64,000 nucleotides of DNA from Gilliamella sp. B3022 (lineage in GTDB: Bacteria > Pseudomonadota > Gammaproteobacteria > Enterobacterales > Orbaceae), in the NCBI RefSeq assembly GCF_028751545.1, contig NZ_CP071867.1, positions 1,771,306 to 1,835,305 on the forward strand. The letters run 5' to 3'. A model generated the notes under the pieces. That model was given only the letters and a program-made list of their open reading frames with translations. It ran no database searches and was not told the origin of the DNA. Positions within the stretch are counted from its first letter, which is position 1, and every line of letters begins with the position of its first letter. The position numbers and the translations under genes are program-made. Shown here piece after piece: positions 1 to 64,000 of the stretch.

Positions 1-297
1 AATACTAAACGTCGTTTAAAGCAGTTGGACATTCATAATATTTCTACTCGACATGGAAATGGTTGGTTAGGTTGGTCTGAACGTGGTCCTTTTGATGGTA
101 TTATTGTCACTGCTGCTGCAACACAAGTACCACAAAGTCTTTTAGAGCAGTTAGCGAATAATGGGCGCTTAGTCATTCCTGTTGGTGATGAAGACAATCA
201 GGTGCTTCAATTAATAAAACGTAGTGGTGAAAATTTTATTGTGAAAAATGTAGAGGAGGTTAAATTTGTTCCGCTCGTTAAAGGTGATATTGAATAA
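1..297 (+). CDS. pcm: Protein-L-isoaspartate O-methyltransferase, C-terminal part
   Basis: The frame is open from base 1, so the gene begins before the window and only its last 98 codons are present. The enzyme methylates isoaspartyl residues in damaged cytosolic proteins using S-adenosylmethionine. The visible part carries the [10 protein letters not shown] and [11 protein letters not shown] stretches, the [10 protein letters not shown] strand and the FVPLVKG ending that are typical of bacterial Pcm. Codon 9 is TTG but should not be taken as a start, because the family sequence continues upstream of it. No partner gene is visible in this window. The identification rests on strong motif similarity to the E. 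coli protein from memory. Confidence 0.93.
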
Positions 298-671
298 TAA
301 AGCTCTTTATAAACGGATAACTTTGTTTAGTCATTAATACTCAAGATTGAATATTCATATTTTCCTGCTTGATCCTTTATTGTAGGCCATTTTTCGCTCC
401 TTTAATAATGCGAACGACTTTTTGTCAATTAGATTTTGCTAATTTTTCTTTAAGTATTATCGTGTTATATCCATTCATGCTTAACCTTTATCGTAATTAT
501 TATAAAAGTAATAAATAATTGATTAAAAATTTTTATTTAAAATGGATAATTCATTAAAATTATTAGTTTTTTTAAATATCAGCAAATAGATATGAAATCA
601 TCCATGCTGCTTACATGGATGACTGTTTTATTGAAATTTATGCATTACCTAAAGTTTTATTACAAACAGTT
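298..671. other. Intergenic stretch between convergent pcm and pnuC
   Basis: This is AT-rich DNA with no convincing open reading frame. The only clear element is the hairpin at 598-622 described separately. Confidence 0.6.
598..622. terminator. Hairpin between convergent genes, possible terminator
   Basis: Perfect 9-bp arms TCATCCATG and CATGGATGA enclose a 7-base loop. On the plus strand they are followed by CTGTTTTATT. The hairpin sits 50 bp beyond the pnuC stop and about 300 bp beyond the pcm stop. T-tracts are weak on both sides, so it may be a weak bidirectional terminator. Confidence 0.4.
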
Positions 672-1361
672 TTATTGTTTTTGTTCAGAACTTCTCCACT
701 CACAAATGCCATAAATTGCATTAAATAGATAAATTAAATATTGTGCAGCAATAACAATGTTATTCGTATAAAGGTTGAGACCAATAACCAATATATTTAA
801 TATCACCCAGAAATACCAATTAAACGAATAGCGCATCATCAATAATAACTGAGCAACAATCCCTAGTCCAAAGATAAAACAGTTAGTAATAAGCTGATAA
901 CTACTATTATTGACTTCAAGGGATTCGGTGATATAAACATTTAAAAATACTGCGACAATGAGTACGATGAAGGTCCATAAAAAATTACTTTCGTTTAAGA
1001 TTCGGGATTTCACATTTTTATTATTATCTTGATTTTTTTGCCAATTAAGTAAGCCATAAATGTGTGAACCAAAATAGCAAATACTTGGTAAACCAGCACC
1101 AATATTACCGTTAAGAAAGTTGGCAAAGCATTCGGCAATATTGGCTAACATACCCATCACATTCCCGATATTTTTGCGTTTAGCCAATAATATTACGCAG
1201 ATCAATCCACAAAAAGCTCCAATATAGGAAATGGTGTAACGAAGATTAAATTGACTAAATGGATCGGTGTATAAAAAGGCTAGCGTTACACAAAATATGC
1301 AAAAAAGCGGATAAAATTTATTTCGTCCAATAACTATTATAAATTGTTTTAATTTATTCAT
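672..1361 (-). CDS. pnuC: Nicotinamide riboside transporter PnuC
   Basis: An integral inner-membrane protein of 229 residues with about seven hydrophobic segments, close to the usual PnuC length. PnuC proteins let nicotinamide riboside into the cytoplasm, where phosphorylation traps it. The N-terminal half holds a GNVMGMLANI segment and the C-terminal half an RYSFNWYFWVILN segment, both PnuC-like. It starts 2 bp after the nadR stop, so the two genes form an operon. NadR carries the ribosylnicotinamide kinase activity that drives this uptake, which fits the pairing. In E. coli pnuC is paired with nadA instead, so the arrangement here is a dedicated NAD-salvage cassette. Confidence 0.92.
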   Translation of the reverse strand: MNKLKQFIIVIGRNKFYPLFCIFCVTLAFLYTDPFSQFNLRYTISYIGAFCGLICVILLAKRKNIGNVMGMLANIAECFANFLNGNIGAGLPSICYFGSHIYGLLNWQKNQDNNKNVKSRILNESNFLWTFIVLIVAVFLNVYITESLEVNNSSYQLITNCFIFGLGIVAQLLLMMRYSFNWYFWVILNILVIGLNLYTNNIVIAAQYLIYLFNAIYGICEWRSSEQKQ

Positions 1362-1363
1362 AA

Positions 1364-2608
<1,245 letters not shown>

Positions 2609-2615
2609 TTATACT

Positions 2616-2633
2616 TTGTTTTTTATTTTTAAC
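2616..2633 (-). promoter_or_regulatory. NadR-box-like palindrome upstream of nadR
   Basis: The sequence TGTTTTTTATTTTTAACA matches the enterobacterial NadR operator pattern TGTTTA-N6-TAAACA at 10 of 12 defined positions with exact N6 spacing. It lies 17-34 bp upstream of the nadR ATG. Because the region is AT-rich, a chance match is possible. Autoregulation is an inference. Confidence 0.4.
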
Positions 2634-3063
2634 AAAATATACATTTTTTTATATTAATGTTCAATATATAAAACGAAATTAATTATTTGTAGAAATCTGG
2701 ATCAAATTTTATGGGAATTTAAACAGAAATAGTTAATAATCTTCTAGCGCAGTCCTTATAGATAGAAATATGCTATATCCCTATTTCTATCCATAAATGC
2801 ATGGGAATAATAAAAATATAAAACTGTTCAAAAAGAACAATGTGAAAATTTAAAAAAGAAGTGAAATTGGAAATCAATGCCTTTAGGTTAATTGTATATG
2901 ACCGGATCCTAATCATTATCTATAAAACAGTAACTCTTAATGAAATTAAGTAATTTCTACAAATTATAGGTTTAATCACCTAAAATTTTGGTTTAAATCT
3001 AAATGAAATCAAAAAAAGCACTTTAATATTTAAACTTACTTATCTAAAAGATAAAGTTAACGA
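2634..3063. other. Divergent nadR/recD intergenic region with an inverted repeat
   Basis: No gene is supported here. At 2759-2770 and 2782-2793 there is an inverted repeat (TAGATAGAAATA against TATTTCTATCCA, 11 of 12 pairing) with an 11-base loop. Its role is unknown. Confidence 0.5.
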
Positions 3064-3069
3064 TATAAT
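3064..3069 (+). promoter_or_regulatory. -10 element of the likely recD promoter
   Basis: A consensus TATAAT lies 31 bp upstream of the recD ATG. No good -35 hexamer is visible at 16-18 bp spacing, so the promoter would be weak. Confidence 0.45.
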
Positions 3070-3100
3070 GGGATACTAAGTTAGTAACAGAAAAGATCAC

Positions 3101-4948
3101 ATGTTAATAGAATGGTTAGCCCAATTTGAACAAAATAACCAAATCAGTTTACTCGATATTCATTTAGCTTTGTTTTTAACCAATAAAGCTGAGCTAAATG
3201 ATGATATGACAGCTAAACGTTTTGGTTTTTTAGTGCTATCACTTAGTAAAGAAGTGAGGGCTGGTCATGTCTGCCTTGATCTGACATATTTAAATCAACA
3301 ATCCATTGAACCACAATTATGGCAAGAGTTAGGATCACCCAGTGAACATGTTTGGAAAGCTGTACTTGAACTAGCTAAAAGTAAACACGTTGTAAGCGAT
3401 GGTACGGACTTATCACCACTTATTTATACCCAAAATAAACTTTATTTTCAGCGTATGTGGTTTGATGAAGCCAATGTGGCGCAATATTTTAATCATACAA
3501 CACTTGTCGAAGATCCCAATTATCTAGTTGGTTTAAATGTGATTCTTAATCAACTTTTTAGCGATAATAAAGAGCATATCGATTGGCAAAAAGTTGCTGT
3601 AGCAGTTGCATTGACCCGTAAAGTAGCCATTATTTCTGGCGGACCAGGTACGGGGAAAACTACAACGGTAGCCAAAATTCTTGCTGCAATTAAGCAAACT
3701 GATCCTAAAGCTCGATTAGTTACATCTGCACCCACAGGTAAAGCAGCTTCAAGATTAACCGAATCGTTAAGCCAAGCAATTGAACAACTTTCCTTATCAT
3801 CTTTAAATATTAATACCGAATCGCTAACCTTGCACCGCTTGCTGGGTGCCAAAGAAGATAATCGCTCATTTACGTATGATAAAAATAACCCACTTAATTT
3901 GGATGTATTAGTGATAGACGAAGCATCAATGGTGGACTTAAATATGATGGCGAGAGTGATAGATGCGTTGCCACCCTCAGCTCGCTTAATTTTACTTGGC
4001 GATAAAGATCAACTTTCATCCGTTGAAGCCGGCGCTGTATTTGGTGATCTTTGTGCATTTATTACTAATGGATACAGCATTATACGATCTAAAGAGTTGA
4101 GTTTATTGACGGGTTTTAATATACCGAGTTCAGAGCAAACAGTAAACATTACTGACAGTATTTGTTTATTACAAAAAAGTTATCGATTTGATGAATCATC
4201 GGGTATTGGTTTGCTTGCTAATGCTGTGAAAGATGGTGAATCCAGCGTTGTTCGAGAATTGCTAAATGATAGTTTATTGAGTGATATTAAGTACCAGGAA
4301 CTTTCATCTCAGCAAGCTTATCAAGCTCTTTTACAGGATAGTGTGAATCAATATCAACATTATTTAAATATGATAAATGAAAATAGCGTTGATGATATTG
4401 CGACGATTTTACATAAATTTTCTCAATATCGGCTACTATGCGCAATACGAGAAGGCAAGTTTGGTGTCAGAGGTTTAAATAAGCAAATTGAGTCTTTATT
4501 GTCCCAAAAAAAATTCATTCATCTAAAGAATAATGAAGCCTGGTACGTAGGTCGTCCGATTATGATTTTACGCAATAGTATTTCGTTAGGACTTTATAAT
4601 GGTGATATTGGAATTACATTAAGAGCAGAACATGACCGTTCAAAATTGCGGGTCTATTTTCCCTTTTCTGATGGCTCAATTAAAGGATTTTCTCCTTTTA
4701 GATTACCAGAGCATGAAACCGCATATGCAATGACGATCCATAAATCACAAGGATCGGAATTTGATCATGTTAATATTATTTTGCCAATGGATCACTCACC
4801 ATTACTTAACCGTTCATTACTTTATACTGCCATTACTCGTGCTAAAAAAACAGTTTCTATTTATGCAACAGAAGACATTATTCAACAAGCAATAAAATCT
4901 CAAACACAAAGACATAGTGGTTTAGTTAATTTATTATTGAATAATTGA
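3101..4948 (+). CDS. recD: Exodeoxyribonuclease V alpha subunit RecD
   Basis: A superfamily 1B helicase of 615 residues, close to the usual RecD length. RecD is the 5'-3' motor of the RecBCD double-strand-break repair complex. The Walker A motif SGGPGTGKTTT lies near residue 180, the DEASMVD Walker B near 273, and LLGDKDQLSSVEAG follows. The C-terminal UvrD-like motifs YAMTIHKSQGSEF and LYTAITRAKK are intact. No recB or recC lies next to it: the upstream neighbour is divergent nadR and the downstream neighbour is convergent gltL. In enterobacteria recD directly follows recB, so this copy has separated from its partner genes. Its function should still depend on RecBC elsewhere in the genome. 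Confidence 0.95.
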   Translation: MLIEWLAQFEQNNQISLLDIHLALFLTNKAELNDDMTAKRFGFLVLSLSKEVRAGHVCLDLTYLNQQSIEPQLWQELGSPSEHVWKAVLELAKSKHVVSDGTDLSPLIYTQNKLYFQRMWFDEANVAQYFNHTTLVEDPNYLVGLNVILNQLFSDNKEHIDWQKVAVAVALTRKVAIISGGPGTGKTTTVAKILAAIKQTDPKARLVTSAPTGKAASRLTESLSQAIEQLSLSSLNINTESLTLHRLLGAKEDNRSFTYDKNNPLNLDVLVIDEASMVDLNMMARVIDALPPSARLILLGDKDQLSSVEAGAVFGDLCAFITNGYSIIRSKELSLLTGFNIPSSEQTVNITDSICLLQKSYRFDESSGIGLLANAVKDGESSVVRELLNDSLLSDIKYQELSSQQAYQALLQDSVNQYQHYLNMINENSVDDIATILHKFSQYRLLCAIREGKFGVRGLNKQIESLLSQKKFIHLKNNEAWYVGRPIMILRNSISLGLYNGDIGITLRAEHDRSKLRVYFPFSDGSIKGFSPFRLPEHETAYAMTIHKSQGSEFDHVNIILPMDHSPLLNRSLLYTAITRAKKTVSIYATEDIIQQAIKSQTQRHSGLVNLLLNN

Positions 4949-5015
4949 TGATTTGTACTGAAAATAGTTGTTAGCCGATTTTTTTATTGAATATTAACAA
5001 TAAAATGAAAGAACA

Positions 5016-5044
5016 AGAAGAAAAAACAGGGCATACAGCCCTGT
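5016..5044 (-). terminator. Intrinsic terminator of the gltIJKL operon
   Basis: Read on the minus strand, the stem ACAGGGC/GCCCTGT (7 bp, 5-base loop) is followed by a T-rich run, TTTTTTCTTCTT. It begins 9 bp after the gltL stop codon. Confidence 0.8.
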
Positions 5045-5052
5045 AATTAAAA

Positions 5053-5778
5053 TTAATGAATAATTTTAGCTAAAAAGTCTTTAGCACGATCGGATTGTGG
5101 ATTAGTGAAGAACTGTTCTTTCGAGGTATCTTCAATAATTTCACCCGCATCCATAAAGATAACACGGTGTGCAACTTTTCGAGCAAAGCCCATTTCGTGA
5201 GTAACGACCATCATCGTCATTCCTTCATAAGCAAGTTCAACCATTACATCAAGTACTTCATTTACCATTTCTGGATCCAGCGCTGAGGTAGGTTCGTCAA
5301 ATAGCATAACAATTGGATCCATACAAAGTGCACGAGCAATCGCAACACGTTGCTGTTGACCACCAGAAAGTTGTGCTGGATATTTATCAGCATGTGCTAG
5401 TAAACCCACACGTTCTAATAAGTTTAGTGCTTTTTCTCGAGCCTCTTCATCTGCTCGTCCTAATACTTTAATTTGGGCAAGCGTTAAATTTTTTAAAATA
5501 GTCAAATGAGGAAAGAGTTCGAAATGTTGGAACACCATACCCACTTTTGAACGTAATTTAGCTAAATTAGTTGACGGATCGGTTATTTCGGTACCTTCAA
5601 TAATAATTCTACCTTTTTGTACAGGTTCTAAACCGTTAACGGTTTTAATTAGTGTCGATTTACCGGAACCAGAAGGTCCACAAACAACGACAACCTCACC
5701 TTTACCTACTTTTGTTGTACAGTTTTTTAAAACTTGAAATTGTCCATACCATTTTGATACATTTTCTAAGGAGATCAT
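5053..5778 (-). CDS. gltL: Glutamate/aspartate ABC transporter ATP-binding protein
   Basis: An ABC ATPase of 241 residues. Walker A is GPSGSGKST near residue 34-42, the signature is [15 protein letters not shown], Walker B is [13 protein letters not shown], and the switch histidine is in VVTHEMGFA. This is the polar amino-acid subfamily (GlnQ/GltL). It hydrolyses ATP at the cytoplasmic face of the GltJK permease. Its ATG overlaps the gltK stop by 4 bp (ATGA), which indicates translational coupling. It is the last gene of the four-gene operon and is followed by a strong terminator. Assignment to glutamate/aspartate rests on the whole operon, because ATPase sequences alone do not specify substrate. 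Confidence 0.93.
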
Positions 5779-6476
5779 CGATTTATCCCTTTCTTAAAAT
5801 AATTAACTAACTGTGAAGCAGTAAAACAAATCACAAAATAACTTGCCGCTGCAAAAATAATCATTGAATATTTAACAGTACCGCCTTGAACATTGCCTAT
5901 TTGAGTTACACTTGCGCCGAAAAGATCAATTAAACTCATCACATACACTAACGAGGTATCTTGGAATAAGATAATACCTTGAGTTAGTAATAGTGGCACC
6001 ATAGAGCGAAATGCTTGCGGTAAGATAATCAAGCGCATGGCTTGACCTTTAGTCATACCTAAAGCATAAGCAGCATGATACTGACCTTTAGTCACTGCAT
6101 TGATCCCAGCACGAATAATTTCTGAATAATAAGCCGCTTCAAAAAGTGCAAAAGCAATCATTGCCGAAACAATACGTACATCCGCATAAGGAGGCAAATT
6201 AAATACATATTTAATGACTTGTGGCAATGCCAAATAGAACCATAACAGCACTAATAATAGTGGAATGGAACGAAATAAATTTACGTAGCATTTAGCAAAA
6301 ATATTAAGCAATTTATTATTTGATAAACGCATCAACGCAAGCATAGTACCCCAAATAATACCAAAAATAACTGCACTGAGGGTAATTTTTGTTGTTAACC
6401 ATAAACCGCTAAGTAGTAAATGATAATTATCAAATACCAATGAAGGTATATTTGCTATCCAATCAAAAAGCTGCAT
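5775..6476 (-). CDS. gltK: Glutamate/aspartate ABC transporter permease GltK
   Basis: An inner-membrane permease of 233 residues that begins [13 protein letters not shown]. The open frame extends 4 codons further upstream, but GGAGG lies 5 bp before the ATG at 6476, and the alignment with E. coli GltK also begins there. The family cytoplasmic EAA loop is seen as [20 protein letters not shown], and the segment [19 protein letters not shown] is almost as in E. coli. It forms the translocation channel with GltJ. One base separates its start from the gltJ stop, and its stop overlaps gltL. Confidence 0.93.
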
Positions 6477-6477
6477 A

Positions 6478-7212
6478 CTATCCTCCATGATTCATATTAG
6501 GTAAACGAGTATGTTTTTCAACAATACGCATAATGGTGAGTACAGCATAATTTATTAGCATAAAGGCAATGGTTACACCACATAAGATTTCAACAATACT
6601 ATTTGTTGATTCATTAATACGATCAATCTGTCCGATTAAATCGATTAATCCAATTGTTGAAGCAACAGATGAGTTTTTAATAATGTTAGTCATCTCAGAT
6701 GTTAATGGTGGAATAATGCGACGATAAGCATTAGGTAATAAAATGTATGTATATGCTTGACGATTGGTTAAGCCAAGGGCGATTGCTGCATATTTTTGAC
6801 CTTTAGGTAAAGTTTGAATACCGGTTCTTACTTGCTCGGCAATACGTGCTGAAGTGAACAATCCTAGAGCAGTTGCGGCTATGATAAATGAACTCACATT
6901 CGGTGATAAACCAGAGACAAACCACGTTTTTAAACTTCCAGTCAGAATTTCAGGAAATAGCATATACCATAAAAACATTTGTACAAGTAAGGGGATATTT
7001 CGAAATAGCTGAATATAGGCCGCAGCAAAGTTATTTAGAAACTTGTTGTCAAGTGTTCTACAAATACCGACCAATGAACCCAGCACAAAGGCAATGATCC
7101 ATGCTGTAATAGCTAATGAAATGGTCACAAAAATGCCATCTAACAGCCAATTTAAGTAAATCCCATCACCATAAGGGGTGGGTTCAAAAAATAGTGTCCA
7201 ATTAAAACTCAT
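6478..7212 (-). CDS. gltJ: Glutamate/aspartate ABC transporter permease GltJ
   Basis: A permease of 244 residues with five or six membrane segments and the conserved EAA loop, seen as [20 protein letters not shown]. The segments [29 protein letters not shown] and the final [10 protein letters not shown] match GltJ. It pairs with GltK to form the transmembrane pore. It lies 80 bp downstream of gltI, a gap large enough for a processing or attenuation site that would favour expression of the binding protein. No clear hairpin is seen in that gap. Confidence 0.93.
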
Positions 7213-7292
7213 AATATATTTAATTCACTAATTTAGATTATGTACTAAATGTAATGACATTTAGTACATGGATTAGAAAGATAAGAAAAGTA

Positions 7293-8201
7293 TTAATCTA
7301 ATGCTTTATCGTTAGGGTTTGCAAAAAGCTCAACCATTTTCGGTGAAATTTCAAGTGCCATATTTGCACCTTTTGGTGGCACTGGTTGGGTGAACCATTT
7401 GTTATAAGATTCTAATGCTTTTCCTGATTTTTGGGCTTCAGCAATGGTGTTATCCATTAGTTGTTTAAATTGAGTATCACCCTTTCTTAACATACAACCA
7501 TAAGATTCATATGATAAAGGTTCACCAACAATTTTCCACTCAGCAGGATTAATTGCACGTGAACGTTCACCAGCCAATAAAGCATCATCCATTAAAAATG
7601 CAGCTGCACGACCAGTTTCAAGAGCATTAAATGCATCACCATGATCTTTTGGGGTAATGATCCGGATACCTAAATTTTCTTTATTGTTGATTTGATTTAA
7701 ACGGATTTCAGAAGTAGTTCCGGCAGTTGTTACTACATTTTTGCCTTTTAAATCTTCGATACTATTGATATTGCTATCCGCTTTAACTAAAAAGCGAGTA
7801 CCTACAATAAAGATACTGTTTGAAAAACCAATTGTTTTTTGGCGTTCAAGATTGTTAGTAGTTGAACCACATTCAAAATCGTAAGTATAGTTTTTAAGAA
7901 GTTGAATACGCGTCTTAGAAGTAACAGGTAAATATTTTACTTTAAGATTAGGTAAGTTTAACTCTTTCTTCACGGCTTCTACGATTAGATTAGAATAATC
8001 TTGTGAATAGCCAATCACTTCTTGCTTATCACCATAGTAGGAAAATGGAATAGAAGATTCACGATGACCAACAACAATAACACCACTTTCTTTAATTTTA
8101 GCTAATGTGCCAGTAAGTTCTTCAGCTACTGCCGAACCTGTCATTAGGCCTAACATTGCAAATGATAAAACTAATTTGGTTAATTTTGTCTTTTTGTTCA
8201 T
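7293..8201 (-). CDS. gltI: Periplasmic glutamate/aspartate-binding protein
   Basis: A solute-binding protein of family SBP_bac_3, about 302 residues. A signal peptide ends near LMTGSAVAEE. The mature part begins with KIKESGVIVVGHRESSIPFS, very close to E. coli GltI, and holds the ECGSTTNN, VVTTAGTTSE, MDDALLAGER and YGCMLRKGD motifs. A start two codons upstream (8207) is open, but AGGAG would then touch that ATG, whereas it is 6 bp from the ATG at 8201, so the inner start is preferred. It is the first gene of gltIJKL. It captures acidic amino acids and delivers them to GltJK. Confidence 0.94.
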   Translation of the reverse strand: MNKKTKLTKLVLSFAMLGLMTGSAVAEELTGTLAKIKESGVIVVGHRESSIPFSYYGDKQEVIGYSQDYSNLIVEAVKKELNLPNLKVKYLPVTSKTRIQLLKNYTYDFECGSTTNNLERQKTIGFSNSIFIVGTRFLVKADSNINSIEDLKGKNVVTTAGTTSEIRLNQINNKENLGIRIITPKDHGDAFNALETGRAAAFLMDDALLAGERSRAINPAEWKIVGEPLSYESYGCMLRKGDTQFKQLMDNTIAEAQKSGKALESYNKWFTQPVPPKGANMALEISPKMVELFANPNDKALD

Positions 8202-8428
8202 ACTCATCTCCTACTGTTTAATTTGTATCATATTAAATTTATTTAATATTTTTACAAAGGGCGTATATTATAACTTATTTTTTAGCATAAAAGTACTTTT
8301 TACTGTTTATTTATATATCATTGGCGCCAAATGCATAGCTATAATCATGCTTTATAAGCAATTATTTCTGTACATGATTTTACCTGAAACTGAATATATC
8401 TAAGCAATATTTATGCCACTATTGTAAA

Positions 8429-9967
8429 TTAGTCTTTTTTTATAAATATTGGAATACACATCAATATTATTAATAATAAATAGGGTTTATTTCCCCATCT
8501 TGCATAAGGAGTCAGGCCAATGGTCGGTGATAGACTGTCATTTAAAACACCAGTTTTAAATGCTGGAATCTGTTTGATGATTTTGCCTTGCTGATTAATT
8601 ATTGCTGTGATGCCATTATTAGTACTGCGAATTAATGGGCGTCCAAACTCTAATGCTCTGGCTTGTGCCATTTGCAAATGTTGTTTTGGACCAATGCTAT
8701 CACCAAACCAAGCATCATTTGAAACAGTCAGCAAAAAATCAGTATCAGGTTTAAAGTTTTGCCATATAAGATCCGATAAAATTACTTCATAGCATATAGC
8801 AGTGGTGAATTTAAACCCTTTTATGGTTAATTGAGGCTGTTTTTCATTGCCAGCTTTCATTGAAGACATGGGAATATTGAGCAGTTCGGTAATTGGTTCG
8901 AGTAAGGATGCAAATGGCGTAAATTCACCAAATGGTACTAGATGATGTTTCTGATAACGATCAGTAGTTGGGTATTGATAAGGTTCTTTTTTGCCCAATA
9001 CAATTAAAGAATTATAGATACTACCTTTATTTCGATTGTCAGGTTCATTAAAACGATAATCAATAATACCCACAGCAATTTCTGAGCCATTTGCTCTGGC
9101 ATGGTTATCTAAATAGTATAAGAAGGGTTGTTGATTAATTTCAAAATCTGTAATGCTCGCTTCTGACCATATTATCATTTTGTCTTTGCCAAAATTTTGT
9201 TGGGTAAGCTGATAGTAAGTTTCTAAGGTGTTATTTAATTGTTCACTGCTCCATTTTAAAGATTGAGGAATATTACCTTGAATTAATGAAAAATTGGCTA
9301 GGCGGTGATGATCAACGTGAGTCCAAGTTTTATTTTTGAATGAAATTGGTGCAATAAAGATCGTTAACAGTGCAATTATTGCACCAAGTACGTGCTTTTT
9401 TGGTTGATTATGTTTGATTCCAAATATGCTGTAAATGGCTAATCCAGATAAAAAACAAGTCAGTAAATTAACACCATCTATTCCGATTATAGGAAAATAT
9501 GCTCGCAATGGGCTATCAAGTTGGCTATAACCTAATTGTAACCAGGCAAATCCCGTTAAAATATAACCACGTAGAAATTCGGTAAATTGCCATAAAATAG
9601 GTGCAGCTAACCCTAATTGCTTGAATGAAAATTGAGGTGCTATACGATCTGCTATTCTAAGTAAAAAAGCAAATAACATCGGGTAGAGTGATAAATATAG
9701 GATTAGGAATCCTAAAATCACTATTGCAATAGGGGTAGGTAGTTCTCCATATTGTTTGATACTGATATAAACCCAATGGACTCCTGAGAAAAAATAACCT
9801 ATACCCCAAGTCAATCCTATTAACATTGCTTGTTTTTTAGTTTTATTCGCAATAAGCCATAATAAACCAATAAAAGAGACAAATGCTAAAGGCCATATAT
9901 GAAAAGGTGCATAACTAAAAACGGCAATACAACCGTAAATAAAGCTCAATAGTAGATATTTAAGCAT
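8429..9967 (-). CDS. lnt: Apolipoprotein N-acyltransferase
   Basis: An inner-membrane enzyme of 512 residues, the same length as E. coli Lnt. It transfers the third acyl chain to the N-terminal cysteine of lipoproteins, which is required for Lol-dependent export. The N-terminal half is a bundle of hydrophobic helices. The C-terminal half is a periplasmic carbon-nitrogen hydrolase domain with the expected triad: Glu in IIWSEASITD (about residue 268), Lys in QKHHLVPFGEF and Cys in AICYEVILSD. It follows corC with a gap of one base, the same order as in enterobacteria. No terminator is visible after it. Confidence 0.95.
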   Translation of the reverse strand: MLKYLLLSFIYGCIAVFSYAPFHIWPLAFVSFIGLLWLIANKTKKQAMLIGLTWGIGYFFSGVHWVYISIKQYGELPTPIAIVILGFLILYLSLYPMLFAFLLRIADRIAPQFSFKQLGLAAPILWQFTEFLRGYILTGFAWLQLGYSQLDSPLRAYFPIIGIDGVNLLTCFLSGLAIYSIFGIKHNQPKKHVLGAIIALLTIFIAPISFKNKTWTHVDHHRLANFSLIQGNIPQSLKWSSEQLNNTLETYYQLTQQNFGKDKMIIWSEASITDFEINQQPFLYYLDNHARANGSEIAVGIIDYRFNEPDNRNKGSIYNSLIVLGKKEPYQYPTTDRYQKHHLVPFGEFTPFASLLEPITELLNIPMSSMKAGNEKQPQLTIKGFKFTTAICYEVILSDLIWQNFKPDTDFLLTVSNDAWFGDSIGPKQHLQMAQARALEFGRPLIRSTNNGITAIINQQGKIIKQIPAFKTGVLNDSLSPTIGLTPYARWGNKPYLLLIILMCIPIFIKKD

Positions 9968-9968
9968 G

Positions 9969-10832
9969 TTATGGTAACTCTAAATTAGGCACTGTTGCAC
10001 CTTCAGGAATGGTTACATGCAGTTGGATTATGCGTCTTTTATCAGCAATGGTGACCTTAAATTGATAACCGTCAATGATAATACTTTCACCTCTTAGGGG
10101 TAAGCGACCAAAATGCTGCATTACCAACCCACCAATGGTATCCATTTCGTCATCACTAAAATTAGTAGCAAAAATTTCGTTAAAATCTTCAACTGGTGTC
10201 AGTGCTCGTACGGTGTAAACCGAAGGTGATAAGCGACGAACATCACGATCTTCTACTTCATCATATTCATCCTCGATATCACCAACAATGAGTTCTAAAA
10301 TATCTTCGATAGTGACAAGACCCGATACGCCTCCAAATTCATCAATCGCTATTGCCATATGGTAACGTTGCATACGAAACTCTTTTAACATATGATCAAC
10401 ACGTTTACTTTCAGGCACAATAACTGTTGGTCTTAATATTTTTTTTAAATCAAAATCGTCAATACCCTGACGGATAAATATAAGTAAATCTTTAGCTAGT
10501 AACACACCTTCAATGTGGTCTCTATCTTCACTGATCACAGGATAACGGGAGTGACCATGTTCAGAAATAATATCTAAACATTGATCTAATGAGTAATTGT
10601 CTTTGATAGTAACAATTTGTGAGCGGGGAATCATAATATCGCGAATACGTTGTTCTGCTATATCCATGACACCTTCAATCATGTCAAGTGTGTCTGGATC
10701 AATAAGTTCGTTTTCTTCAGCTTCGCGTATAACTTCAATCAGTTCTTCCTTATCTTTAGGTTCTGAATGAAATAACTGACTTAACCATAAGGCAAATCCT
10801 TTTTTGGATCTCCGGTGATTATCATCGCTCAT
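9969..10832 (-). CDS. corC: CorC/YbeX, CBS-domain protein of the magnesium/cobalt efflux family
   Basis: A cytoplasmic protein of 287 residues. It has an acidic N-terminal segment, two CBS domains (about 65-190, with [13 protein letters not shown] and [17 protein letters not shown]) and a C-terminal CorC_HlyC domain ending in [11 protein letters not shown]. The family is linked to magnesium/cobalt efflux and, through the conserved ybeZ-ybeY-ybeX-lnt cluster, to ribosome maintenance. ybeZ is absent from the cluster here. It lies 86 bp downstream of ybeY and one base before lnt. The biochemical role is not settled even in E. coli. Confidence 0.9.
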
Positions 10833-10918
10833 TTGATTTTTCCTTTACTATTCTATTGTATTTAAGTAATTTTACTTCCGGTTTAGTTATGAACAATGGT
10901 GATATTAACTAAACAAGA

Positions 10919-11386
10919 TTATTCGTCAATCAGTTGATACGGATTATTGAATCCTAACTGTTGCATGATATCAATTTCGATATTTTCCATTTCTTCAGCT
11001 TCTTCGTCAAGAATATGATCATATCCTAGTAGATGCAAACAACCATGAACAATCATATGTGCCCAATGTGAAGTTAACGATTTATGTTGTTCTTTTGCTT
11101 CAGCTTCCACCACTTGTTTGCAAATGATTAAATCTCCTAACAGTGGCACATCAATTTCAATCGGAGATTCAAATGGAAATGAGAGTACATTTGTGGGTTT
11201 ATCTTTATGGCGGTAAGTATGATTTAACTGTTGGCTCTCTTGTTCATCCACAATTCGGATAGTGATTTCAGCATTATCCATAAATTGCGGTAAAATAACA
11301 TTTAACCATTGCATAATTTGTTCTTCAGTTGGCAAATTTTGGTTTTCGTCTGTAGCAATTTGCATATCTAAAATAATTGAGCTCAT
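10919..11386 (-). CDS. ybeY: Endoribonuclease YbeY (16S rRNA maturation)
   Basis: A metalloprotein of 155 residues with the UPF0054 zinc signature H114-GCLH118-LLGYDH124. It is a single-strand endoribonuclease needed for 16S rRNA 3'-end maturation and ribosome quality control. The [12 protein letters not shown] stretch (62-73) is also conserved. The acidic motif after the zinc site ([11 protein letters not shown]) fits the family. It heads the ybeY-corC-lnt block. The usual upstream partner ybeZ (PhoH-like ATPase) and miaB are not in this window; the next gene upstream is rlmH. Confidence 0.95.
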
Positions 11387-11407
11387 TTAGGTATTTCCCT
11401 AATTTGT

Positions 11408-11878
11408 TTATTCGCGATGATAAGGATGGTTAGTGGTTAAGCTCCATGCTCGGTAAAGGCTTTCAGCTACAATGACACGTACTAAAGGATGAGGTAGTGT
11501 AAGAGGCGACAGCGACCAGCTCTGCTGTGCCGCCGCTTTACAAGCAGGGGATAAGCCTTCCGGTCCCCCAATGAGCAAACTTACATCACGACCATCATTT
11601 TTCCAACGTTGTAATTGTTGAGCTAAATCATGTGTGGTGTAAGGTTTACCTGGAATATCTAACGTGATAATGCAGTTGCTTTTACCACAACTTGCTAACA
11701 TTTGTTCGCCCTCTTTGTCTAAGATTCGGGCAATATCAGCATTTTTGGTTCGTTTTCCGGCAGGAATTTCGATAAGTTCAAGCGGCATATCTTTAGGGAA
11801 GCGCGAACGATAATCGTCAAAAGCGGTCGTAACCCAACTTGGCATTTTGTTGCCAACAGCAATGAGCTGTATTTTCAC
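11408..11878 (-). CDS. rlmH: 23S rRNA pseudouridine-1915 N3-methyltransferase
   Basis: A SPOUT-family methyltransferase of 156 residues acting on the 70S ribosome. The C-terminal knot carries [14 protein letters not shown] and the ending [11 protein letters not shown], as in E. coli (155 residues). The open frame runs 22 codons further upstream into rsfS, but the family sequence begins [15 protein letters not shown]. The start is therefore the GTG at 11878, preceded by GGAG with 8-bp spacing. It begins 4 bp after rsfS, the conserved rsfS-rlmH operon. Confidence 0.94.
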
Positions 11879-11882
11879 ACTA

Positions 11883-12197
11883 CTAGCTCCAAAGTTTCTC
11901 AAGTTCGTAAAGTTGACGGCTTTCTTCTTGCATAATATGTACAATTACCGAATCCATATCAACCACTACCCAATCAGCATCACTTTTCCCCTCGCTACCT
12001 AAAACAAGGTGACCATGTTTTTTTGCTTCATCGAGTAAATGTCCGGCAATGGACGAGACATGACGGTTTGAAGTGCCCGTACAGATAATCATATAATCGG
12101 TAATACTTGATTTACCTCGTACATCTAAGGTAACAATATCTTTACCTTTCAGATCATCAATTTTATCGATAATAAAATCTTGTAACGACTGTTGCAA
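11883..12197 (-). CDS. rsfS: Ribosomal silencing factor RsfS
   Basis: A protein of 104 residues that binds ribosomal protein uL14 and blocks subunit joining in starvation. The core [19 protein letters not shown] and the end [16 protein letters not shown] are nearly identical to the E. coli protein (105 residues). The frame stays open 38 codons upstream with no family similarity. No ATG fits, so TTG at 12197 is proposed as start, with a purine-rich AGAGAG about 7 bp before it. A rare TTG start could limit its translation. It is cotranscribed with rlmH. Confidence 0.92.
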
Positions 12198-12338
12198 AAT
12201 AATCTCTCTATCATAAAAAATTAAAGCAACAGTATACCATATTTCTAAAAAAATTACGGTGAAGATAACATTGAGCTTGTATATTTGGTCAAGAAGTTTT
12301 AGGTTCACCATATGTTTCAGTAAAATTATATCGCTAAT

Positions 12339-13982
12339 TCAATTATTAAGAGAAATCACTCTATCAAATAATGGATTATCCGTTAAGCGATGGGTAACCA
12401 TAAGGAGTGTTTTCTTTTTACAAGTGTGTTTAATCAACTGAATAATTTGTTGTTCGGTCTGTAGATCAAGGCTTTCTGTTGGTTCATCCATCAAAATAAG
12501 TGGTGAATTATGCAGTAAAGCTCTGGCAATACCGATACGACGAATTTCTCCACCTGATAAAGCGCGACCACCTTGACCAATCTGTAAATCTAAACCTTGC
12601 TCTGTATTTAGCAATCTTTCAAGTCCAACTTGCTCTAATACTTCTGTAAGTTGCTGCTCAGTAGCTTGTTCATTTCCTATTAACAAATTTTTCCTTAAGG
12701 TATCACTAAAAATTGCAATAACTTGTGGTACCATCGCAATCGCCTGTCTTAAGGTTTTTTCATCCAATTGATTAAGAGGTGTGCCATTAAAATAGATATT
12801 GCCTGATGTGGGTTCCCAAGTGCGATTAATGAGATTTAATAATGTTGATTTACCGCATCCTGTTTTGCCAATTATTCCAATATGCTCACCTTGATTCAAC
12901 ATTAACGAAAAATCTTTTAATACAGAAAAAGGTTGATTGGGATAACTAAAATTAATGTTTTCAAAATGTAATGTTGCTGAACTTAAATCGACTTTTTTAC
13001 TTTCGTTTTCATTTACAAATTTAATATCAGGTTTTTGATTAAAAATTGCGGTTGTGCGTGAAGCGGAGGCCAACACTTGCCCTAAAAAGATAAATGCGCC
13101 AGGAATTGGTGCTAAAATTTCAGAACTGGCAAGACAAACAAATACAAATAAAGCTACTAAAGGAGAAAGCGTATATTGAGTAATTAACCAAATTACCATC
13201 AAAGTTAAAAAACCAGTAATCAATAAAACTAATGCACTGGAAAGTGCCATTAAATTGGATTGCCGCTGTTGATTATGTAGCCAATTTGTTTCAAGTTCAT
13301 CGAGTTGTTTCCGATAGCGCGATTGGGCATTGAAAAGAATAAGTTCAGCTTGTCCTTGTAAATAATTGATGAGTAATAAGCGATATTCACTTTGCTGCTT
13401 CGCTAAGTTTTTACCCAATTCTTTTCCTGCTAAATAAAAAATAACTGGCACTACTAATAAAGTGGCAGTAAGAATAATCGTGATAACCATTGCTATGGGT
13501 AAATTAATATTACTTAATATAATAAATATAACGCCTATAGTAATCAAAGCGGTTACAATAGGGGAAAATAGCTTAAGATAAAGATGATCCAGTGCATCGA
13601 TATCAACAATAAAACGGTTAAGTAAATCGGCTCTTTGATATTGAGTTAACTGATTAGCACTCAGTGGCAAAATCTTACAAAAAGCTAATGTTCTTAAATG
13701 GGCTAAAATTTTAAACGTTGTATTATGATCTACTAAGCGTTCCATATAGCGTGCTGCCGTGCGTGTAATTGCCGCCGCTCGCACTCCCGCTGCGGGTAAC
13801 ATATAGTTAAAAGTATACAGGCCTGCAATCCCAACAAAAGCCGTTGATGCTAAAAACCAACCGGATAAAGACAGTAAAAATACGCTAGTAAAAAGGGTCA
13901 AAAACGCTAAAGACAAACCACACAATATCTGCCAAAAATAGTGTTTATATAGTGCTATATAAGGACGTAATATGGCTAACAC
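12339..13982 (-). CDS. cydC: ABC exporter subunit CydC (cytochrome bd assembly)
   Basis: A half-transporter of 547 residues. It has an N-terminal ABC type-1 membrane domain with about six helices (1-320) and a C-terminal ATPase with IGKTGCGKST, the signature LSGGEIRRIGIARAL and LILMDEPTESLD. With CydD it forms the heterodimer required for cytochrome bd assembly. It was reported as a glutathione/cysteine exporter and later as a haem transporter. The start is GTG at 13982 with AAGGAG 5 bp upstream, and the GTG overlaps the cydD stop (GTGTTAG), so the two are translationally coupled. Confidence 0.94.
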   Translation of the reverse strand: MLAILRPYIALYKHYFWQILCGLSLAFLTLFTSVFLLSLSGWFLASTAFVGIAGLYTFNYMLPAAGVRAAAITRTAARYMERLVDHNTTFKILAHLRTLAFCKILPLSANQLTQYQRADLLNRFIVDIDALDHLYLKLFSPIVTALITIGVIFIILSNINLPIAMVITIILTATLLVVPVIFYLAGKELGKNLAKQQSEYRLLLINYLQGQAELILFNAQSRYRKQLDELETNWLHNQQRQSNLMALSSALVLLITGFLTLMVIWLITQYTLSPLVALFVFVCLASSEILAPIPGAFIFLGQVLASASRTTAIFNQKPDIKFVNENESKKVDLSSATLHFENINFSYPNQPFSVLKDFSLMLNQGEHIGIIGKTGCGKSTLLNLINRTWEPTSGNIYFNGTPLNQLDEKTLRQAIAMVPQVIAIFSDTLRKNLLIGNEQATEQQLTEVLEQVGLERLLNTEQGLDLQIGQGGRALSGGEIRRIGIARALLHNSPLILMDEPTESLDLQTEQQIIQLIKHTCKKKTLLMVTHRLTDNPLFDRVISLNN

Positions 13983-15691
13983 AAATACTCCTTGCTATCA
14001 CAATCTAACTTACCGTCTGCTAACAACCAAACTTCGTCATACGCGTGGATATCATCAGTTTGGTGGGTAATAGTAATCGTATTTAATGCGATATGTTGGT
14101 GATCAATATTTTTCATAGTTTGTTTATCTAAGCTTGCTGTAGGTTCATCGAGAATTAACAATTGGCAGGGCTTTAACATTGCACGAGCTATTGCAACACG
14201 TTGCGCTTGACCGACCGACAAACGCACTGCGTCTTCGCCTACTTGGGTATCAAGTTTTTGAGGTAATTTATTAATAACACCAGTCAATTGGGCTTTAGCA
14301 ATTATAGCCTCTATCTCATCATCAGAGGCGTTCGGTTTGCTTAATAAAATATTTTCGCGCAGTGAACCATTAATAAGATAGGGATTCTGTCCGATCCAAC
14401 TGATTTGCTGTTGCCAATTGGTGATATCTAATTGATTAAATTCAATACCATTAATCTTCAACGAACCCTGATAAGGTAAAAAGCCTAGCAAAACTTGCAT
14501 TAATGAAGTCTTACCTTCACCGCTTTTACCTACCAAGGCCACTTTAAATGGTGCCTGTAAGGTAAATGATAAAGGTCCAACGATGTGTTGTTTTTCGCTA
14601 GATAGCACAATCAAATCACTTGCTTCAATAGTATGTAATGGTTGATTGATTTGAATTAGAGCGGAATTATGGTGAGTTTGATTTAATAAGATATCTTTAC
14701 TCAAAAAGGCTTCGATATTGTCTGCAGCAGCAATGGCTTCGGCTTTAGCATGATAGTATGTTCCTAAGTCACGCAATGGTTGAAAATATTCAGGAGCTAA
14801 AATTAACGCAAAAAAACCCGAAAATAAGGTGACAGTACCATTATATGAACCGAAATTAAATTCACCTAAATACGAAAAGCCAAAATAGACTGCTACAATC
14901 GCGATCGAAATTGATGTAAAAAATTCCAACACAGCAGATGATAAAAAAGCCATTTTTAACACTTGCATGGTTTTAATGCGAAAGTCTTCTGATGCTTGGG
15001 CAATTTCCTTAATTTGCTTCTCTCCTTGATTAAATAGACGAATAGTATTAAGTCCTTTTAAACGATCCAAAAAATGACCGCTCAAATATGCCAATGCTTT
15101 AAAATGGCGTCGGTTGATATCTGCAGCACCCATACCTACTAAAATCATAAAGATAGGAATCAGTGGGGCTGTACATAATAAAATAGCGGCTGCTGCCCAG
15201 TTAAATGGAAAAATAGCGATACAAATTGAAATTGGTACAATACCGACTAAACGCATTTGTGGCAGATAACGAGCAAAAAAATCGTGCAGATTTTCTATTT
15301 GCTCAATGAGCAGCGTACTCCAAGCGCCAGTAGTATTCTGATTTAAATAGGCAGGACCATAAGCTTCAAGTCGATTAATTACTTTATTGCGAATATGCTT
15401 TCGTACTTTTTTTCCTAGTGCGAAGTTAATCTTTTCGCGTACATAAATTAATAATGCTCGACCTAATAAAATAACTATAAGCGAACCAAAGTAAGGTAGG
15501 ATTTTGGCAAAATGTTGTCGCTCAATAATCAGTTTTTGTAAAATGATTGCTATGAGAGCAGCTTGCAAAATGACTAATAAAGTCAATGCAAAACCAGTTA
15601 AAGCAGAAGCATGCAAATCTGCTTTATGCATTTTTGCATGCTGTTTCAACCAGCCAAGTAGATAAGTTTGACGTTTTTTATCTAATGACAT
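13976..15691 (-). CDS. cydD: ABC exporter subunit CydD (cytochrome bd assembly)
   Basis: A half-transporter of 571 residues with an N-terminal six-helix membrane domain and a C-terminal ATPase. Walker A is GKSGEGKTS, the signature is [16 protein letters not shown], and Walker B is LLILDEPTASLD. The signature has Val where many ABC proteins have Gly (LSGGQ), as is usual in CydD. The short stretch NTTGAWSTLLIEQIE in the membrane domain is CydD-like. It sits between trxB (15-bp gap) and cydC (7-bp overlap), the E. coli gene order. Confidence 0.94.
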   Translation of the reverse strand: MSLDKKRQTYLLGWLKQHAKMHKADLHASALTGFALTLLVILQAALIAIILQKLIIERQHFAKILPYFGSLIVILLGRALLIYVREKINFALGKKVRKHIRNKVINRLEAYGPAYLNQNTTGAWSTLLIEQIENLHDFFARYLPQMRLVGIVPISICIAIFPFNWAAAAILLCTAPLIPIFMILVGMGAADINRRHFKALAYLSGHFLDRLKGLNTIRLFNQGEKQIKEIAQASEDFRIKTMQVLKMAFLSSAVLEFFTSISIAIVAVYFGFSYLGEFNFGSYNGTVTLFSGFFALILAPEYFQPLRDLGTYYHAKAEAIAAADNIEAFLSKDILLNQTHHNSALIQINQPLHTIEASDLIVLSSEKQHIVGPLSFTLQAPFKVALVGKSGEGKTSLMQVLLGFLPYQGSLKINGIEFNQLDITNWQQQISWIGQNPYLINGSLRENILLSKPNASDDEIEAIIAKAQLTGVINKLPQKLDTQVGEDAVRLSVGQAQRVAIARAMLKPCQLLILDEPTASLDKQTMKNIDHQHIALNTITITHQTDDIHAYDEVWLLADGKLDCDSKEYLC

Positions 15692-15706
15692 GATGATATA
15701 TTTAGT

Positions 15707-17055
<1,349 letters not shown>

Positions 17056-17712
17056 TTATTCTGATAGATAAGTCGTAATATCTTTAAGTGGCCAGCGTAT
17101 TTTAGGTGTTGGTTCATTGATTCGATAACCAAATGCTAAACATAGCCCTACACCAAAATTTTCACCATTAAATGAAGGTATACGATTTTCTAAAATTTTA
17201 ATAATTCCATCATGTTGAAATCCACCAATTGCACAAGAATCAATATTATGATAGGCGGCTGCTGTAAGCATATTGGCACAAGCAAGGTAAGCTTGCATTT
17301 CTAACGAATGATTCAGCGTTAAGCCACTAGCTAGACCTTTTTCATAAAAGTTGATGATCGATTGGCACGTTATATCTATACTATTTTGATCATTAGGGTT
17401 AGGTAAGGTTCGGGCAACAGCGTTACGAAAATACTCACTTTGTACCGAAAAACAGTTAGACTTACGATAAAGTACAATCACATAATGTGAGCAACTGGTG
17501 ACTTGCTCTTGATTGTAACAAACCTCATATAATTCACTTTTGATTTTAGGGCTGTCAATCACTACAAAATGCCAAGGTTCAATGCCAAACGCAGAAGGTG
17601 ATAAGCGACCTGCATCTAAAATATATTCAATTTCAGCTGAATCAATCTTTTTTGTTTCATCAAATTTTTTACATGCATGTCGAAAATATAAGGCTTGTGT
17701 TAATTTATCCAT
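17056..17712 (-). CDS. NAD(P)H-dependent nitroreductase family flavoprotein
   Basis: A 218-residue protein of the NfsB/oxygen-insensitive nitroreductase fold. The N-terminus has the FMN-phosphate-binding RHACKKFD, then RLSPSAFGIEPWHFVVI. A C-terminal AFGYRINEPTPKIRWPL is typical. The open frame extends 26 codons upstream into ampG, but the ATG at 17712 has AGGAG 6 bp before it and matches the family start. It follows ampG by 8 bp and is probably cotranscribed. Substrates (quinones, nitroaromatics) cannot be told from sequence. Confidence 0.88.
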   Translation of the reverse strand: MDKLTQALYFRHACKKFDETKKIDSAEIEYILDAGRLSPSAFGIEPWHFVVIDSPKIKSELYEVCYNQEQVTSCSHYVIVLYRKSNCFSVQSEYFRNAVARTLPNPNDQNSIDITCQSIINFYEKGLASGLTLNHSLEMQAYLACANMLTAAAYHNIDSCAIGGFQHDGIIKILENRIPSFNGENFGVGLCLAFGYRINEPTPKIRWPLKDITTYLSE

Positions 17713-17720
17713 GTTCTCTC

Positions 17721-18983
17721 CTATTTTTTTGTATTCCATGGGGCAACTTTTAATAATAGTAACATACCTGGTATAGCAAGAATCGTACATAAGCTAAAGT
17801 AGGTTGTCCATCCTAAATAATTAACCATAATACCTGTGGTGGCATTAAGTAATGTTCTAGGAATAGAAGCAATGCTTGTAAATAAAGCAAATTGTGTTGC
17901 TGTATAAAGAGGATTTGTCGTTTGGGCTATGAAGGCTACAAAGGCCGCTGATCCTAACCCAACGCCTAACGCTTCAAAGCTAATCACCAAAGCTAATAAA
18001 AATTTAGCTTTGTAGGTGATTTCAGTAAATGGACCTTCAATAGATAACCATGCAAATCCTAAAATAGATATAACTTGCACAATACCAAATAACCAAAGAG
18101 CGCGATTAGTACCTATTTTTATCATCAATATTCCGCCCATTAATGCACCAAATACACTTGGCCATAAAGATGCATTTTTAGCAATCCAACCAATATCTAA
18201 ACGGCTAAAACCCATTTGTAAATAAAAAGGAGTTGCAAGTGAGGTTGCCATACTATCGCCCAATTTATAAAGGAAAATAAAAGCTAAAATCGTGAGTGCA
18301 CTTTTTATACCTTGACGATTGATGAATTCACTAAATGGCTTAATTATGATATCTTCGATGCTATGTATTGTGGGGACTTGATTAATGGGTTCTTTTACTT
18401 TCAATGTCATAACAATTGCTGGCAACATAAAAAGCCCAGTGATAATAAAAACACTGTTCCAAGGAAGATAGTTGGACAGAATCAAGGATAGTGAACCAGG
18501 CACTAGACCCGAAACACGATAAGCATTAGTATGAATACTGTTGCCAAGTCCCTGTTCATTATCTGATAATAATTCTCGCTTAAAGGCGTCAAGGGCAATA
18601 TCTTGGGTTGCTGAAAAAAGAGCAATAATGAAGCAGATAGAAGCAATTACCCAAATGTGTAGTGTAGGTGAAAAAAAACCTAAAATTATGATAAATAAAA
18701 CTAACAATATTTGTGAGGCAAGCATCCATCCTCGTCTTCTCCCCATATTGAAAAGCGAGATATTGTCCATAAATGGCGCCCACACAAATTTCAAAATATA
18801 AGGAAATTGTGTTAACGAAAACGCACCAATCGTTTTGATATTGATACCTTCGCTTTGTAGCCAAGCAGGTAATAATTGCAACAATAAATAAAAAGGTAAA
18901 CCCGATGCAAATCCAGTAAAAATACATATCAGCATCTTTTCGGTAAAAATTGTTTTTACAAGTGAATTTTGCTCATTAGACAT
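17721..18983 (-). CDS. ampG: AmpG-family muropeptide permease
   Basis: An MFS transporter of 420 residues with about 12 membrane helices. It carries the AmpG-type GFASGLPFYLLLQLLPAWL start, KFVWAPFMD, and ATQDIALDAF in helix 4. AmpG imports anhydro-muropeptides for cell-wall recycling. The E. coli protein is 491 residues; this one ends soon after helix 12 and lacks the longer C-terminal extension, as in many short homologues. It is cotranscribed with a nitroreductase with no obvious shared pathway. An MFS relative with another substrate cannot be excluded. Confidence 0.82.
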   Translation of the reverse strand: MSNEQNSLVKTIFTEKMLICIFTGFASGLPFYLLLQLLPAWLQSEGINIKTIGAFSLTQFPYILKFVWAPFMDNISLFNMGRRRGWMLASQILLVLFIIILGFFSPTLHIWVIASICFIIALFSATQDIALDAFKRELLSDNEQGLGNSIHTNAYRVSGLVPGSLSLILSNYLPWNSVFIITGLFMLPAIVMTLKVKEPINQVPTIHSIEDIIIKPFSEFINRQGIKSALTILAFIFLYKLGDSMATSLATPFYLQMGFSRLDIGWIAKNASLWPSVFGALMGGILMIKIGTNRALWLFGIVQVISILGFAWLSIEGPFTEITYKAKFLLALVISFEALGVGLGSAAFVAFIAQTTNPLYTATQFALFTSIASIPRTLLNATTGIMVNYLGWTTYFSLCTILAIPGMLLLLKVAPWNTKK

Positions 18984-19129
18984 TATTTAACTTTATTGGT
19001 TAGTTTTTTTACAAAATGTTATCATAGCATACAACTATAAAAAATAATTCTGTAAACCAAGATAAAACAAATTATTTCAAACTGGATTCTAAATTGAAAA
19101 ACTGTGACAATGGATGTCTTGAAATAAAA

Positions 19130-19164
19130 ACTTCACTTATTTGAAGTATTCAAGAAAATGCTTC
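19130..19164 (+). promoter_or_regulatory. Overlapping alternative stem-loops upstream of ldhA
   Basis: ACTTCA (19130-19135) can pair with TGAAGT (19142-19147). GAAGTATT (19143-19150) can instead pair with AATGCTTC (19157-19164). The two stems share bases and exclude each other. They lie 81-115 bp before the ldhA ATG. Whether they are transcribed is unknown. Confidence 0.3.
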
Positions 19165-19244
19165 AAAACGCTGTTATTAATCAAGTATAAACCAAACTAC
19201 CGATTAACAGATTAACTAATCACCTTTCAGAGGAATGTAATAAT

Positions 19245-20252
19245 ATGAAAAATCCAAAAAAAATTGCTGTTTTCAGTAGTAAACATTATGACAAAGAACA
19301 TCTTGAAATCACTAATAAAAAATTTGGTTTCGATATCGAATATTATGAACACAAACTGAGCCAAAAGACAGTCGTTACTGCGCAAGGCTATGATGCAGTT
19401 TGTGTATTTGTAAATGACGAAGTTGATAAAAAAGTTTTACACAAATTGGCTGAATATGGCATAAAAATATTAGCATTACGCTGCGCGGGATTTGATAATG
19501 TTGATCTTGCTGAAGCTAAAAAATTAGGTATTACCGTTGTACGGGTCCCTGCTTATTCTCCTGAAGCCGTCGCTGAACATGCAGTTGCGTTGATGATGAC
19601 TCTTAATCGTCGTACTCATAAGGCTTATCAACGCACACGCGATGCTAATTTTTCTTTAGATGGATTAACAGGTTTTAATATGCACAATCGCATTGCAGGC
19701 GTTATTGGAACGGGTAAAATTGGTCAAGCAGTGATTCGTATCTTAAAAGGTTTTGGAATGCATATATTAGCTTATGACCCATATCCCAACGAAATGGTTG
19801 TCGAACTCGGTGCACAATATGTCGAATTAGATGAGCTTTATGCTAAATCTGATGTCATCACTTTACATTGCCCAATGACACCTGAAAACTATCATTTATT
19901 AAATAAAGAATCTTTCCAAAAAATGAAAGATGGCGTCATGATTATCAATACCAGTCGAGGGGCATTATTAGATGCTACAGCTGCAATTGATGCATTAAAA
20001 CAAACCAAAATTGGTGCTTTAGGTATGGATGTCTATGAAAACGAACGAGACCTATTTTTTGAAGATAAATCAAATGATGTCATTTTAGATGACGTATTTC
20101 GACGATTATCCTCATGTCATAACGTTATTTTTACTGGACATCAGGCTTTTTTAACTCAAGAAGCGTTGTTGAATATTTCGGAGACAACTTTAAATAATAT
20201 CAAACAAATTTCTGAAGGGAAATATTGCCCAAATATTGTTGAAAAACAATAA
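19245..20252 (+). CDS. ldhA: Fermentative D-lactate dehydrogenase
   Basis: A D-2-hydroxyacid dehydrogenase of 335 residues, matching LdhA in length. The NAD-binding motif is GVIGTGKIGQ (about 149-158), the catalytic Arg lies in MIINTSRGALLD, and the catalytic His is in FTGHQAFLT. The segment ALRCAGFDNVDL near 80 matches the D-LDH subfamily. It reduces pyruvate to D-lactate with NADH in the cytoplasm. It appears to stand alone, with AGAGGAA before the ATG and mltB 50 bp downstream. Confidence 0.94.
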   Translation: MKNPKKIAVFSSKHYDKEHLEITNKKFGFDIEYYEHKLSQKTVVTAQGYDAVCVFVNDEVDKKVLHKLAEYGIKILALRCAGFDNVDLAEAKKLGITVVRVPAYSPEAVAEHAVALMMTLNRRTHKAYQRTRDANFSLDGLTGFNMHNRIAGVIGTGKIGQAVIRILKGFGMHILAYDPYPNEMVVELGAQYVELDELYAKSDVITLHCPMTPENYHLLNKESFQKMKDGVMIINTSRGALLDATAAIDALKQTKIGALGMDVYENERDLFFEDKSNDVILDDVFRRLSSCHNVIFTGHQAFLTQEALLNISETTLNNIKQISEGKYCPNIVEKQ

Positions 20253-20302
20253 GTAATTTAAGATGTCGTCGATTTTTTAATTACATAAAATATAGGTTTT
20301 AT

Positions 20303-21376
20303 ATGCAGCGAATCATTATTCTAGTTAATATAGTATTGTTGCTTGCAGCTTGTAGTAGTGAGAAATCTTCAATATCGCCAATGCAAGAACATCGCGGACA
20401 TCCTAGCGTCGAAGGTGGTGTCTATTTAGAAAAAGAACATAATGCGCCAAAAACCAACAATGAACTATTGGCAATTGATCAAGAAAATTTTATTACGAGA
20501 ATGGTCAACAAATATGGTTTTAATCGTAAGCAATTACGCGAAGTGCTTTCACAAACTAACAAACTTGACTGGGTAATTAATTTAATGGATAAGCAGGCAC
20601 CAAAATTGAGCCCTTCTACAGGGCCTAATGGTGCATGGATCCGTTACAAAAACAAATTCATCACGCCGAGTAATTTACCTCGTGGCGTAGAATTTTGGAA
20701 TATTTACGAAAAAGAGTTACAACAAGCATATAACAAATATGGTGTACCACCTGAAATAATTGTGGGCATCATTGGCGTTGAAACTGGTTGGGGACGAGTG
20801 ATGGGTAAAACCAAAATCATTGATGCACTTTCAACGCTGGCTTTTTATTATCCAAGACGATCACAATATTTTTTAGGTGAATTAGAACATTTCTTAGTTA
20901 TGTGCCGTGATGAGAGTGTTGACCCATTTGACCTAACTGGATCGTTTGCTGGAGCAATGGGATATGGTCAATTTATGCCATCAGCGTTCAGAAATCACGC
21001 TATCGATTTTAACAATGATGGCCACATTGATCTGTGGGATCCTGTTGATGCAATTGGTAGTGTGGCTAACTATTTTAAAGCACATGGTTGGCAACGTGGT
21101 AGAAAAGTAGCAGTTATTGCCGAAGGGCAAGCGCCATCACTTGATACTGGATTTAGTACAAAATATTCTGTTGCAGCATTAGCTAAATTAGGACTGAAGC
21201 CGAAAAGTTCATTAGATGGTCATAATAAGGTCAGTTTATTACGGTTGGATATGGGCGATAGTTATCAATATTGGTATGGTTTGTCAAACTTCTATGTCAT
21301 CACACGTTATAACCACAGTACGCATTATGCTATGGCAGTATGGCAATTAGGTTTAGCAGTGAAAGAGGCACGATAA
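20303..21376 (+). CDS. mltB: Membrane-bound lytic murein transglycosylase B
   Basis: A lipoprotein of 357 residues whose signal ends in the lipobox LLAAC17. The Slt35 catalytic domain has the acid Glu160 in IIGVETGWGR, followed by the TLAFYYPRR, GAMGYGQFMPS and DFNNDGHIDLWDP motifs. The last of these is an EF-hand-like calcium loop known in Slt35. MltB cleaves peptidoglycan glycan strands to 1,6-anhydro-muropeptides, the substrates of AmpG encoded nearby on the other strand. A stem-loop follows the gene. Confidence 0.95.
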   Translation: MQRIIILVNIVLLLAACSSEKSSISPMQEHRGHPSVEGGVYLEKEHNAPKTNNELLAIDQENFITRMVNKYGFNRKQLREVLSQTNKLDWVINLMDKQAPKLSPSTGPNGAWIRYKNKFITPSNLPRGVEFWNIYEKELQQAYNKYGVPPEIIVGIIGVETGWGRVMGKTKIIDALSTLAFYYPRRSQYFLGELEHFLVMCRDESVDPFDLTGSFAGAMGYGQFMPSAFRNHAIDFNNDGHIDLWDPVDAIGSVANYFKAHGWQRGRKVAVIAEGQAPSLDTGFSTKYSVAALAKLGLKPKSSLDGHNKVSLLRLDMGDSYQYWYGLSNFYVITRYNHSTHYAMAVWQLGLAVKEAR

Positions 21377-21407
21377 GACCATAACGTGTTTCATCATTTA
21401 ATTAAAA

Positions 21408-21431
21408 GGTCGCAATTGCGATCTATTTTTT
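21408..21431 (+). terminator. Intrinsic terminator after mltB
   Basis: The near-perfect palindrome GGTCGCAATTGCGATC is followed by TATTTTTT. It begins 31 bp past the mltB stop. Confidence 0.75.
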
Positions 21432-22059
21432 AGTTTTGAATTGAAACGGTATAGACTCCTAAATAATTTTAACAAATCTATTTATTGTTTTTATATACTG
21501 GTTGAGACTCACTAAACTTCCCTGTAATCAAATATTATAACTACTGCATATATTATATCGGTATGGTAATTAGGCTTAGGATTACAGAAATATAATAAAG
21601 CTATAGCGATATGCTACTTATAATGGTTACCAAAATTGAAATGCTCGAGATTAAAATGAATGCAAGTATAATCAATGATTCCTCCTACCAATGCTAAATA
21701 CTCTTGCAAGCCAATCATTCCTAGCTCTGATAATAAGAAAGATAACAAACTTAACAATTGCATATTTATCTTTAAGGTGAAATAAAGCCATCAAACTGTC
21801 TATTTAATATTTAGATGATAATCATTGCTAGCTCAATGATAGTCATCATTTTCATTCTTGTTGCAAATAATTTGGTTATTCTATCCGAGTTGTTTAAAAT
21901 ATGTATCAATAATTCTATTAGTAATATAGTTAAACCTGTTTTTTTCAATAGGTTAATAAAATAATAAGCAAAAGATGACAGAATGTTTCAAAAAAGCTTA
22001 TGTTATCTAACTTAAATTTAAAAAGTTTTAAAATAAATTTAAATTGAAAGGAGTGAATA
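21432..22059. other. Non-coding interval holding a large palindrome
   Basis: No gene is supported. The notable element is the inverted repeat at 21814-21847: 14-base arms GATGATAATCATTG and CAATGATAGTCATC (12 of 14 pairing) around CTAGCT. Each arm resembles part of a Fur box (GATAATCATT). Confidence 0.5.
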
Positions 22060-22479
22060 ATGAAAGATCGTTTAAAGTGGATTGATGATTTTGGTTTTTT
22101 AGGCGAGACCGCAAGTGGTCATTCGTTAGTGATGGATGGTGGGATTGAGCATGGCGGACGTAATCGTGGTCCCCGCCCTATGGAACTTTTATTGCATGGT
22201 GCTGCTGGATGTATGGCTTATGATATTATTGCTATATTAAAAAATAAAAAAAAGGATGTGCGGGATCTTTGGATTGAAATTGATAAAGCTCAAGCAGAAT
22301 CTTCACCAAAAGTGTATACCAAAATTAATTTTCATATTGTAATTACTGGTGTTAAGGTAGATAACGAAACCATTGAATATGCGATAAAACTTGCTTCCGA
22401 AAAATATTGCAGTGCCTCTATTATGTTAGGTAAAACAGCAAAAATGTCATATACTTATGAAATAAGAGCACATGAATAA
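22060..22479 (+). CDS. OsmC-family protein, YhfA-like
   Basis: An OsmC/Ohr-fold protein of 139 residues. The two redox cysteines are present: C51 in GAAGCMAYD and C117 in SEKYCSAS. Start and order of motifs (ASGHSLVMDGG, RPMELLLHGAAGCM) follow E. coli YhfA closely. OsmC and Ohr proteins reduce organic hydroperoxides, but the YhfA branch has no proven substrate. It has a strong AAGGAG site 8 bp before the ATG and lies alone before the APC permease. Confidence 0.88.
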   Translation: MKDRLKWIDDFGFLGETASGHSLVMDGGIEHGGRNRGPRPMELLLHGAAGCMAYDIIAILKNKKKDVRDLWIEIDKAQAESSPKVYTKINFHIVITGVKVDNETIEYAIKLASEKYCSASIMLGKTAKMSYTYEIRAHE

Positions 22480-22590
22480 CCCTTTTCTTATAACAAAAAA
22501 TTATAATTTAATAACTAGCTGATCTTAGTGAGTTTTACAGTAATCATTTAACATTTTATCCTATTGATAGATTGTTACAAAGGAATGATT

Positions 22591-23940
22591 ATGCAACAGC
22601 TAAGTAAAAATATGCAATTTCGAGATATGGTTATTTTGGGATTGCTTTTTATTGGTCCAGCGGCACCAGTAGGATTATTTGGTGTTTTAGATGCGGTGAG
22701 TGATGGTGCCATTGCTTCAGTTTATATTGTTGCCACTTTAGTGATGGCATTTACCGCTTATTCATATGCTAGAATGGCGAATGCTTTACCTCACGCGGGA
22801 GCCGTTTATGCTTATTGTTCTCTAGGCATTCATCAAAATGTAGGTTTTTTAGTTGGTTGGTTGTTACTTCTTGATTATATGTTTATCCCAGCCGTTGCTT
22901 ACTTATTTAGTGGTATATCGCTTAATGCTTTGATACCAGAAGTGCCCGTATGGATATGGACTTGTTTAGCGCTAGTATTAACTACCACATTAAATTTAAT
23001 TGGGGTTAAAAAATCAGCCAAAATTACCTTACTGATTTTATTGCTTGAAATCGTAGTACTGCTTGCGGTGTTATTTGTTGGTATTTGGATCATAGTAACA
23101 AGTGATCTTAGCCGAGAATGGTTAAAACCTTTCATTGGTGGGTCTGCATTTACTTGGAGTCATCTGTTTAGTGCCGTATCTATTGCTGTTTTATCTTATT
23201 TGGGATTTGACGCTATTGCCACTTTCTCAGAAGAGAATAGTGGTCAACGCAATTTAGTTAGTAAGGCTATTATTAGTTGTTTAATTTTAGCTGGTTGTCT
23301 ATTTGTAATACAGATTTACGTTGTATCCTTACTTTCTCCTTATGATGCTGAATATTTACGTAGTCATCCCAAATTACAAGGCAAAGCTTATTATAATATT
23401 GTCAATCAAGAAATTAATTTATGGTTAGGATGGTCATTAAGTTTAATGAAAGCTGTAGGAGCTTCATTTGCTGCAATGGTTGGACAGGCTGCTGCAAGCC
23501 GTCTTTTATTCAGCATGGGACGCGATAAGCGTTTACCCTTATTTTTTGCAAAAATAAGTCAGAAAAGTGGTGTTCCGATAATGGCAATCTTATTTGCAGC
23601 TCTATTTAATTTATGCTTAGTAATTATAGCCGCTAATAGTGCTAAAGGATTGCAGATTCTAGTCTCATTTGTTGATATTGGAGCCTTAACAGCATTTATT
23701 ATGTTACACACTTCAGTCATTGGTTATTTTAGATTCAAAAAAGCTTCCAAAGGAGGGCTTTCATGGATTTTGGATGTTTTGATACCTATTGTCGGTATCC
23801 TTGTACTTTTGCCAGTACTATTACACATTGATAATTACGCAAAAATTGTAGGTATTGTTTGGTTAGCAGTTGGTTTGATAATTCTTTATTTTAATAAAAA
23901 TAAAGCCCAATTAATTTGGTTTAAAAAAGAGAAATATTAA
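22591..23940 (+). CDS. APC-superfamily permease, PuuP/PlaP-like (putrescine or amino acid importer)
   Basis: An inner-membrane protein of 449 residues with about 12 helices. The N-terminal FIGPAAPVGLFGVL, the helix-2/3 FTAYSYARMANALPHAGAVY and VGWLLLLDYMFIP, and FDAIATFSEE in helix 6 resemble the putrescine importers PuuP and PlaP. An open frame begins 9 codons upstream (22564), but AAGGA is 6 bp from the ATG at 22591. A LysE/ArgO exporter follows 57 bp downstream. Substrate is inferred from similarity only and could be another cationic amino acid or amine. Confidence 0.82.
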   Translation: MQQLSKNMQFRDMVILGLLFIGPAAPVGLFGVLDAVSDGAIASVYIVATLVMAFTAYSYARMANALPHAGAVYAYCSLGIHQNVGFLVGWLLLLDYMFIPAVAYLFSGISLNALIPEVPVWIWTCLALVLTTTLNLIGVKKSAKITLLILLLEIVVLLAVLFVGIWIIVTSDLSREWLKPFIGGSAFTWSHLFSAVSIAVLSYLGFDAIATFSEENSGQRNLVSKAIISCLILAGCLFVIQIYVVSLLSPYDAEYLRSHPKLQGKAYYNIVNQEINLWLGWSLSLMKAVGASFAAMVGQAAASRLLFSMGRDKRLPLFFAKISQKSGVPIMAILFAALFNLCLVIIAANSAKGLQILVSFVDIGALTAFIMLHTSVIGYFRFKKASKGGLSWILDVLIPIVGILVLLPVLLHIDNYAKIVGIVWLAVGLIILYFNKNKAQLIWFKKEKY

Positions 23941-23997
23941 TTATCTCATTGAAATATTTTGAACTATTGATCAATCATATTTATTATACGATAATGC

Positions 23998-24654
23998 TTG
24001 TCCATTTTAACTCAATATTTTAACAAAATGATATCAGAAATATTAAGAGGGGCATTAATTTCAGCCAGTTTAATTATTGCCATCGGTGCACAAAACTTAT
24101 TTGTTCTCAAACAAGGTTTATTACGAAATCATATATTTTATGTATCGGGGATCTGTTTTATTTGTGATTTTGTATTGATGTCAATTGGAATCCTAGGAGT
24201 AGGCACATTTATTAGTAGTAATCCCTTAATCACGAATGTATTAGCAATATTAGGTGCACTTTTTTTAATTTGGTATGGTTTTGGGGCGTTTAAAAGTGCA
24301 ATTAAGGGAACAAGTAGTATACAACTCCAATCACAAGACTCTAATAAAAGCAGTTTTATCAAAGTAATATTGGCAACGTTAGCCGTTACTTTACTTAATC
24401 CACATGTATATTTAGATACTGTAGTGATTGTTGGCGGTATTGCTGGAACGTTAAGCAGTGAACAAAAAATTGCTTTTCTAATTGGTGCTGCGTGTGTTTC
24501 ATTTATCTGGTTTTTTAGTATTGGTTATGGTGCTAGATTACTTACTTCATTATTTAAACAAAAAAGAATGTGGGTGATTTTGGATTGTTTAGTTGGTGTA
24601 ATCATGTTTTATATTGCGTATCGTTTAATTTTCCATGTGTATTGTAATAGTTAG
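23998..24654 (+). CDS. LysE/ArgO-family amino acid exporter
   Basis: A protein of 218 residues (208 if the ATG at 24028 is used) with about six helices. It carries the family motifs AIGAQNLFVLKQG, FLIWYGFGAFKSA and LLNPHVYLDT, close to both LysE and ArgO. These carriers export lysine or arginine and protect against toxic build-up. The outer start is TTG and neither start has a clear ribosome-binding site, so the start is uncertain. It lies directly after an amine/amino-acid importer in the same orientation. Confidence 0.85.
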   Translation: MSILTQYFNKMISEILRGALISASLIIAIGAQNLFVLKQGLLRNHIFYVSGICFICDFVLMSIGILGVGTFISSNPLITNVLAILGALFLIWYGFGAFKSAIKGTSSIQLQSQDSNKSSFIKVILATLAVTLLNPHVYLDTVVIVGGIAGTLSSEQKIAFLIGAACVSFIWFFSIGYGARLLTSLFKQKRMWVILDCLVGVIMFYIAYRLIFHVYCNS

Positions 24655-24669
24655 GTCAGTTTTCATTCT

Positions 24670-24733
24670 AGGTGCAATTTCAGTTAGATAGAATATAAGC
24701 TAAATCATATTGCGCCTTATTTTATTTTTGTTC
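24670..24733 (+). terminator. Possible terminator after the LysE/ArgO-like gene
   Basis: Arms AGGTGCAAT (24670-24678) and ATTGCGCCT (24709-24717) can pair across a long loop. TATTTTATTTTTG follows. The long loop lowers confidence. Confidence 0.45.
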
Positions 24734-24839
24734 CGATGAGTTTAAATTCTCTTCACCTTCCTTTTTGATAAGTAAACTTTTTTAGGAATATTAAATAGAT
24801 ATGTAAAATCACTATTTTGTTGAAGTAATAACAAAAAAC

Positions 24840-24855
24840 TGTGATTATTATCACA
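24840..24855 (+). promoter_or_regulatory. Consensus CRP binding site upstream of the GH3 gene
   Basis: TGTGATTATTATCACA is a perfect match to TGTGA-N6-TCACA. A -10-like TATTAT lies at 24894-24899. That would place the site centre about 60 bp before a start near 24907, the class I CRP spacing. The -35 region is poor, as expected for an activated promoter. Confidence 0.75.
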
Positions 24856-24964
24856 ATTGTTTCAATTAACCTCAATCGTTGATTTCTTCTTTCTATTATT
24901 AATGCTAGTTTATTGAGCATATTTCGGATCGTTACTGTGCAGCTTAACAAGAGAGTATATAAAC

Positions 24965-25010
24965 AAACCTAAGCATTTGGGGGAGCAAAGCGTTTAGGTT
25001 TTGTTGTTTT
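24965..25010 (+). terminator. Terminator-like hairpin in the leader of the GH3 gene
   Basis: AAACCTAAGC (24965-24974) pairs with GCGTTTAGGTTT (24990-25001, one bulged base) around a purine-rich loop. TGTTGTTTT follows. It lies between the CRP-linked promoter and the gene, so it could act as an attenuator. A second inverted repeat, TTTAAGC with GCTTAAA, follows at about 25006-25032. Confidence 0.45.
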
Positions 25011-25060
25011 AAGCGCACAAAAATCAGCTTAAATATCATAAGTTATCCAAGGAGTGTAAT

Positions 25061-27022
25061 ATGAAATGTAAAACATTGAAGCTAGCATTGTTAATTAGCT
25101 CTGTACTAGTATTCAATCCATTATGGGCAATTCAGCAGGTTAAAATTGAAAGTCAAGAATTAAAAACTATCACTGTTGAAAATTTTCAATTTAAAGATAT
25201 GGATAAAGATGGCAAGCTCACTCCTTATGAAGATTGGCGTTTGACACCAGAACAGCGCGCAAAGGATTTACTAGCTAGAATGACGCTTGAAGAAAAGGCT
25301 GGTATGATGATGCATGGTAATGCTCGAAGTTTAGAAGATGAACTTGGTCATGGTGATAAATATAATTTAGAAGAACTCAAGAACCTGATACTGAATGATA
25401 AAGTAAATAGTTTAATCACTCGATTAGAAGTTAGTCCAGAAGATTTTGCTCTGCAAAATAATCAGTTGCAAAAAATTGCAGAATCATCACGTTTATCTAT
25501 ACCTTTGACTATCAGTGTTGATCCACGAAATACTTTTTATTATGGTAATGAAAAAACTACTAAAAATGGTTTTAGCCAATGGCCAGGAACATTAGGAATG
25601 GCTGCAATTGGTAGTGAAAAAGACATTAATAAATATGGGGATATTATTCGTCAAGAATATCGATCTTTAGGGATAACTCAAGCATTATCCCCAATGGCCG
25701 ATTTAGGTACTGAACCACGTTGGGCACGTTTTGAAGGCACTTTTGGTGAAAATCCTGAATTGAGTAAAAAAATGGTACGTGGTTATATCTCCGGTATGCA
25801 AAATGGAAAAGAGGGATTAAATTCACAAAGCGTTTCTGCCGTTGTTAAACATTGGGTTGGTTATGGTGCGGCTGAAGAAGGGTTTGATAGTCATAGCTTT
25901 TATGGAAAATATGCACTATTTACGGAAAAGGATAGTTTAAAAAAACATATTATCCCATTCACTGGAGCATTCGAGGTGAATGTCGCAGCCATAATGCCAA
26001 CATACTCCATATTGAAAAATGCGCAAATAAATAATCATAGAATCGATCCTGTTGGTGCAGGTTTTAATAAATATTTATTAAAAGATTTACTGCGTGATAC
26101 CTATAAATTTAAAGGTGTCATCATGAGTGATTGGAATATTACTAAAGACTGTAATGACGTTTGTATTAATGGTACGCCTCAAGGAGTTGCACCTAAAGCT
26201 GAAGGGATGCCCTGGGGAGTTGAGAATTTAACAGTGGAAGAGCGTTTTATTAAAGCGATCCTAGCTGGTGTTCAACAATTTGGAGGGGTAAGCAATAGTT
26301 CAACTATTGTCTCTGCAGTTAAAAATAATAAATTGGATGAGAAGCTGATAGACAGTGCAGTATTGGCAATTTTAACGCAAAAATTTGCTTTAGGCCAATT
26401 TGAAACACCTTTTATTGATCCTAATGAAGCAAGCAAATTTGTTGGTAATCAAAATTTTCAACAAATTGCGAATAAAGCACAATTCAACTCAATGGTGTTA
26501 CTTGAAAATAAACAACAAACCTTACCACTAGATACTAATAAGAAAGTTTACTTGCATGGTTTTGTAACAGAAACAAAAAATCAATTAAAAAATCAAGTAA
26601 CTATTGTTGATGATATTGATGATGCGAATGTAGTGGTTGCACGTATTGATGCTCCCTTTGAACAGAATCATAAAAATTACTTTTTTGGTTTAAGACATCA
26701 TGAAGGTTCACTTGCATTTTCTGCAAATGATAAAAATATTGAATTTATCGCCAAGGCAAGTAAAAAACATCCGGTTATTGTAACAATTTATTTAGATCGA
26801 CCTGCTGTTCTCACCCCTATAAAACAATACGCTAGTGCAGTTGTGGCTAATTTTGGTGTAAATGATGAAGTATTGTTTGAACGTTTATTGGCGGATAAAC
26901 CATATATCGCTAAAATGCCATTTGCTTTACCAGATTCAATGGAAAGTGTAATTAAACAATCTTCTGATTTACCAAATGACATGAAATTTTTGTATCCATT
27001 AGGATATGGATTGACCCGTTAA
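25061..27022 (+). CDS. Periplasmic glycoside hydrolase family 3 (beta-glucosidase-like)
   Basis: A protein of 653 residues with a signal peptide ending near FNPLWA. An EF-hand-type loop D46-M-D48-K-D50-G-K52 to E57 is followed by the GH3 barrel, with RMTLEEKAGMM and the nucleophile Asp357 in GVIMSDWN. A GH3_C domain (about 460-653) ends with FLYPLGYGLTR. It should remove terminal beta-linked sugars, probably glucose or xylose, from oligosaccharides in the periplasm. A perfect CRP-type site and a leader hairpin lie upstream, which suits carbon-source control. The exact glycan cannot be read from sequence. No sugar transporter lies next to it. Confidence 0.88.
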   Translation: MKCKTLKLALLISSVLVFNPLWAIQQVKIESQELKTITVENFQFKDMDKDGKLTPYEDWRLTPEQRAKDLLARMTLEEKAGMMMHGNARSLEDELGHGDKYNLEELKNLILNDKVNSLITRLEVSPEDFALQNNQLQKIAESSRLSIPLTISVDPRNTFYYGNEKTTKNGFSQWPGTLGMAAIGSEKDINKYGDIIRQEYRSLGITQALSPMADLGTEPRWARFEGTFGENPELSKKMVRGYISGMQNGKEGLNSQSVSAVVKHWVGYGAAEEGFDSHSFYGKYALFTEKDSLKKHIIPFTGAFEVNVAAIMPTYSILKNAQINNHRIDPVGAGFNKYLLKDLLRDTYKFKGVIMSDWNITKDCNDVCINGTPQGVAPKAEGMPWGVENLTVEERFIKAILAGVQQFGGVSNSSTIVSAVKNNKLDEKLIDSAVLAILTQKFALGQFETPFIDPNEASKFVGNQNFQQIANKAQFNSMVLLENKQQTLPLDTNKKVYLHGFVTETKNQLKNQVTIVDDIDDANVVVARIDAPFEQNHKNYFFGLRHHEGSLAFSANDKNIEFIAKASKKHPVIVTIYLDRPAVLTPIKQYASAVVANFGVNDEVLFERLLADKPYIAKMPFALPDSMESVIKQSSDLPNDMKFLYPLGYGLTR

Positions 27023-27035
27023 TTCATCTTGCTTA

Positions 27036-27070
27036 ATATTATTGCTATCTTGGTGATGGCAATAATATTG
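27036..27070 (+). terminator. Hairpin between convergent GH3 and Sel1 genes
   Basis: Perfect 11-bp arms AATATTATTGC and GCAATAATATT enclose a 13-base loop, 13 bp past the GH3 stop. No strong T-tract follows, so its termination strength is uncertain. Confidence 0.5.
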
Positions 27071-27128
27071 TTATCATTACCTTCAGCTTATTAATTGATT
27101 AAGAAAGCTAATGAACTGCATTCAATTA

Positions 27129-27833
27129 TCAATGAATATTTTTGGAAAGTTCACACGCTTTTTGTAACCCGTTTTTGCAAGCTAAACTATAATATTTTTT
27201 TGCTTTATTTTTATCTTTTGATACTGCTGTTCCATTATCATACAACACACCCATTAATAATTGTGCTTGAGGGTTATTGGCTTTTAGTCCTTTTTTAAGT
27301 AATTCCAATCCTTTAGGATAGTTTTTATCATTTAATAAATATATGCTCGCTAATGCAGCTTGAGATTTTAGATGTCCTTGATTGGCTGCTTTTTCAAACC
27401 ACAGTTTCGCTTTATCTAAATCTTGTGGAACAGCTTTACCTTCATAATATATTAAGCCTAAATTATTTTGCGCTCTTATAAAGTTAGCCTGTGCGGCTTG
27501 TTCATAGTACATTATTGCTTTTTTATAATCACGTTTTACTCCTTCTCCCTTATTATACATAAGACCTAAATTATATTGAGATGATGTATATCCCTGTTTG
27601 GCTGATGCTTCAAACCATTTTTTAGCTTGGTCATAATCTTTCGTATAACCATTTTGTCCAAAATAGTAATTCGCACCTAATGCAAATTGTGCTGCAGCAT
27701 CCTGTAATATAACTGCTTTTTTGTATAACACTTCTTTATTGTTATAAGTTTCAACTTCATTATAATTAGAATTAGAACTACAAGCAGTCAACAAATTGAT
27801 CATAATCAATCCCAATAACACTAACTTTTTCAT
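27129..27833 (-). CDS. Sel1-repeat lipoprotein
   Basis: A protein of 234 residues whose signal peptide ends in the lipobox LLTAC18, so it is probably membrane-anchored. It then has five or six Sel1-like repeats of about 36 residues with the pattern A-xx-LG-xx-Y-x-G-G-xx-x-DY-xx-A-xx-W-x-xx-AA, for example QGYTSSQYNLGLMYNKGEG. Sel1 repeats are helical scaffolds for protein contacts, often involved in envelope processes. No partner is suggested by context: it converges on the GH3 gene and its upstream region is empty. Confidence 0.85.
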   Translation of the reverse strand: MKKLVLLGLIMINLLTACSSNSNYNEVETYNNKEVLYKKAVILQDAAAQFALGANYYFGQNGYTKDYDQAKKWFEASAKQGYTSSQYNLGLMYNKGEGVKRDYKKAIMYYEQAAQANFIRAQNNLGLIYYEGKAVPQDLDKAKLWFEKAANQGHLKSQAALASIYLLNDKNYPKGLELLKKGLKANNPQAQLLMGVLYDNGTAVSKDKNKAKKYYSLACKNGLQKACELSKNIH

Positions 27834-28331
27834 ATTATTTCCTTAATCATATCCTTTTGATATTGATACATTTTACATGATATCTCTTTAGATCGTTAGT
27901 TGATTTATTGTTGATTGAAAAAGTCAAGATTATAAGTGAACAATAAAATATTTAATATTGTAGATACGCTGATTAAATAGAATTGATTTTAAACAATACT
28001 TTTGTAGAAAAGATGTAAGTTTGACTGTTTGATATAACGTGTACTTAACCTTTTGGGCAATATTCGCGTTGATTAAAAATAGTTGAATATTAATTCATCA
28101 AATCCAAACATATTAGCGATTAATTAATCATTGTTAATATTTATTTTAAAATAGAAAAATGATAGATGGGTTCGGATCCTTATAATTAAAAACATCGTAT
28201 TTTTTATGATTTCAGTGCAGACACTTAATGTTAATCAGATTTATTCCAAGCAAATTAGTTAAATGCTTGTACTTTTATAGATCAATATACTGACTTATTG
28301 AATAAAATCTGAAAAAAGAAAGATAAAAAAG
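27834..28331. other. Intergenic region between the Sel1 gene and the tRNA cluster
   Basis: AT-rich DNA without a supported gene or strong structure. Confidence 0.6.
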
Positions 28332-28407
28332 TGGTGGGTCGTGAGCGATTCGAACGCTCGACAAACGGATTAAAAGTCCGCTGCTCTACCGACTGAGCTA
28401 ACAACCC
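28332..28407 (-). tRNA. tRNA-Lys (TTT)
   Basis: A 76-nt cloverleaf read on the minus strand. It starts GGGTTGTTAGCTCAG, has anticodon loop CTTTTAA (TTT), T-arm loop TTCGAAT and an encoded CCA end. It is third in a Val-Val-Lys transcript. Confidence 0.97.
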
Positions 28408-28427
28408 ATGTAGAAAACTGACAAAAG

Positions 28428-28503
28428 TGGTGGGTGATACCGGGTTCGAACCAGTGACCCCCTCCTTGTAAGGGAGGTGCTCTCCCAACTGAGCTAATCA
28501 CCC
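28428..28503 (-). tRNA. tRNA-Val (TAC), distal copy
   Basis: A 76-nt cloverleaf on the minus strand, starting GGGTGATTAGCTCAG, with anticodon loop CTTACAA (TAC), T-loop TTCGAAC and an encoded CCA. It appears identical to the copy at 28539-28614. Confidence 0.97.
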
Positions 28504-28538
28504 CAAGTGTTTTATTTCTAAAACGTCACGGTAAAGAT

Positions 28539-28614
28539 TGGTGGGTGATACCGGGTTCGAACCAGTGACCCCCTCCTTGTAAGGGAGGTGCTCTCCCAAC
28601 TGAGCTAATCACCC
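28539..28614 (-). tRNA. tRNA-Val (TAC), proximal copy
   Basis: A 76-nt cloverleaf on the minus strand with the same sequence as the neighbouring tRNA-Val, including the encoded CCA. It is the first gene after the promoter at 28632-28659. Confidence 0.97.
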
Positions 28615-28631
28615 TTACCGTGTGGATGTGC

Positions 28632-28659
28632 ATTATAAGGCACGCCTTATTTCAGTCAA
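28632..28659 (-). promoter_or_regulatory. Sigma-70 promoter of the tRNA-Val-Val-Lys operon
   Basis: On the minus strand, TTGACT and TATAAT are separated by 16 bp. The promoter lies 17 bp before the first tRNA, the usual layout of stable-RNA promoters. Confidence 0.85.
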
Positions 28660-28780
28660 CCTTTTTTTTTAATTTTCTGCAAAATTAGCTTTGTTCGATT
28701 TAATTTTAAACGTTTTTTGGGTAATGTATCACAAAAACTCCTTTTATTCGTATTCATATTGCTTAATGTGACTATGATTT

Positions 28781-29767
28781 ATGGATGAAATTATTTTTAT
28801 GGTCAGTCAATCAATGAAAATATTAGATAAATGTCAGGTCGTAATTCATGTCGAATCCAATATTATAAGATATAAGATAAATCAATCTAATGGGCGATTA
28901 GCGTTTTCCCGTTACGGCAATTTAATTGAATATCATTATCAAAATTTCAATGATATTGATATTTTAGTTAGTCAACTACAAGCAAAATTACCTAAATATA
29001 CAAAATATGAAATAAACCTTTCTGATACCTATATTCAATTAACCAAGTTAACAAGACCTGATGTTAAATTGCAAATTAACGAAATTGCTTTGTATATTGA
29101 GGCTTCGATCTATAAATTATTTGGAGTGTCAGCTAAACATGTCTTTTATGATTTTATTTTTTTGGCTGATAAACAGAACCAGAACCAAATTATGGTTGCA
29201 ATTTGTGAGCGAGATTATGTTAATAGCTGGATTAGATTATTTAAGGAAAATGAATGTGTAATAAATTTTATTGGTTACACAATTGATAATAAAAAATTCA
29301 ATTTTTTACCATGGAGACAAAGCCAATATAAAAAGCAAAAATTGTATTTATCAATTGTAATTGTATGTTTGATTGGCGTCATGAGTTGTTTATTTTGTTA
29401 TATGTGGCGGCAAGCCCATACAAAATTAACCCGCTATAAAACCAATGTTACACATTTACAACTTATTGAGCAAAAGTTAAATGAGCAATTATTGAATTAT
29501 TTGCCTAATCCCTCAATAAGTCAAAGACAAATCCATCAATCATTAATCTTAATTTCATTACAATTACCTTCAAATATTTGGTTAACTTCGTTCAATTATG
29601 AACTCGATAACATAACAATAAGAGGGCATAGTTTTAACTATATTGAACTCACTAATTTTAACTTAAATCTTTTACAACATAAAAACGTCAGTAAAAGCCA
29701 AATTAAAATGATTGCTAATAATAAAAGCAGTTTGTCTTTTGAAATGGATATTGACCTAAATGAATAG
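28781..29767 (+). CDS. HofM-HofN (PilM-PilN-like) fusion protein
   Basis: A protein of 328 residues. Residues 1 to about 165 resemble the first half of HofM/PilM, the actin-like cytoplasmic platform protein. The second half of HofM is missing. At 173-179 the sequence continues directly with FNFLPWR, the N-terminal signature of HofN/PilN. A membrane helix (about 187-208), a coiled segment and a small periplasmic domain follow, as in HofN. E. coli has separate proteins of 259 and 179 residues. It leads an operon with hofO, hofP and hofQ, so it belongs to the inner-membrane platform of a type IV pilus/DNA-uptake machine. The start is uncertain: M12 (MKILDKCQ) aligns better with HofM. Confidence 0.8.
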   Translation: MDEIIFMVSQSMKILDKCQVVIHVESNIIRYKINQSNGRLAFSRYGNLIEYHYQNFNDIDILVSQLQAKLPKYTKYEINLSDTYIQLTKLTRPDVKLQINEIALYIEASIYKLFGVSAKHVFYDFIFLADKQNQNQIMVAICERDYVNSWIRLFKENECVINFIGYTIDNKKFNFLPWRQSQYKKQKLYLSIVIVCLIGVMSCLFCYMWRQAHTKLTRYKTNVTHLQLIEQKLNEQLLNYLPNPSISQRQIHQSLILISLQLPSNIWLTSFNYELDNITIRGHSFNYIELTNFNLNLLQHKNVSKSQIKMIANNKSSLSFEMDIDLNE

Positions 29768-30230
29768 TGATTTTTACAATCGCCCACTTTGGCAACAATA
29801 TTTAATCTGTATTTTGTTACTTTTGGTTACTTTTATTACCGGTTATCTGTTATTTATTCACGATATAAGTAACCAATCAGAAGAGCAACAAAAATTATAT
29901 CAACAAAAACAATTACAAATAGTATCGTTACAATCAAGGCTTATGCTTTATCGATTTGGGCAAAACAGTTCATTGACTATGATCAATCAAAGTGAATTTG
30001 CTCAATATATTGAACGAAATCATTTAGTATTAAATGCCTTCAAACATTATCAAACCGAGGAAACAATTAATTGGGATATTGAACTAAACGGTGAATTTAT
30101 TGATTTTATGAATTTAATCTCAGAGCTGAATAAAGATTATTATTTGAATTTTCGAGATTTAAAGATGATTAAACAGGAATCTTATTTACAAATTATATTT
30201 ACCTTATTATTTAAAAGGAAAATGGAATGA
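29760..30230 (+). CDS. hofO: HofO/PilO-like platform protein
   Basis: A protein of 156 residues with one N-terminal membrane helix (about 15-33), a coiled segment rich in Gln (40-62) and a small periplasmic alpha/beta domain. This is the PilO layout. Sequence conservation is low, and the call rests mainly on position: it overlaps the HofM-HofN gene by 8 bp and hofP by 4 bp. PilO pairs with PilN to link the cytoplasmic platform to PilP and the secretin. Confidence 0.75.
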   Translation: MNSDFYNRPLWQQYLICILLLLVTFITGYLLFIHDISNQSEEQQKLYQQKQLQIVSLQSRLMLYRFGQNSSLTMINQSEFAQYIERNHLVLNAFKHYQTEETINWDIELNGEFIDFMNLISELNKDYYLNFRDLKMIKQESYLQIIFTLLFKRKME

Positions 30231-30601
30231 AGTCAAACTTATCTATAATTAGTTTATTATTGATTACTCATTGTTTTAATGCCATTGCTGAATTAAATTT
30301 TAATCGGGATCCATTTGTTAAACCAACGCAGATATCATGTAACGAACAGAAAGAGATATTATTAAAACAGATACAAGCTTGGCGATTTAAAGGCTTTATT
30401 AAACAAAAGAGCCATTATTACCCGCAAATTTGGCTTTATTCAGAGAATCATTGGCTAGCCATAAATCATGAGGTTCCGTCTCACGTATTATTTCCCTGGT
30501 TTGTTCAATCTTGGCAAAACCATAAAATTGTGTGGCAAGCAAATTTGACAGATTATTGTAATGAAACTATCGAATGGATGATGTCATTAAATGAATCTTA
30601 A
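30227..30601 (+). CDS. hofP: HofP/PilP-like periplasmic protein
   Basis: A protein of 124 residues with a signal peptide ending near FNAIA and a mature start NFNRDPFVKP, which matches the RDPF motif of HofP. The rest forms the short beta domain that PilP-type proteins use to contact the secretin. No lipobox is present, unlike classical PilP. Its start overlaps hofO (ATGA) and its end overlaps hofQ by 11 bp. Confidence 0.75.
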   Translation: MKSNLSIISLLLITHCFNAIAELNFNRDPFVKPTQISCNEQKEILLKQIQAWRFKGFIKQKSHYYPQIWLYSENHWLAINHEVPSHVLFPWFVQSWQNHKIVWQANLTDYCNETIEWMMSLNES

Positions 30602-31934
30602 AGATATACAGACAAAAAAACGACAATTGTTCCAGCAATGTCAACATCTATTATTGAATGTAACAACAAGCTTTTTCATCTCTCTGATTATCATGATATG
30701 TACGGTTAGTGCTAACGAAAATCAATTACATTTTAATTTATCTTCTAATCCTGAGTTTTACAATAATGAATTGATTTCATTGAATTTTTATCAAACAGAT
30801 ATTGCTATTATTTTGCAATCTTTAGCTGATTGTAAACAAATGAATCTTATTATGGGTGAAAATTTATCAATAAAACAGACGATTAAACTGCAAAACATAG
30901 ATTGGCAAAAAGCATTAAGTATTATTTTAGATTCGGCCAATTTACAAGCTACAATGGATGATAATATTTTATTTATTTCCAAAGCTGTCGATCCCGAAAT
31001 TTTAGAACAAAAACGGCAATCAGAATTAAAGCAACAAGAGCAAAAACAACCATTGGAATCTTTGTCTATCGTAATTAAACATGCTGATCTTACAACTTTA
31101 AATGAAACCATATTACAGAATGGGTTATTATCTGAACGGGGCAAAGTTATCATGGATAAACGAACCAATTCACTAATTATTATGGATTTGCCAAAGCAGT
31201 TTAAAGCAATTAACAACTTGATTAAGTCCATTGATAAACCAATGCCACAAGTACATATATCCGCTCATATTGTAACAATGAGTAATGAAGGTTTGAACGA
31301 ATTGGGTATTAAATGGGGCTATTTAGGACGATCATCGCAATTATTAGGTAAGTTTGATGTAGGGTTAGGTATTACTAACTCCACATCAACCATAGGTTTT
31401 AATTTAGCTAAAATTTCGGGTAGTTTGCTTAATTTAGAACTATCAGCATTAGAGTCTGAAAATCAAGTTGAAATTATCGCCAGTCCTAATTTATTAACAT
31501 CTAACCAGAATATGGCGTCAATAAAGCAAGGCACGGAAATTCCTTACGAAGTCTCAAATGGTAGTAATGGAGCAACATCGATTGAGTTTAAGCAAGCGGT
31601 TTTAGGATTAGAGGTGACGCCTAAAATACTATCTGAAAATCAAATGCTTTTAGATTTATTTATTACTCAAAACACCGCAGGTCGCGCAATTAAACGTAGC
31701 GAAGGAGGAGAAGCATTGGCTATTGACACCCAAGAAATTAAAACCCAAGTGATAGTCAATAATGGCGAGACTCTTGTTTTGGGTGGTATTTTTCAACAAA
31801 CTAGCGATAATATTAAACGAAATGTTCCAAGCGTGAGCGAGCTTCCGATTATAGGTCACTTGTTCAAATATAAAGGTAAAAAACAGCAGAAAAAAGAACT
31901 TGTTATTTTTATCACACCACAATTAGTTGAGTAA
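30591..31934 (+). CDS. hofQ: Type IV pilus/DNA-uptake secretin HofQ (PilQ/ComE-like)
   Basis: An outer-membrane secretin of 447 residues. A long basic leader precedes the signal hydrophobic core (about 25-41). N0/STN (about 60-120, LNFYQTDIAIILQSLADC), N1 (about 155-215, ending NNLIKSIDKP) and the secretin pore follow, with VEIIASPNLLTSNQ and ELPIIGHLFKYKGKKQQKKEL. HofQ homologues are the DNA-uptake pore in Haemophilus (ComE). There are no AMIN domains in this copy. aroK, which usually follows hofQ, is not present here. Its presence suggests competence potential only if pilB, pilC and pilD exist elsewhere. Confidence 0.92.
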   Translation: MNLKDIQTKKRQLFQQCQHLLLNVTTSFFISLIIMICTVSANENQLHFNLSSNPEFYNNELISLNFYQTDIAIILQSLADCKQMNLIMGENLSIKQTIKLQNIDWQKALSIILDSANLQATMDDNILFISKAVDPEILEQKRQSELKQQEQKQPLESLSIVIKHADLTTLNETILQNGLLSERGKVIMDKRTNSLIIMDLPKQFKAINNLIKSIDKPMPQVHISAHIVTMSNEGLNELGIKWGYLGRSSQLLGKFDVGLGITNSTSTIGFNLAKISGSLLNLELSALESENQVEIIASPNLLTSNQNMASIKQGTEIPYEVSNGSNGATSIEFKQAVLGLEVTPKILSENQMLLDLFITQNTAGRAIKRSEGGEALAIDTQEIKTQVIVNNGETLVLGGIFQQTSDNIKRNVPSVSELPIIGHLFKYKGKKQQKKELVIFITPQLVE

Positions 31935-32061
31935 ATGCTATCAGAGTTGTATCATACAGAGTTTATGATTATATGGTTTACTTTGAAACGGAATTTGTTG
32001 TTTCAATGTTTAGTTTTTTTAGTCATCATCATTACAAATTATTATAAAAGTAGAGAATATT

Positions 32062-32868
32062 ATGTTTCGTGTTGTAGCTTCCGATTTAGATGGCACTTTA
32101 TTAACTCCTGAGCATAGCTTATCACCTTATACTAAACAAGTTCTTCAAGCTTTGCGAAAAAAAAATATCCATTTTGTTTTTGCCACAGGGCGACATCATA
32201 TTGATGTAGCACAAATGCGAGAAAATATGGAAATTGATGCTTTTATGATTACTTCTAATGGTGCTAGAGTGCATGATAGCTCAGGCAATTTAATTTTTAG
32301 CCAAAGTCTTGAGCCAACTTTAGCATGTGAAGTCGCAAAAGAATGCATTAATGATCCATTAGTTTATACTCATGTTTACCGTGGTGATAATTGGCTGATT
32401 AATAAAGAAGATGCATACTCTTTAAGTTTTTATAGAGATACAGATTTCACTTATGAATATTTTAATCCTTCTGATTTTGAAACCGATGATATTGCTAAAA
32501 TTTACTTTACAACCAGTAGTGATTCATTACATCCACATTTAGCTGAACTAAAAAATAGGCTTGTTAAAAAGTATGGTAGTAAAATCAGCATTACTTTTTC
32601 GTCTTTAAATTGTCTTGAAATTATGGCTGAAAATGTATCAAAAGGCAGTGCTCTAAAAAAGGTAGTTGAAAAACTTGGTTTCGCTCTAAAAGATAGTATT
32701 GCTTTTGGTGATGGCATGAATGATTTTGAAATGTTAAAAATGGCAGGAAAAGGTTGTATTATGCAAAATGCTAGTTTAGATTTACGCCAAAAACTACCAC
32801 AATTAGAGGTAATTGGTTCAAATGTTGATGATGCCGTACCCCATTATTTAAGTAATTTATTACTATAA
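32062..32868 (+). CDS. yigL: HAD-superfamily pyridoxal phosphate phosphatase YigL
   Basis: A Cof-type HAD hydrolase of 268 residues (E. coli YigL has 266). HAD motif I is DLDGTLL (about 8-14), motif II lies in MITSNGARVHD, a Lys sits in NVSKGSALKK, and motif IV is FGDGMNDFEML. The end EVIGSNVDDAVPHYL is nearly identical to YigL, which separates it from other Cof proteins. YigL dephosphorylates pyridoxal 5'-phosphate and sugar phosphates in the cytoplasm. tusA follows 19 bp later in the same direction. Confidence 0.9.
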   Translation: MFRVVASDLDGTLLTPEHSLSPYTKQVLQALRKKNIHFVFATGRHHIDVAQMRENMEIDAFMITSNGARVHDSSGNLIFSQSLEPTLACEVAKECINDPLVYTHVYRGDNWLINKEDAYSLSFYRDTDFTYEYFNPSDFETDDIAKIYFTTSSDSLHPHLAELKNRLVKKYGSKISITFSSLNCLEIMAENVSKGSALKKVVEKLGFALKDSIAFGDGMNDFEMLKMAGKGCIMQNASLDLRQKLPQLEVIGSNVDDAVPHYLSNLLL

Positions 32869-32887
32869 ATTAATCTAATTATATTTT

Positions 32888-33124
32888 ATGACTCTAACTT
32901 TTGATAAAAAACTTGATACTCTGGGATTACGTTGCCCAGAGCCTATCATGCTGGTTCGAAAAGCTATTAGAGAGCTGGCTATAGGACAAGTACTCTATGT
33001 GATTGCTGATGATTTTTCCACTACTCGTGATATACCGAGTTTTTGCAGATATATGGATCATGAACTACTTGCATTACAACTAGAATCTAAACCTTATCAA
33101 TATTGGATAAAAAAATCCCATTGA
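32888..33124 (+). CDS. tusA: Sulfurtransferase TusA
   Basis: A protein of 78 residues with the SirA/TusA signature [17 protein letters not shown]. The persulfide-carrying cysteine is C16. TusA accepts sulfur from IscS and passes it to TusBCD for 2-thiouridine formation in tRNA. The segment [20 protein letters not shown] is also conserved. It sits close behind yigL and converges on ygfX. Confidence 0.94.
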
Positions 33125-33162
33125 TCTTTTTTTGATAAAAAGTTGCAGGCTAACGATATGAT

Positions 33163-33570
33163 TTAACAGGTCAACCTAATTTGATAAAGATAATAACGTA
33201 AAGTACGCCAGTCACTAGGGGAAAAATTATCTGACATTAAAAATAGTGTATGACGTTTATTGGTTCTGCGTGATTGCAAATTCAAAATAATAATGTAACG
33301 GAGTATTATGGGATTATGTCTTATATACCACCGTTGTTTAAACCAATAGATCTGATTGATATGATGAAATACTGCAAATTCTCCTTTGATTTTTTTGCAA
33401 CAACCAATGCTTCGCCACCATTCATTTATTAAAAACAATAGGATAATAAAAGTGTAGTTATTTAATAATGTATCAGAAAATTTTAATAGGCATTCAATAA
33501 CTAGAATTAAATAAATTATTGATACTATAATGATTTGTTGTAAGGATAGGGTTAATTTAGTTCTCCACAT
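33163..33570 (-). CDS. ygfX: YgfX-family inner-membrane protein (CptA-like), orphan
   Basis: A protein of 135 residues, the same length as E. coli YgfX. It begins MWRTKLTLS and has two membrane helices (about 13-30 and 37-55). A soluble C-terminal part matches the ygfX pattern, with WYIRHNPIILRYIIILNL and SDNFSPSDWRTLRYYL. The open frame extends 41 codons upstream, but the family alignment begins at the ATG at 33570. YgfX has been described both as a cell-division toxin (CptA) and as an SdhE-linked membrane protein. The usual partner sdhE (ygfY) is not next to it here. It diverges from mrcA. Confidence 0.8.
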   Translation of the reverse strand: MWRTKLTLSLQQIIIVSIIYLILVIECLLKFSDTLLNNYTFIILLFLINEWWRSIGCCKKIKGEFAVFHHINQIYWFKQRWYIRHNPIILRYIIILNLQSRRTNKRHTLFLMSDNFSPSDWRTLRYYLYQIRLTC

Positions 33571-33765
33571 GATAAAAACTCGGTTCAAATAAAACACAAT
33601 TAATAAATGATGGGAGTAAAAATTGCTTAAAATTAAGCTAAATATGGGAGATAATACGCATAATTGCAGTAATTTTTTATGAGTGATTAACATATTTTCT
33701 TTATAACAAGGATATTAAATTCATCATATCAATGTTAATAAAAACTAAGTGTAAAATTATTTACA

Positions 33766-33793
33766 GGGGTAACAAAAATGCCTTAGTTACCCT
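33766..33793 (+). promoter_or_regulatory. Stem-loop in the mrcA leader
   Basis: GGGTAAC (33767-33773) pairs with GTTACCC (33786-33792). A weak T-rich run follows, and the hairpin ends 37 bp before the mrcA GTG. It could be a leader structure or a terminator of an upstream transcript. Confidence 0.35.
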
Positions 33794-33829
33794 TACATTT
33801 TCCTTTGAAAATTTAGCTAGGAATAATTT

Positions 33830-36370
33830 GTGATAATAATTAAAGCGTTAAAATTTTTTCTTAAGTTTTTTATCGGCTGTTTTCTATGTGCTTTAGCCAT
33901 AGCAATTGCTGGTTATACTTATTATTCAAAAGACTTGCCTGATGTTACAACCTTAAAAGATGTAAGGTTGCAAACACCCCTGCAAATTTTGAGCAAAGAT
34001 GGAGAACTTATTGCTATCTTTGGTGAGCGTCGACGAACACCATTAAAATACAATGAAATCCCACCAGTTGTTGTTAATGCCGTGATTGCAACCGAAGATG
34101 CGAGATTTCATGAGCATTTTGGTATCGATCCGATTGGTATTGTTCGAGCAATGTACATAGGCTTGAAACAAAAAGGGTTTTCGCAAGGGGGTAGCACTAT
34201 AACCCAGCAAGTTGCAAAAAACTTTTTCTTAACACCAGAAAAAAGTATTGCACGAAAAGCTAGAGAAATTATTTTGGCTATTCGTATGGAAAAAGAGCTT
34301 ACCAAAGAAGAAATCATGACACTTTATTTAAATATGATCAACTTTGGTTCTAGAGCATATGGTGTTGCCGCCGCATCTTATACTTTTTTTGGTAAAACTC
34401 CAGATCAGTTAACCATCGATGAAGCGGCATTGTTAGCTGGTTTGCCAAATGCGCCTTCAGCTTATAATCCTATTTCACATCCTGATCGAGCACTGACCAG
34501 ACGTAACTGGGTTTTAGGTCGTATGTTAGATCAATCGTATATTACTCAAGCACAATACAATGAGGCAATTAGTAAACCAATTAATGTAAGTTATCATTCA
34601 CCACAGATCGAATTTTCAGCTCCATATATTGCAGAAATGGCAAGGCAGTTTATGTATGATAAATTTGGTGAAAATGCTTATACTGATGGCTATAAAGTCT
34701 ATACAACTATATCTAAAACTGACCAGATAGCAGCAGAGCAAGCCGTACAAAAAAATATTATTGATTATGATATAAGACATGGTTATCGTGGTCCTGAAAA
34801 AACATTATGGAAAAATAACGAAAAGGCGTGGAATGATGAACAAATTCAAATAACGCTAAAAAAATATACTTGCTATAGTGGTATGTGTCCTGGTGTTGTT
34901 ATTCAATCTTCTGATTCAGAAGCAAATGTAGTTTTAACCGATAAATCTAAAATCGTTATATCATTCCAAGATATGAAATGGGCTCGTCCATTTATTAGTG
35001 ATACTCAACAAGGCGCTTTTCCGAAAAAAGTATCTGATACATTAAAATCAGGGCAACTCATATGGGTTAAGAAAACAAATGATAAATGGGCGTTAGCACA
35101 AATTCCAGCAGTCAACGCTGCGTTAGTTTCACTGGATTCAGACAATGGGGCTATCAAAGCGATTGTTGGCGGTTATGATTTTTATTTAAGTAAATTTAAT
35201 CGTGCTACTCAAGCTCTTCGTCAATTAGGATCAAATATTAAACCTTTTATCTATACATCTACATTGGAAAAAGGTTTAACTATGGCGACACTACTCAATG
35301 ATGCACCCATTGTTCGTTCGACAGGAAGTGCGACTTGGAGGCCTAAAAATTCTCCACCAAATTATGCTGGACCATTACGTTTAAGAATTGGTTTAGGGAT
35401 GTCTAAAAATGTAATGATGGTTAGAGCGCTACGAGCTGTAGGTATTAAATATGTAGCAAATTATTTAGAAAGATTTGGATTTCCAAAAGAAAATATCTCT
35501 CTTAATGAATCATTAGCTTTAGGTTCTGCATCATTTACACCCTTGCAAGTAGCTAGAGCTTACTCAGTGATTGTCAACGGTGGATATTTAATTTCACCTT
35601 ATTTAATTGAAAAAATTGAGGAAAATAATGGTAGTGGTGTTATTTATCAACATCAACCTTTGATTGCATGTAAAAATTGTACTGATGGGGTTATTAATAC
35701 AGGGTCAACGCCAATATCACTAAATAATGTTGAGAATGAAATAAACGAATCAGATAATGAAGAACCTGAACAAGCTAATCTTAAATCAGATGATACTATG
35801 GTATTACCAAATATCAATTCAGATAATAAAACTATAGATGTTACATCACAATATGCACCACATACGATCAATAGTGGCTTAGCTTTTATTATGAAAGATG
35901 GACTAAGATCAATTGTATTTGGAGGGGCTGATTGGCAAGGTACAGCCTGGCGAGTAAAAGTATTAGGTCGAAAAGATGTGGGAGGTAAAACAGGTACCAC
36001 AAATGCATCTAAGGATGTTTGGTTTTCTGGCTTTGGTGGCAATATTGTAACAACTGTATGGATGGGATTTGATGATCATCGGCGCAATTTAGGCCGAACT
36101 ATTCGAGCGGAAGCTGGGTCAGTGACAGCAAATCCAGTTTGGATTGATTATATGAAAGTTGCCTTGCAAAATGTACCTATAAAAGAAGATACAAAACCGG
36201 ACAATGTTATATCTGTAACCATTGATCAAAAGACAGGATTATTACCTCAATCAGGCTCTAAAACATTGTCTGAATATTTTATTAAAGGTACTGAACCAAC
36301 ATCTTATACAACTCAAGAAGTAGAGACTAGTGTGACCGATTCTCAAGGTAACACTCAGGAACTATTCTAG
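33830..36370 (+). CDS. mrcA: Penicillin-binding protein 1A
   Basis: A bifunctional peptidoglycan synthase of 846 residues. It has a short cytoplasmic N-terminus and one membrane helix (about 12-32). The glycosyltransferase family 51 domain carries the catalytic Glu89 in ATEDARFHEHFGID and QGGSTITQQ. An OB-like insert follows, then a transpeptidase domain with Ser468 in SNIKP, the SKN motif and K720-T-G. An acidic, low-complexity stretch (about 635-665) interrupts the transpeptidase. The start is GTG with AGGA 7 bp before it. rsmD and yhhL follow closely. In E. coli mrcA is next to hofM; here the hof operon is 2 kb upstream. Confidence 0.95.
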   Translation: MIIIKALKFFLKFFIGCFLCALAIAIAGYTYYSKDLPDVTTLKDVRLQTPLQILSKDGELIAIFGERRRTPLKYNEIPPVVVNAVIATEDARFHEHFGIDPIGIVRAMYIGLKQKGFSQGGSTITQQVAKNFFLTPEKSIARKAREIILAIRMEKELTKEEIMTLYLNMINFGSRAYGVAAASYTFFGKTPDQLTIDEAALLAGLPNAPSAYNPISHPDRALTRRNWVLGRMLDQSYITQAQYNEAISKPINVSYHSPQIEFSAPYIAEMARQFMYDKFGENAYTDGYKVYTTISKTDQIAAEQAVQKNIIDYDIRHGYRGPEKTLWKNNEKAWNDEQIQITLKKYTCYSGMCPGVVIQSSDSEANVVLTDKSKIVISFQDMKWARPFISDTQQGAFPKKVSDTLKSGQLIWVKKTNDKWALAQIPAVNAALVSLDSDNGAIKAIVGGYDFYLSKFNRATQALRQLGSNIKPFIYTSTLEKGLTMATLLNDAPIVRSTGSATWRPKNSPPNYAGPLRLRIGLGMSKNVMMVRALRAVGIKYVANYLERFGFPKENISLNESLALGSASFTPLQVARAYSVIVNGGYLISPYLIEKIEENNGSGVIYQHQPLIACKNCTDGVINTGSTPISLNNVENEINESDNEEPEQANLKSDDTMVLPNINSDNKTIDVTSQYAPHTINSGLAFIMKDGLRSIVFGGADWQGTAWRVKVLGRKDVGGKTGTTNASKDVWFSGFGGNIVTTVWMGFDDHRRNLGRTIRAEAGSVTANPVWIDYMKVALQNVPIKEDTKPDNVISVTIDQKTGLLPQSGSKTLSEYFIKGTEPTSYTTQEVETSVTDSQGNTQELF

Positions 36371-36383
36371 TAAGGAATTTAGT

Positions 36384-36947
36384 ATGAATGGTTCTATAAG
36401 AATTATTGGTGGAAAATGGCGTGGGCGTAAATTGTCCGTGCTCGATAAACAAGGTCTACGACCTACGACTGATAGAGTTAAAGAAACTTTATATAATTGG
36501 TTAATGCCAGTTATATATGATAGTGATTGTTTAGATTGTTTTTCAGGTAGTGGCTCTTTAGGCTTTGAAGCAGCATCAAGAGGTGCAAAAAATGTAATTT
36601 TACTTGAAAAAGATAAACAAGTTGCACAGTTACTTAAGAAAAATAAACAGCTTATTGCTTGTGATGCAATTGATATTTATCACACTAATACGCTAACATG
36701 GCTTGATCAACCCGCTAAAAAGCAGTTTGATATTGTGTTTATTGATCCCCCTTTTTATCAATCACTGGTTGCCCAAACGATTATTCAGCTAGAAGATCAT
36801 GATTGGTTGAAATCATCTGCATATATTTATATTGAAACAGAAAAAGATCTCGAACTAATGAGTAATATTCCTACTAGTTGGCAATTACATCGAGAAAAAA
36901 TTGTTGGGCAAGTTCGCAGTTATCTTTTTATAAGAGAAGACAATTAA
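36384..36947 (+). CDS. rsmD: 16S rRNA (guanine-966-N2)-methyltransferase
   Basis: A Rossmann-fold methyltransferase of 187 residues. It has the N-terminal RIIGGKWRGRKL and RPTTDRVKETLYNWL, the SAM site LDCFSGSGSLGFEAASRGA, and the catalytic motif FIDPPF. It methylates 16S rRNA during 30S assembly. AAGGAA precedes the ATG. Its stop overlaps the yhhL start by one base (TAATG), the conserved rsmD-yhhL pair. Confidence 0.95.
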   Translation: MNGSIRIIGGKWRGRKLSVLDKQGLRPTTDRVKETLYNWLMPVIYDSDCLDCFSGSGSLGFEAASRGAKNVILLEKDKQVAQLLKKNKQLIACDAIDIYHTNTLTWLDQPAKKQFDIVFIDPPFYQSLVAQTIIQLEDHDWLKSSAYIYIETEKDLELMSNIPTSWQLHREKIVGQVRSYLFIREDN

Positions 36948-37204
36948 TGTTTATATTTATTGGTAAATTTTTATACACCATAATGTGGTTATTTTTATTA
37001 TTTAATTTGATTCATCCTTTCCCAAGACCAGCTAATATTGTCGCATATGTTGGTTTAGCTGCTTTTACCATAACTCATGGTTTACAGGCCTACATGCTAC
37101 AATCAACAATGACTAATAAAGAGAAACAAGAGGATAAATTTAAAGCACTTCGTCTTTTTATTTTTGGAGTATTTGAATCACTTAGCTGGAAAACTAAAAA
37201 ATAA
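36947..37204 (+). CDS. yhhL: YhhL-like DUF1145 inner-membrane protein
   Basis: A membrane protein of 85 residues with two or three hydrophobic segments and the HPFPRPANI motif that is typical of DUF1145. The open frame runs 23 codons further back inside rsmD. The TAATG overlap and the family length (E. coli 89) place the start at 36947. Function is unknown, but the gene follows rsmD in enterobacteria too. Confidence 0.85.
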   Translation: MFIFIGKFLYTIMWLFLLFNLIHPFPRPANIVAYVGLAAFTITHGLQAYMLQSTMTNKEKQEDKFKALRLFIFGVFESLSWKTKK

Positions 37205-37216
37205 CGTCAAAAGTGG

Positions 37217-37244
37217 TTGCCAGATACAAAAAATTTTGTATAAT
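37217..37244 (+). promoter_or_regulatory. Sigma-70 promoter of tRNA-Gly
   Basis: TTGCCA (37217-37222) and TATAAT (37239-37244) are separated by 16 bp and end 30 bp before the tRNA. Confidence 0.8.
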
Positions 37245-37274
37245 GCTTCCACTTCTTTCGAAGTATTCCAGTAA

Positions 37275-37350
37275 GCGGGAATAGCTCAGTTGGTAGAGCG
37301 CAACCTTGCCAAGGTTGAGGTCGCGAGTTCGAACCTCGTTTCCCGCTCCA
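37275..37350 (+). tRNA. tRNA-Gly (GCC)
   Basis: A 76-nt cloverleaf starting GCGGGAATAGCTCAG, with anticodon loop TTGCCAA (GCC), T-loop TTCGAAC and an encoded CCA. It marks the left edge of the accessory region. Confidence 0.98.
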
Positions 37351-38636
37351 AATGTTTATTTATAGACTTTTAGCAACGCCTACGAATCCAGATAATTGGT
37401 GTGTTGTATCTCTCATTTTTTTGCAAAAACACTGAAATATATCTGGATGTAAAATAAATAATTCCTATTTTTAAGTGCATCGTTTTTTAAATTAAGTATG
37501 AAGGTGTGTATTATCTAATTTAGTCTTTTCTAATGTTATTTTTATAGGTTAACTTATTGATATTTTTTATTAAAGAAGTTGATAAAAGTTAACTATGGTA
37601 GTCATTTTCCAAACATTAATTAATGATACAAATTTGTTTATTATATTTAATAATAACTTGTCTTTTGGAACGATATCTTACTGAACTCATTAACTCTCTT
37701 TATTTACGATGATTTAATCATAATGAAACACTGATTATGTTTCTTTTAATCAACGTGTTTCATGTAACGCAAAGTTGTAACCTCATTTTAGTATGTACTA
37801 ATAATAAAATTGACACTATTAGACTTTAATACAGAATGTTTAGAAGGACATAGTATGTTTTGAAAAATTGATAATGAATGAAAAAGTCTATAATGTTTAT
37901 CTGTTTAAACTTTCATATAGTATCATTCTTCTATACTTTTCAAGCTGGACGAAAACGGGCTTTATGAAATGAACTCAAATAAATTAAAACTTCAAACATT
38001 ATTGATTTTAATGAAGATAGTATAGACTTGTCTTTCATTTATTTTGCATCGACCTATATATTACTGGATAAGTTTATTTTATTGATAAAATAGCATGTCA
38101 GTAAATGGTTTTGTGCCATAAAATAACGATATGAGAATTAGTAATAAAATTATTTTTTACTTGAGTCTATGGAAATCCTAAACACTTCATTAAAAAACAT
38201 GAAGCGTTAATCTAAAAAGTGGATCAACATAGTAGATAATAAAGGATAATTATTTATTTTCAAATGGTTACTTATTTAGATTTGGAATGTATTTCCTACT
38301 CTAACTATCCACCTAAGAATATTAAATTGCGAATAAACGTTTTTTAGATAACAAAAATCTTGTTAAACTTCTTTTCATCAGAATTTGATAAACTGATCTT
38401 GATATATCACATATATATGTCATATCAGTTGTATTGAAATTTAAAATTTTTATTCCATAAAAATTATCTTTGATTTTGTTGTTTTTTATATCTTTGTATC
38501 CTTAAATTTTTTTATCATTTCTATTATTTTAAATTCATTATTACTAAGTACTTTACGGTAATTAGCATAATATTTGCAAAACCTAAAAAGCGAAAGAAAA
38601 AATAAACGGTAAGTTAATAAATGGAGCATTGTTATT
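37351..38636. other. Long non-coding stretch between tRNA-Gly and the flp genes
   Basis: About 1.3 kb without a supported gene, very AT-rich and dense in stops. One imperfect stem-loop, AACACTTCAT with ATGAAGCGTT, lies at 38181-38208. A -10-like CATAAT at 38566-38571 lies 66 bp before the first Flp pilin. No integrase remnant or repeat of the tRNA end was recognised. Confidence 0.55.
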
Positions 38637-38846
38637 ATGAACATCTCAGCAATACTTACACGACTAAAATTGAGTGGAATTAAATTTATAAAAAATGAAC
38701 ATGGAGTGCATACGATCGAATACATAATTATAATATCAGTACTTACAATGATAGTTACAGTTCTTTTTTTTGATGATGGTCCAGCTAAAAATGCCTTAAC
38801 TGAATTATTTAATAAACTAAAAGATAAATTAAGTATTGTCATCTAA
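38637..38846 (+). CDS. Flp-type prepilin, divergent copy
   Basis: A 69-residue Tad prepilin. The leader is basic and cleavage is expected after G23, before VHTIEY, which keeps Glu at +5 and Tyr at +6. A hydrophobic helix and a short soluble tail follow, giving a mature protein of about 46 residues. It differs clearly from the four downstream pilins (first residues, VHT in place of VTA, tail sequence). GGAG lies about 10 bp before the ATG. It may be a minor pilin, an older duplicate, or a pilin with separate control. Confidence 0.75.
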   Translation: MNISAILTRLKLSGIKFIKNEHGVHTIEYIIIISVLTMIVTVLFFDDGPAKNALTELFNKLKDKLSIVI

Positions 38847-39201
38847 GTTTGTATACTTATTTGTATAACTTTTCTTAACGTTAAAGTAGATAGAAATAAC
38901 GATTAGAAAAGATAAGTTTAATTTATTGATATGACTATCTTAATTTATCATTTTTATTTTCCTCTTTAAAATTATTCATTATTCATTATTCAATAAATTG
39001 TAAGTATCTTTTATACTTTTAACTATATGAAAATTTTAACTGTATTTTTGTTAACATCTTTATTTCATTAAAGATGTCTGCTTGTTACTCTGGCAAACTA
39101 AAAAATTAGTTTCAATTCATTTTTAACTAATTCATAAATATTTATTACTCATATCTGTTGTAATTTTTTTATTAGCACTGGTAAAGTTATATTAAAGCGC
39201 A

Positions 39202-39207
39202 TATAAT
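39202..39207 (+). promoter_or_regulatory. -10 element of flp copy 1 inside a GCAT-ATA-ATGC palindrome
   Basis: TATAAT lies within GCATATAATGC, 69 bp before the ATG. The same palindromic -10 recurs 71 bp before copies 2-4 (39916, 40628, 41350) and before the pseudogene (42140). Confidence 0.65.
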
Positions 39208-39275
39208 GCAAAAGACTTTACAAATAAAGTAAATAAATATTAAAAAAAATGTAAATATTTAAGGAGAAAGTTATT

Positions 39276-39497
39276 ATGATGTACTTATCAGCAGTTCGAG
39301 CACAAGTAAGAAATTTTGCAAATAAATTCATCAAAAATGAACGTGGTGTAACCGCTATTGAATATGCAGCGGTTGCTGCAGGGGTTTCGGCGGTGGCTTT
39401 GACTATATTTAATCGAGATGATGGTGCTGTTCACAATATGTTAGAAAATATATTTTTTGAGTTGAAATCTAAATTGGTAAATATAATTGTTCAATAA
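39276..39497 (+). CDS. flp: Flp-type major prepilin, copy 1
   Basis: A 73-residue prepilin with leader MMYLSAVRAQVRNFANKF, cleavage after G24 and mature start VTAIEYAAV, with Glu and Tyr at +5 and +6. Flp pilins are processed by TadV and polymerised by TadA/B/C into the Tad pilus. The leader is nearly identical to copies 2-4, but the mature part differs at many positions (FNRDDGAVHNM, tail ending NIIVQ). AAGGAG lies 9 bp before the ATG and a terminator follows. Confidence 0.92.
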   Translation: MMYLSAVRAQVRNFANKFIKNERGVTAIEYAAVAAGVSAVALTIFNRDDGAVHNMLENIFFELKSKLVNIIVQ

Positions 39498-39520
39498 GCA
39501 ATAATTATTATATTAATTTA

Positions 39521-39550
39521 ACCACCCTTTATAAATGGGTGGTTTATTAT
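39521..39550 (+). terminator. Terminator of flp copy 1
   Basis: ACCACCC pairs with GGGTGGT around a 9-base loop and TTATTATTTT follows. Confidence 0.8.
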
Positions 39551-39991
39551 TTTAAGGTAATTTATGCTTTCTTTAAGATGAAGGATAAAACTAAGTATTA
39601 CGTATAATATATTGAATTTTTGGTTTTTTAAAATTGATTTGTCAGCCATTTTATAGCTTATATCTTTGCTGCTCCTTTTTCCCTCTTATGTAATTTAAAC
39701 AATCGAATGATGTTTTAGCGAAATAGTTTATTGAGAAAATTATTTTTACTTTAATAATTAAAGAAGACTTCAAATGTCTATTTAAGACGATACCTGTTTA
39801 CCTTATGATTTTAAGGCGCTTTTTGTTTGTTGAATTCATGATATTGTTCATTAAATTGATAAAAAAAATTAAAATAAAATTGCATTTCTTGCTGGCAATT
39901 TAATATGAATTCGCATATAATGTGAAAACTTTCAGTTAAGAAAGTGAAAAAATAATTTTAAAAAATGTAAATATTTAAGGAGAAAGTTATT

Positions 39992-40210
39992 ATGATGTAC
40001 TTATCAGCGGTTCGTGCACAAGTAAGAAATTTTGCAAACAAATTCATCAAAAATGAGCGTGGCGTAACTGCAATAGAATATGCAATTGTTGCTGCAGGTG
40101 TTTCATCTGTGATTTTAGTTATTTTTAATAGTTCAGGTGGCCCAGTTCATGATATGTTAACTAATGTATTTAATACATTGAATAGTAAATTATCTAATAT
40201 CATTTCTTAA
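39992..40210 (+). CDS. flp: Flp-type major prepilin, copy 2
   Basis: A 72-residue prepilin with leader as in copy 1, cleavage after G24 and mature start VTAIEYAIVAAGVSSV. The mature tail (GGPVHDMLTNVFNTLNSKL) is close to copies 3 and 4, with a handful of changes. Its promoter has TATAAT at 39916-39921 and AAGGAG 9 bp before the ATG. It has its own terminator at 40237-40263, so it is transcribed as a separate unit. Confidence 0.93.
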   Translation: MMYLSAVRAQVRNFANKFIKNERGVTAIEYAIVAAGVSSVILVIFNSSGGPVHDMLTNVFNTLNSKLSNIIS

Positions 40211-40236
40211 TTATAAATATTTGTTATAGTGATATA

Positions 40237-40270
40237 AACCACGCCTTTATATAAGGGGTGGTTTATTATT
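40237..40270 (+). terminator. Terminator of flp copy 2
   Basis: AACCACGCC pairs with GGGGTGGTT and is followed by TATTATTTT. Confidence 0.8.
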
Positions 40271-40703
40271 TTAAAGTAATTTATGCTTGCTTTAAAATGA
40301 AGAATAAACCTGAGTGTTAAATATTGAATTTTTAGTTTTTTTAAAATTGATTTGTCAGCCATTTTAAAGCTTATATCTTTGCCGCTCCTTTTTTCCTCTT
40401 ATGTAATTTAAACAATCGATGATGTTTTAGCGAAATAGTTTATTGAGAAAATTATTTTTACTTTAATAATTAAATAAAACTTCCAATGTCTATTTAAGAC
40501 GATACCTGTTTACTTTATGATTTTAAATAATTTTTTGTTGGTTGAATTCATGATATTGTTCATTAAATTGATAAAAAAAATTAAAATAAAATTGCATTTC
40601 TCGCTGGCAATTTAATATGAATTCGCATATAATGCGAAAACTTTCAGTTAAGAAAGTGAAAATCAGTTTAAAAAAAATGTAAATATTTAAGGAGAAAGTT
40701 ATT

Positions 40704-40922
40704 ATGATGTACTTATCAGCGGTTCGTGCGCAAGCAAGAAATTTTGCAAACAAATTCATTAAAAATGAGCGTGGCGTAACTGCAATAGAATATGCAATCG
40801 TTGCAGCTGGTGTTTCATCTGTGATTTTAGTTATTTTCAATAGTTCAGGTGGCCCAGTTTATGATATGTTAAGTAATGTATTTGATAAATTGAGCACTAA
40901 GTTGTCTAATATCATTTCTTAA
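40704..40922 (+). CDS. flp: Flp-type major prepilin, copy 3
   Basis: A 72-residue prepilin. After cleavage at G24 the predicted mature protein is identical to that of copy 4; the only difference is Ala11 instead of Val11 in the leader. Promoter (TATAAT 40628-40633), RBS and terminator (40953-40976) are repeated as in the other copies. Confidence 0.93.
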   Translation: MMYLSAVRAQARNFANKFIKNERGVTAIEYAIVAAGVSSVILVIFNSSGGPVYDMLSNVFDKLSTKLSNIIS

Positions 40923-40952
40923 TTAGCAATACTTGTTGTTATAGTGATATAA

Positions 40953-40984
40953 GCCACGCCTTTATAAGGGGTGGTTTATTATTT
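40953..40984 (+). terminator. Terminator of flp copy 3
   Basis: GCCACGCC pairs with GGGGTGG(T) and is followed by TTATTATTTT. Confidence 0.8.
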
Positions 40985-41425
40985 TAAGGTAATTTATGCT
41001 TGCTTTAAAATGAAGAATAAACCTGAGTGTTAAATATTTTAAATATTGAATTTTTAGTTTTTTTAAAATTGATTTGTCAGCCATTTTAAAGCTTATATCT
41101 TTGCCGCTCCTTTTTTCCTCTTATGTAATTTAAATAATCGATGATGTTTTAGCGAAATAGTTTATTGAGAAAATTATTTTTACTTTAATAATTAAATAAA
41201 ACTTCCAATGTCTATTTAAGACGATACCTGTTTACTTTATGATTTTAAATAATTTTTTGTTGGTTGAATTCATGATATTGTTCATTAAATTGATAAAAAA
41301 AATTAAAATAAAATTGCATTTCTCGCTGGCAATTTAATATGAATTCGCATATAATGCGAAAACTTTCAGTTAAGAAAGTGAAAATCAGTTTAAAAAAAAT
41401 GTAAATATTTAAGGAGAAAGTTATT

Positions 41426-41644
41426 ATGATGTACTTATCAGCGGTTCGTGCGCAAGTAAGAAATTTTGCAAACAAATTCATTAAAAATGAGCGTGGCGTA
41501 ACTGCAATAGAATATGCAATCGTTGCAGCTGGTGTTTCATCTGTGATTTTAGTTATTTTCAATAGTTCAGGTGGCCCAGTTTATGATATGTTAAGTAATG
41601 TATTTGATAAATTGAGCACTAAGTTGTCTAATATCATTTCTTAA
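41426..41644 (+). CDS. flp: Flp-type major prepilin, copy 4
   Basis: A 72-residue prepilin identical to copy 3 after the leader and nearly identical in DNA, which points to a recent duplication. The promoter has TATAAT at 41350-41355 within CGCATATAATGCG. The sequence loses similarity to the other units soon after its terminator. Confidence 0.93.
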   Translation: MMYLSAVRAQVRNFANKFIKNERGVTAIEYAIVAAGVSSVILVIFNSSGGPVYDMLSNVFDKLSTKLSNIIS

Positions 41645-41674
41645 TTAGCAATACTTATTGTTATAGTGATATAA

Positions 41675-41706
41675 GCCACGCCTTTATAAGGGGTGGTTTA
41701 TTATTT
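41675..41706 (+). terminator. Terminator of flp copy 4
   Basis: GCCACGCC pairs with GGGGTGG(T) and is followed by TTATTATTTT. Confidence 0.8.
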
Positions 41707-42099
41707 TAAGGTAATTTATGCTTGCTTCAAGATGAAAAATAAACTGTCGAAAAATAAAATAAGTATTATTAACGGTTAGCATAATAAGCTTAAGTCCTAA
41801 GTTTATTATTGTGAAAATTGCATTTCTTTTAATTTATTTATACTCAAATTTACTAATTGATAGCTCACATTTTACATTGCCTATTTTCAACTCATAATAA
41901 CTTAGAGATATATCTAAATTTCTTAATAATTTTAATATTGTAAATAGCTTAATTATCCTAACAACCAGATGACCACCCAATAAATTTTCAATAAAATTTC
42001 ATATAATCGCTATTATTTTTACTAAATAACAAGGATTCTATTATTTTTACAATTAAGCTAATGTTTTATATCGATTTAATTTTTGTAAAAATTTAAATA
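41707..42099. other. Intergenic region after the flp array
   Basis: No gene is supported. It precedes a degenerate copy of the flp promoter and gene. Confidence 0.55.
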
Positions 42100-42422
42100 A
42101 AATTTACATTTAGCACTAGCAAATTTATACTATTTCGCATATAATGTGAAAAGTTTACAATAATAAAGTAAAATAATTATAAAGAAACCGTAAATTTAAA
42201 AAGAATTACTATGTTTATCAGTTAGCTGATTGTGTAAAGTTGCTGAATTTACAAGTGGATTTACCAAAAAATAAACGCAATATAACTGCGAATATATATA
42301 TACAATCATTGTTTTAAATATTTCAGCAATGTTTTTAGTACTTTCGATAAAAATTCTATACGGTTCATGATGTTTTAGGGAAAGCATTTGATTCATTTGA
42401 GTTAAATGGGATCATTGCTTAA
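42100..42422 (+). pseudogene. Decayed flp pilin unit
   Basis: The segment 42100-42180 matches the flp promoter region, including CGCATATAATGTG with TATAAT at 42140-42145. The stretch 42211-42421 then follows an flp gene from ATG (TTTATCAG) through a match to the AAAAATGAGCG..GTAACTGC region to GATCATTGCTTAATT at the end. Frameshifts and stops (TAG soon after the start) destroy the frame. It appears to be an older member of the tandem array. Confidence 0.7.
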
Positions 42423-42563
42423 TTACTATTCTAGTATCTCTTTCTTTATACAAAAGATATTGATGTTGAATAGTTTAATATCATTTCAATTTATAAGATA
42501 AAAGTTGCTGATACAATATATTGCAAGTAGCTTTTGTTAGTTAGGGGCTCGAACAAAAACGCT

Positions 42564-43868
42564 ATGGCTAATGAACAATTTAAGTTTTCTAACGAGTGGG
42601 GAAAGGTTCGTGATTTAGTATTTCAAGTCCTAGATCTTGATTTAATTGATCAATTTAAAAAAGAACCTAACCGAGTTTTACGTGAAATACAAACTATAAT
42701 CCGAGATATCATCAATTCAGGTAGTGCTTATATTACAGCAGATGAATCAAATGTATTAGCCGGTATGATCTGTGATGAGATCGTGGGTTATGGACCAATT
42801 GACTCTTTAATGAAAGATGAAACGGTTAATGATATTTTAGTTAATGGTCCTGATAGTATTTATATTGAGCGAGGCGGAATTCTTAGTAAAACTGATAAAT
42901 TTTTTATTAGCGAACGACAATTACTAGATATTGCAAGACGACTCGTAAATAAAGTAGGAAAAAATATTGATGAATCGCACCCTTTAGTCGATTCAAGGAT
43001 GCCTGATGGCAGTCGTCTTAATGTTGTTATTCCTCCAATAGCCATTGATGGTACATCAATGTCAATTCGTAAATTCGGTAATGGTCACCGAACATTTCAT
43101 GATTTAATTAAATTCGGTTCATTGAACGAACATATGGCTAATTTTTTAGTGATTGCTGCTCGTTGTCGTATGAATATTATTATATCGGGTGGAACGGGGT
43201 CAGGTAAAACAACAATGCTTAATGCCCTCTCTGGATTTATTGGTGAACATGAACGTACCATCACACTTGAAGACGCCGCAGAATTAAGACTTCAACAAGA
43301 ACATGTAGTTAGAATGGAAACTAAAAGTGGTGGTGAAGATGGGCGTGGCAAAGTAACCATGCGTGATCTCTTAATTAATGCCCTGCGTATGAGACCAGAT
43401 AGGATTATTTTAGGGGAGTGTCGTGGTGAAGAAGCATTTGAAATGCTACAAGCCATGAACACCGGTCATAGTGGTTCAATGTCAACACTTCATGCTAATA
43501 CGGCTAAAGATGCATTAGCGCGTTTGGAAAGTATGATTATTATGGCTCAGTCTGAATTACCTATTGCTGCAATTAAGCGTTACATTAGTTCATCTATAAA
43601 TTTTATTATCCAAGTCTCACGTCTACCCGATGGTCAACGGAAAGTGATGAGTATTACAGAGGTTATTGGATTAGAATCGGGTAATATTGTTACTCAAGAC
43701 GTATTTGAATTTCGCGTTAATGACGAAAGGGATCCTCATGGGAAAATTCAAGGCGAATTTGTTTGTAATGGATTAGTTAAACGTTCAGCTCTTTATGAAA
43801 GTGCTCAATATTATGAAATGTCAAATATTTTAGAAAAACTGATGTTTAGTGCCATGGGAATTGAATAA
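42564..43868 (+). CDS. tadA: Tad pilus assembly ATPase TadA (CpaF)
   Basis: A secretion ATPase of 434 residues from the ATG at 42564; a TTG 10 codons upstream is also open, and neither has a good RBS. Walker A is [10 protein letters not shown] near residue 208, followed by [32 protein letters not shown] (Walker B) and [12 protein letters not shown] (His box). TadA powers both extension and retraction of the Tad pilus from the cytoplasm. It starts the assembly operon, and its stop overlaps the tadB start (TAATG). Confidence 0.95.
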
Positions 43869-44794
43869 TGATTATTATACTTTCGATAGCTCTTATTTTC
43901 GCTGCTCTTATGAACCTTTTTTCATTGCGTCGTCGTAGGGAACGTTTACAGGTTTTCAATAATATTGAACCTAAAAGTATATCATTATCGAACTTGATTG
44001 AAAATCAAGTCCCTGGTCGAGAACAATCTTTTTCAGATCAAGTTGTCTTTGGTATTAACGCTTGGATCAAATTTAATCTTCGTCTATTAATGACGGGACA
44101 ATCAAAATCTAGAACGATAATTTACATTTTAATAGGAACAGTTGCAGGTATTATTTTAAATAAGAAATATGTAGGTTATGACAACTACGTAGTAATCCCT
44201 TTAAGCCTTATTTTTACTATAGCAGTAATTTGTATTTATAGAAAAAAAAGGCTTAAAACAGAGTTTTATAATAATTTTCCAGAAGCATTAAATATTATTA
44301 CAGGTCTTGTTGCTTCTGGTTATGCAATTGCTACAACCTTCAAAACTTGTGGGGCTAATATTGAAGGAGTAGTTGGCAAAACGTTGAAAGAGGTTAGTGA
44401 TAGATTGGAAGTAGGGGATAGCGTCGAAAATGTATTGATCAATTCTTATCTACAGCTTCCTTTTCCTGAATATTATTTTTTTGTTTTAACGGTAATGGTT
44501 AATCTTGATAGTGGTGGCGAACTAAAAGAGATTTTTAGCCGATTAAGTAAAATGTTAACAGACAATCGAATTATGGCTAAAACTAGAGATGGTAAAACGG
44601 CTGAATTAAGAATGACCATGTGGATTTTAGGTGCTATGCCTTTTCTTTTTATTGGACTACTCAGGCTTGTCTCAAAAGAAAATTATAACTTTTTAGTAAA
44701 CACTGATGGGGGTCATTATATTATTTACTATGTTATAGGCAGTGTTGTTATTGGTTTTCTAATTATCAAAAACTGGATTAATAAAATTATTTAA
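43868..44794 (+). CDS. tadB: Tad pilus inner-membrane platform protein TadB
   Basis: A membrane protein of 308 residues with a T2SSF domain in the middle (about 138-265, FPEALNIITGLVASGYAI) flanked by hydrophobic helices at both ends. TadB and TadC together form the platform for Flp assembly. It overlaps tadA by one base and is 3 bp before tadC. Confidence 0.92.
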   Translation: MIIILSIALIFAALMNLFSLRRRRERLQVFNNIEPKSISLSNLIENQVPGREQSFSDQVVFGINAWIKFNLRLLMTGQSKSRTIIYILIGTVAGIILNKKYVGYDNYVVIPLSLIFTIAVICIYRKKRLKTEFYNNFPEALNIITGLVASGYAIATTFKTCGANIEGVVGKTLKEVSDRLEVGDSVENVLINSYLQLPFPEYYFFVLTVMVNLDSGGELKEIFSRLSKMLTDNRIMAKTRDGKTAELRMTMWILGAMPFLFIGLLRLVSKENYNFLVNTDGGHYIIYYVIGSVVIGFLIIKNWINKII

Positions 44795-44797
44795 ATT

Positions 44798-45670
44798 ATG
44801 AATATCTTATTAAATATAACAATCTCGTTCTTTCTTATCGTTGTTGGCTGTAGACAGTTGTTTAATATCTATTTGCTTTATCGCAATCGAGAAAGGGTTG
44901 CTTTACTACTCAATAATGAAAGTCAAGAAAGAAAGTCTTCTAAAAAACGCGTGAATGAGAAAAATATTGCTTTTGAAAAAATTGTTGCAAAAAACAGTGT
45001 ATCTATAAGCTTTTTAAGAAGTTTTCAGGATAAAAATAGCTGGAAAGTTTATGCCATTATTATTGTATTTTCGATTTTTTATTTGATAAATGAAATCTCC
45101 AAACTTATTGAAATTAATCCAAATGTATTATTGATTATTTTGTTATTGATTGTCATTTTTGTCATCATCGTTCCGGATATACTTGTTAAAAGACAAACAC
45201 AAAGACAGATTAAAATTGTTTCACGAGATTTACCTTTGGTTATTGATATGATGGCGATTATGGTTAGATCGGGTATGACAGTCGAAAGTAGTTTTAGATA
45301 TTTAAGTACAAGAGTGAAGCCGATCAATAAAGATATCGCAGCCATTTTAGAAAGAGCTTGTTTAATGATGGATGTTAATGGTATTGAACTTTCAATTGAT
45401 CTAATTCAACGAGAAGTGCCTAGCAAAGAAATGAGAATGTTTTGTGCAACATTAAAAAGAAGTATTAGTTATGGTAACTCAATTTATGATGCTCTGTTAG
45501 ATTTATCAGCAGAGATAAGAGAGATGCAGAGGTTAACGATAGAAGAACAGATTTCTGCGCTTGCTGCTAAGCTGACTATACCAACGATGGTATTTTTTCT
45601 AGCGCCAGTTCTTGTGATCATTGCTGGGCCTGTTTTTATGAATATTGTGTCAACGTTTAATAGGATGTAG
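44798..45670 (+). CDS. tadC: Tad pilus inner-membrane platform protein TadC
   Basis: A protein of 290 residues with an N-terminal helix pair and a T2SSF domain (about 145-270) containing DLPLVIDMMAIMVRSGMTVE. The final helix ends in FNRM. It partners TadB. The gaps of 3 bp to tadB and 5 bp to tadD indicate one transcript. Confidence 0.92.
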   Translation: MNILLNITISFFLIVVGCRQLFNIYLLYRNRERVALLLNNESQERKSSKKRVNEKNIAFEKIVAKNSVSISFLRSFQDKNSWKVYAIIIVFSIFYLINEISKLIEINPNVLLIILLLIVIFVIIVPDILVKRQTQRQIKIVSRDLPLVIDMMAIMVRSGMTVESSFRYLSTRVKPINKDIAAILERACLMMDVNGIELSIDLIQREVPSKEMRMFCATLKRSISYGNSIYDALLDLSAEIREMQRLTIEEQISALAAKLTIPTMVFFLAPVLVIIAGPVFMNIVSTFNRM

Positions 45671-45675
45671 AGATA

Positions 45676-47097
45676 ATGAATTATTTTTCCAGATGCTGTA
45701 AATCAAGTAGGCTATTAGAACCAAAATTTATGGTTGTATGTTCAGTGATACTTTTTATTGTTGGGTGTCAAAATAGTACATTAAAATATGATATGAATGA
45801 ACAACAAAAAATTTATATTAACGAAACAACAAAAAATTATGGTGGTTTAATTGAATTGTATAAACAGCGCTTGAAACGTGAAGATACAGAAGATACAAGA
45901 CATAAACTTGCTAAAGTTTATTATCTTTCTAATGATTTTAATGCTGTGAAAAGAGTTTTGGATCCTATTATAAAAAATACCGAAAATGATGGTATTCTTA
46001 TTTTATACGGTCATGTTGAATCTAGATTAGGTCACAATGATGCGGCATTAAAATATTTAAATAGGGCAATAGAAATCAATAGTAAAAATGGTGAAGCATA
46101 CAATGTAAAAGGTATCGTATTGCTGAAAAAAAAACAATATGATGCTGCAAGATTTGCATTTCATGAAGCTAGAGATAACTTTTATGATGAAAATAAAGTT
46201 ACTAATAATTTAGCAATGCTATCGATCTTAAATAAAGAATACAGCGAAGCTTATAAACAGCTCAATATTTTATATACTAAAGGATATCGAGATCAAACCA
46301 TTCTTCACAATTTACTTTTTACATTAGTAAAGTTGGATAAAATGCAATTAGCTAAGTCATTTTGCGTTGCACATAGACTATCTAATGAACCAGATATCTT
46401 AGTTCAAGAGTTAAGACAAATTGAGCCAATAGAGGCTATTAAGTTTAATGAAGTTAAATCTTCACAAAATGATAATCAAAAACAATACACAATTGAGAAA
46501 GCAGCAGAACAGTTAGCGTCTAATACAAATGCAAAAATTATCCCTATAGATAAAAATACAACTAAATCAATAAAATCAGCTAAGTCAGTCACTCCCGTTA
46601 AGTCAGACTTCAATGCTAAATTAACAAATATGACCAAATTAGATGCGACGGATTCTTCAAAGATGACTAGCTCATCGACTAATGTTCCACCTGTTTCCCT
46701 GAAACAAAATAAACAAACCGTTCAAAAAACATCTACTCAATTGGCTATCTTAGTGGTTCGTTCTGGGGAACATGGAAAGTTTAGTAGGATAACTTTTGAA
46801 ACTGAAAATAAATTAAGTAAAAAAAATTATTCAGTTGAAAAAATTTCTCCTACAGAATTTAAATTGTCATTTTATGGCGTGACGCTTCCTGCTGAGGGAA
46901 TTAATCAAATTATCAAACATATTTCAAGTAGTGATCGCGATTTTGCAACAGTTACAGGAACCTTAACCGCTGAAAAAACATTAATTCTTAAAATAAAAAC
47001 TAAACAAAAATCAATAGTAAAAGATTTTTATGCTGGACCTAATTCTAAAGGGAAAGCTCATTGTTTCGCGTTTGATTTTTATTTAGAAAAGAAATAA
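45676..47097 (+). CDS. tadD: TadD TPR lipoprotein with an extra C-terminal domain
   Basis: A protein of 473 residues. The lipoprotein signal has lipobox IVGC31 after a long, basic leader; a start at the internal ATG (45730) would give a normal leader. TPR-type repeats follow (about 55-205, e.g. ILYGHVESRLGHNDAALKYL). Next come a Lys/Ser/Thr-rich linker (about 270-355) and a C-terminal domain (about 356-473) whose pattern (VVRSGEHGKFSRITFE..Y) recalls AMIN domains. TadD proteins are normally the TPR part only (about 200-260 residues) and help place the secretin. The AMIN reading is a suggestion. Confidence 0.85.
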   Translation: MNYFSRCCKSSRLLEPKFMVVCSVILFIVGCQNSTLKYDMNEQQKIYINETTKNYGGLIELYKQRLKREDTEDTRHKLAKVYYLSNDFNAVKRVLDPIIKNTENDGILILYGHVESRLGHNDAALKYLNRAIEINSKNGEAYNVKGIVLLKKKQYDAARFAFHEARDNFYDENKVTNNLAMLSILNKEYSEAYKQLNILYTKGYRDQTILHNLLFTLVKLDKMQLAKSFCVAHRLSNEPDILVQELRQIEPIEAIKFNEVKSSQNDNQKQYTIEKAAEQLASNTNAKIIPIDKNTTKSIKSAKSVTPVKSDFNAKLTNMTKLDATDSSKMTSSSTNVPPVSLKQNKQTVQKTSTQLAILVVRSGEHGKFSRITFETENKLSKKNYSVEKISPTEFKLSFYGVTLPAEGINQIIKHISSSDRDFATVTGTLTAEKTLILKIKTKQKSIVKDFYAGPNSKGKAHCFAFDFYLEKK

Positions 47098-47144
47098 GTG
47101 CAAAGGAAAAGTAAAAAAATAATATAGTACGGAGTGGAGTTTGC

Positions 47145-47999
47145 ATGAAAGATAAAAAATTAATTGTTTTATATTTAGCCATGATAGTTGTGGGTCTGGC
47201 CTTACTTTTTACTAAGTCAGCCCCTTCAACTGTTGAGCCACCAGATCCAATAGTGGTGATTGAACCGCCTAAAAAAGAAGAGCCTAAAACTGAGTTCATT
47301 AATGTTGCTGTGGCAAAGCATAATATCGATAAAAAAACAATCTTGACGAAAAATGACTACTATTTTAAATCAATTGAAGTTGCTATTGATAAAGAAAGAC
47401 CTAAGTTTATAACTAATGCGGCTGAAATTGATGCTCATGTTGTAAAAAACCATATTGCTAAAGATACTATATTTGAAGAAAGTCTTATTGTATCCCCAAC
47501 TTCAAAAGATTATGTGATGTTAGCATTAAAAGATGGCAATTATATGTTTCCATTTGCATTAGATCCACTTGATTCTTATTTAGTAAAAAATCTTAAAGAA
47601 GGCGATCTGGTTGATCTTTATGTTTTTTATGCTGATGAAACAGAAAAAGGATCAAATATCAGAGAGAATAAATTTGTTTCCCCTGGTCGTGATTTCATTA
47701 AAAATCGCATAAAACCAATTATTGTTGGCAAGAAAATTTTATTCTTTGATCACGAAGAAGGTTTAGACAAAATTTATAACAAAAATGATGTTCCTAAAAT
47801 TCAACTAGAACTTTCTAATCAGGAAATTAAGTTATTAAGAACATTAATGGCGAACTCAACAATTATTATGTACCCAAGTACTTTCAAAAAAAATGTTGAA
47901 GATGGATTACGTCTCTTAAATGATAAAGAAAAAAATTGGCCTCTATCTGAAAAAGATATTTTTTCAGGAACACGAATTAATTTGTTAAAAGGTAACTAA
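47145..47999 (+). CDS. rcpC: Tad pilus assembly protein RcpC (CpaB)
   Basis: A protein of 284 residues with one N-terminal membrane helix, a Pro-rich stretch (VEPPDPIVVIEPPKKEEP), and a SAF-type beta-clip domain (about 48-115, VAVAKHNIDKKTILTKNDY). A C-terminal RcpC/CpaB domain follows. It is thought to sit in the periplasm and stabilise the secretin RcpA, encoded 2 bp downstream. Confidence 0.9.
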   Translation: MKDKKLIVLYLAMIVVGLALLFTKSAPSTVEPPDPIVVIEPPKKEEPKTEFINVAVAKHNIDKKTILTKNDYYFKSIEVAIDKERPKFITNAAEIDAHVVKNHIAKDTIFEESLIVSPTSKDYVMLALKDGNYMFPFALDPLDSYLVKNLKEGDLVDLYVFYADETEKGSNIRENKFVSPGRDFIKNRIKPIIVGKKILFFDHEEGLDKIYNKNDVPKIQLELSNQEIKLLRTLMANSTIIMYPSTFKKNVEDGLRLLNDKEKNWPLSEKDIFSGTRINLLKGN

Positions 48000-48001
48000 G
48001 A

Positions 48002-49435
48002 ATGCTAATAAGAACTAAATCAATTATTAAAGTGCTCAAACCTCTAATCTGTTTATTATCTATTGGTTTTTCTTCATTGGCTTTTGCTAATATTCACAAT
48101 TTACAAATCGGACAAAGTAAAACACTAGTGTTGCCAGAAAATGTCGGGACCGTTTTTATTAGCCAAGACAGTATAGCAAATTATGAGGTTGTTGGTAGTA
48201 AATCACTGATTATATATGGAAAATCAAACGGAAGGGCAAGTTTAATTGTTTATGATAGCGATAATAATATCATTATTAATGACACTATTAATGTCGATCC
48301 GCTTTTATATCAAATTACAAATCGATTAGCGCAAAATTTTCCAAATAGTAATGTAACAATCGATCGTTATGATAGTGGGGAGTTAAATAGTAAATTTGTG
48401 TATATATTATCAGGTACTGTACCAGATACTACAACAAAAGGTAAAATTTTGGCCCTTATAGGGTCTTCAATTGGGCAAAATGCAGAACGGATTAGAGCGG
48501 AATACAATAGTGAAGGGAGCTCTGGAGGGATTCCTATTACATTCCAAGATTATTATACTTACAGCAATATAATCGATAATATCAGAGTAATACAAGAATA
48601 TCAGGTTAACGTGCAATTAACGTTCGTTGAAGTTAGCAAGGATTTCACAGATTCCCTAGGTATTGAATGGCAAAGTTTGACCCTCGACAGCATGATAAAT
48701 AATGAATCTGTTGTCAACTCTATTGGTGAGTTTTCACTATTAGGCATAAAAAAAGGATTAAACATACATAATATAACCACCATGATCCGTGCCGTAAAAA
48801 ATGATCGTTTGGCTAAAGTATTAGCTCAGCCTAATTTATCTGTGCTCTCTGGTGAAACTGCATCGTTTTTGGTCGGAGGTGAGATTCCTATTGTAACTAA
48901 AAACAAAGATGGCGATGCTAATGTGACTTATAAAGAATATGGTATTAAGTTAAACATTAGTACAAAAGTAAATAATGATAAACGTATAAGATTATTCATG
49001 GAAAATGAAGTGAGCTCAGTTTCTGGTTCGTACGCTTTTAATAACTATAATATTCCTACGTTGTCATCTCGAAGAACAAGATCCACTATTGATTTATCTG
49101 ATGGTGATAGTTTTGTCATTGCGGGATTAATTAATGAAAATGATCAGGAGCAATTATCTCGTCTTCCTTTTATTAGTGATATTCCAATTTTGGGTGCACT
49201 AGCGCGAAGTTCAACAACGAGTCGTTCTAAATCCGAGATGGTAGTTTTTGCAACAGTGAATTTAGTAACACCAAAAAATAGTTTTGATAGTATTGAATTA
49301 CCAACTATAGAGCGGACTGATGTAATCAATAGTTTCTTTAATATTAAAAACAATATTAATAAGCAAAGAAATAAGACAGTACCAGCTTCTAACGAAAGTG
49401 AAAAATTTATTAATGACATGGGCTTTATTGAATAA
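48002..49435 (+). CDS. rcpA: Tad pilus secretin RcpA (CpaC)
   Basis: A protein of 477 residues with a signal peptide ending near SSLAFA. An N-terminal pilus-secretin domain (QIGQSKTLVLPENVGTVFIS), a BON-like region and the secretin pore (about 225-430) follow, with KVLAQPNLSVLSGETASFLVGGEIPI and RLPFISDIPILGALARS. It forms the outer-membrane pore for the Tad pilus. No rcpB gene follows it, unlike in Aggregatibacter; the next gene is tadZ. Confidence 0.95.
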   Translation: MLIRTKSIIKVLKPLICLLSIGFSSLAFANIHNLQIGQSKTLVLPENVGTVFISQDSIANYEVVGSKSLIIYGKSNGRASLIVYDSDNNIIINDTINVDPLLYQITNRLAQNFPNSNVTIDRYDSGELNSKFVYILSGTVPDTTTKGKILALIGSSIGQNAERIRAEYNSEGSSGGIPITFQDYYTYSNIIDNIRVIQEYQVNVQLTFVEVSKDFTDSLGIEWQSLTLDSMINNESVVNSIGEFSLLGIKKGLNIHNITTMIRAVKNDRLAKVLAQPNLSVLSGETASFLVGGEIPIVTKNKDGDANVTYKEYGIKLNISTKVNNDKRIRLFMENEVSSVSGSYAFNNYNIPTLSSRRTRSTIDLSDGDSFVIAGLINENDQEQLSRLPFISDIPILGALARSSTTSRSKSEMVVFATVNLVTPKNSFDSIELPTIERTDVINSFFNIKNNINKQRNKTVPASNESEKFINDMGFIE

Positions 49436-49453
49436 AAGGTTATTGGGATTCTT

Positions 49454-50626
49454 ATGCAATTATTTGGAAATATAAAAGATACAGATACATCAACAAATTC
49501 TCCTTCACAAGAATTCGTTGTTGGAAGAATATCTGGCTATAAAGTAGCTATTGTAAGTAAAAGAACTGAATTAATTGAAAAAGTTCGTTCTGTACTATTT
49601 CTATATAACATATTGGGTATGGAGATTATTTCATTAACATTATCTGAGTTAAAAGAAACGCCAAATTGGAATCAGTTTGATGCAGTTATTATAGACATTC
49701 AAAATGCTGATGATGCTGAACAAATAACAGAAAATATCAATCGTTGTATTCCTATTCAAGCGACAACAGTACTTATAGGTAGTTATGATTCAATTCAGTT
49801 CTCTGAATTTTTATTAAAAAAAGGAATATATTTCTTATTGGAAAATAGTCAATTAGAAAAAATTCCAGATATTTTACATAAAAGAAGCATGACACCTCCA
49901 GGTTCAAGTCAAAGAGTAGGAAGTGTTATTACCTTCTTAGGTTGTAAAGGCGGAATTGGAACTTCATCATTGGTAGTTCATACACTCAAGAAAATTAGTG
50001 ATTTAACCAATTACCCACTTCTTTATATACAAGGTGCAACAACAAGCTCTAATGCGGATTTTTTGTTTGAAATGCCAATACCTGATGATGGTTCATTAAT
50101 TGATGTTGGAAATTCTTTGCAGGTTAAAGTAGAAACTAATGAAAAAGCATGGAACTATAAAGACCTCCATTCTGGTGAATTCAACATTACTATTATTGAT
50201 CAGAATATGGGATTATCTTCATCATTCAAACATTTTGAAGAAATAATAACGTTTTCTAACATTATTTTTATTGTAATAAATAGAGATCCCTATTCTATTA
50301 AAGTGGCTAAGAAGATGCTAACAGAAATCACGCGCGCCAGTGCCACAAATTTTGATTTACTCAACAAGCGTTTTTTAATTTGTCTCAATGATGATATTCC
50401 TTATGATAAAAAAAATGCTTTGCGTGATTCAGATATTGAAGATTTTTTAGAACGGAAAATTGACTTTACTCGTAAATTTATACCAAGTATTGATAAATTT
50501 AAGAAAGCAAGTGATAGTGCAGAAATAAAAGAAATAGCCGCTGCTATTATTGGCAATAAAGTAATGAATGATGATCAACAGAAAGCTTTTTTTTCTTTAT
50601 TAAGAAAAAAGAAAAATCATTTTTAA
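49454..50626 (+). CDS. tadZ: Tad pilus localisation protein TadZ (CpaE)
   Basis: A protein of 390 residues with an atypical receiver-like domain (about 28-150) and a MinD/ParA-type ATPase domain (about 155-380). The Walker A region reads GCKGGIGTSSLV, which lacks the second Lys of the classical GKT. The deviant MinD lysine (KGG) is kept. TadZ marks the pole or assembly site and recruits TadA. A weakened nucleotide site is common in TadZ proteins. Confidence 0.88.
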   Translation: MQLFGNIKDTDTSTNSPSQEFVVGRISGYKVAIVSKRTELIEKVRSVLFLYNILGMEIISLTLSELKETPNWNQFDAVIIDIQNADDAEQITENINRCIPIQATTVLIGSYDSIQFSEFLLKKGIYFLLENSQLEKIPDILHKRSMTPPGSSQRVGSVITFLGCKGGIGTSSLVVHTLKKISDLTNYPLLYIQGATTSSNADFLFEMPIPDDGSLIDVGNSLQVKVETNEKAWNYKDLHSGEFNITIIDQNMGLSSSFKHFEEIITFSNIIFIVINRDPYSIKVAKKMLTEITRASATNFDLLNKRFLICLNDDIPYDKKNALRDSDIEDFLERKIDFTRKFIPSIDKFKKASDSAEIKEIAAAIIGNKVMNDDQQKAFFSLLRKKKNHF

Positions 50627-50645
50627 GACAAAGTAGAGTAAAAAT

Positions 50646-51137
50646 ATGTTGAAATATTGGGAATTTTTTTTTAGACAAAAAAATGGAGTTGTTTCAATAC
50701 AATTTGCCATTATTTTTCCTTTTTTACTTATTCTTTTTTTGTTGGCGTTTGAATTTAGCCGAGTTATGATTATTGGCTCGGCTTTAGATTTAATGACTAC
50801 TGAAATAACAAGGCAGGTAGCCATCACAGAAGAAGACGATTATGCTGAGAAAATCGAAGATTTAATTCAATCTGAAGTTCCTTTATGGCCTTATGTCGCT
50901 AATCCTGATCATTTTGAAGTTTCTGTAAAGTATTGTAAAAAAATAAACGACATCATCAGTAACAATTGTCAAACAACACTTTCTGATGAAACCAACTTAT
51001 TGCTATTTGATTTGAAATATCAATATTCAGTTATATTTTCTGAGTTTTTTAGTTTTCTTGACACCGCATTGGCCAGAAAAACTGTCGTTTACCGTGAGTT
51101 TATTAAAAGTGAAATGGAAAACAAAGGAAATTGGTAA
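50646..51137 (+). CDS. tadE: TadE-like minor pseudopilin
   Basis: A protein of 163 residues with the prepilin-like site G14-VVSIQFAIIFPFLLILFL. The +5 position is Gln where Glu is usual in TadE and pilins. A single helix is followed by a soluble domain with two cysteines (KYCKK and NNCQT). TadE and TadF are processed by TadV and act as minor pilins. It is 2 bp before tadF. Confidence 0.87.
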   Translation: MLKYWEFFFRQKNGVVSIQFAIIFPFLLILFLLAFEFSRVMIIGSALDLMTTEITRQVAITEEDDYAEKIEDLIQSEVPLWPYVANPDHFEVSVKYCKKINDIISNNCQTTLSDETNLLLFDLKYQYSVIFSEFFSFLDTALARKTVVYREFIKSEMENKGNW

Positions 51138-51139
51138 TA

Positions 51140-51895
51140 ATGAAAGATTCTAAAAACTTTTTCCATAATAAAGATGGAGCATTGTCAATTGAGTTTGCAT
51201 TTTGTTTCATATTGTTTTCACTCATAGTTTTCATTATTTATGATGTGTACACAACTATTATGTTACAAAATAAAATAGAACGCGCAAATTATACTGTAGC
51301 ATCAGTTTTTCGTGAAAGATCAACTTTGTATAAAGATAAAGTCAAACGAGCTGGGGAGGTCCTTTCCGCAGGTTTATGTGCCAATAGAAATGCTTGTTAT
51401 ATTTCTAGTGAATTATTTGATTCACAACAAGTCAATGAGATGAGTAAATTAGCAAGCTCATTATTGAATAATCGTGAAGTTGCTTTACAAATAGAGGCTC
51501 TGTTTATTTTACAAGATCCCGATAATATTGAAGATTTGGAAAAAGCCAAATTAGTAACTTATGGAAAAAAAATTCTATCTTGTTCTAAAGGTACATGTGG
51601 TAATAATTCAATTAAAAGCTATTTTAATTCTTTACCAGCCATGGACGATCCTTCAAATAATTACCAACAACTTGCTCCTTATGCCCAAAAATTTGTAGAT
51701 TCATCAAATATGTTGAGTGGGCGTTGGATTCCTTTATATCGGGTTTCAATGTGTATTGTCAATGAAGACAGCCTTTTTTTAAATTTGGTAAATCATACTG
51801 GACAAAGCTCAGATGGTATCGTACCAAATCTATGTAGTAACGTTGTTGTGTTGTCACGTTGTAACAATTCAAGAATTTGTCCTACTTATTATTAA
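51140..51895 (+). CDS. tadF: TadF-like minor pseudopilin
   Basis: A protein of 251 residues from the ATG at 51140; a TTG three codons earlier is open but overlaps tadE. The N-terminus has a G13-ALSIEFAFCFILFSLIVF prepilin-like site with Glu at +5. The soluble part has several cysteines (LCANRNACYIS, CSKGTCG, CIVN, LCSN, RCNNSRICP), suggesting disulfides. It lies between tadE and tadG. Confidence 0.85.
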   Translation: MKDSKNFFHNKDGALSIEFAFCFILFSLIVFIIYDVYTTIMLQNKIERANYTVASVFRERSTLYKDKVKRAGEVLSAGLCANRNACYISSELFDSQQVNEMSKLASSLLNNREVALQIEALFILQDPDNIEDLEKAKLVTYGKKILSCSKGTCGNNSIKSYFNSLPAMDDPSNNYQQLAPYAQKFVDSSNMLSGRWIPLYRVSMCIVNEDSLFLNLVNHTGQSSDGIVPNLCSNVVVLSRCNNSRICPTYY

Positions 51896-51916
51896 ATACA
51901 CTTTTGAGACGATAAT

Positions 51917-53908
51917 ATGAACAATAATAGCCAATTAATTATAAGAAATCATAAAGATTCTTTTTTCAAGTGTACTTCTGGAGCAGTAGCAATATCTATG
52001 GCAATTATGCTCCCTGCTATCTTTACTTGTGTGGCATTTTCAATTAATCAAGCATACACTATGCGCAATCGGGCTAAGATATCTGAGGCTACTAATGAAG
52101 CATCATTAGCGGTGATAGCTATAGATAACAGAAATGTTGATGATAAAGCAAAAAAACAAAATCGAAAAATCGCATTGAATTATATTAATTATTTCATTTC
52201 TAAAAAAATTGGTGATCACTCTGTGTCAGATGCAAATTTATTAGAACCGGGGTCCAAAATTAAAATAGATTATAATGGAGATAAAGAGGAATATTATATC
52301 GCCTATAACCAAGCGTTTAACGAATTTACTGAGATTAAACTTCATGATGGTCAACAACCTCAGCCAATTGTTGTGGGTAATAAAACAGAAAGCTATGGGA
52401 ATACTAGAAAATATCTAATTCGAGATTCATTTGATTTCGCTTTTATCAGCGATTTTTCTTCTTCATCAACATGTCAATATAGTAATGTAAACTGTAATAA
52501 TTATTCTTCAAATAATAATGCTCAGCGACGTCTTGACTATATGAAAGAGGCAATAACAGACATTATTGAAAAATATAAAGATTATCCAGAATACCAATTT
52601 GCATTAGTGCCCTATGATATTGGTGTCCCAGTAGAAAGCCAAACTAAGAATGCAGCTGGGGGGCAAAGTTATGATTGTTCTGTTATGTATAAACTGAACC
52701 AACCTTATAATTCTATCGATTATAATTTTTGGGCAAACAAAAATATTGGGTTTACAAAATGGAGTAAACTGAAAAAAGATAAAGTTATTACAGATTATTT
52801 GGATAAAAATAATTATTTTCCTAAGCATAGAAAATTGTTAACTTACTATATGGATAGTTCTTATTATAACTATTATGCACAAATAATTGGACCTGCATTA
52901 GGTTTAGAATATGGTAATAATCAAGCATTAGTTGATGCTGGTTTATGTAGTTTGAGAACTGATTATCAAGATCGAATTGAAAATGGTTTACATGAATATG
53001 CTTGTGGCACAGACAGAAAAGATCATCCAGAAAAAAATAGAGTCCTCATAAATACTCAATATGCTGCAGTGGTTCAAATGTTTGATTACATGTTCTCAGG
53101 AAATTATAAAGATGTACATTATTCATTTGCTAACACTAAAACAGTAGATGTAGAAGGTACTATTGATACTTTATTCAGCGATACAAAGAAAAATATTATA
53201 ACATTTGAGCGTCCTATTTCACCTGTACTTGCGGAATTTTCACCTTTTATGGGCATGTGTCAATCACCGTTATACAGTAATAATCTTATGAATAAAAAGA
53301 TGATTCGTGAAAGAACGGTAACGGATGATATGTATAAAGAAATAGCAGAAGGAAAATATGTTAAGAACTTTGAATCTGCCCCTCATTTAATCCCTTTCAG
53401 TGATGATAGAGATCATAATAATAATATTTTAACAAGTATAAAAAAGACAAATTGGATGCCAGGGGGAGGTACTGACACCATAACAGCATTATTGAGAACC
53501 GTTCCTGTAATGGCTAAAGGTAATGGCAACAATAAAGTTATGATTATTATTAGTGATGGTAAAGATGATACCGGTGCAGGTGTTCTTAGAGATGATTTTT
53601 TAGATAAGGGTGTTTGTCAGGCAATAACATCAGGATTAAGAGATAAGAAGAATTTTGATAAAGGTTATCTTACAAATCAGGCTAAAAGTGCAATTATTTA
53701 CTATATAAAATTAAATCCTAATGCGAGTAATTTAACAACTGATGCTCAATATGAAGCTGAGTTCGGTAAGTGGTTTACTAAATGCATGAATGGTAACCCA
53801 ATATTCTTAATGGAGGCAAAAGATAGGAAGTCTTTGACCGCTGTAATAAGTAAAGTCATTGGAATTGAAACTGGAAAATTCATCAAAAAAAATCAGAATG
53901 AATATTAA
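51917..53908 (+). CDS. tadG: TadG-like pseudopilin with a von Willebrand factor A domain
   Basis: A protein of 663 residues. The N-terminus is TadE/TadG-like: G22-AVAISMAIMLPAIF, with Ser at +5. A vWA domain follows with the MIDAS motif D179-F-S-S-S, a later GGGTDT (about 517) and VMIIISDGKDD (about 543). About 330 residues lie between the first two metal-site parts, so the fold has a large insert. vWA domains bind ligands through a metal ion. This gene and the propeller gene 27 bp downstream are both plausible adhesive or tip parts of the pilus. Confidence 0.88.
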   Translation: MNNNSQLIIRNHKDSFFKCTSGAVAISMAIMLPAIFTCVAFSINQAYTMRNRAKISEATNEASLAVIAIDNRNVDDKAKKQNRKIALNYINYFISKKIGDHSVSDANLLEPGSKIKIDYNGDKEEYYIAYNQAFNEFTEIKLHDGQQPQPIVVGNKTESYGNTRKYLIRDSFDFAFISDFSSSSTCQYSNVNCNNYSSNNNAQRRLDYMKEAITDIIEKYKDYPEYQFALVPYDIGVPVESQTKNAAGGQSYDCSVMYKLNQPYNSIDYNFWANKNIGFTKWSKLKKDKVITDYLDKNNYFPKHRKLLTYYMDSSYYNYYAQIIGPALGLEYGNNQALVDAGLCSLRTDYQDRIENGLHEYACGTDRKDHPEKNRVLINTQYAAVVQMFDYMFSGNYKDVHYSFANTKTVDVEGTIDTLFSDTKKNIITFERPISPVLAEFSPFMGMCQSPLYSNNLMNKKMIRERTVTDDMYKEIAEGKYVKNFESAPHLIPFSDDRDHNNNILTSIKKTNWMPGGGTDTITALLRTVPVMAKGNGNNKVMIIISDGKDDTGAGVLRDDFLDKGVCQAITSGLRDKKNFDKGYLTNQAKSAIIYYIKLNPNASNLTTDAQYEAEFGKWFTKCMNGNPIFLMEAKDRKSLTAVISKVIGIETGKFIKKNQNEY

Positions 53909-53930
53909 TAGGGCTAAAATAGGAGTAATA

Positions 53931-53939
53931 ATGAAATGA
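53931..53939 (+). other. Two-codon mini-ORF overlapping the propeller gene start
   Basis: AGGAG at 53921-53925 is 5 bp from an ATG that reads Met-Lys-stop (ATGAAATGA). Its stop overlaps the real ATG at 53936. This could lower or couple translation of the propeller gene. Confidence 0.35.
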
Positions 53940-55366
53940 AATCAATAAGAATAATAGTGATGTTTTTGACTTACTTTTGTCTTCCTGCTATAGCCCATTC
54001 AGAAACTGATGCTGTAATATTATCAACCCAAACAGGCGTGAAAGCAACTACACGCCTAAACCTGATACATACAGGGGTTACTGTTGAAAATGGTGATGTT
54101 TGGGTTTGGGGTTATAGAAATCAGGGGCTGCAAGGTAATGGTGTTTCGTTCGTTCACTGGAGGAGTGTGCCGGCGAGAGTACAAAAATTCGTTGATGAAG
54201 GGCTTACTATAATGCAAGTTGCAGCAGGAAGATATCATATTATTGCACTTGATGAAAATGGTGACGTATGGGGTTGGGGCCGTAATTATAACAGACAAGC
54301 AACAGGTGGAGTGGGAACCGATTCCATTTTTGTGGCCACACCTGTCAAAGTTTTATCTGGTAAAAGGGTTATCGATATCTTTTGTAACGAATATACATCT
54401 TATGCTTTAACTGCTTCGGGCGATGTTTGGGTTTGGGGAAGAGGAAATCTTGGTGAAACAGGACTTAACAATTTACAATTTAAACAAAAACTCCAACAGA
54501 TTCCATCAAGTTTTTTTAACGACAGCCGAGTGAGAACAATGGGTGTTGGTTATCGAAGTGCTTATGCTATTACTCGTTCTGGAACTATATTTGCTTGGGG
54601 CGTTACTGTAAGCAATAAATTCTGTCCAGAAAATCAGAGATCTTGTGTTTATTCCATTAAACCAGTAAGGATTAATAATGCTTTAGTACAATCTAATTCA
54701 GGTATTTCTTCTGGTCAATCTATAAAACAAATTACAGGTGGTTATGGTTTTTTGACTTATTTAACCTATGAAGGTGAAGTTTTTGGAATGGGGAACACTT
54801 TATATTTACCCGATGGCAAATTAAATGAAAATATTAATGAAGAGGATGATGATGATGAAGAATGGAATGATAATGGTGAAACTGAACACATAGAAAATGA
54901 AGATGAAGATGAGAAAGATGCTGAGGATGATAGAAAAGATCCAATCAACATAACTGAAAGTCCTATACCTATCCTAGGTAAAAGTGCAGCAAGTGAAAAA
55001 GCGGCTGCACACTCAATTTATTGTCGTTATCGTGGATGTGTTGCTATTACAAAACATAAAAGTTTACTAACATGGGGTATAAAAGGTTGCAGTCGTTTAA
55101 ATGAGATACTTTATGGTAAAAAGTTAATTGGTTCGGTAGTGCAAAGAAAACTTAATGGAATATTGACTAAATTTGATGGGGGCATGGAATTTTTATTTTA
55201 TTGGAATGAAGATGGTGATGTTTATGGTGTAGGTAATGGCTGGTATTATAAATTAGACCAATCTAGTGTCCTTGACCGAGATTGGACTGCGCCAAGAGTG
55301 GAATTTTTGATGAATGCTATGCACGATGTTTACGGTAAAGATCATGTTTTAGGACAAGTACAGTAA
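53936..55366 (+). CDS. Secreted RCC1-like seven-bladed beta-propeller protein in the tad operon
   Basis: A protein of 476 residues with a signal peptide ending near LPAIAHS. Seven RCC1-type strands can be seen: GDVWVWG (53-59), GDVWGWG (109-115), GDVWVWG (162-168), GTIFAWG (216-222), GEVFGMG (280-286), SLLTWG (376-381) and GDVYGVG (427-433). This is the number of blades in a complete propeller. A strongly acidic insert (about 298-335, rich in Asp and Glu) lies after blade five. Six cysteines remain in the mature part. It is not a known core Tad component, but it lies 27 bp after tadG and overlaps tadV by one base. A surface or tip adhesin role is an inference. Confidence 0.8.
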   Translation: MKSIRIIVMFLTYFCLPAIAHSETDAVILSTQTGVKATTRLNLIHTGVTVENGDVWVWGYRNQGLQGNGVSFVHWRSVPARVQKFVDEGLTIMQVAAGRYHIIALDENGDVWGWGRNYNRQATGGVGTDSIFVATPVKVLSGKRVIDIFCNEYTSYALTASGDVWVWGRGNLGETGLNNLQFKQKLQQIPSSFFNDSRVRTMGVGYRSAYAITRSGTIFAWGVTVSNKFCPENQRSCVYSIKPVRINNALVQSNSGISSGQSIKQITGGYGFLTYLTYEGEVFGMGNTLYLPDGKLNENINEEDDDDEEWNDNGETEHIENEDEDEKDAEDDRKDPINITESPIPILGKSAASEKAAAHSIYCRYRGCVAITKHKSLLTWGIKGCSRLNEILYGKKLIGSVVQRKLNGILTKFDGGMEFLFYWNEDGDVYGVGNGWYYKLDQSSVLDRDWTAPRVEFLMNAMHDVYGKDHVLGQVQ

Positions 55367-55821
55367 TGATTAATCAAGAATTATTTAATGACACTATTAT
55401 TTTAACTGTTTGGTTGTGTTTGTTGATTTCTTGTTATACGGATATAAAATATCGAATAATTTCAAACTATATTGTCATAGTTATATTTGCTTTGGCGATG
55501 TTAAATTATGCTTTTGGTCTTGGGGCACTAAATTATGGTGCGTCTGGAATATTTTTAGTTTGTGGTTTATTGATGTTTTATTGCCAAATTGCAGGTGCTG
55601 GAGACATAAAATTAATTACTGTACTTTTGATAACTGTTCCTACAAGTAGCATAATGTTTTTCTTAGCAGTGACTACATTTTTAGGGTTACCTCTGGTAAT
55701 CATTGCAATTATATATAAATGGTTAAAAAAAATAGAGGGTGGTATTACATTACCTTATGGTGTTGCAATTACAGGTGGTTATATCTTGACTTCTTTAACT
55801 TTCTTTAAAGTATTAATTTAG
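55366..55821 (+). CDS. tadV: Tad prepilin peptidase TadV (CpaA)
   Basis: An inner-membrane aspartic protease of 151 residues. The two catalytic Asp are D26 in SCYTDIKYRIISN and D80 in the GAGD motif (77-80). It lacks the N-terminal methylase domain of PilD, as TadV proteins do. It cleaves Flp, TadE and TadF after the leader Gly. It ends the operon rather than following the flp genes, as it does in Aggregatibacter. Its ATG overlaps the propeller stop (TAATG). Confidence 0.93.
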   Translation: MINQELFNDTIILTVWLCLLISCYTDIKYRIISNYIVIVIFALAMLNYAFGLGALNYGASGIFLVCGLLMFYCQIAGAGDIKLITVLLITVPTSSIMFFLAVTTFLGLPLVIIAIIYKWLKKIEGGITLPYGVAITGGYILTSLTFFKVLI

Positions 55822-56870
55822 ATATAGATTTTGAATAGTTATTTTAAAGTGAATAAACTCTAATATCAATTCTATCCCTCTTAGTTAAAACAATAGCTAG
55901 AGGGAGTTAAATTCCTTCCAAATCTTGTTCTTTTTTAATCAATGAAAATTCGATAATAACAGTCTATTCCTATCGTCACTATTTTCTAAACTTTGGAAAG
56001 GATAAAGATGGCGGTTCAAATTTCAATTCATCGCAAAGAAATCCTGAGGTTAAGCAGTGAATCCGGTAATTTTCAATAAAGGTAAAAAAAGTTGCAGAAA
56101 TCAATTCATAGTATTTGTCTTATTATTTAATAAAATTGATAAGAGTTTTTCATTTTTATTAAGCTATAGTAAATCATTTTCTAAAATCTCTACAGTTTCA
56201 TCAACAATACAAATTGACTTAAATGTAGTTGATATTTTGTTAACTATAATCTATTGATTAAGTTTTTTTATTATTTTCATTGCCTATTTATGCGCGATAT
56301 GTTACAAATGTATATAAATTATCCTTTATTATCTTTTTATATATGGATATTCAGAGATAATTTCTCTATCTAGTCTTTTCCTGTTGCTGTTTATATAGAT
56401 ATCCCCCATAACTTAGTTTAGAAAGAATAAAGTGTTTTAAATATCTAAAGAAGTCTTAAAAAATTTTCCATGTCCTATATATTTGTAAATTGTCTTAAGT
56501 CGATATGATAATTGTTTTGTAACTCAATAAAACAAATTAACTCATTTCGTGCGTCTTTTTTAGGTTAAATTTTTCAAACTATGTATTTTTAAGTCATTGT
56601 TAGGAGGTATAGCAATTGATTTGTAATTTGATGAAACAAATCAACTAATTTTTTACGTCTTTTTAAGCTTGAATTTTGTCAAAAATTAAAGAAGTCATAA
56701 ATCTTTTCCAAGTCATGTATCTATAAATGGTTGTTCGTTAATACACTAATTGATTTATTAATTAATAAAGTGATTTATCTGAATTAGTAATTTTCATTCA
56801 GTACAAGTTTGCAAATAAAAACTGGTTAAATCCAGCATAAATTAATTGTCTATTTGAATGGGAGGAAATA
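55822..56870. other. Intergenic region with degenerate repeats before the autotransporter
   Basis: About 1 kb without a supported gene. The stretch from about 56445 to 56770 has imperfect direct repeats: AAAGAAGTC(T/A)TAAA recurs at about 56448 and 56688, and ACAAAT(T/C)AACT..TTT.CGTCTTTTT recurs at about 56533 and 56634. A weak stem (CCCTCTTAG with CTAGAGGG) at 55876-55904 may end the tad transcript. Confidence 0.5.
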
Positions 56871-59800
56871 ATGAATAAAGTATACAAATTAGTTTGGAAT
56901 GCTAGACGTAAAGCTTTCATTGTTACATCAGAAAAGGCGCAATCAAAAGGTCGATTATTTTTAGTTAATTTATTATCTGTAGCCAGTTTAACTATGGCAA
57001 TGATACCCATTAGTAATGCGCAATGTACAGACTCTTCTCTTAACAATAATCGTTGCATCCCAAAAATTACTCAACACTATTCAAATCAAACTTTATTAAG
57101 TTCACAACGTAGTGATTATCTAAATCATTTGTTGAGTGCTACACAGCGTAAGAACTCTGTTGAGATATCGATTCCACACCATGTTGAATCTAATGACGAC
57201 GGTTATTCTTATACAAGTGATGCTAATGTTGATAACTTAATTATAAATCAACCTGCTGGTGATATTATCGGAGAAAAAAATGGTATTAATATTAATCATA
57301 ATGGTACCGGTTCGACCAATATTTCAATTGGAGGTGATGTAACAGGTAAACAAAATGATGGTATTTATGCTTCAAACTCAATTAATGCTCAAGACTTAAA
57401 TATTATAGAGATTGTTGGAGCCGATATTCATGGTAAATTAAATGGAGTTAATGTTGCTAATAATGGGAGAGGAATAACAACAATAACAACTTCTGATTCT
57501 GTTGTTGGAGAAGAAAATGATGGTATTGTTGTAGTAAATAACGATGATTCTAAAAGTATTAAAGTTACCCAATCAGCAGGAAGCATACATGGTAAAAAAA
57601 ATGGTATCAATATCATCAATAGAGGTAAAGAAGATACAAATATCTCAACAGTAGGGAAAGTTATTGGCGATGAAAATGAAGGGATAAATGCTCTCAATGA
57701 ACAAAATGCAGATAATATGACTATTGAACAAAATAGTGGTTCTATTAGTGGTTATTTAAATGGGATCAAAGCTAATAACTTGGGTAATGGGTCGACTGCT
57801 ATTACTACTTCAGCCAAGGTTATTGGGGAAAATAATGATGGGATATTTGTTAATAATAACAGTAATACGAAAGATTTATCGGTCACCCAAACTAATGGTT
57901 CAATTAATGGAGAGTTAAACGGAATCAATGCCAACAATAGTGGTAATGGAGTAACTATTGTAACCACTTCAGGAACGGTTACTGCTAGTGAGCAAAATGG
58001 TGTGAGTATTAACAATTATGCCAATACTAAAAAATTAACTTTCAACCAATTAAAAGGCAGTATTACGGGTAAACAATATGGTATCAATATTGTAAATAAT
58101 GGTAATGGATTAACATCTATTAATAGTTATGGTAATGTCGAAGGACAACAAAAAGATGGTATATTTGGTATTGGTGGTATAAATACGAGCGATTTAAACG
58201 TCAGTCAATCTACAGGTAGTATAAAAGGCGAGCTCAACGGTATTAATATGACTAACCAGGGAAACGGTTCAACCTTAATTACGACTAATGGTGAAGTGAC
58301 AGGTCATCAAAATGATGGGATATATGCTGTTAATGAAGTGAATACTCATGAACTGACAATTAATCAATCTGCTGGCAATATTAATGGCCTATCAAATGGT
58401 ATAAATATTAACAACAAAGGTAATGGATCAACGATTGTTAGCACATCTGGCGATATTACAGGCGAAAATAATTATGGGATTAGAGCTGTTAATGAAACTA
58501 ATACTAAAGACCTTAATATTCGTCAACCAGCAGGTAATATTCATGGCAAGCTTGATGGTATTAATGTAGAACATAAAGGCGCAGGTGCAACAACTATCGC
58601 CACTTCCGGACAAGTGATTGGCGAACAAGAAAATGGAATCTATGCCATCACTCAAATTAACACTAAAAATTTAACAGCTAAACAATCATCTGGTTATATT
58701 GTTGGTAAAAAAAATGGTATTTACTTTAATAATCTAGGAAATGGTTCAACTTTCATCAACACTGCTGGACATGTTATAGGTAACGAAAATGAAGGAATAC
58801 TTGTTAATAACGAAACTCATAGTCTGGATGTTAATTTAATGCAAACCGCTGGTAGTATAAAAGGTAATTTGAATGGAATTAATATTAGCAATGAAGGAAA
58901 GGGTTCTACAGCAATAACAACTTCAGATGAAGTTATTGGAACAAAAAACAATGGTATAACTGCTGTTAATGAACAAAATACCCGAGATCTAGCTGTTTCT
59001 CAGTTAAGTGGTAATATTCAAGGTTTACAATATGGTATTAATATGATTAATAATGGTAAAGGTGCCACATCTATTAATACATCAGGAAATGTTATTGGCA
59101 AACTTAATGATGCTATTTATGCGTTTAATAACGTCAGTAGTACAGATTTTAAAATTAGCCAATTAGAGGGTGAAATCAACGGTAAACATAATGGTATGAC
59201 TCTTGAAAATAATGGGCAAGGTTTAACATCTATTACTACTTTAGGTAAGATAATGGGTGATGAAGGGGATGGAATAGTTGCAACGAATAATACTAACGCT
59301 AAGGATCTCAATATAATTCAATCCGGTGGTGAAATTAAGGGTAACAATCATGGCATTAATCTAGTTAACAATGGTCAAAGATCCACCATAATTAGTATAG
59401 CTGGAAAAGTTATTGGCAACCATGATGATGCTATTATAGCCATAAGCCAATCATCAACGAATAACTTATTGTTTGGACAAACAAAAGACAGTGAAATAAT
59501 TGGTAACCTTAATAGTGTTAATCTTGCTAATCATGGACAAGGTTCAACGGGGCTTAAAGTAGCAGGTAAAATAGTTAGCCAAACTTTAGATGCCATAATT
59601 GCTTTTAATGATACTGATGCTAATAATCTAACATTTAGACAAGAATCTGATAGTGAAATCCAAGGTGCTAAAAATGGCATTAATTTCACTAATCAAGGAG
59701 ATGGTTTTACCCGTATTTTGAGTGAAGGTAAGATTACTGCTTATAACGGCTCAGCAATCTTAGTCTCTAATGATGATTCAACCTCAGATTTACTAGTAAA

Positions 59801-61925
59801 CCAAACAAATGGCATCATTAATGGTTATGATAATGGTATTAAAGTAACCAATAACGGTACCGGAAGCACTCAGATTAACATATTTGGTAAGGTAATCGGA
59901 CAAAATGATGAATCAGGAACTGGTATTTATACCGCAGGTAAAGAAGGTTTAAAAACCTATATAAATTTAAATAAGGGTGCAGATGTCTCATCAGCTAGTG
60001 ATCTCGCAATAAAAAATGAAATTACAGATTCAATTATTTCTCTTAATGACGGTTCTAAAATCAGTGGTCAAATTAGACTTGGGAATGGGAACGATACATT
60101 ATTTATTAATGAAGGAGCAAATATATCAGAACTAACCGTGATAGATAGCGGTAATAAATTGACACGTGTAGATGGATCGTCTGATAATGATACTCTTAAT
60201 CTTAATGTTCATCTTATCGGCTCATCAACATCTAGCGGGTCGATTGGTAATGTATCAATTGTTGGATGGGAAAATATTAATCTGAGTCAGATTGGTAGTT
60301 TAACATTAACAGGTGATTTAAACACTGATAAATTAACTCTTGATTCAGGCTCAATTGTTGATCTTCAATCGAGTGTACATCAATCGCAAATTAGTGGAAG
60401 TGTTTATAATGGAGGAACTATTACACTTGGTAATGCATTTGCAGGCGACAGATTAATTATTGCTGGTGATTATATTGGAAACAAGGGAAAATTGGTACTT
60501 GATACCGTTGTTCAAAATAGTAATAGTCCAACAGATCGATTATTAGTAAATGGTAATGTATCAGGGAACACAGTCATACAAATCAATAATATTAACGGAT
60601 TGGGTGCTGATACCAGTTATACTGATGGCATTGAATTAGTCCACGTTAATGGATTAAGTAGTAATGACGCATTTAAAATGCAAGAAGATCATTTAGATGT
60701 TGGTGCATATGAGTATTATTTGCATAAAGGCGATCTTAAAAACCAAAATAATAACTGGTATTTACGTTCCTATTTACCTAAAGACCCAACAGACCCAACA
60801 GACCCAACAGACCCAACAGACCCAACAGACCCAACAGACCCAACGAACCCAACGAACCCAACGAACCCAACGAATCCAACGAATCCAACGAATCCAACAC
60901 ATCCAATCGATCCATTAGAGCCAACCGATCCTGCTATTGATCCTGAGCCAGAAAAACCTGTTACACCAACTGGAGTAAAAACTTATCGTAAAGAAGTTCC
61001 TATGTTTGGCGCAATTGCAAAACAACTCCGATTAGCGGAAAATATTATGCAAAGTAATTTACATCAACGTATTGGTAATATGCCATTATTAGATTCGCCA
61101 ATAAGTTGGGGAAGAATCATCACCAAACGTATTGATTTGAAACAAAATGGTATTACCAATCCTCGAAGCAAAGGAAACTATACTGGTTTTCAATTAGGAA
61201 GTGATCTTTGGCAAGAGGATAACTGGCGATTAGGTACTTATTTTGGTTATTTGTACGGTAATTTAACCGTTGATGGATTTGCCAGTGGTCGAAATGGGCA
61301 AGTAGGTAAAAATGGCATAAATTCCTACTTTTTAGGAGTTTATAGTACCTATATGCAAGACGATGGTACTTATCTTGACCTTGTTTTACAAGGAGCTCGT
61401 CATCGTGTAGATGTCAAACCTGATAGTAATAAAAATAGCAAACAAAAAAGTTATGGCTTAAGTGCATCAATCGAAACAGGTAAACCATTTATCTTATCGG
61501 ATAATGGCTGGAAGTTTGAACCGCAAGCTCAAATCATTCATCAATGGCTTGATATGCATGATAGTCATATTAGTGGCAATACTAAAGTAAAGCATCGTGA
61601 TAATAATGCTTGGTTGTTTAGAATTGGTACTCGTTTTGAAGGGAATTTCAAAATGAACGATGCATTATTACGACCTTATGCTCGTGTTAACTTATTCTAC
61701 TCACCAAGTGGTGCTGATCATGTGACATTTGCTAATAAAAATGCTGCTACGGAATTTAGCAATGGTGCTAAATATTTAAGTTCTGAAATGGCAATCGGTG
61801 GCAGTTATGAAATGAATAATCAATTCAGCGCTTATACAGAAATCGGTCATACATGGACAAATGGTGGAGCTGCAAGAGTCAAAGCACCGATTAGTGCATC
61901 TGTTGGTATTAGGGCGAATTGGTAA
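56871..61925 (+). CDS. Large type Va autotransporter with 53-residue passenger repeats
   Basis: A protein of 1684 residues. An extended signal peptide begins MNKVYKLVWNARRKAF and ends near ISNAQ. The passenger (about 115-970) holds about 16 tandem repeats of 53 residues with the pattern GNGST-ITTSG-VIG-NDGI-AVN-NTKDL-I-Q-GSI-G-LNGIN, as expected for a beta-helix. A non-repeated, pertactin-like part leads to a Pro-rich linker of DPT and NPT triplets (about 1304-1350). The C-terminal beta-barrel (about 1385-1684) ends SVGIRANW with an aromatic last residue. GGAGG lies 5 bp before the ATG. No protease motif was seen in the passenger, so an adhesin or biofilm role is likely. Confidence 0.9.
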   Translation: MNKVYKLVWNARRKAFIVTSEKAQSKGRLFLVNLLSVASLTMAMIPISNAQCTDSSLNNNRCIPKITQHYSNQTLLSSQRSDYLNHLLSATQRKNSVEISIPHHVESNDDGYSYTSDANVDNLIINQPAGDIIGEKNGININHNGTGSTNISIGGDVTGKQNDGIYASNSINAQDLNIIEIVGADIHGKLNGVNVANNGRGITTITTSDSVVGEENDGIVVVNNDDSKSIKVTQSAGSIHGKKNGINIINRGKEDTNISTVGKVIGDENEGINALNEQNADNMTIEQNSGSISGYLNGIKANNLGNGSTAITTSAKVIGENNDGIFVNNNSNTKDLSVTQTNGSINGELNGINANNSGNGVTIVTTSGTVTASEQNGVSINNYANTKKLTFNQLKGSITGKQYGINIVNNGNGLTSINSYGNVEGQQKDGIFGIGGINTSDLNVSQSTGSIKGELNGINMTNQGNGSTLITTNGEVTGHQNDGIYAVNEVNTHELTINQSAGNINGLSNGININNKGNGSTIVSTSGDITGENNYGIRAVNETNTKDLNIRQPAGNIHGKLDGINVEHKGAGATTIATSGQVIGEQENGIYAITQINTKNLTAKQSSGYIVGKKNGIYFNNLGNGSTFINTAGHVIGNENEGILVNNETHSLDVNLMQTAGSIKGNLNGINISNEGKGSTAITTSDEVIGTKNNGITAVNEQNTRDLAVSQLSGNIQGLQYGINMINNGKGATSINTSGNVIGKLNDAIYAFNNVSSTDFKISQLEGEINGKHNGMTLENNGQGLTSITTLGKIMGDEGDGIVATNNTNAKDLNIIQSGGEIKGNNHGINLVNNGQRSTIISIAGKVIGNHDDAIIAISQSSTNNLLFGQTKDSEIIGNLNSVNLANHGQGSTGLKVAGKIVSQTLDAIIAFNDTDANNLTFRQESDSEIQGAKNGINFTNQGDGFTRILSEGKITAYNGSAILVSNDDSTSDLLVNQTNGIINGYDNGIKVTNNGTGSTQINIFGKVIGQNDESGTGIYTAGKEGLKTYINLNKGADVSSASDLAIKNEITDSIISLNDGSKISGQIRLGNGNDTLFINEGANISELTVIDSGNKLTRVDGSSDNDTLNLNVHLIGSSTSSGSIGNVSIVGWENINLSQIGSLTLTGDLNTDKLTLDSGSIVDLQSSVHQSQISGSVYNGGTITLGNAFAGDRLIIAGDYIGNKGKLVLDTVVQNSNSPTDRLLVNGNVSGNTVIQINNINGLGADTSYTDGIELVHVNGLSSNDAFKMQEDHLDVGAYEYYLHKGDLKNQNNNWYLRSYLPKDPTDPTDPTDPTDPTDPTDPTNPTNPTNPTNPTNPTNPTHPIDPLEPTDPAIDPEPEKPVTPTGVKTYRKEVPMFGAIAKQLRLAENIMQSNLHQRIGNMPLLDSPISWGRIITKRIDLKQNGITNPRSKGNYTGFQLGSDLWQEDNWRLGTYFGYLYGNLTVDGFASGRNGQVGKNGINSYFLGVYSTYMQDDGTYLDLVLQGARHRVDVKPDSNKNSKQKSYGLSASIETGKPFILSDNGWKFEPQAQIIHQWLDMHDSHISGNTKVKHRDNNAWLFRIGTRFEGNFKMNDALLRPYARVNLFYSPSGADHVTFANKNAATEFSNGAKYLSSEMAIGGSYEMNNQFSAYTEIGHTWTNGGAARVKAPISASVGIRANW
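60782..60903 (+). repeat. 9-bp tandem repeat coding the DPT/NPT linker
   Basis: About six units of ACAGACCCA are followed by four of ACGAACCCA and three of ACGAATCCA. The unit is a multiple of three, so slippage would change linker length without breaking the frame. Confidence 0.9.
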
Positions 61926-61953
61926 TAGTTAAATAAGTTTTATTAATATTTGA

Positions 61954-61987
61954 AAACCGGTATGACATTGCGAATACCGGTTTATTT
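61954..61987 (+). terminator. Intrinsic terminator of the autotransporter gene
   Basis: Perfect 10-bp arms AAACCGGTAT and ATACCGGTTT flank a 10-base loop. ATTT follows. Confidence 0.8.
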
Positions 61988-62166
61988 GACTATCTCAATT
62001 ATGTTCAATAATGCCATTCAAAATACTACCCAAAATTTAATTTAAATAACGTGATTGAAAATAACGATACATGATCATGTTATTATTGCTATCCATATCA
62101 CACATAAGAATTACTTAAAATATCGTAATCAAAACCGTTTACATACGCAACACTTTATGAATTTAA

Positions 62167-62191
62167 AAGCCTCCTTTTTTAAAGGTGGTTT
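62167..62191 (-). terminator. Terminator of the aldo/keto reductase gene
   Basis: On the minus strand AAACCACCTTT pairs with AAAGGAGGCTT (one mismatch, one G-T), and TTTTAAATT follows. It lies about 43 bp past the stop. Confidence 0.65.
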
Positions 62192-62233
62192 AGTTATGTC
62201 TATTAATATTAAGTTTATAAAAAGAGGGCAAAT

Positions 62234-63564
<1,331 letters not shown>

Positions 63565-64000
63565 ATGTCTCATTCAACCAATAGATTGATTCGTTTTTAT
63601 TTTAAAGTAGGGCTGATACCACAAATTGTATTAGGGTTAATTTTAGGTATCACTTTAGCTGCTCTTTCGAAAGATCTTGCGTTAGATATGTCCTTTATTG
63701 GATCACTTTTTATTAATGCTTTAAAATCAGTCGCTCCAATTTTAGTACTTATTTTAGTTATTGCATCAATATCCAACCACCAACATGGTAAACGCGCTAA
63801 TATGGGCGAACTTCTTACTCTTTATTTTTCTGGTATGATGTTGGCCGCTTTATTAGCAACCGTTGCTAGTTTTATTTTTCCTTCTGATATTTCCTTAGGT
63901 GATGCTGCTGACCAAATTAAATTAACTCCTCCAGGAAGTATTGTTGAAGTTTTAAAAACTTTGTTTAACAAAATGATAGACAATCCAGTTAATGCGCTTG
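63565..64000 (+). CDS. sstT: Serine/threonine:sodium symporter SstT, N-terminal part
   Basis: The first 145 codons of a DAACS-family symporter; the gene continues past the window. The segments PQIVLGLILGI, NALKSVAPILVLILVIASI and SNHQHGKRAN are close to E. coli SstT, as is PPGSIVEVLK. It imports serine and threonine with sodium across the inner membrane. AGGGAA lies about 6 bp before the ATG. Confidence 0.93.
   Translation, partial: MSHSTNRLIRFYFKVGLIPQIVLGLILGITLAALSKDLALDMSFIGSLFINALKSVAPILVLILVIASISNHQHGKRANMGELLTLYFSGMMLAALLATVASFIFPSDISLGDAADQIKLTPPGSIVEVLKTLFNKMIDNPVNAL

Follow-up and report, generated by a model that had tools for sequence, protein, structure and literature searches.

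Between tadG and tadV, the tad locus of Gilliamella sp. B3022 holds a gene for a protein with an apparent export signal and a predicted seven-bladed propeller of the RCC1 type. This RCC1 gene is a real accessory gene of the Tad locus of the Orbaceae, and its product is probably (at about 0.6) an accessory subunit of the Gilliamella Tad pilus, exposed on the surface at its tip, with an adhesive function that is less certain than this position. The tip proteins of retractable pili decide which target is bound. Few of them are known for Tad pili besides the vWA protein TadG/CpaL and the Kil tips, and a propeller partner found throughout a lineage is a concrete candidate for niche recognition by bee-gut Orbaceae. 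No earlier report of RCC1 as part of a Tad locus was found in the open-licence literature searched, as far as its text was available.

The propeller gene and its operon

The locus lies in a stretch of 64,000 nucleotides, the whole of which is referred to here as the window. All its genes are on the forward strand (Table 1): five Flp genes are followed by tadA, tadB, tadC, a TPR gene, rcpC/cpaB, rcpA and a tadZ-like gene, and these by tadE, tadF, tadG, the RCC1 gene and tadV. TadG combines a pilin-like N-terminus with a vWA domain bearing the MIDAS-like motifs DFSSS (residue 179) and GGGTD (residue 516). Four of the Flp genes score above the Pfam Flp_Fap cut-off and the first one below it. The Flp array (38637-41644) lies in a low-GC stretch, and its last two members differ by one residue, with the third closely similar; by sequence, these tandem genes look like a recent amplification of the major pilin. 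About 1 kb past tadV begins the gene of a 1684-aa autotransporter adhesin (56871-61925, forward strand) with ESPR, AC_1, and Autotransporter domains, a long passenger made up of repeats, and a linker of the (DPT)n/(NPT)n type.

Table 1. Features of the tad locus in the window, with the basis of each assignment.
Feature	Coordinates	Strand	Basis
Flp pilins, five	38637-38846, 39276-39497, 39992-40210, 40704-40922, 41426-41644	+	ORFs, Pfam Flp_Fap
tadA ATPase	42534..43868	+	NCBIfam TadA family ATPase 1.5e-93, 313.7 bits, below cut-off 373
tadB	43868-44794	+	ORF; named by position and synteny; no NCBIfam match over cut-off
tadC	44798-45670	+	ORF; named by position and synteny; no NCBIfam match over cut-off
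tadD-like TPR protein	45676..47097	+	Pfam TPR families
rcpC/cpaB	47145..47999	+	NCBIfam pilus_cpaB 4e-8, below its cut-off
rcpA secretin	48002..49435	+	Pfam Secretin 1.4e-39, T2SS-T3SS_pil_N 7.2e-14
tadZ-like	49454..50626	+	position and length; no useful Pfam/NCBIfam match
tadE minor pilin	50646..51137	+	Pfam TadE 8.8e-7
tadF minor pilin, TTG start as listed	51131..51895	+	Pfam TadF 5.2e-15
tadG	51917..53908	+	Pfam VWA_2 7.6e-8, residues 488-549; Tad 0.075, below its cut-off
RCC1 propeller gene	53936..55366	+	476 aa; ORF, Pfam, structure prediction, fold search
acidic insert, blades 5/6	54815..54946	+	residues ~294-337; alignment and composition, pLDDT <50
tadV, prepilin peptidase	55366..55821	+	Pfam Peptidase_A24 2.1e-11

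An earlier note, made from the sequence alone, had placed this gene between tadG and tadV with a one-base overlap with the latter, and this is what the sequence holds: 27 bases separate the end of tadG (53908) from the start of the RCC1 ORF, and the last base of its TAA (55366) is the first A of the tadV ATG. The protein matches the curated RCC1-like families, with WD40_RLD at 152.5 bits (Pfam cut-off 150), RCC1_2 at 85.9 bits (cut-off 22), and RCC1 at 51.4 bits (cut-off 21.7), and its gene is the only one in the window genome with a PF00415 match; NCBIfam assigns it no name. The seven GDVWxWG-type strands claimed by the note can all be read, within residues 46-60, 99-117, 152-170, 206-224, 270-288, 365-382, and 417-434, although by eye three of them fit the motif well and four are degenerate. 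Structure prediction, which the note had proposed as a check and in which the lack of a propeller would have spoken against it, returned a closed propeller with seven blades spanning residues ~46-433, and the model resembles RCC1-like propellers in a fold search. A recent transfer from eukaryotes is not supported, since the close relatives are encoded in tad loci of bacteria and the protein is ~22% identical to the best solved folds from eukaryotes.

At its N-terminus, the protein has a basic start followed by a hydrophobic stretch from residue 6, in keeping with the signal peptide previously claimed. By eye, it is of Sec type (residues ~1-21), with a Sec/SPI cleavage site near residue 21 and no lipobox. 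This signal stands in the place of a pilin-type N-terminus, which the window protein does not have, and a hydrophobic segment near the start recurs in each of the 22 unfused tad-linked RCC1 sequences aligned; given this export signal, a cytoplasmic location appears unlikely. The protein itself holds no vWA domain in Pfam, this domain being located in the adjacent TadG, and the PilY1 propeller family PF05567 is missing from the Pfam families listed for it at E values up to 1, on which ground a PilY1 homologue was rejected. A chance or mis-called ORF is also excluded by the Pfam cut-offs, the predicted structure, purifying selection, and conserved synteny.

Distribution in the Orbaceae and beyond

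The family sample comprised 44 Orbaceae genomes (genomes are numbered with G, and fetched loci with L). A search with the window protein gave an RCC1 match at E values up to 1e-5 in 22 of them, while TadF was found in 21 and TadG in 21, forming an identical set. An RCC1 gene lies at the tad locus in all 21 genomes with TadF, as a full-length ORF in 18 and broken in 3, and in 0 of the 23 without it, 4 of which are <90% complete (Fisher p 5e-13, a value that ignores shared ancestry). This co-occurrence spans five genera. A study of stingless-bee gut bacteria, Orbaceae included, reports no Tad pili in those it analysed (PMC10128065), which fits the 23 of 44 genomes without TadF/TadG and shows that not all members of the family have Tad.

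The earlier note had also proposed a search of the tad loci of relatives, naming absence from all of them as counter-evidence. This search found the order tadG-RCC1-tadV on the same strand, with a gene or its remnant, in 19 of the 21 genomes; in the other two (G041 and G043), the RCC1 gene adjoins tadV on the opposite strand. Copy number varies, with three tandem copies in the tadG-tadV interval of G001 and one copy on either side of tadV in G039, and no RCC1 match adjoins the second TadF/TadG pair of G037. The gene is broken or partly deleted in G014 (L057), G019 (L094), and G026 (L093), where the tadG-tadV gap measures 1222, 1205, and 694 bp, respectively, versus 1457 in the window. Going by the ORFs listed for the fetched stretches, the neighbouring tad genes of these three genomes look full length, so pilus genes can persist without the RCC1 gene. 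The TadG search counted one in-frame stop each for the TadG of G026, G002, and G040, despite which the ORF lists give proteins of 660, 645, and 663 aa, respectively.

Two further propeller genes in the family lie in other settings. In G030, the 22nd genome with an RCC1 match (L059:6594-8255), the gene follows phage-tail-like genes, whose products match Phage-tail_3 below its cut-off and Tail_spike_N above; after these matches, a chaperone-usher locus, guessed from gene sizes, was dropped, and the protein is perhaps, judging by these neighbours, a phage receptor-binding protein. In G002 (L058:5073-9254), a 1393-aa protein bears a HEFGHAIAHE metalloprotease-like motif, a weak vWA match, and an RCC1 propeller resembling the tad one; it is preceded by two proteins of 706 and 711 aa, which show similar, weak matches to M78.

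In an evenly drawn sample of 295 genomes of the order, TadF was found in 46, of which 33 lie outside the Orbaceae. An RCC1-like match (E up to 0.001) occurs somewhere in 12 of these 33, and by coordinates it falls within the tad locus in one of them only, G047 (L090, on the opposite strand), although contig ends could hide others. G091, where RCC1 lies ~17 kb from the TadF gene and the genes checked in between encode DsbD, ApbE, thioredoxin-like, and DUF proteins, was not counted as tad-linked. G047 has more RCC1 proteins with hydrophobic N-termini away from its tad locus (L095:6957-8522 and L096:6195-7373). This census excludes the RCC1 protein as a general Tad part, in agreement with the earlier statement that it does not belong to the Tad core. 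The note had also called the RCC1 fold unusual for a bacterial pilus operon, and this stands for the tad linkage, but not for RCC1 as such: RCC1-like matches occur in 54 of the 295 genomes, and the genomes of bee-gut bifidobacteria hold 7-24 RCC1-repeat genes each (PMC4449606). The unusual feature is thus the linkage of RCC1 to tad, rather than its occurrence.

In addition, an RCC1 gene immediately follows tadG in Limnobaculum allomyrinae (L036) and in G323, whose protein is 92% identical to that of L036. Of 60 genomes sampled at family level around G317 (the genome of L036), three gave matches: G317 itself, G323, and G322. The RCC1 loci of a Fulvimonas (L038) and a Saccharibacterium (L039) gave no BLAST match to the tad proteins of the window within ~21 kb.

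Pilin-RCC1 fusions and sequence evolution

In Budvicia (L037), tadE and tadF are followed, at the expected place of tadG, by two proteins of 599 and 585 aa in which a pilin-type segment (GxxxIMYAxLLP) comes first and the propeller last. A third protein of this architecture, of 555 aa, is encoded in G322 (L105:5648-7315) next to TRAP-transporter genes. That genome yielded neither TadF nor a separate TadG-like match, which shows that such fusions are not confined to genomes with a detected Tad system. The complete, vWA-bearing TadG of G047 matches the starts of the three fusions at E values of 6e-13, 3e-12, and 1e-11, with at most its residues 12-178 covered, and a profile comparison of the N-termini of TadG proteins with those of the fusions gave 94.6% probability (E 7e-8, 51 columns). 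Pfam TadE matches two of the three at 2.4e-4 and 0.0063, both below its cut-off. The predicted structure of the 599-aa protein (pLDDT 63.7, pTM 0.62) has an N-terminal helix of 42 residues, a strand hairpin, and an RCC1 propeller. By these comparisons and this model, the fusions hold an RCC1 propeller in the place of the vWA head of TadG. Since Budvicia has other tad loci, with more TadF genes and TadG-like matches, its pili may have tip proteins besides the fusion. A tblastn search of plasmids with a Budvicia fusion returned seven records, none covering 80% of the query and all at <60% identity.

Within Gilliamella, a comparison of 12 operon proteins (Flp pilins left out; no tadA ORF was found in three fetched stretches) showed the RCC1 protein to be the least similar in 10 of 10 loci, with a mean distance of 0.84 in the genus versus 0.58 for the next fastest gene; in the loci of other genera, it was the least similar in one of seven. 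Its distances follow those of the rest of the operon in the genus (r=0.92), and family-wide the correlation is 0.78, lower than for any of the other nine genes in the comparison. The dN/dS ratio of the gene is below 1 in all five pairs examined, being the highest of the genes compared in three of them (0.38-0.40) but not in the other two, which are the closest (0.26 and 0.13).

Variation is also uneven along the protein. Across 22 sequences (a set that omits the Budvicia fusions, the two non-tad copies of G047, a G039 copy with a doubtful start, and duplicate rows), mean entropy is 1.16 in the strands versus 1.84 in the loops, the strands being better conserved. In eight Gilliamella loci, including the window, an acidic insert of 45-58 aa, alike in composition and unlike in sequence among them, separates blade 5 from blade 6; the other 14 of the 22 sequences have a short one or none. 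In the model of the window protein, it corresponds to the residues with pLDDT <50. From its composition, this insert may possibly form a metal-binding or charge patch.

Proposed role at the pilus tip and comparison with known systems

The earlier note had suggested an adhesin at the surface or the pilus tip. A position at the tip is supported indirectly by the Budvicia pilin-RCC1 fusions, by the parallel with PilY1, and by PilX2 of Saccharibacteria, a pilin with an RCC1 propeller, and the reading as a tip adhesin is drawn from the fusion, the operon position, and the evolutionary rate. In the mechanism proposed, Sec would export the RCC1 protein into the periplasm. Because it holds a Sec-type signal and no pilin N-terminus, a docking step would be needed for its entry into the fibre; it would dock on the TadE/F/G minor-pilin complex before assembly, probably at the vWA domain of TadG, and would exit through the RcpA secretin on the end of the growing Flp fibre. 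Once at the tip, it would form a variable head that binds, most likely, a surface or glycan of the host (the insect gut), and retraction of the pilus after binding would draw the cell in.

The export signal without a pilin N-terminus, the overlap with tadV, which suggests coupled synthesis, and the inheritance of the gene together with the Tad machine would also suit a periplasmic assembly or gating factor that stays in the cell and scaffolds the minor pilins, the secretin, or the prepilin peptidase. Such a role is unlikely: within the genus, the protein diverges fastest among the operon genes compared, unlike an internal assembly part; the tad genes look full length where the RCC1 gene is broken; and the fusion to a TadG-type pilin in Budvicia puts such a propeller on a pilin. 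It is also rather improbable that the protein is secreted in soluble form by way of a dock at the pilus tip and has its effect at a distance from the cell. The model for this would be TcpF, a soluble protein docked by the minor pilin TcpB, but the Budvicia propeller lies covalently within a pilin-like protein, which argues for action on the fibre.

The position in the operon might also be incidental, with an unrelated secreted protein riding along, as its restriction to a lineage (one of 33 genomes outside the Orbaceae), the three broken genes among 21 genomes, and the fusion in a genome without detected TadF (G322) would allow. The co-occurrence in 21 of 21 versus 0 of 23 genomes across five genera, the tad linkage seen again in Limnobaculum and G047, and the pilin-RCC1 fusions themselves make this very improbable. 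RCC1-repeat effectors exist in intracellular bacteria, and this precedent, together with the RCC1 fold, is what would speak for a eukaryote-like effector that mimics the RCC1/Ran exchange factor in host cells, an explanation that is scarcely credible here.

The tip subunit proposed here can be set beside several systems. The vWA minor pilin CpaL/TadG has been modelled at the tip of the Tad pilus together with CpaJ and CpaK (PMC12607857, PMC13170226). It has the N-terminal pilin module in common with the Budvicia RCC1 fusions and differs from them in holding a vWA domain where they hold RCC1; here, its gene lies directly upstream of the RCC1 gene. The minor pilin PilX2 from the T4aP-type pili of Saccharibacteria holds a seven-bladed RCC1 propeller at its C-terminus (PMC12206443), thus placing this fold within a type IV pilus protein, as proposed here; unlike PilX2, the window protein lacks a pilin part, which its Budvicia relatives do have. 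The tips of the Kil Tad pilus of Myxococcus are interchangeable, and other bacteria have been suggested to customise their minor-pilin complexes in a similar way (PMC12075869). It resembles the present case in being customised through minor-pilin complexes with variable exposed domains, although the main text of that paper makes no mention of RCC1 or a propeller.

Two comparisons come from the bee gut itself. The wall-anchored (LPxTG) RCC1-repeat proteins of bifidobacteria share with the window protein the surface RCC1 domains, the ~7 repeats, and the habitat, and are thought to diversify by duplication, but they depend on a Gram-positive wall anchor and not on a pilus (PMC4449606). In Frischella perrara, another member of the Orbaceae in which gene deletion is already workable, a mutant deleted for the Flp pilin gene pilE lost its pili and had the strongest colonisation defect among the deletion strains tested (PMC10104596).

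The closest functional parallel is drawn with PilY1/PilC of type IVa pili. PilY1 holds a seven-bladed propeller and, in part of its family, a vWA domain (PMC13190605), so that in both cases a propeller and a vWA domain would come together with minor pilins at the tip (PMC13190605, PMC12607857). Here, however, the vWA domain (TadG) and the propeller are encoded by separate, adjacent genes, as if PilY1 had been split between one protein and the next, and the propeller is of the RCC1 type, without a listed PF05567 match, and belongs to a Tad/Flp pilus. A tentative extension, to which slightly less than even odds are given, is that the PilY1 design has arisen anew and independently in the Tad pili of Orbaceae and Budvicia-like bacteria: the vWA minor pilin TadG and the RCC1 protein would form a composite, force-bearing head with an exchangeable propeller, either docked or fused in replacement of the vWA domain. 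Extra copies of the propeller, such as the three of G001 and the two Budvicia fusions, would serve to alter the specificity for host tissues. If true, the vWA-plus-propeller arrangement would gain a second, independent origin in another class of pili.
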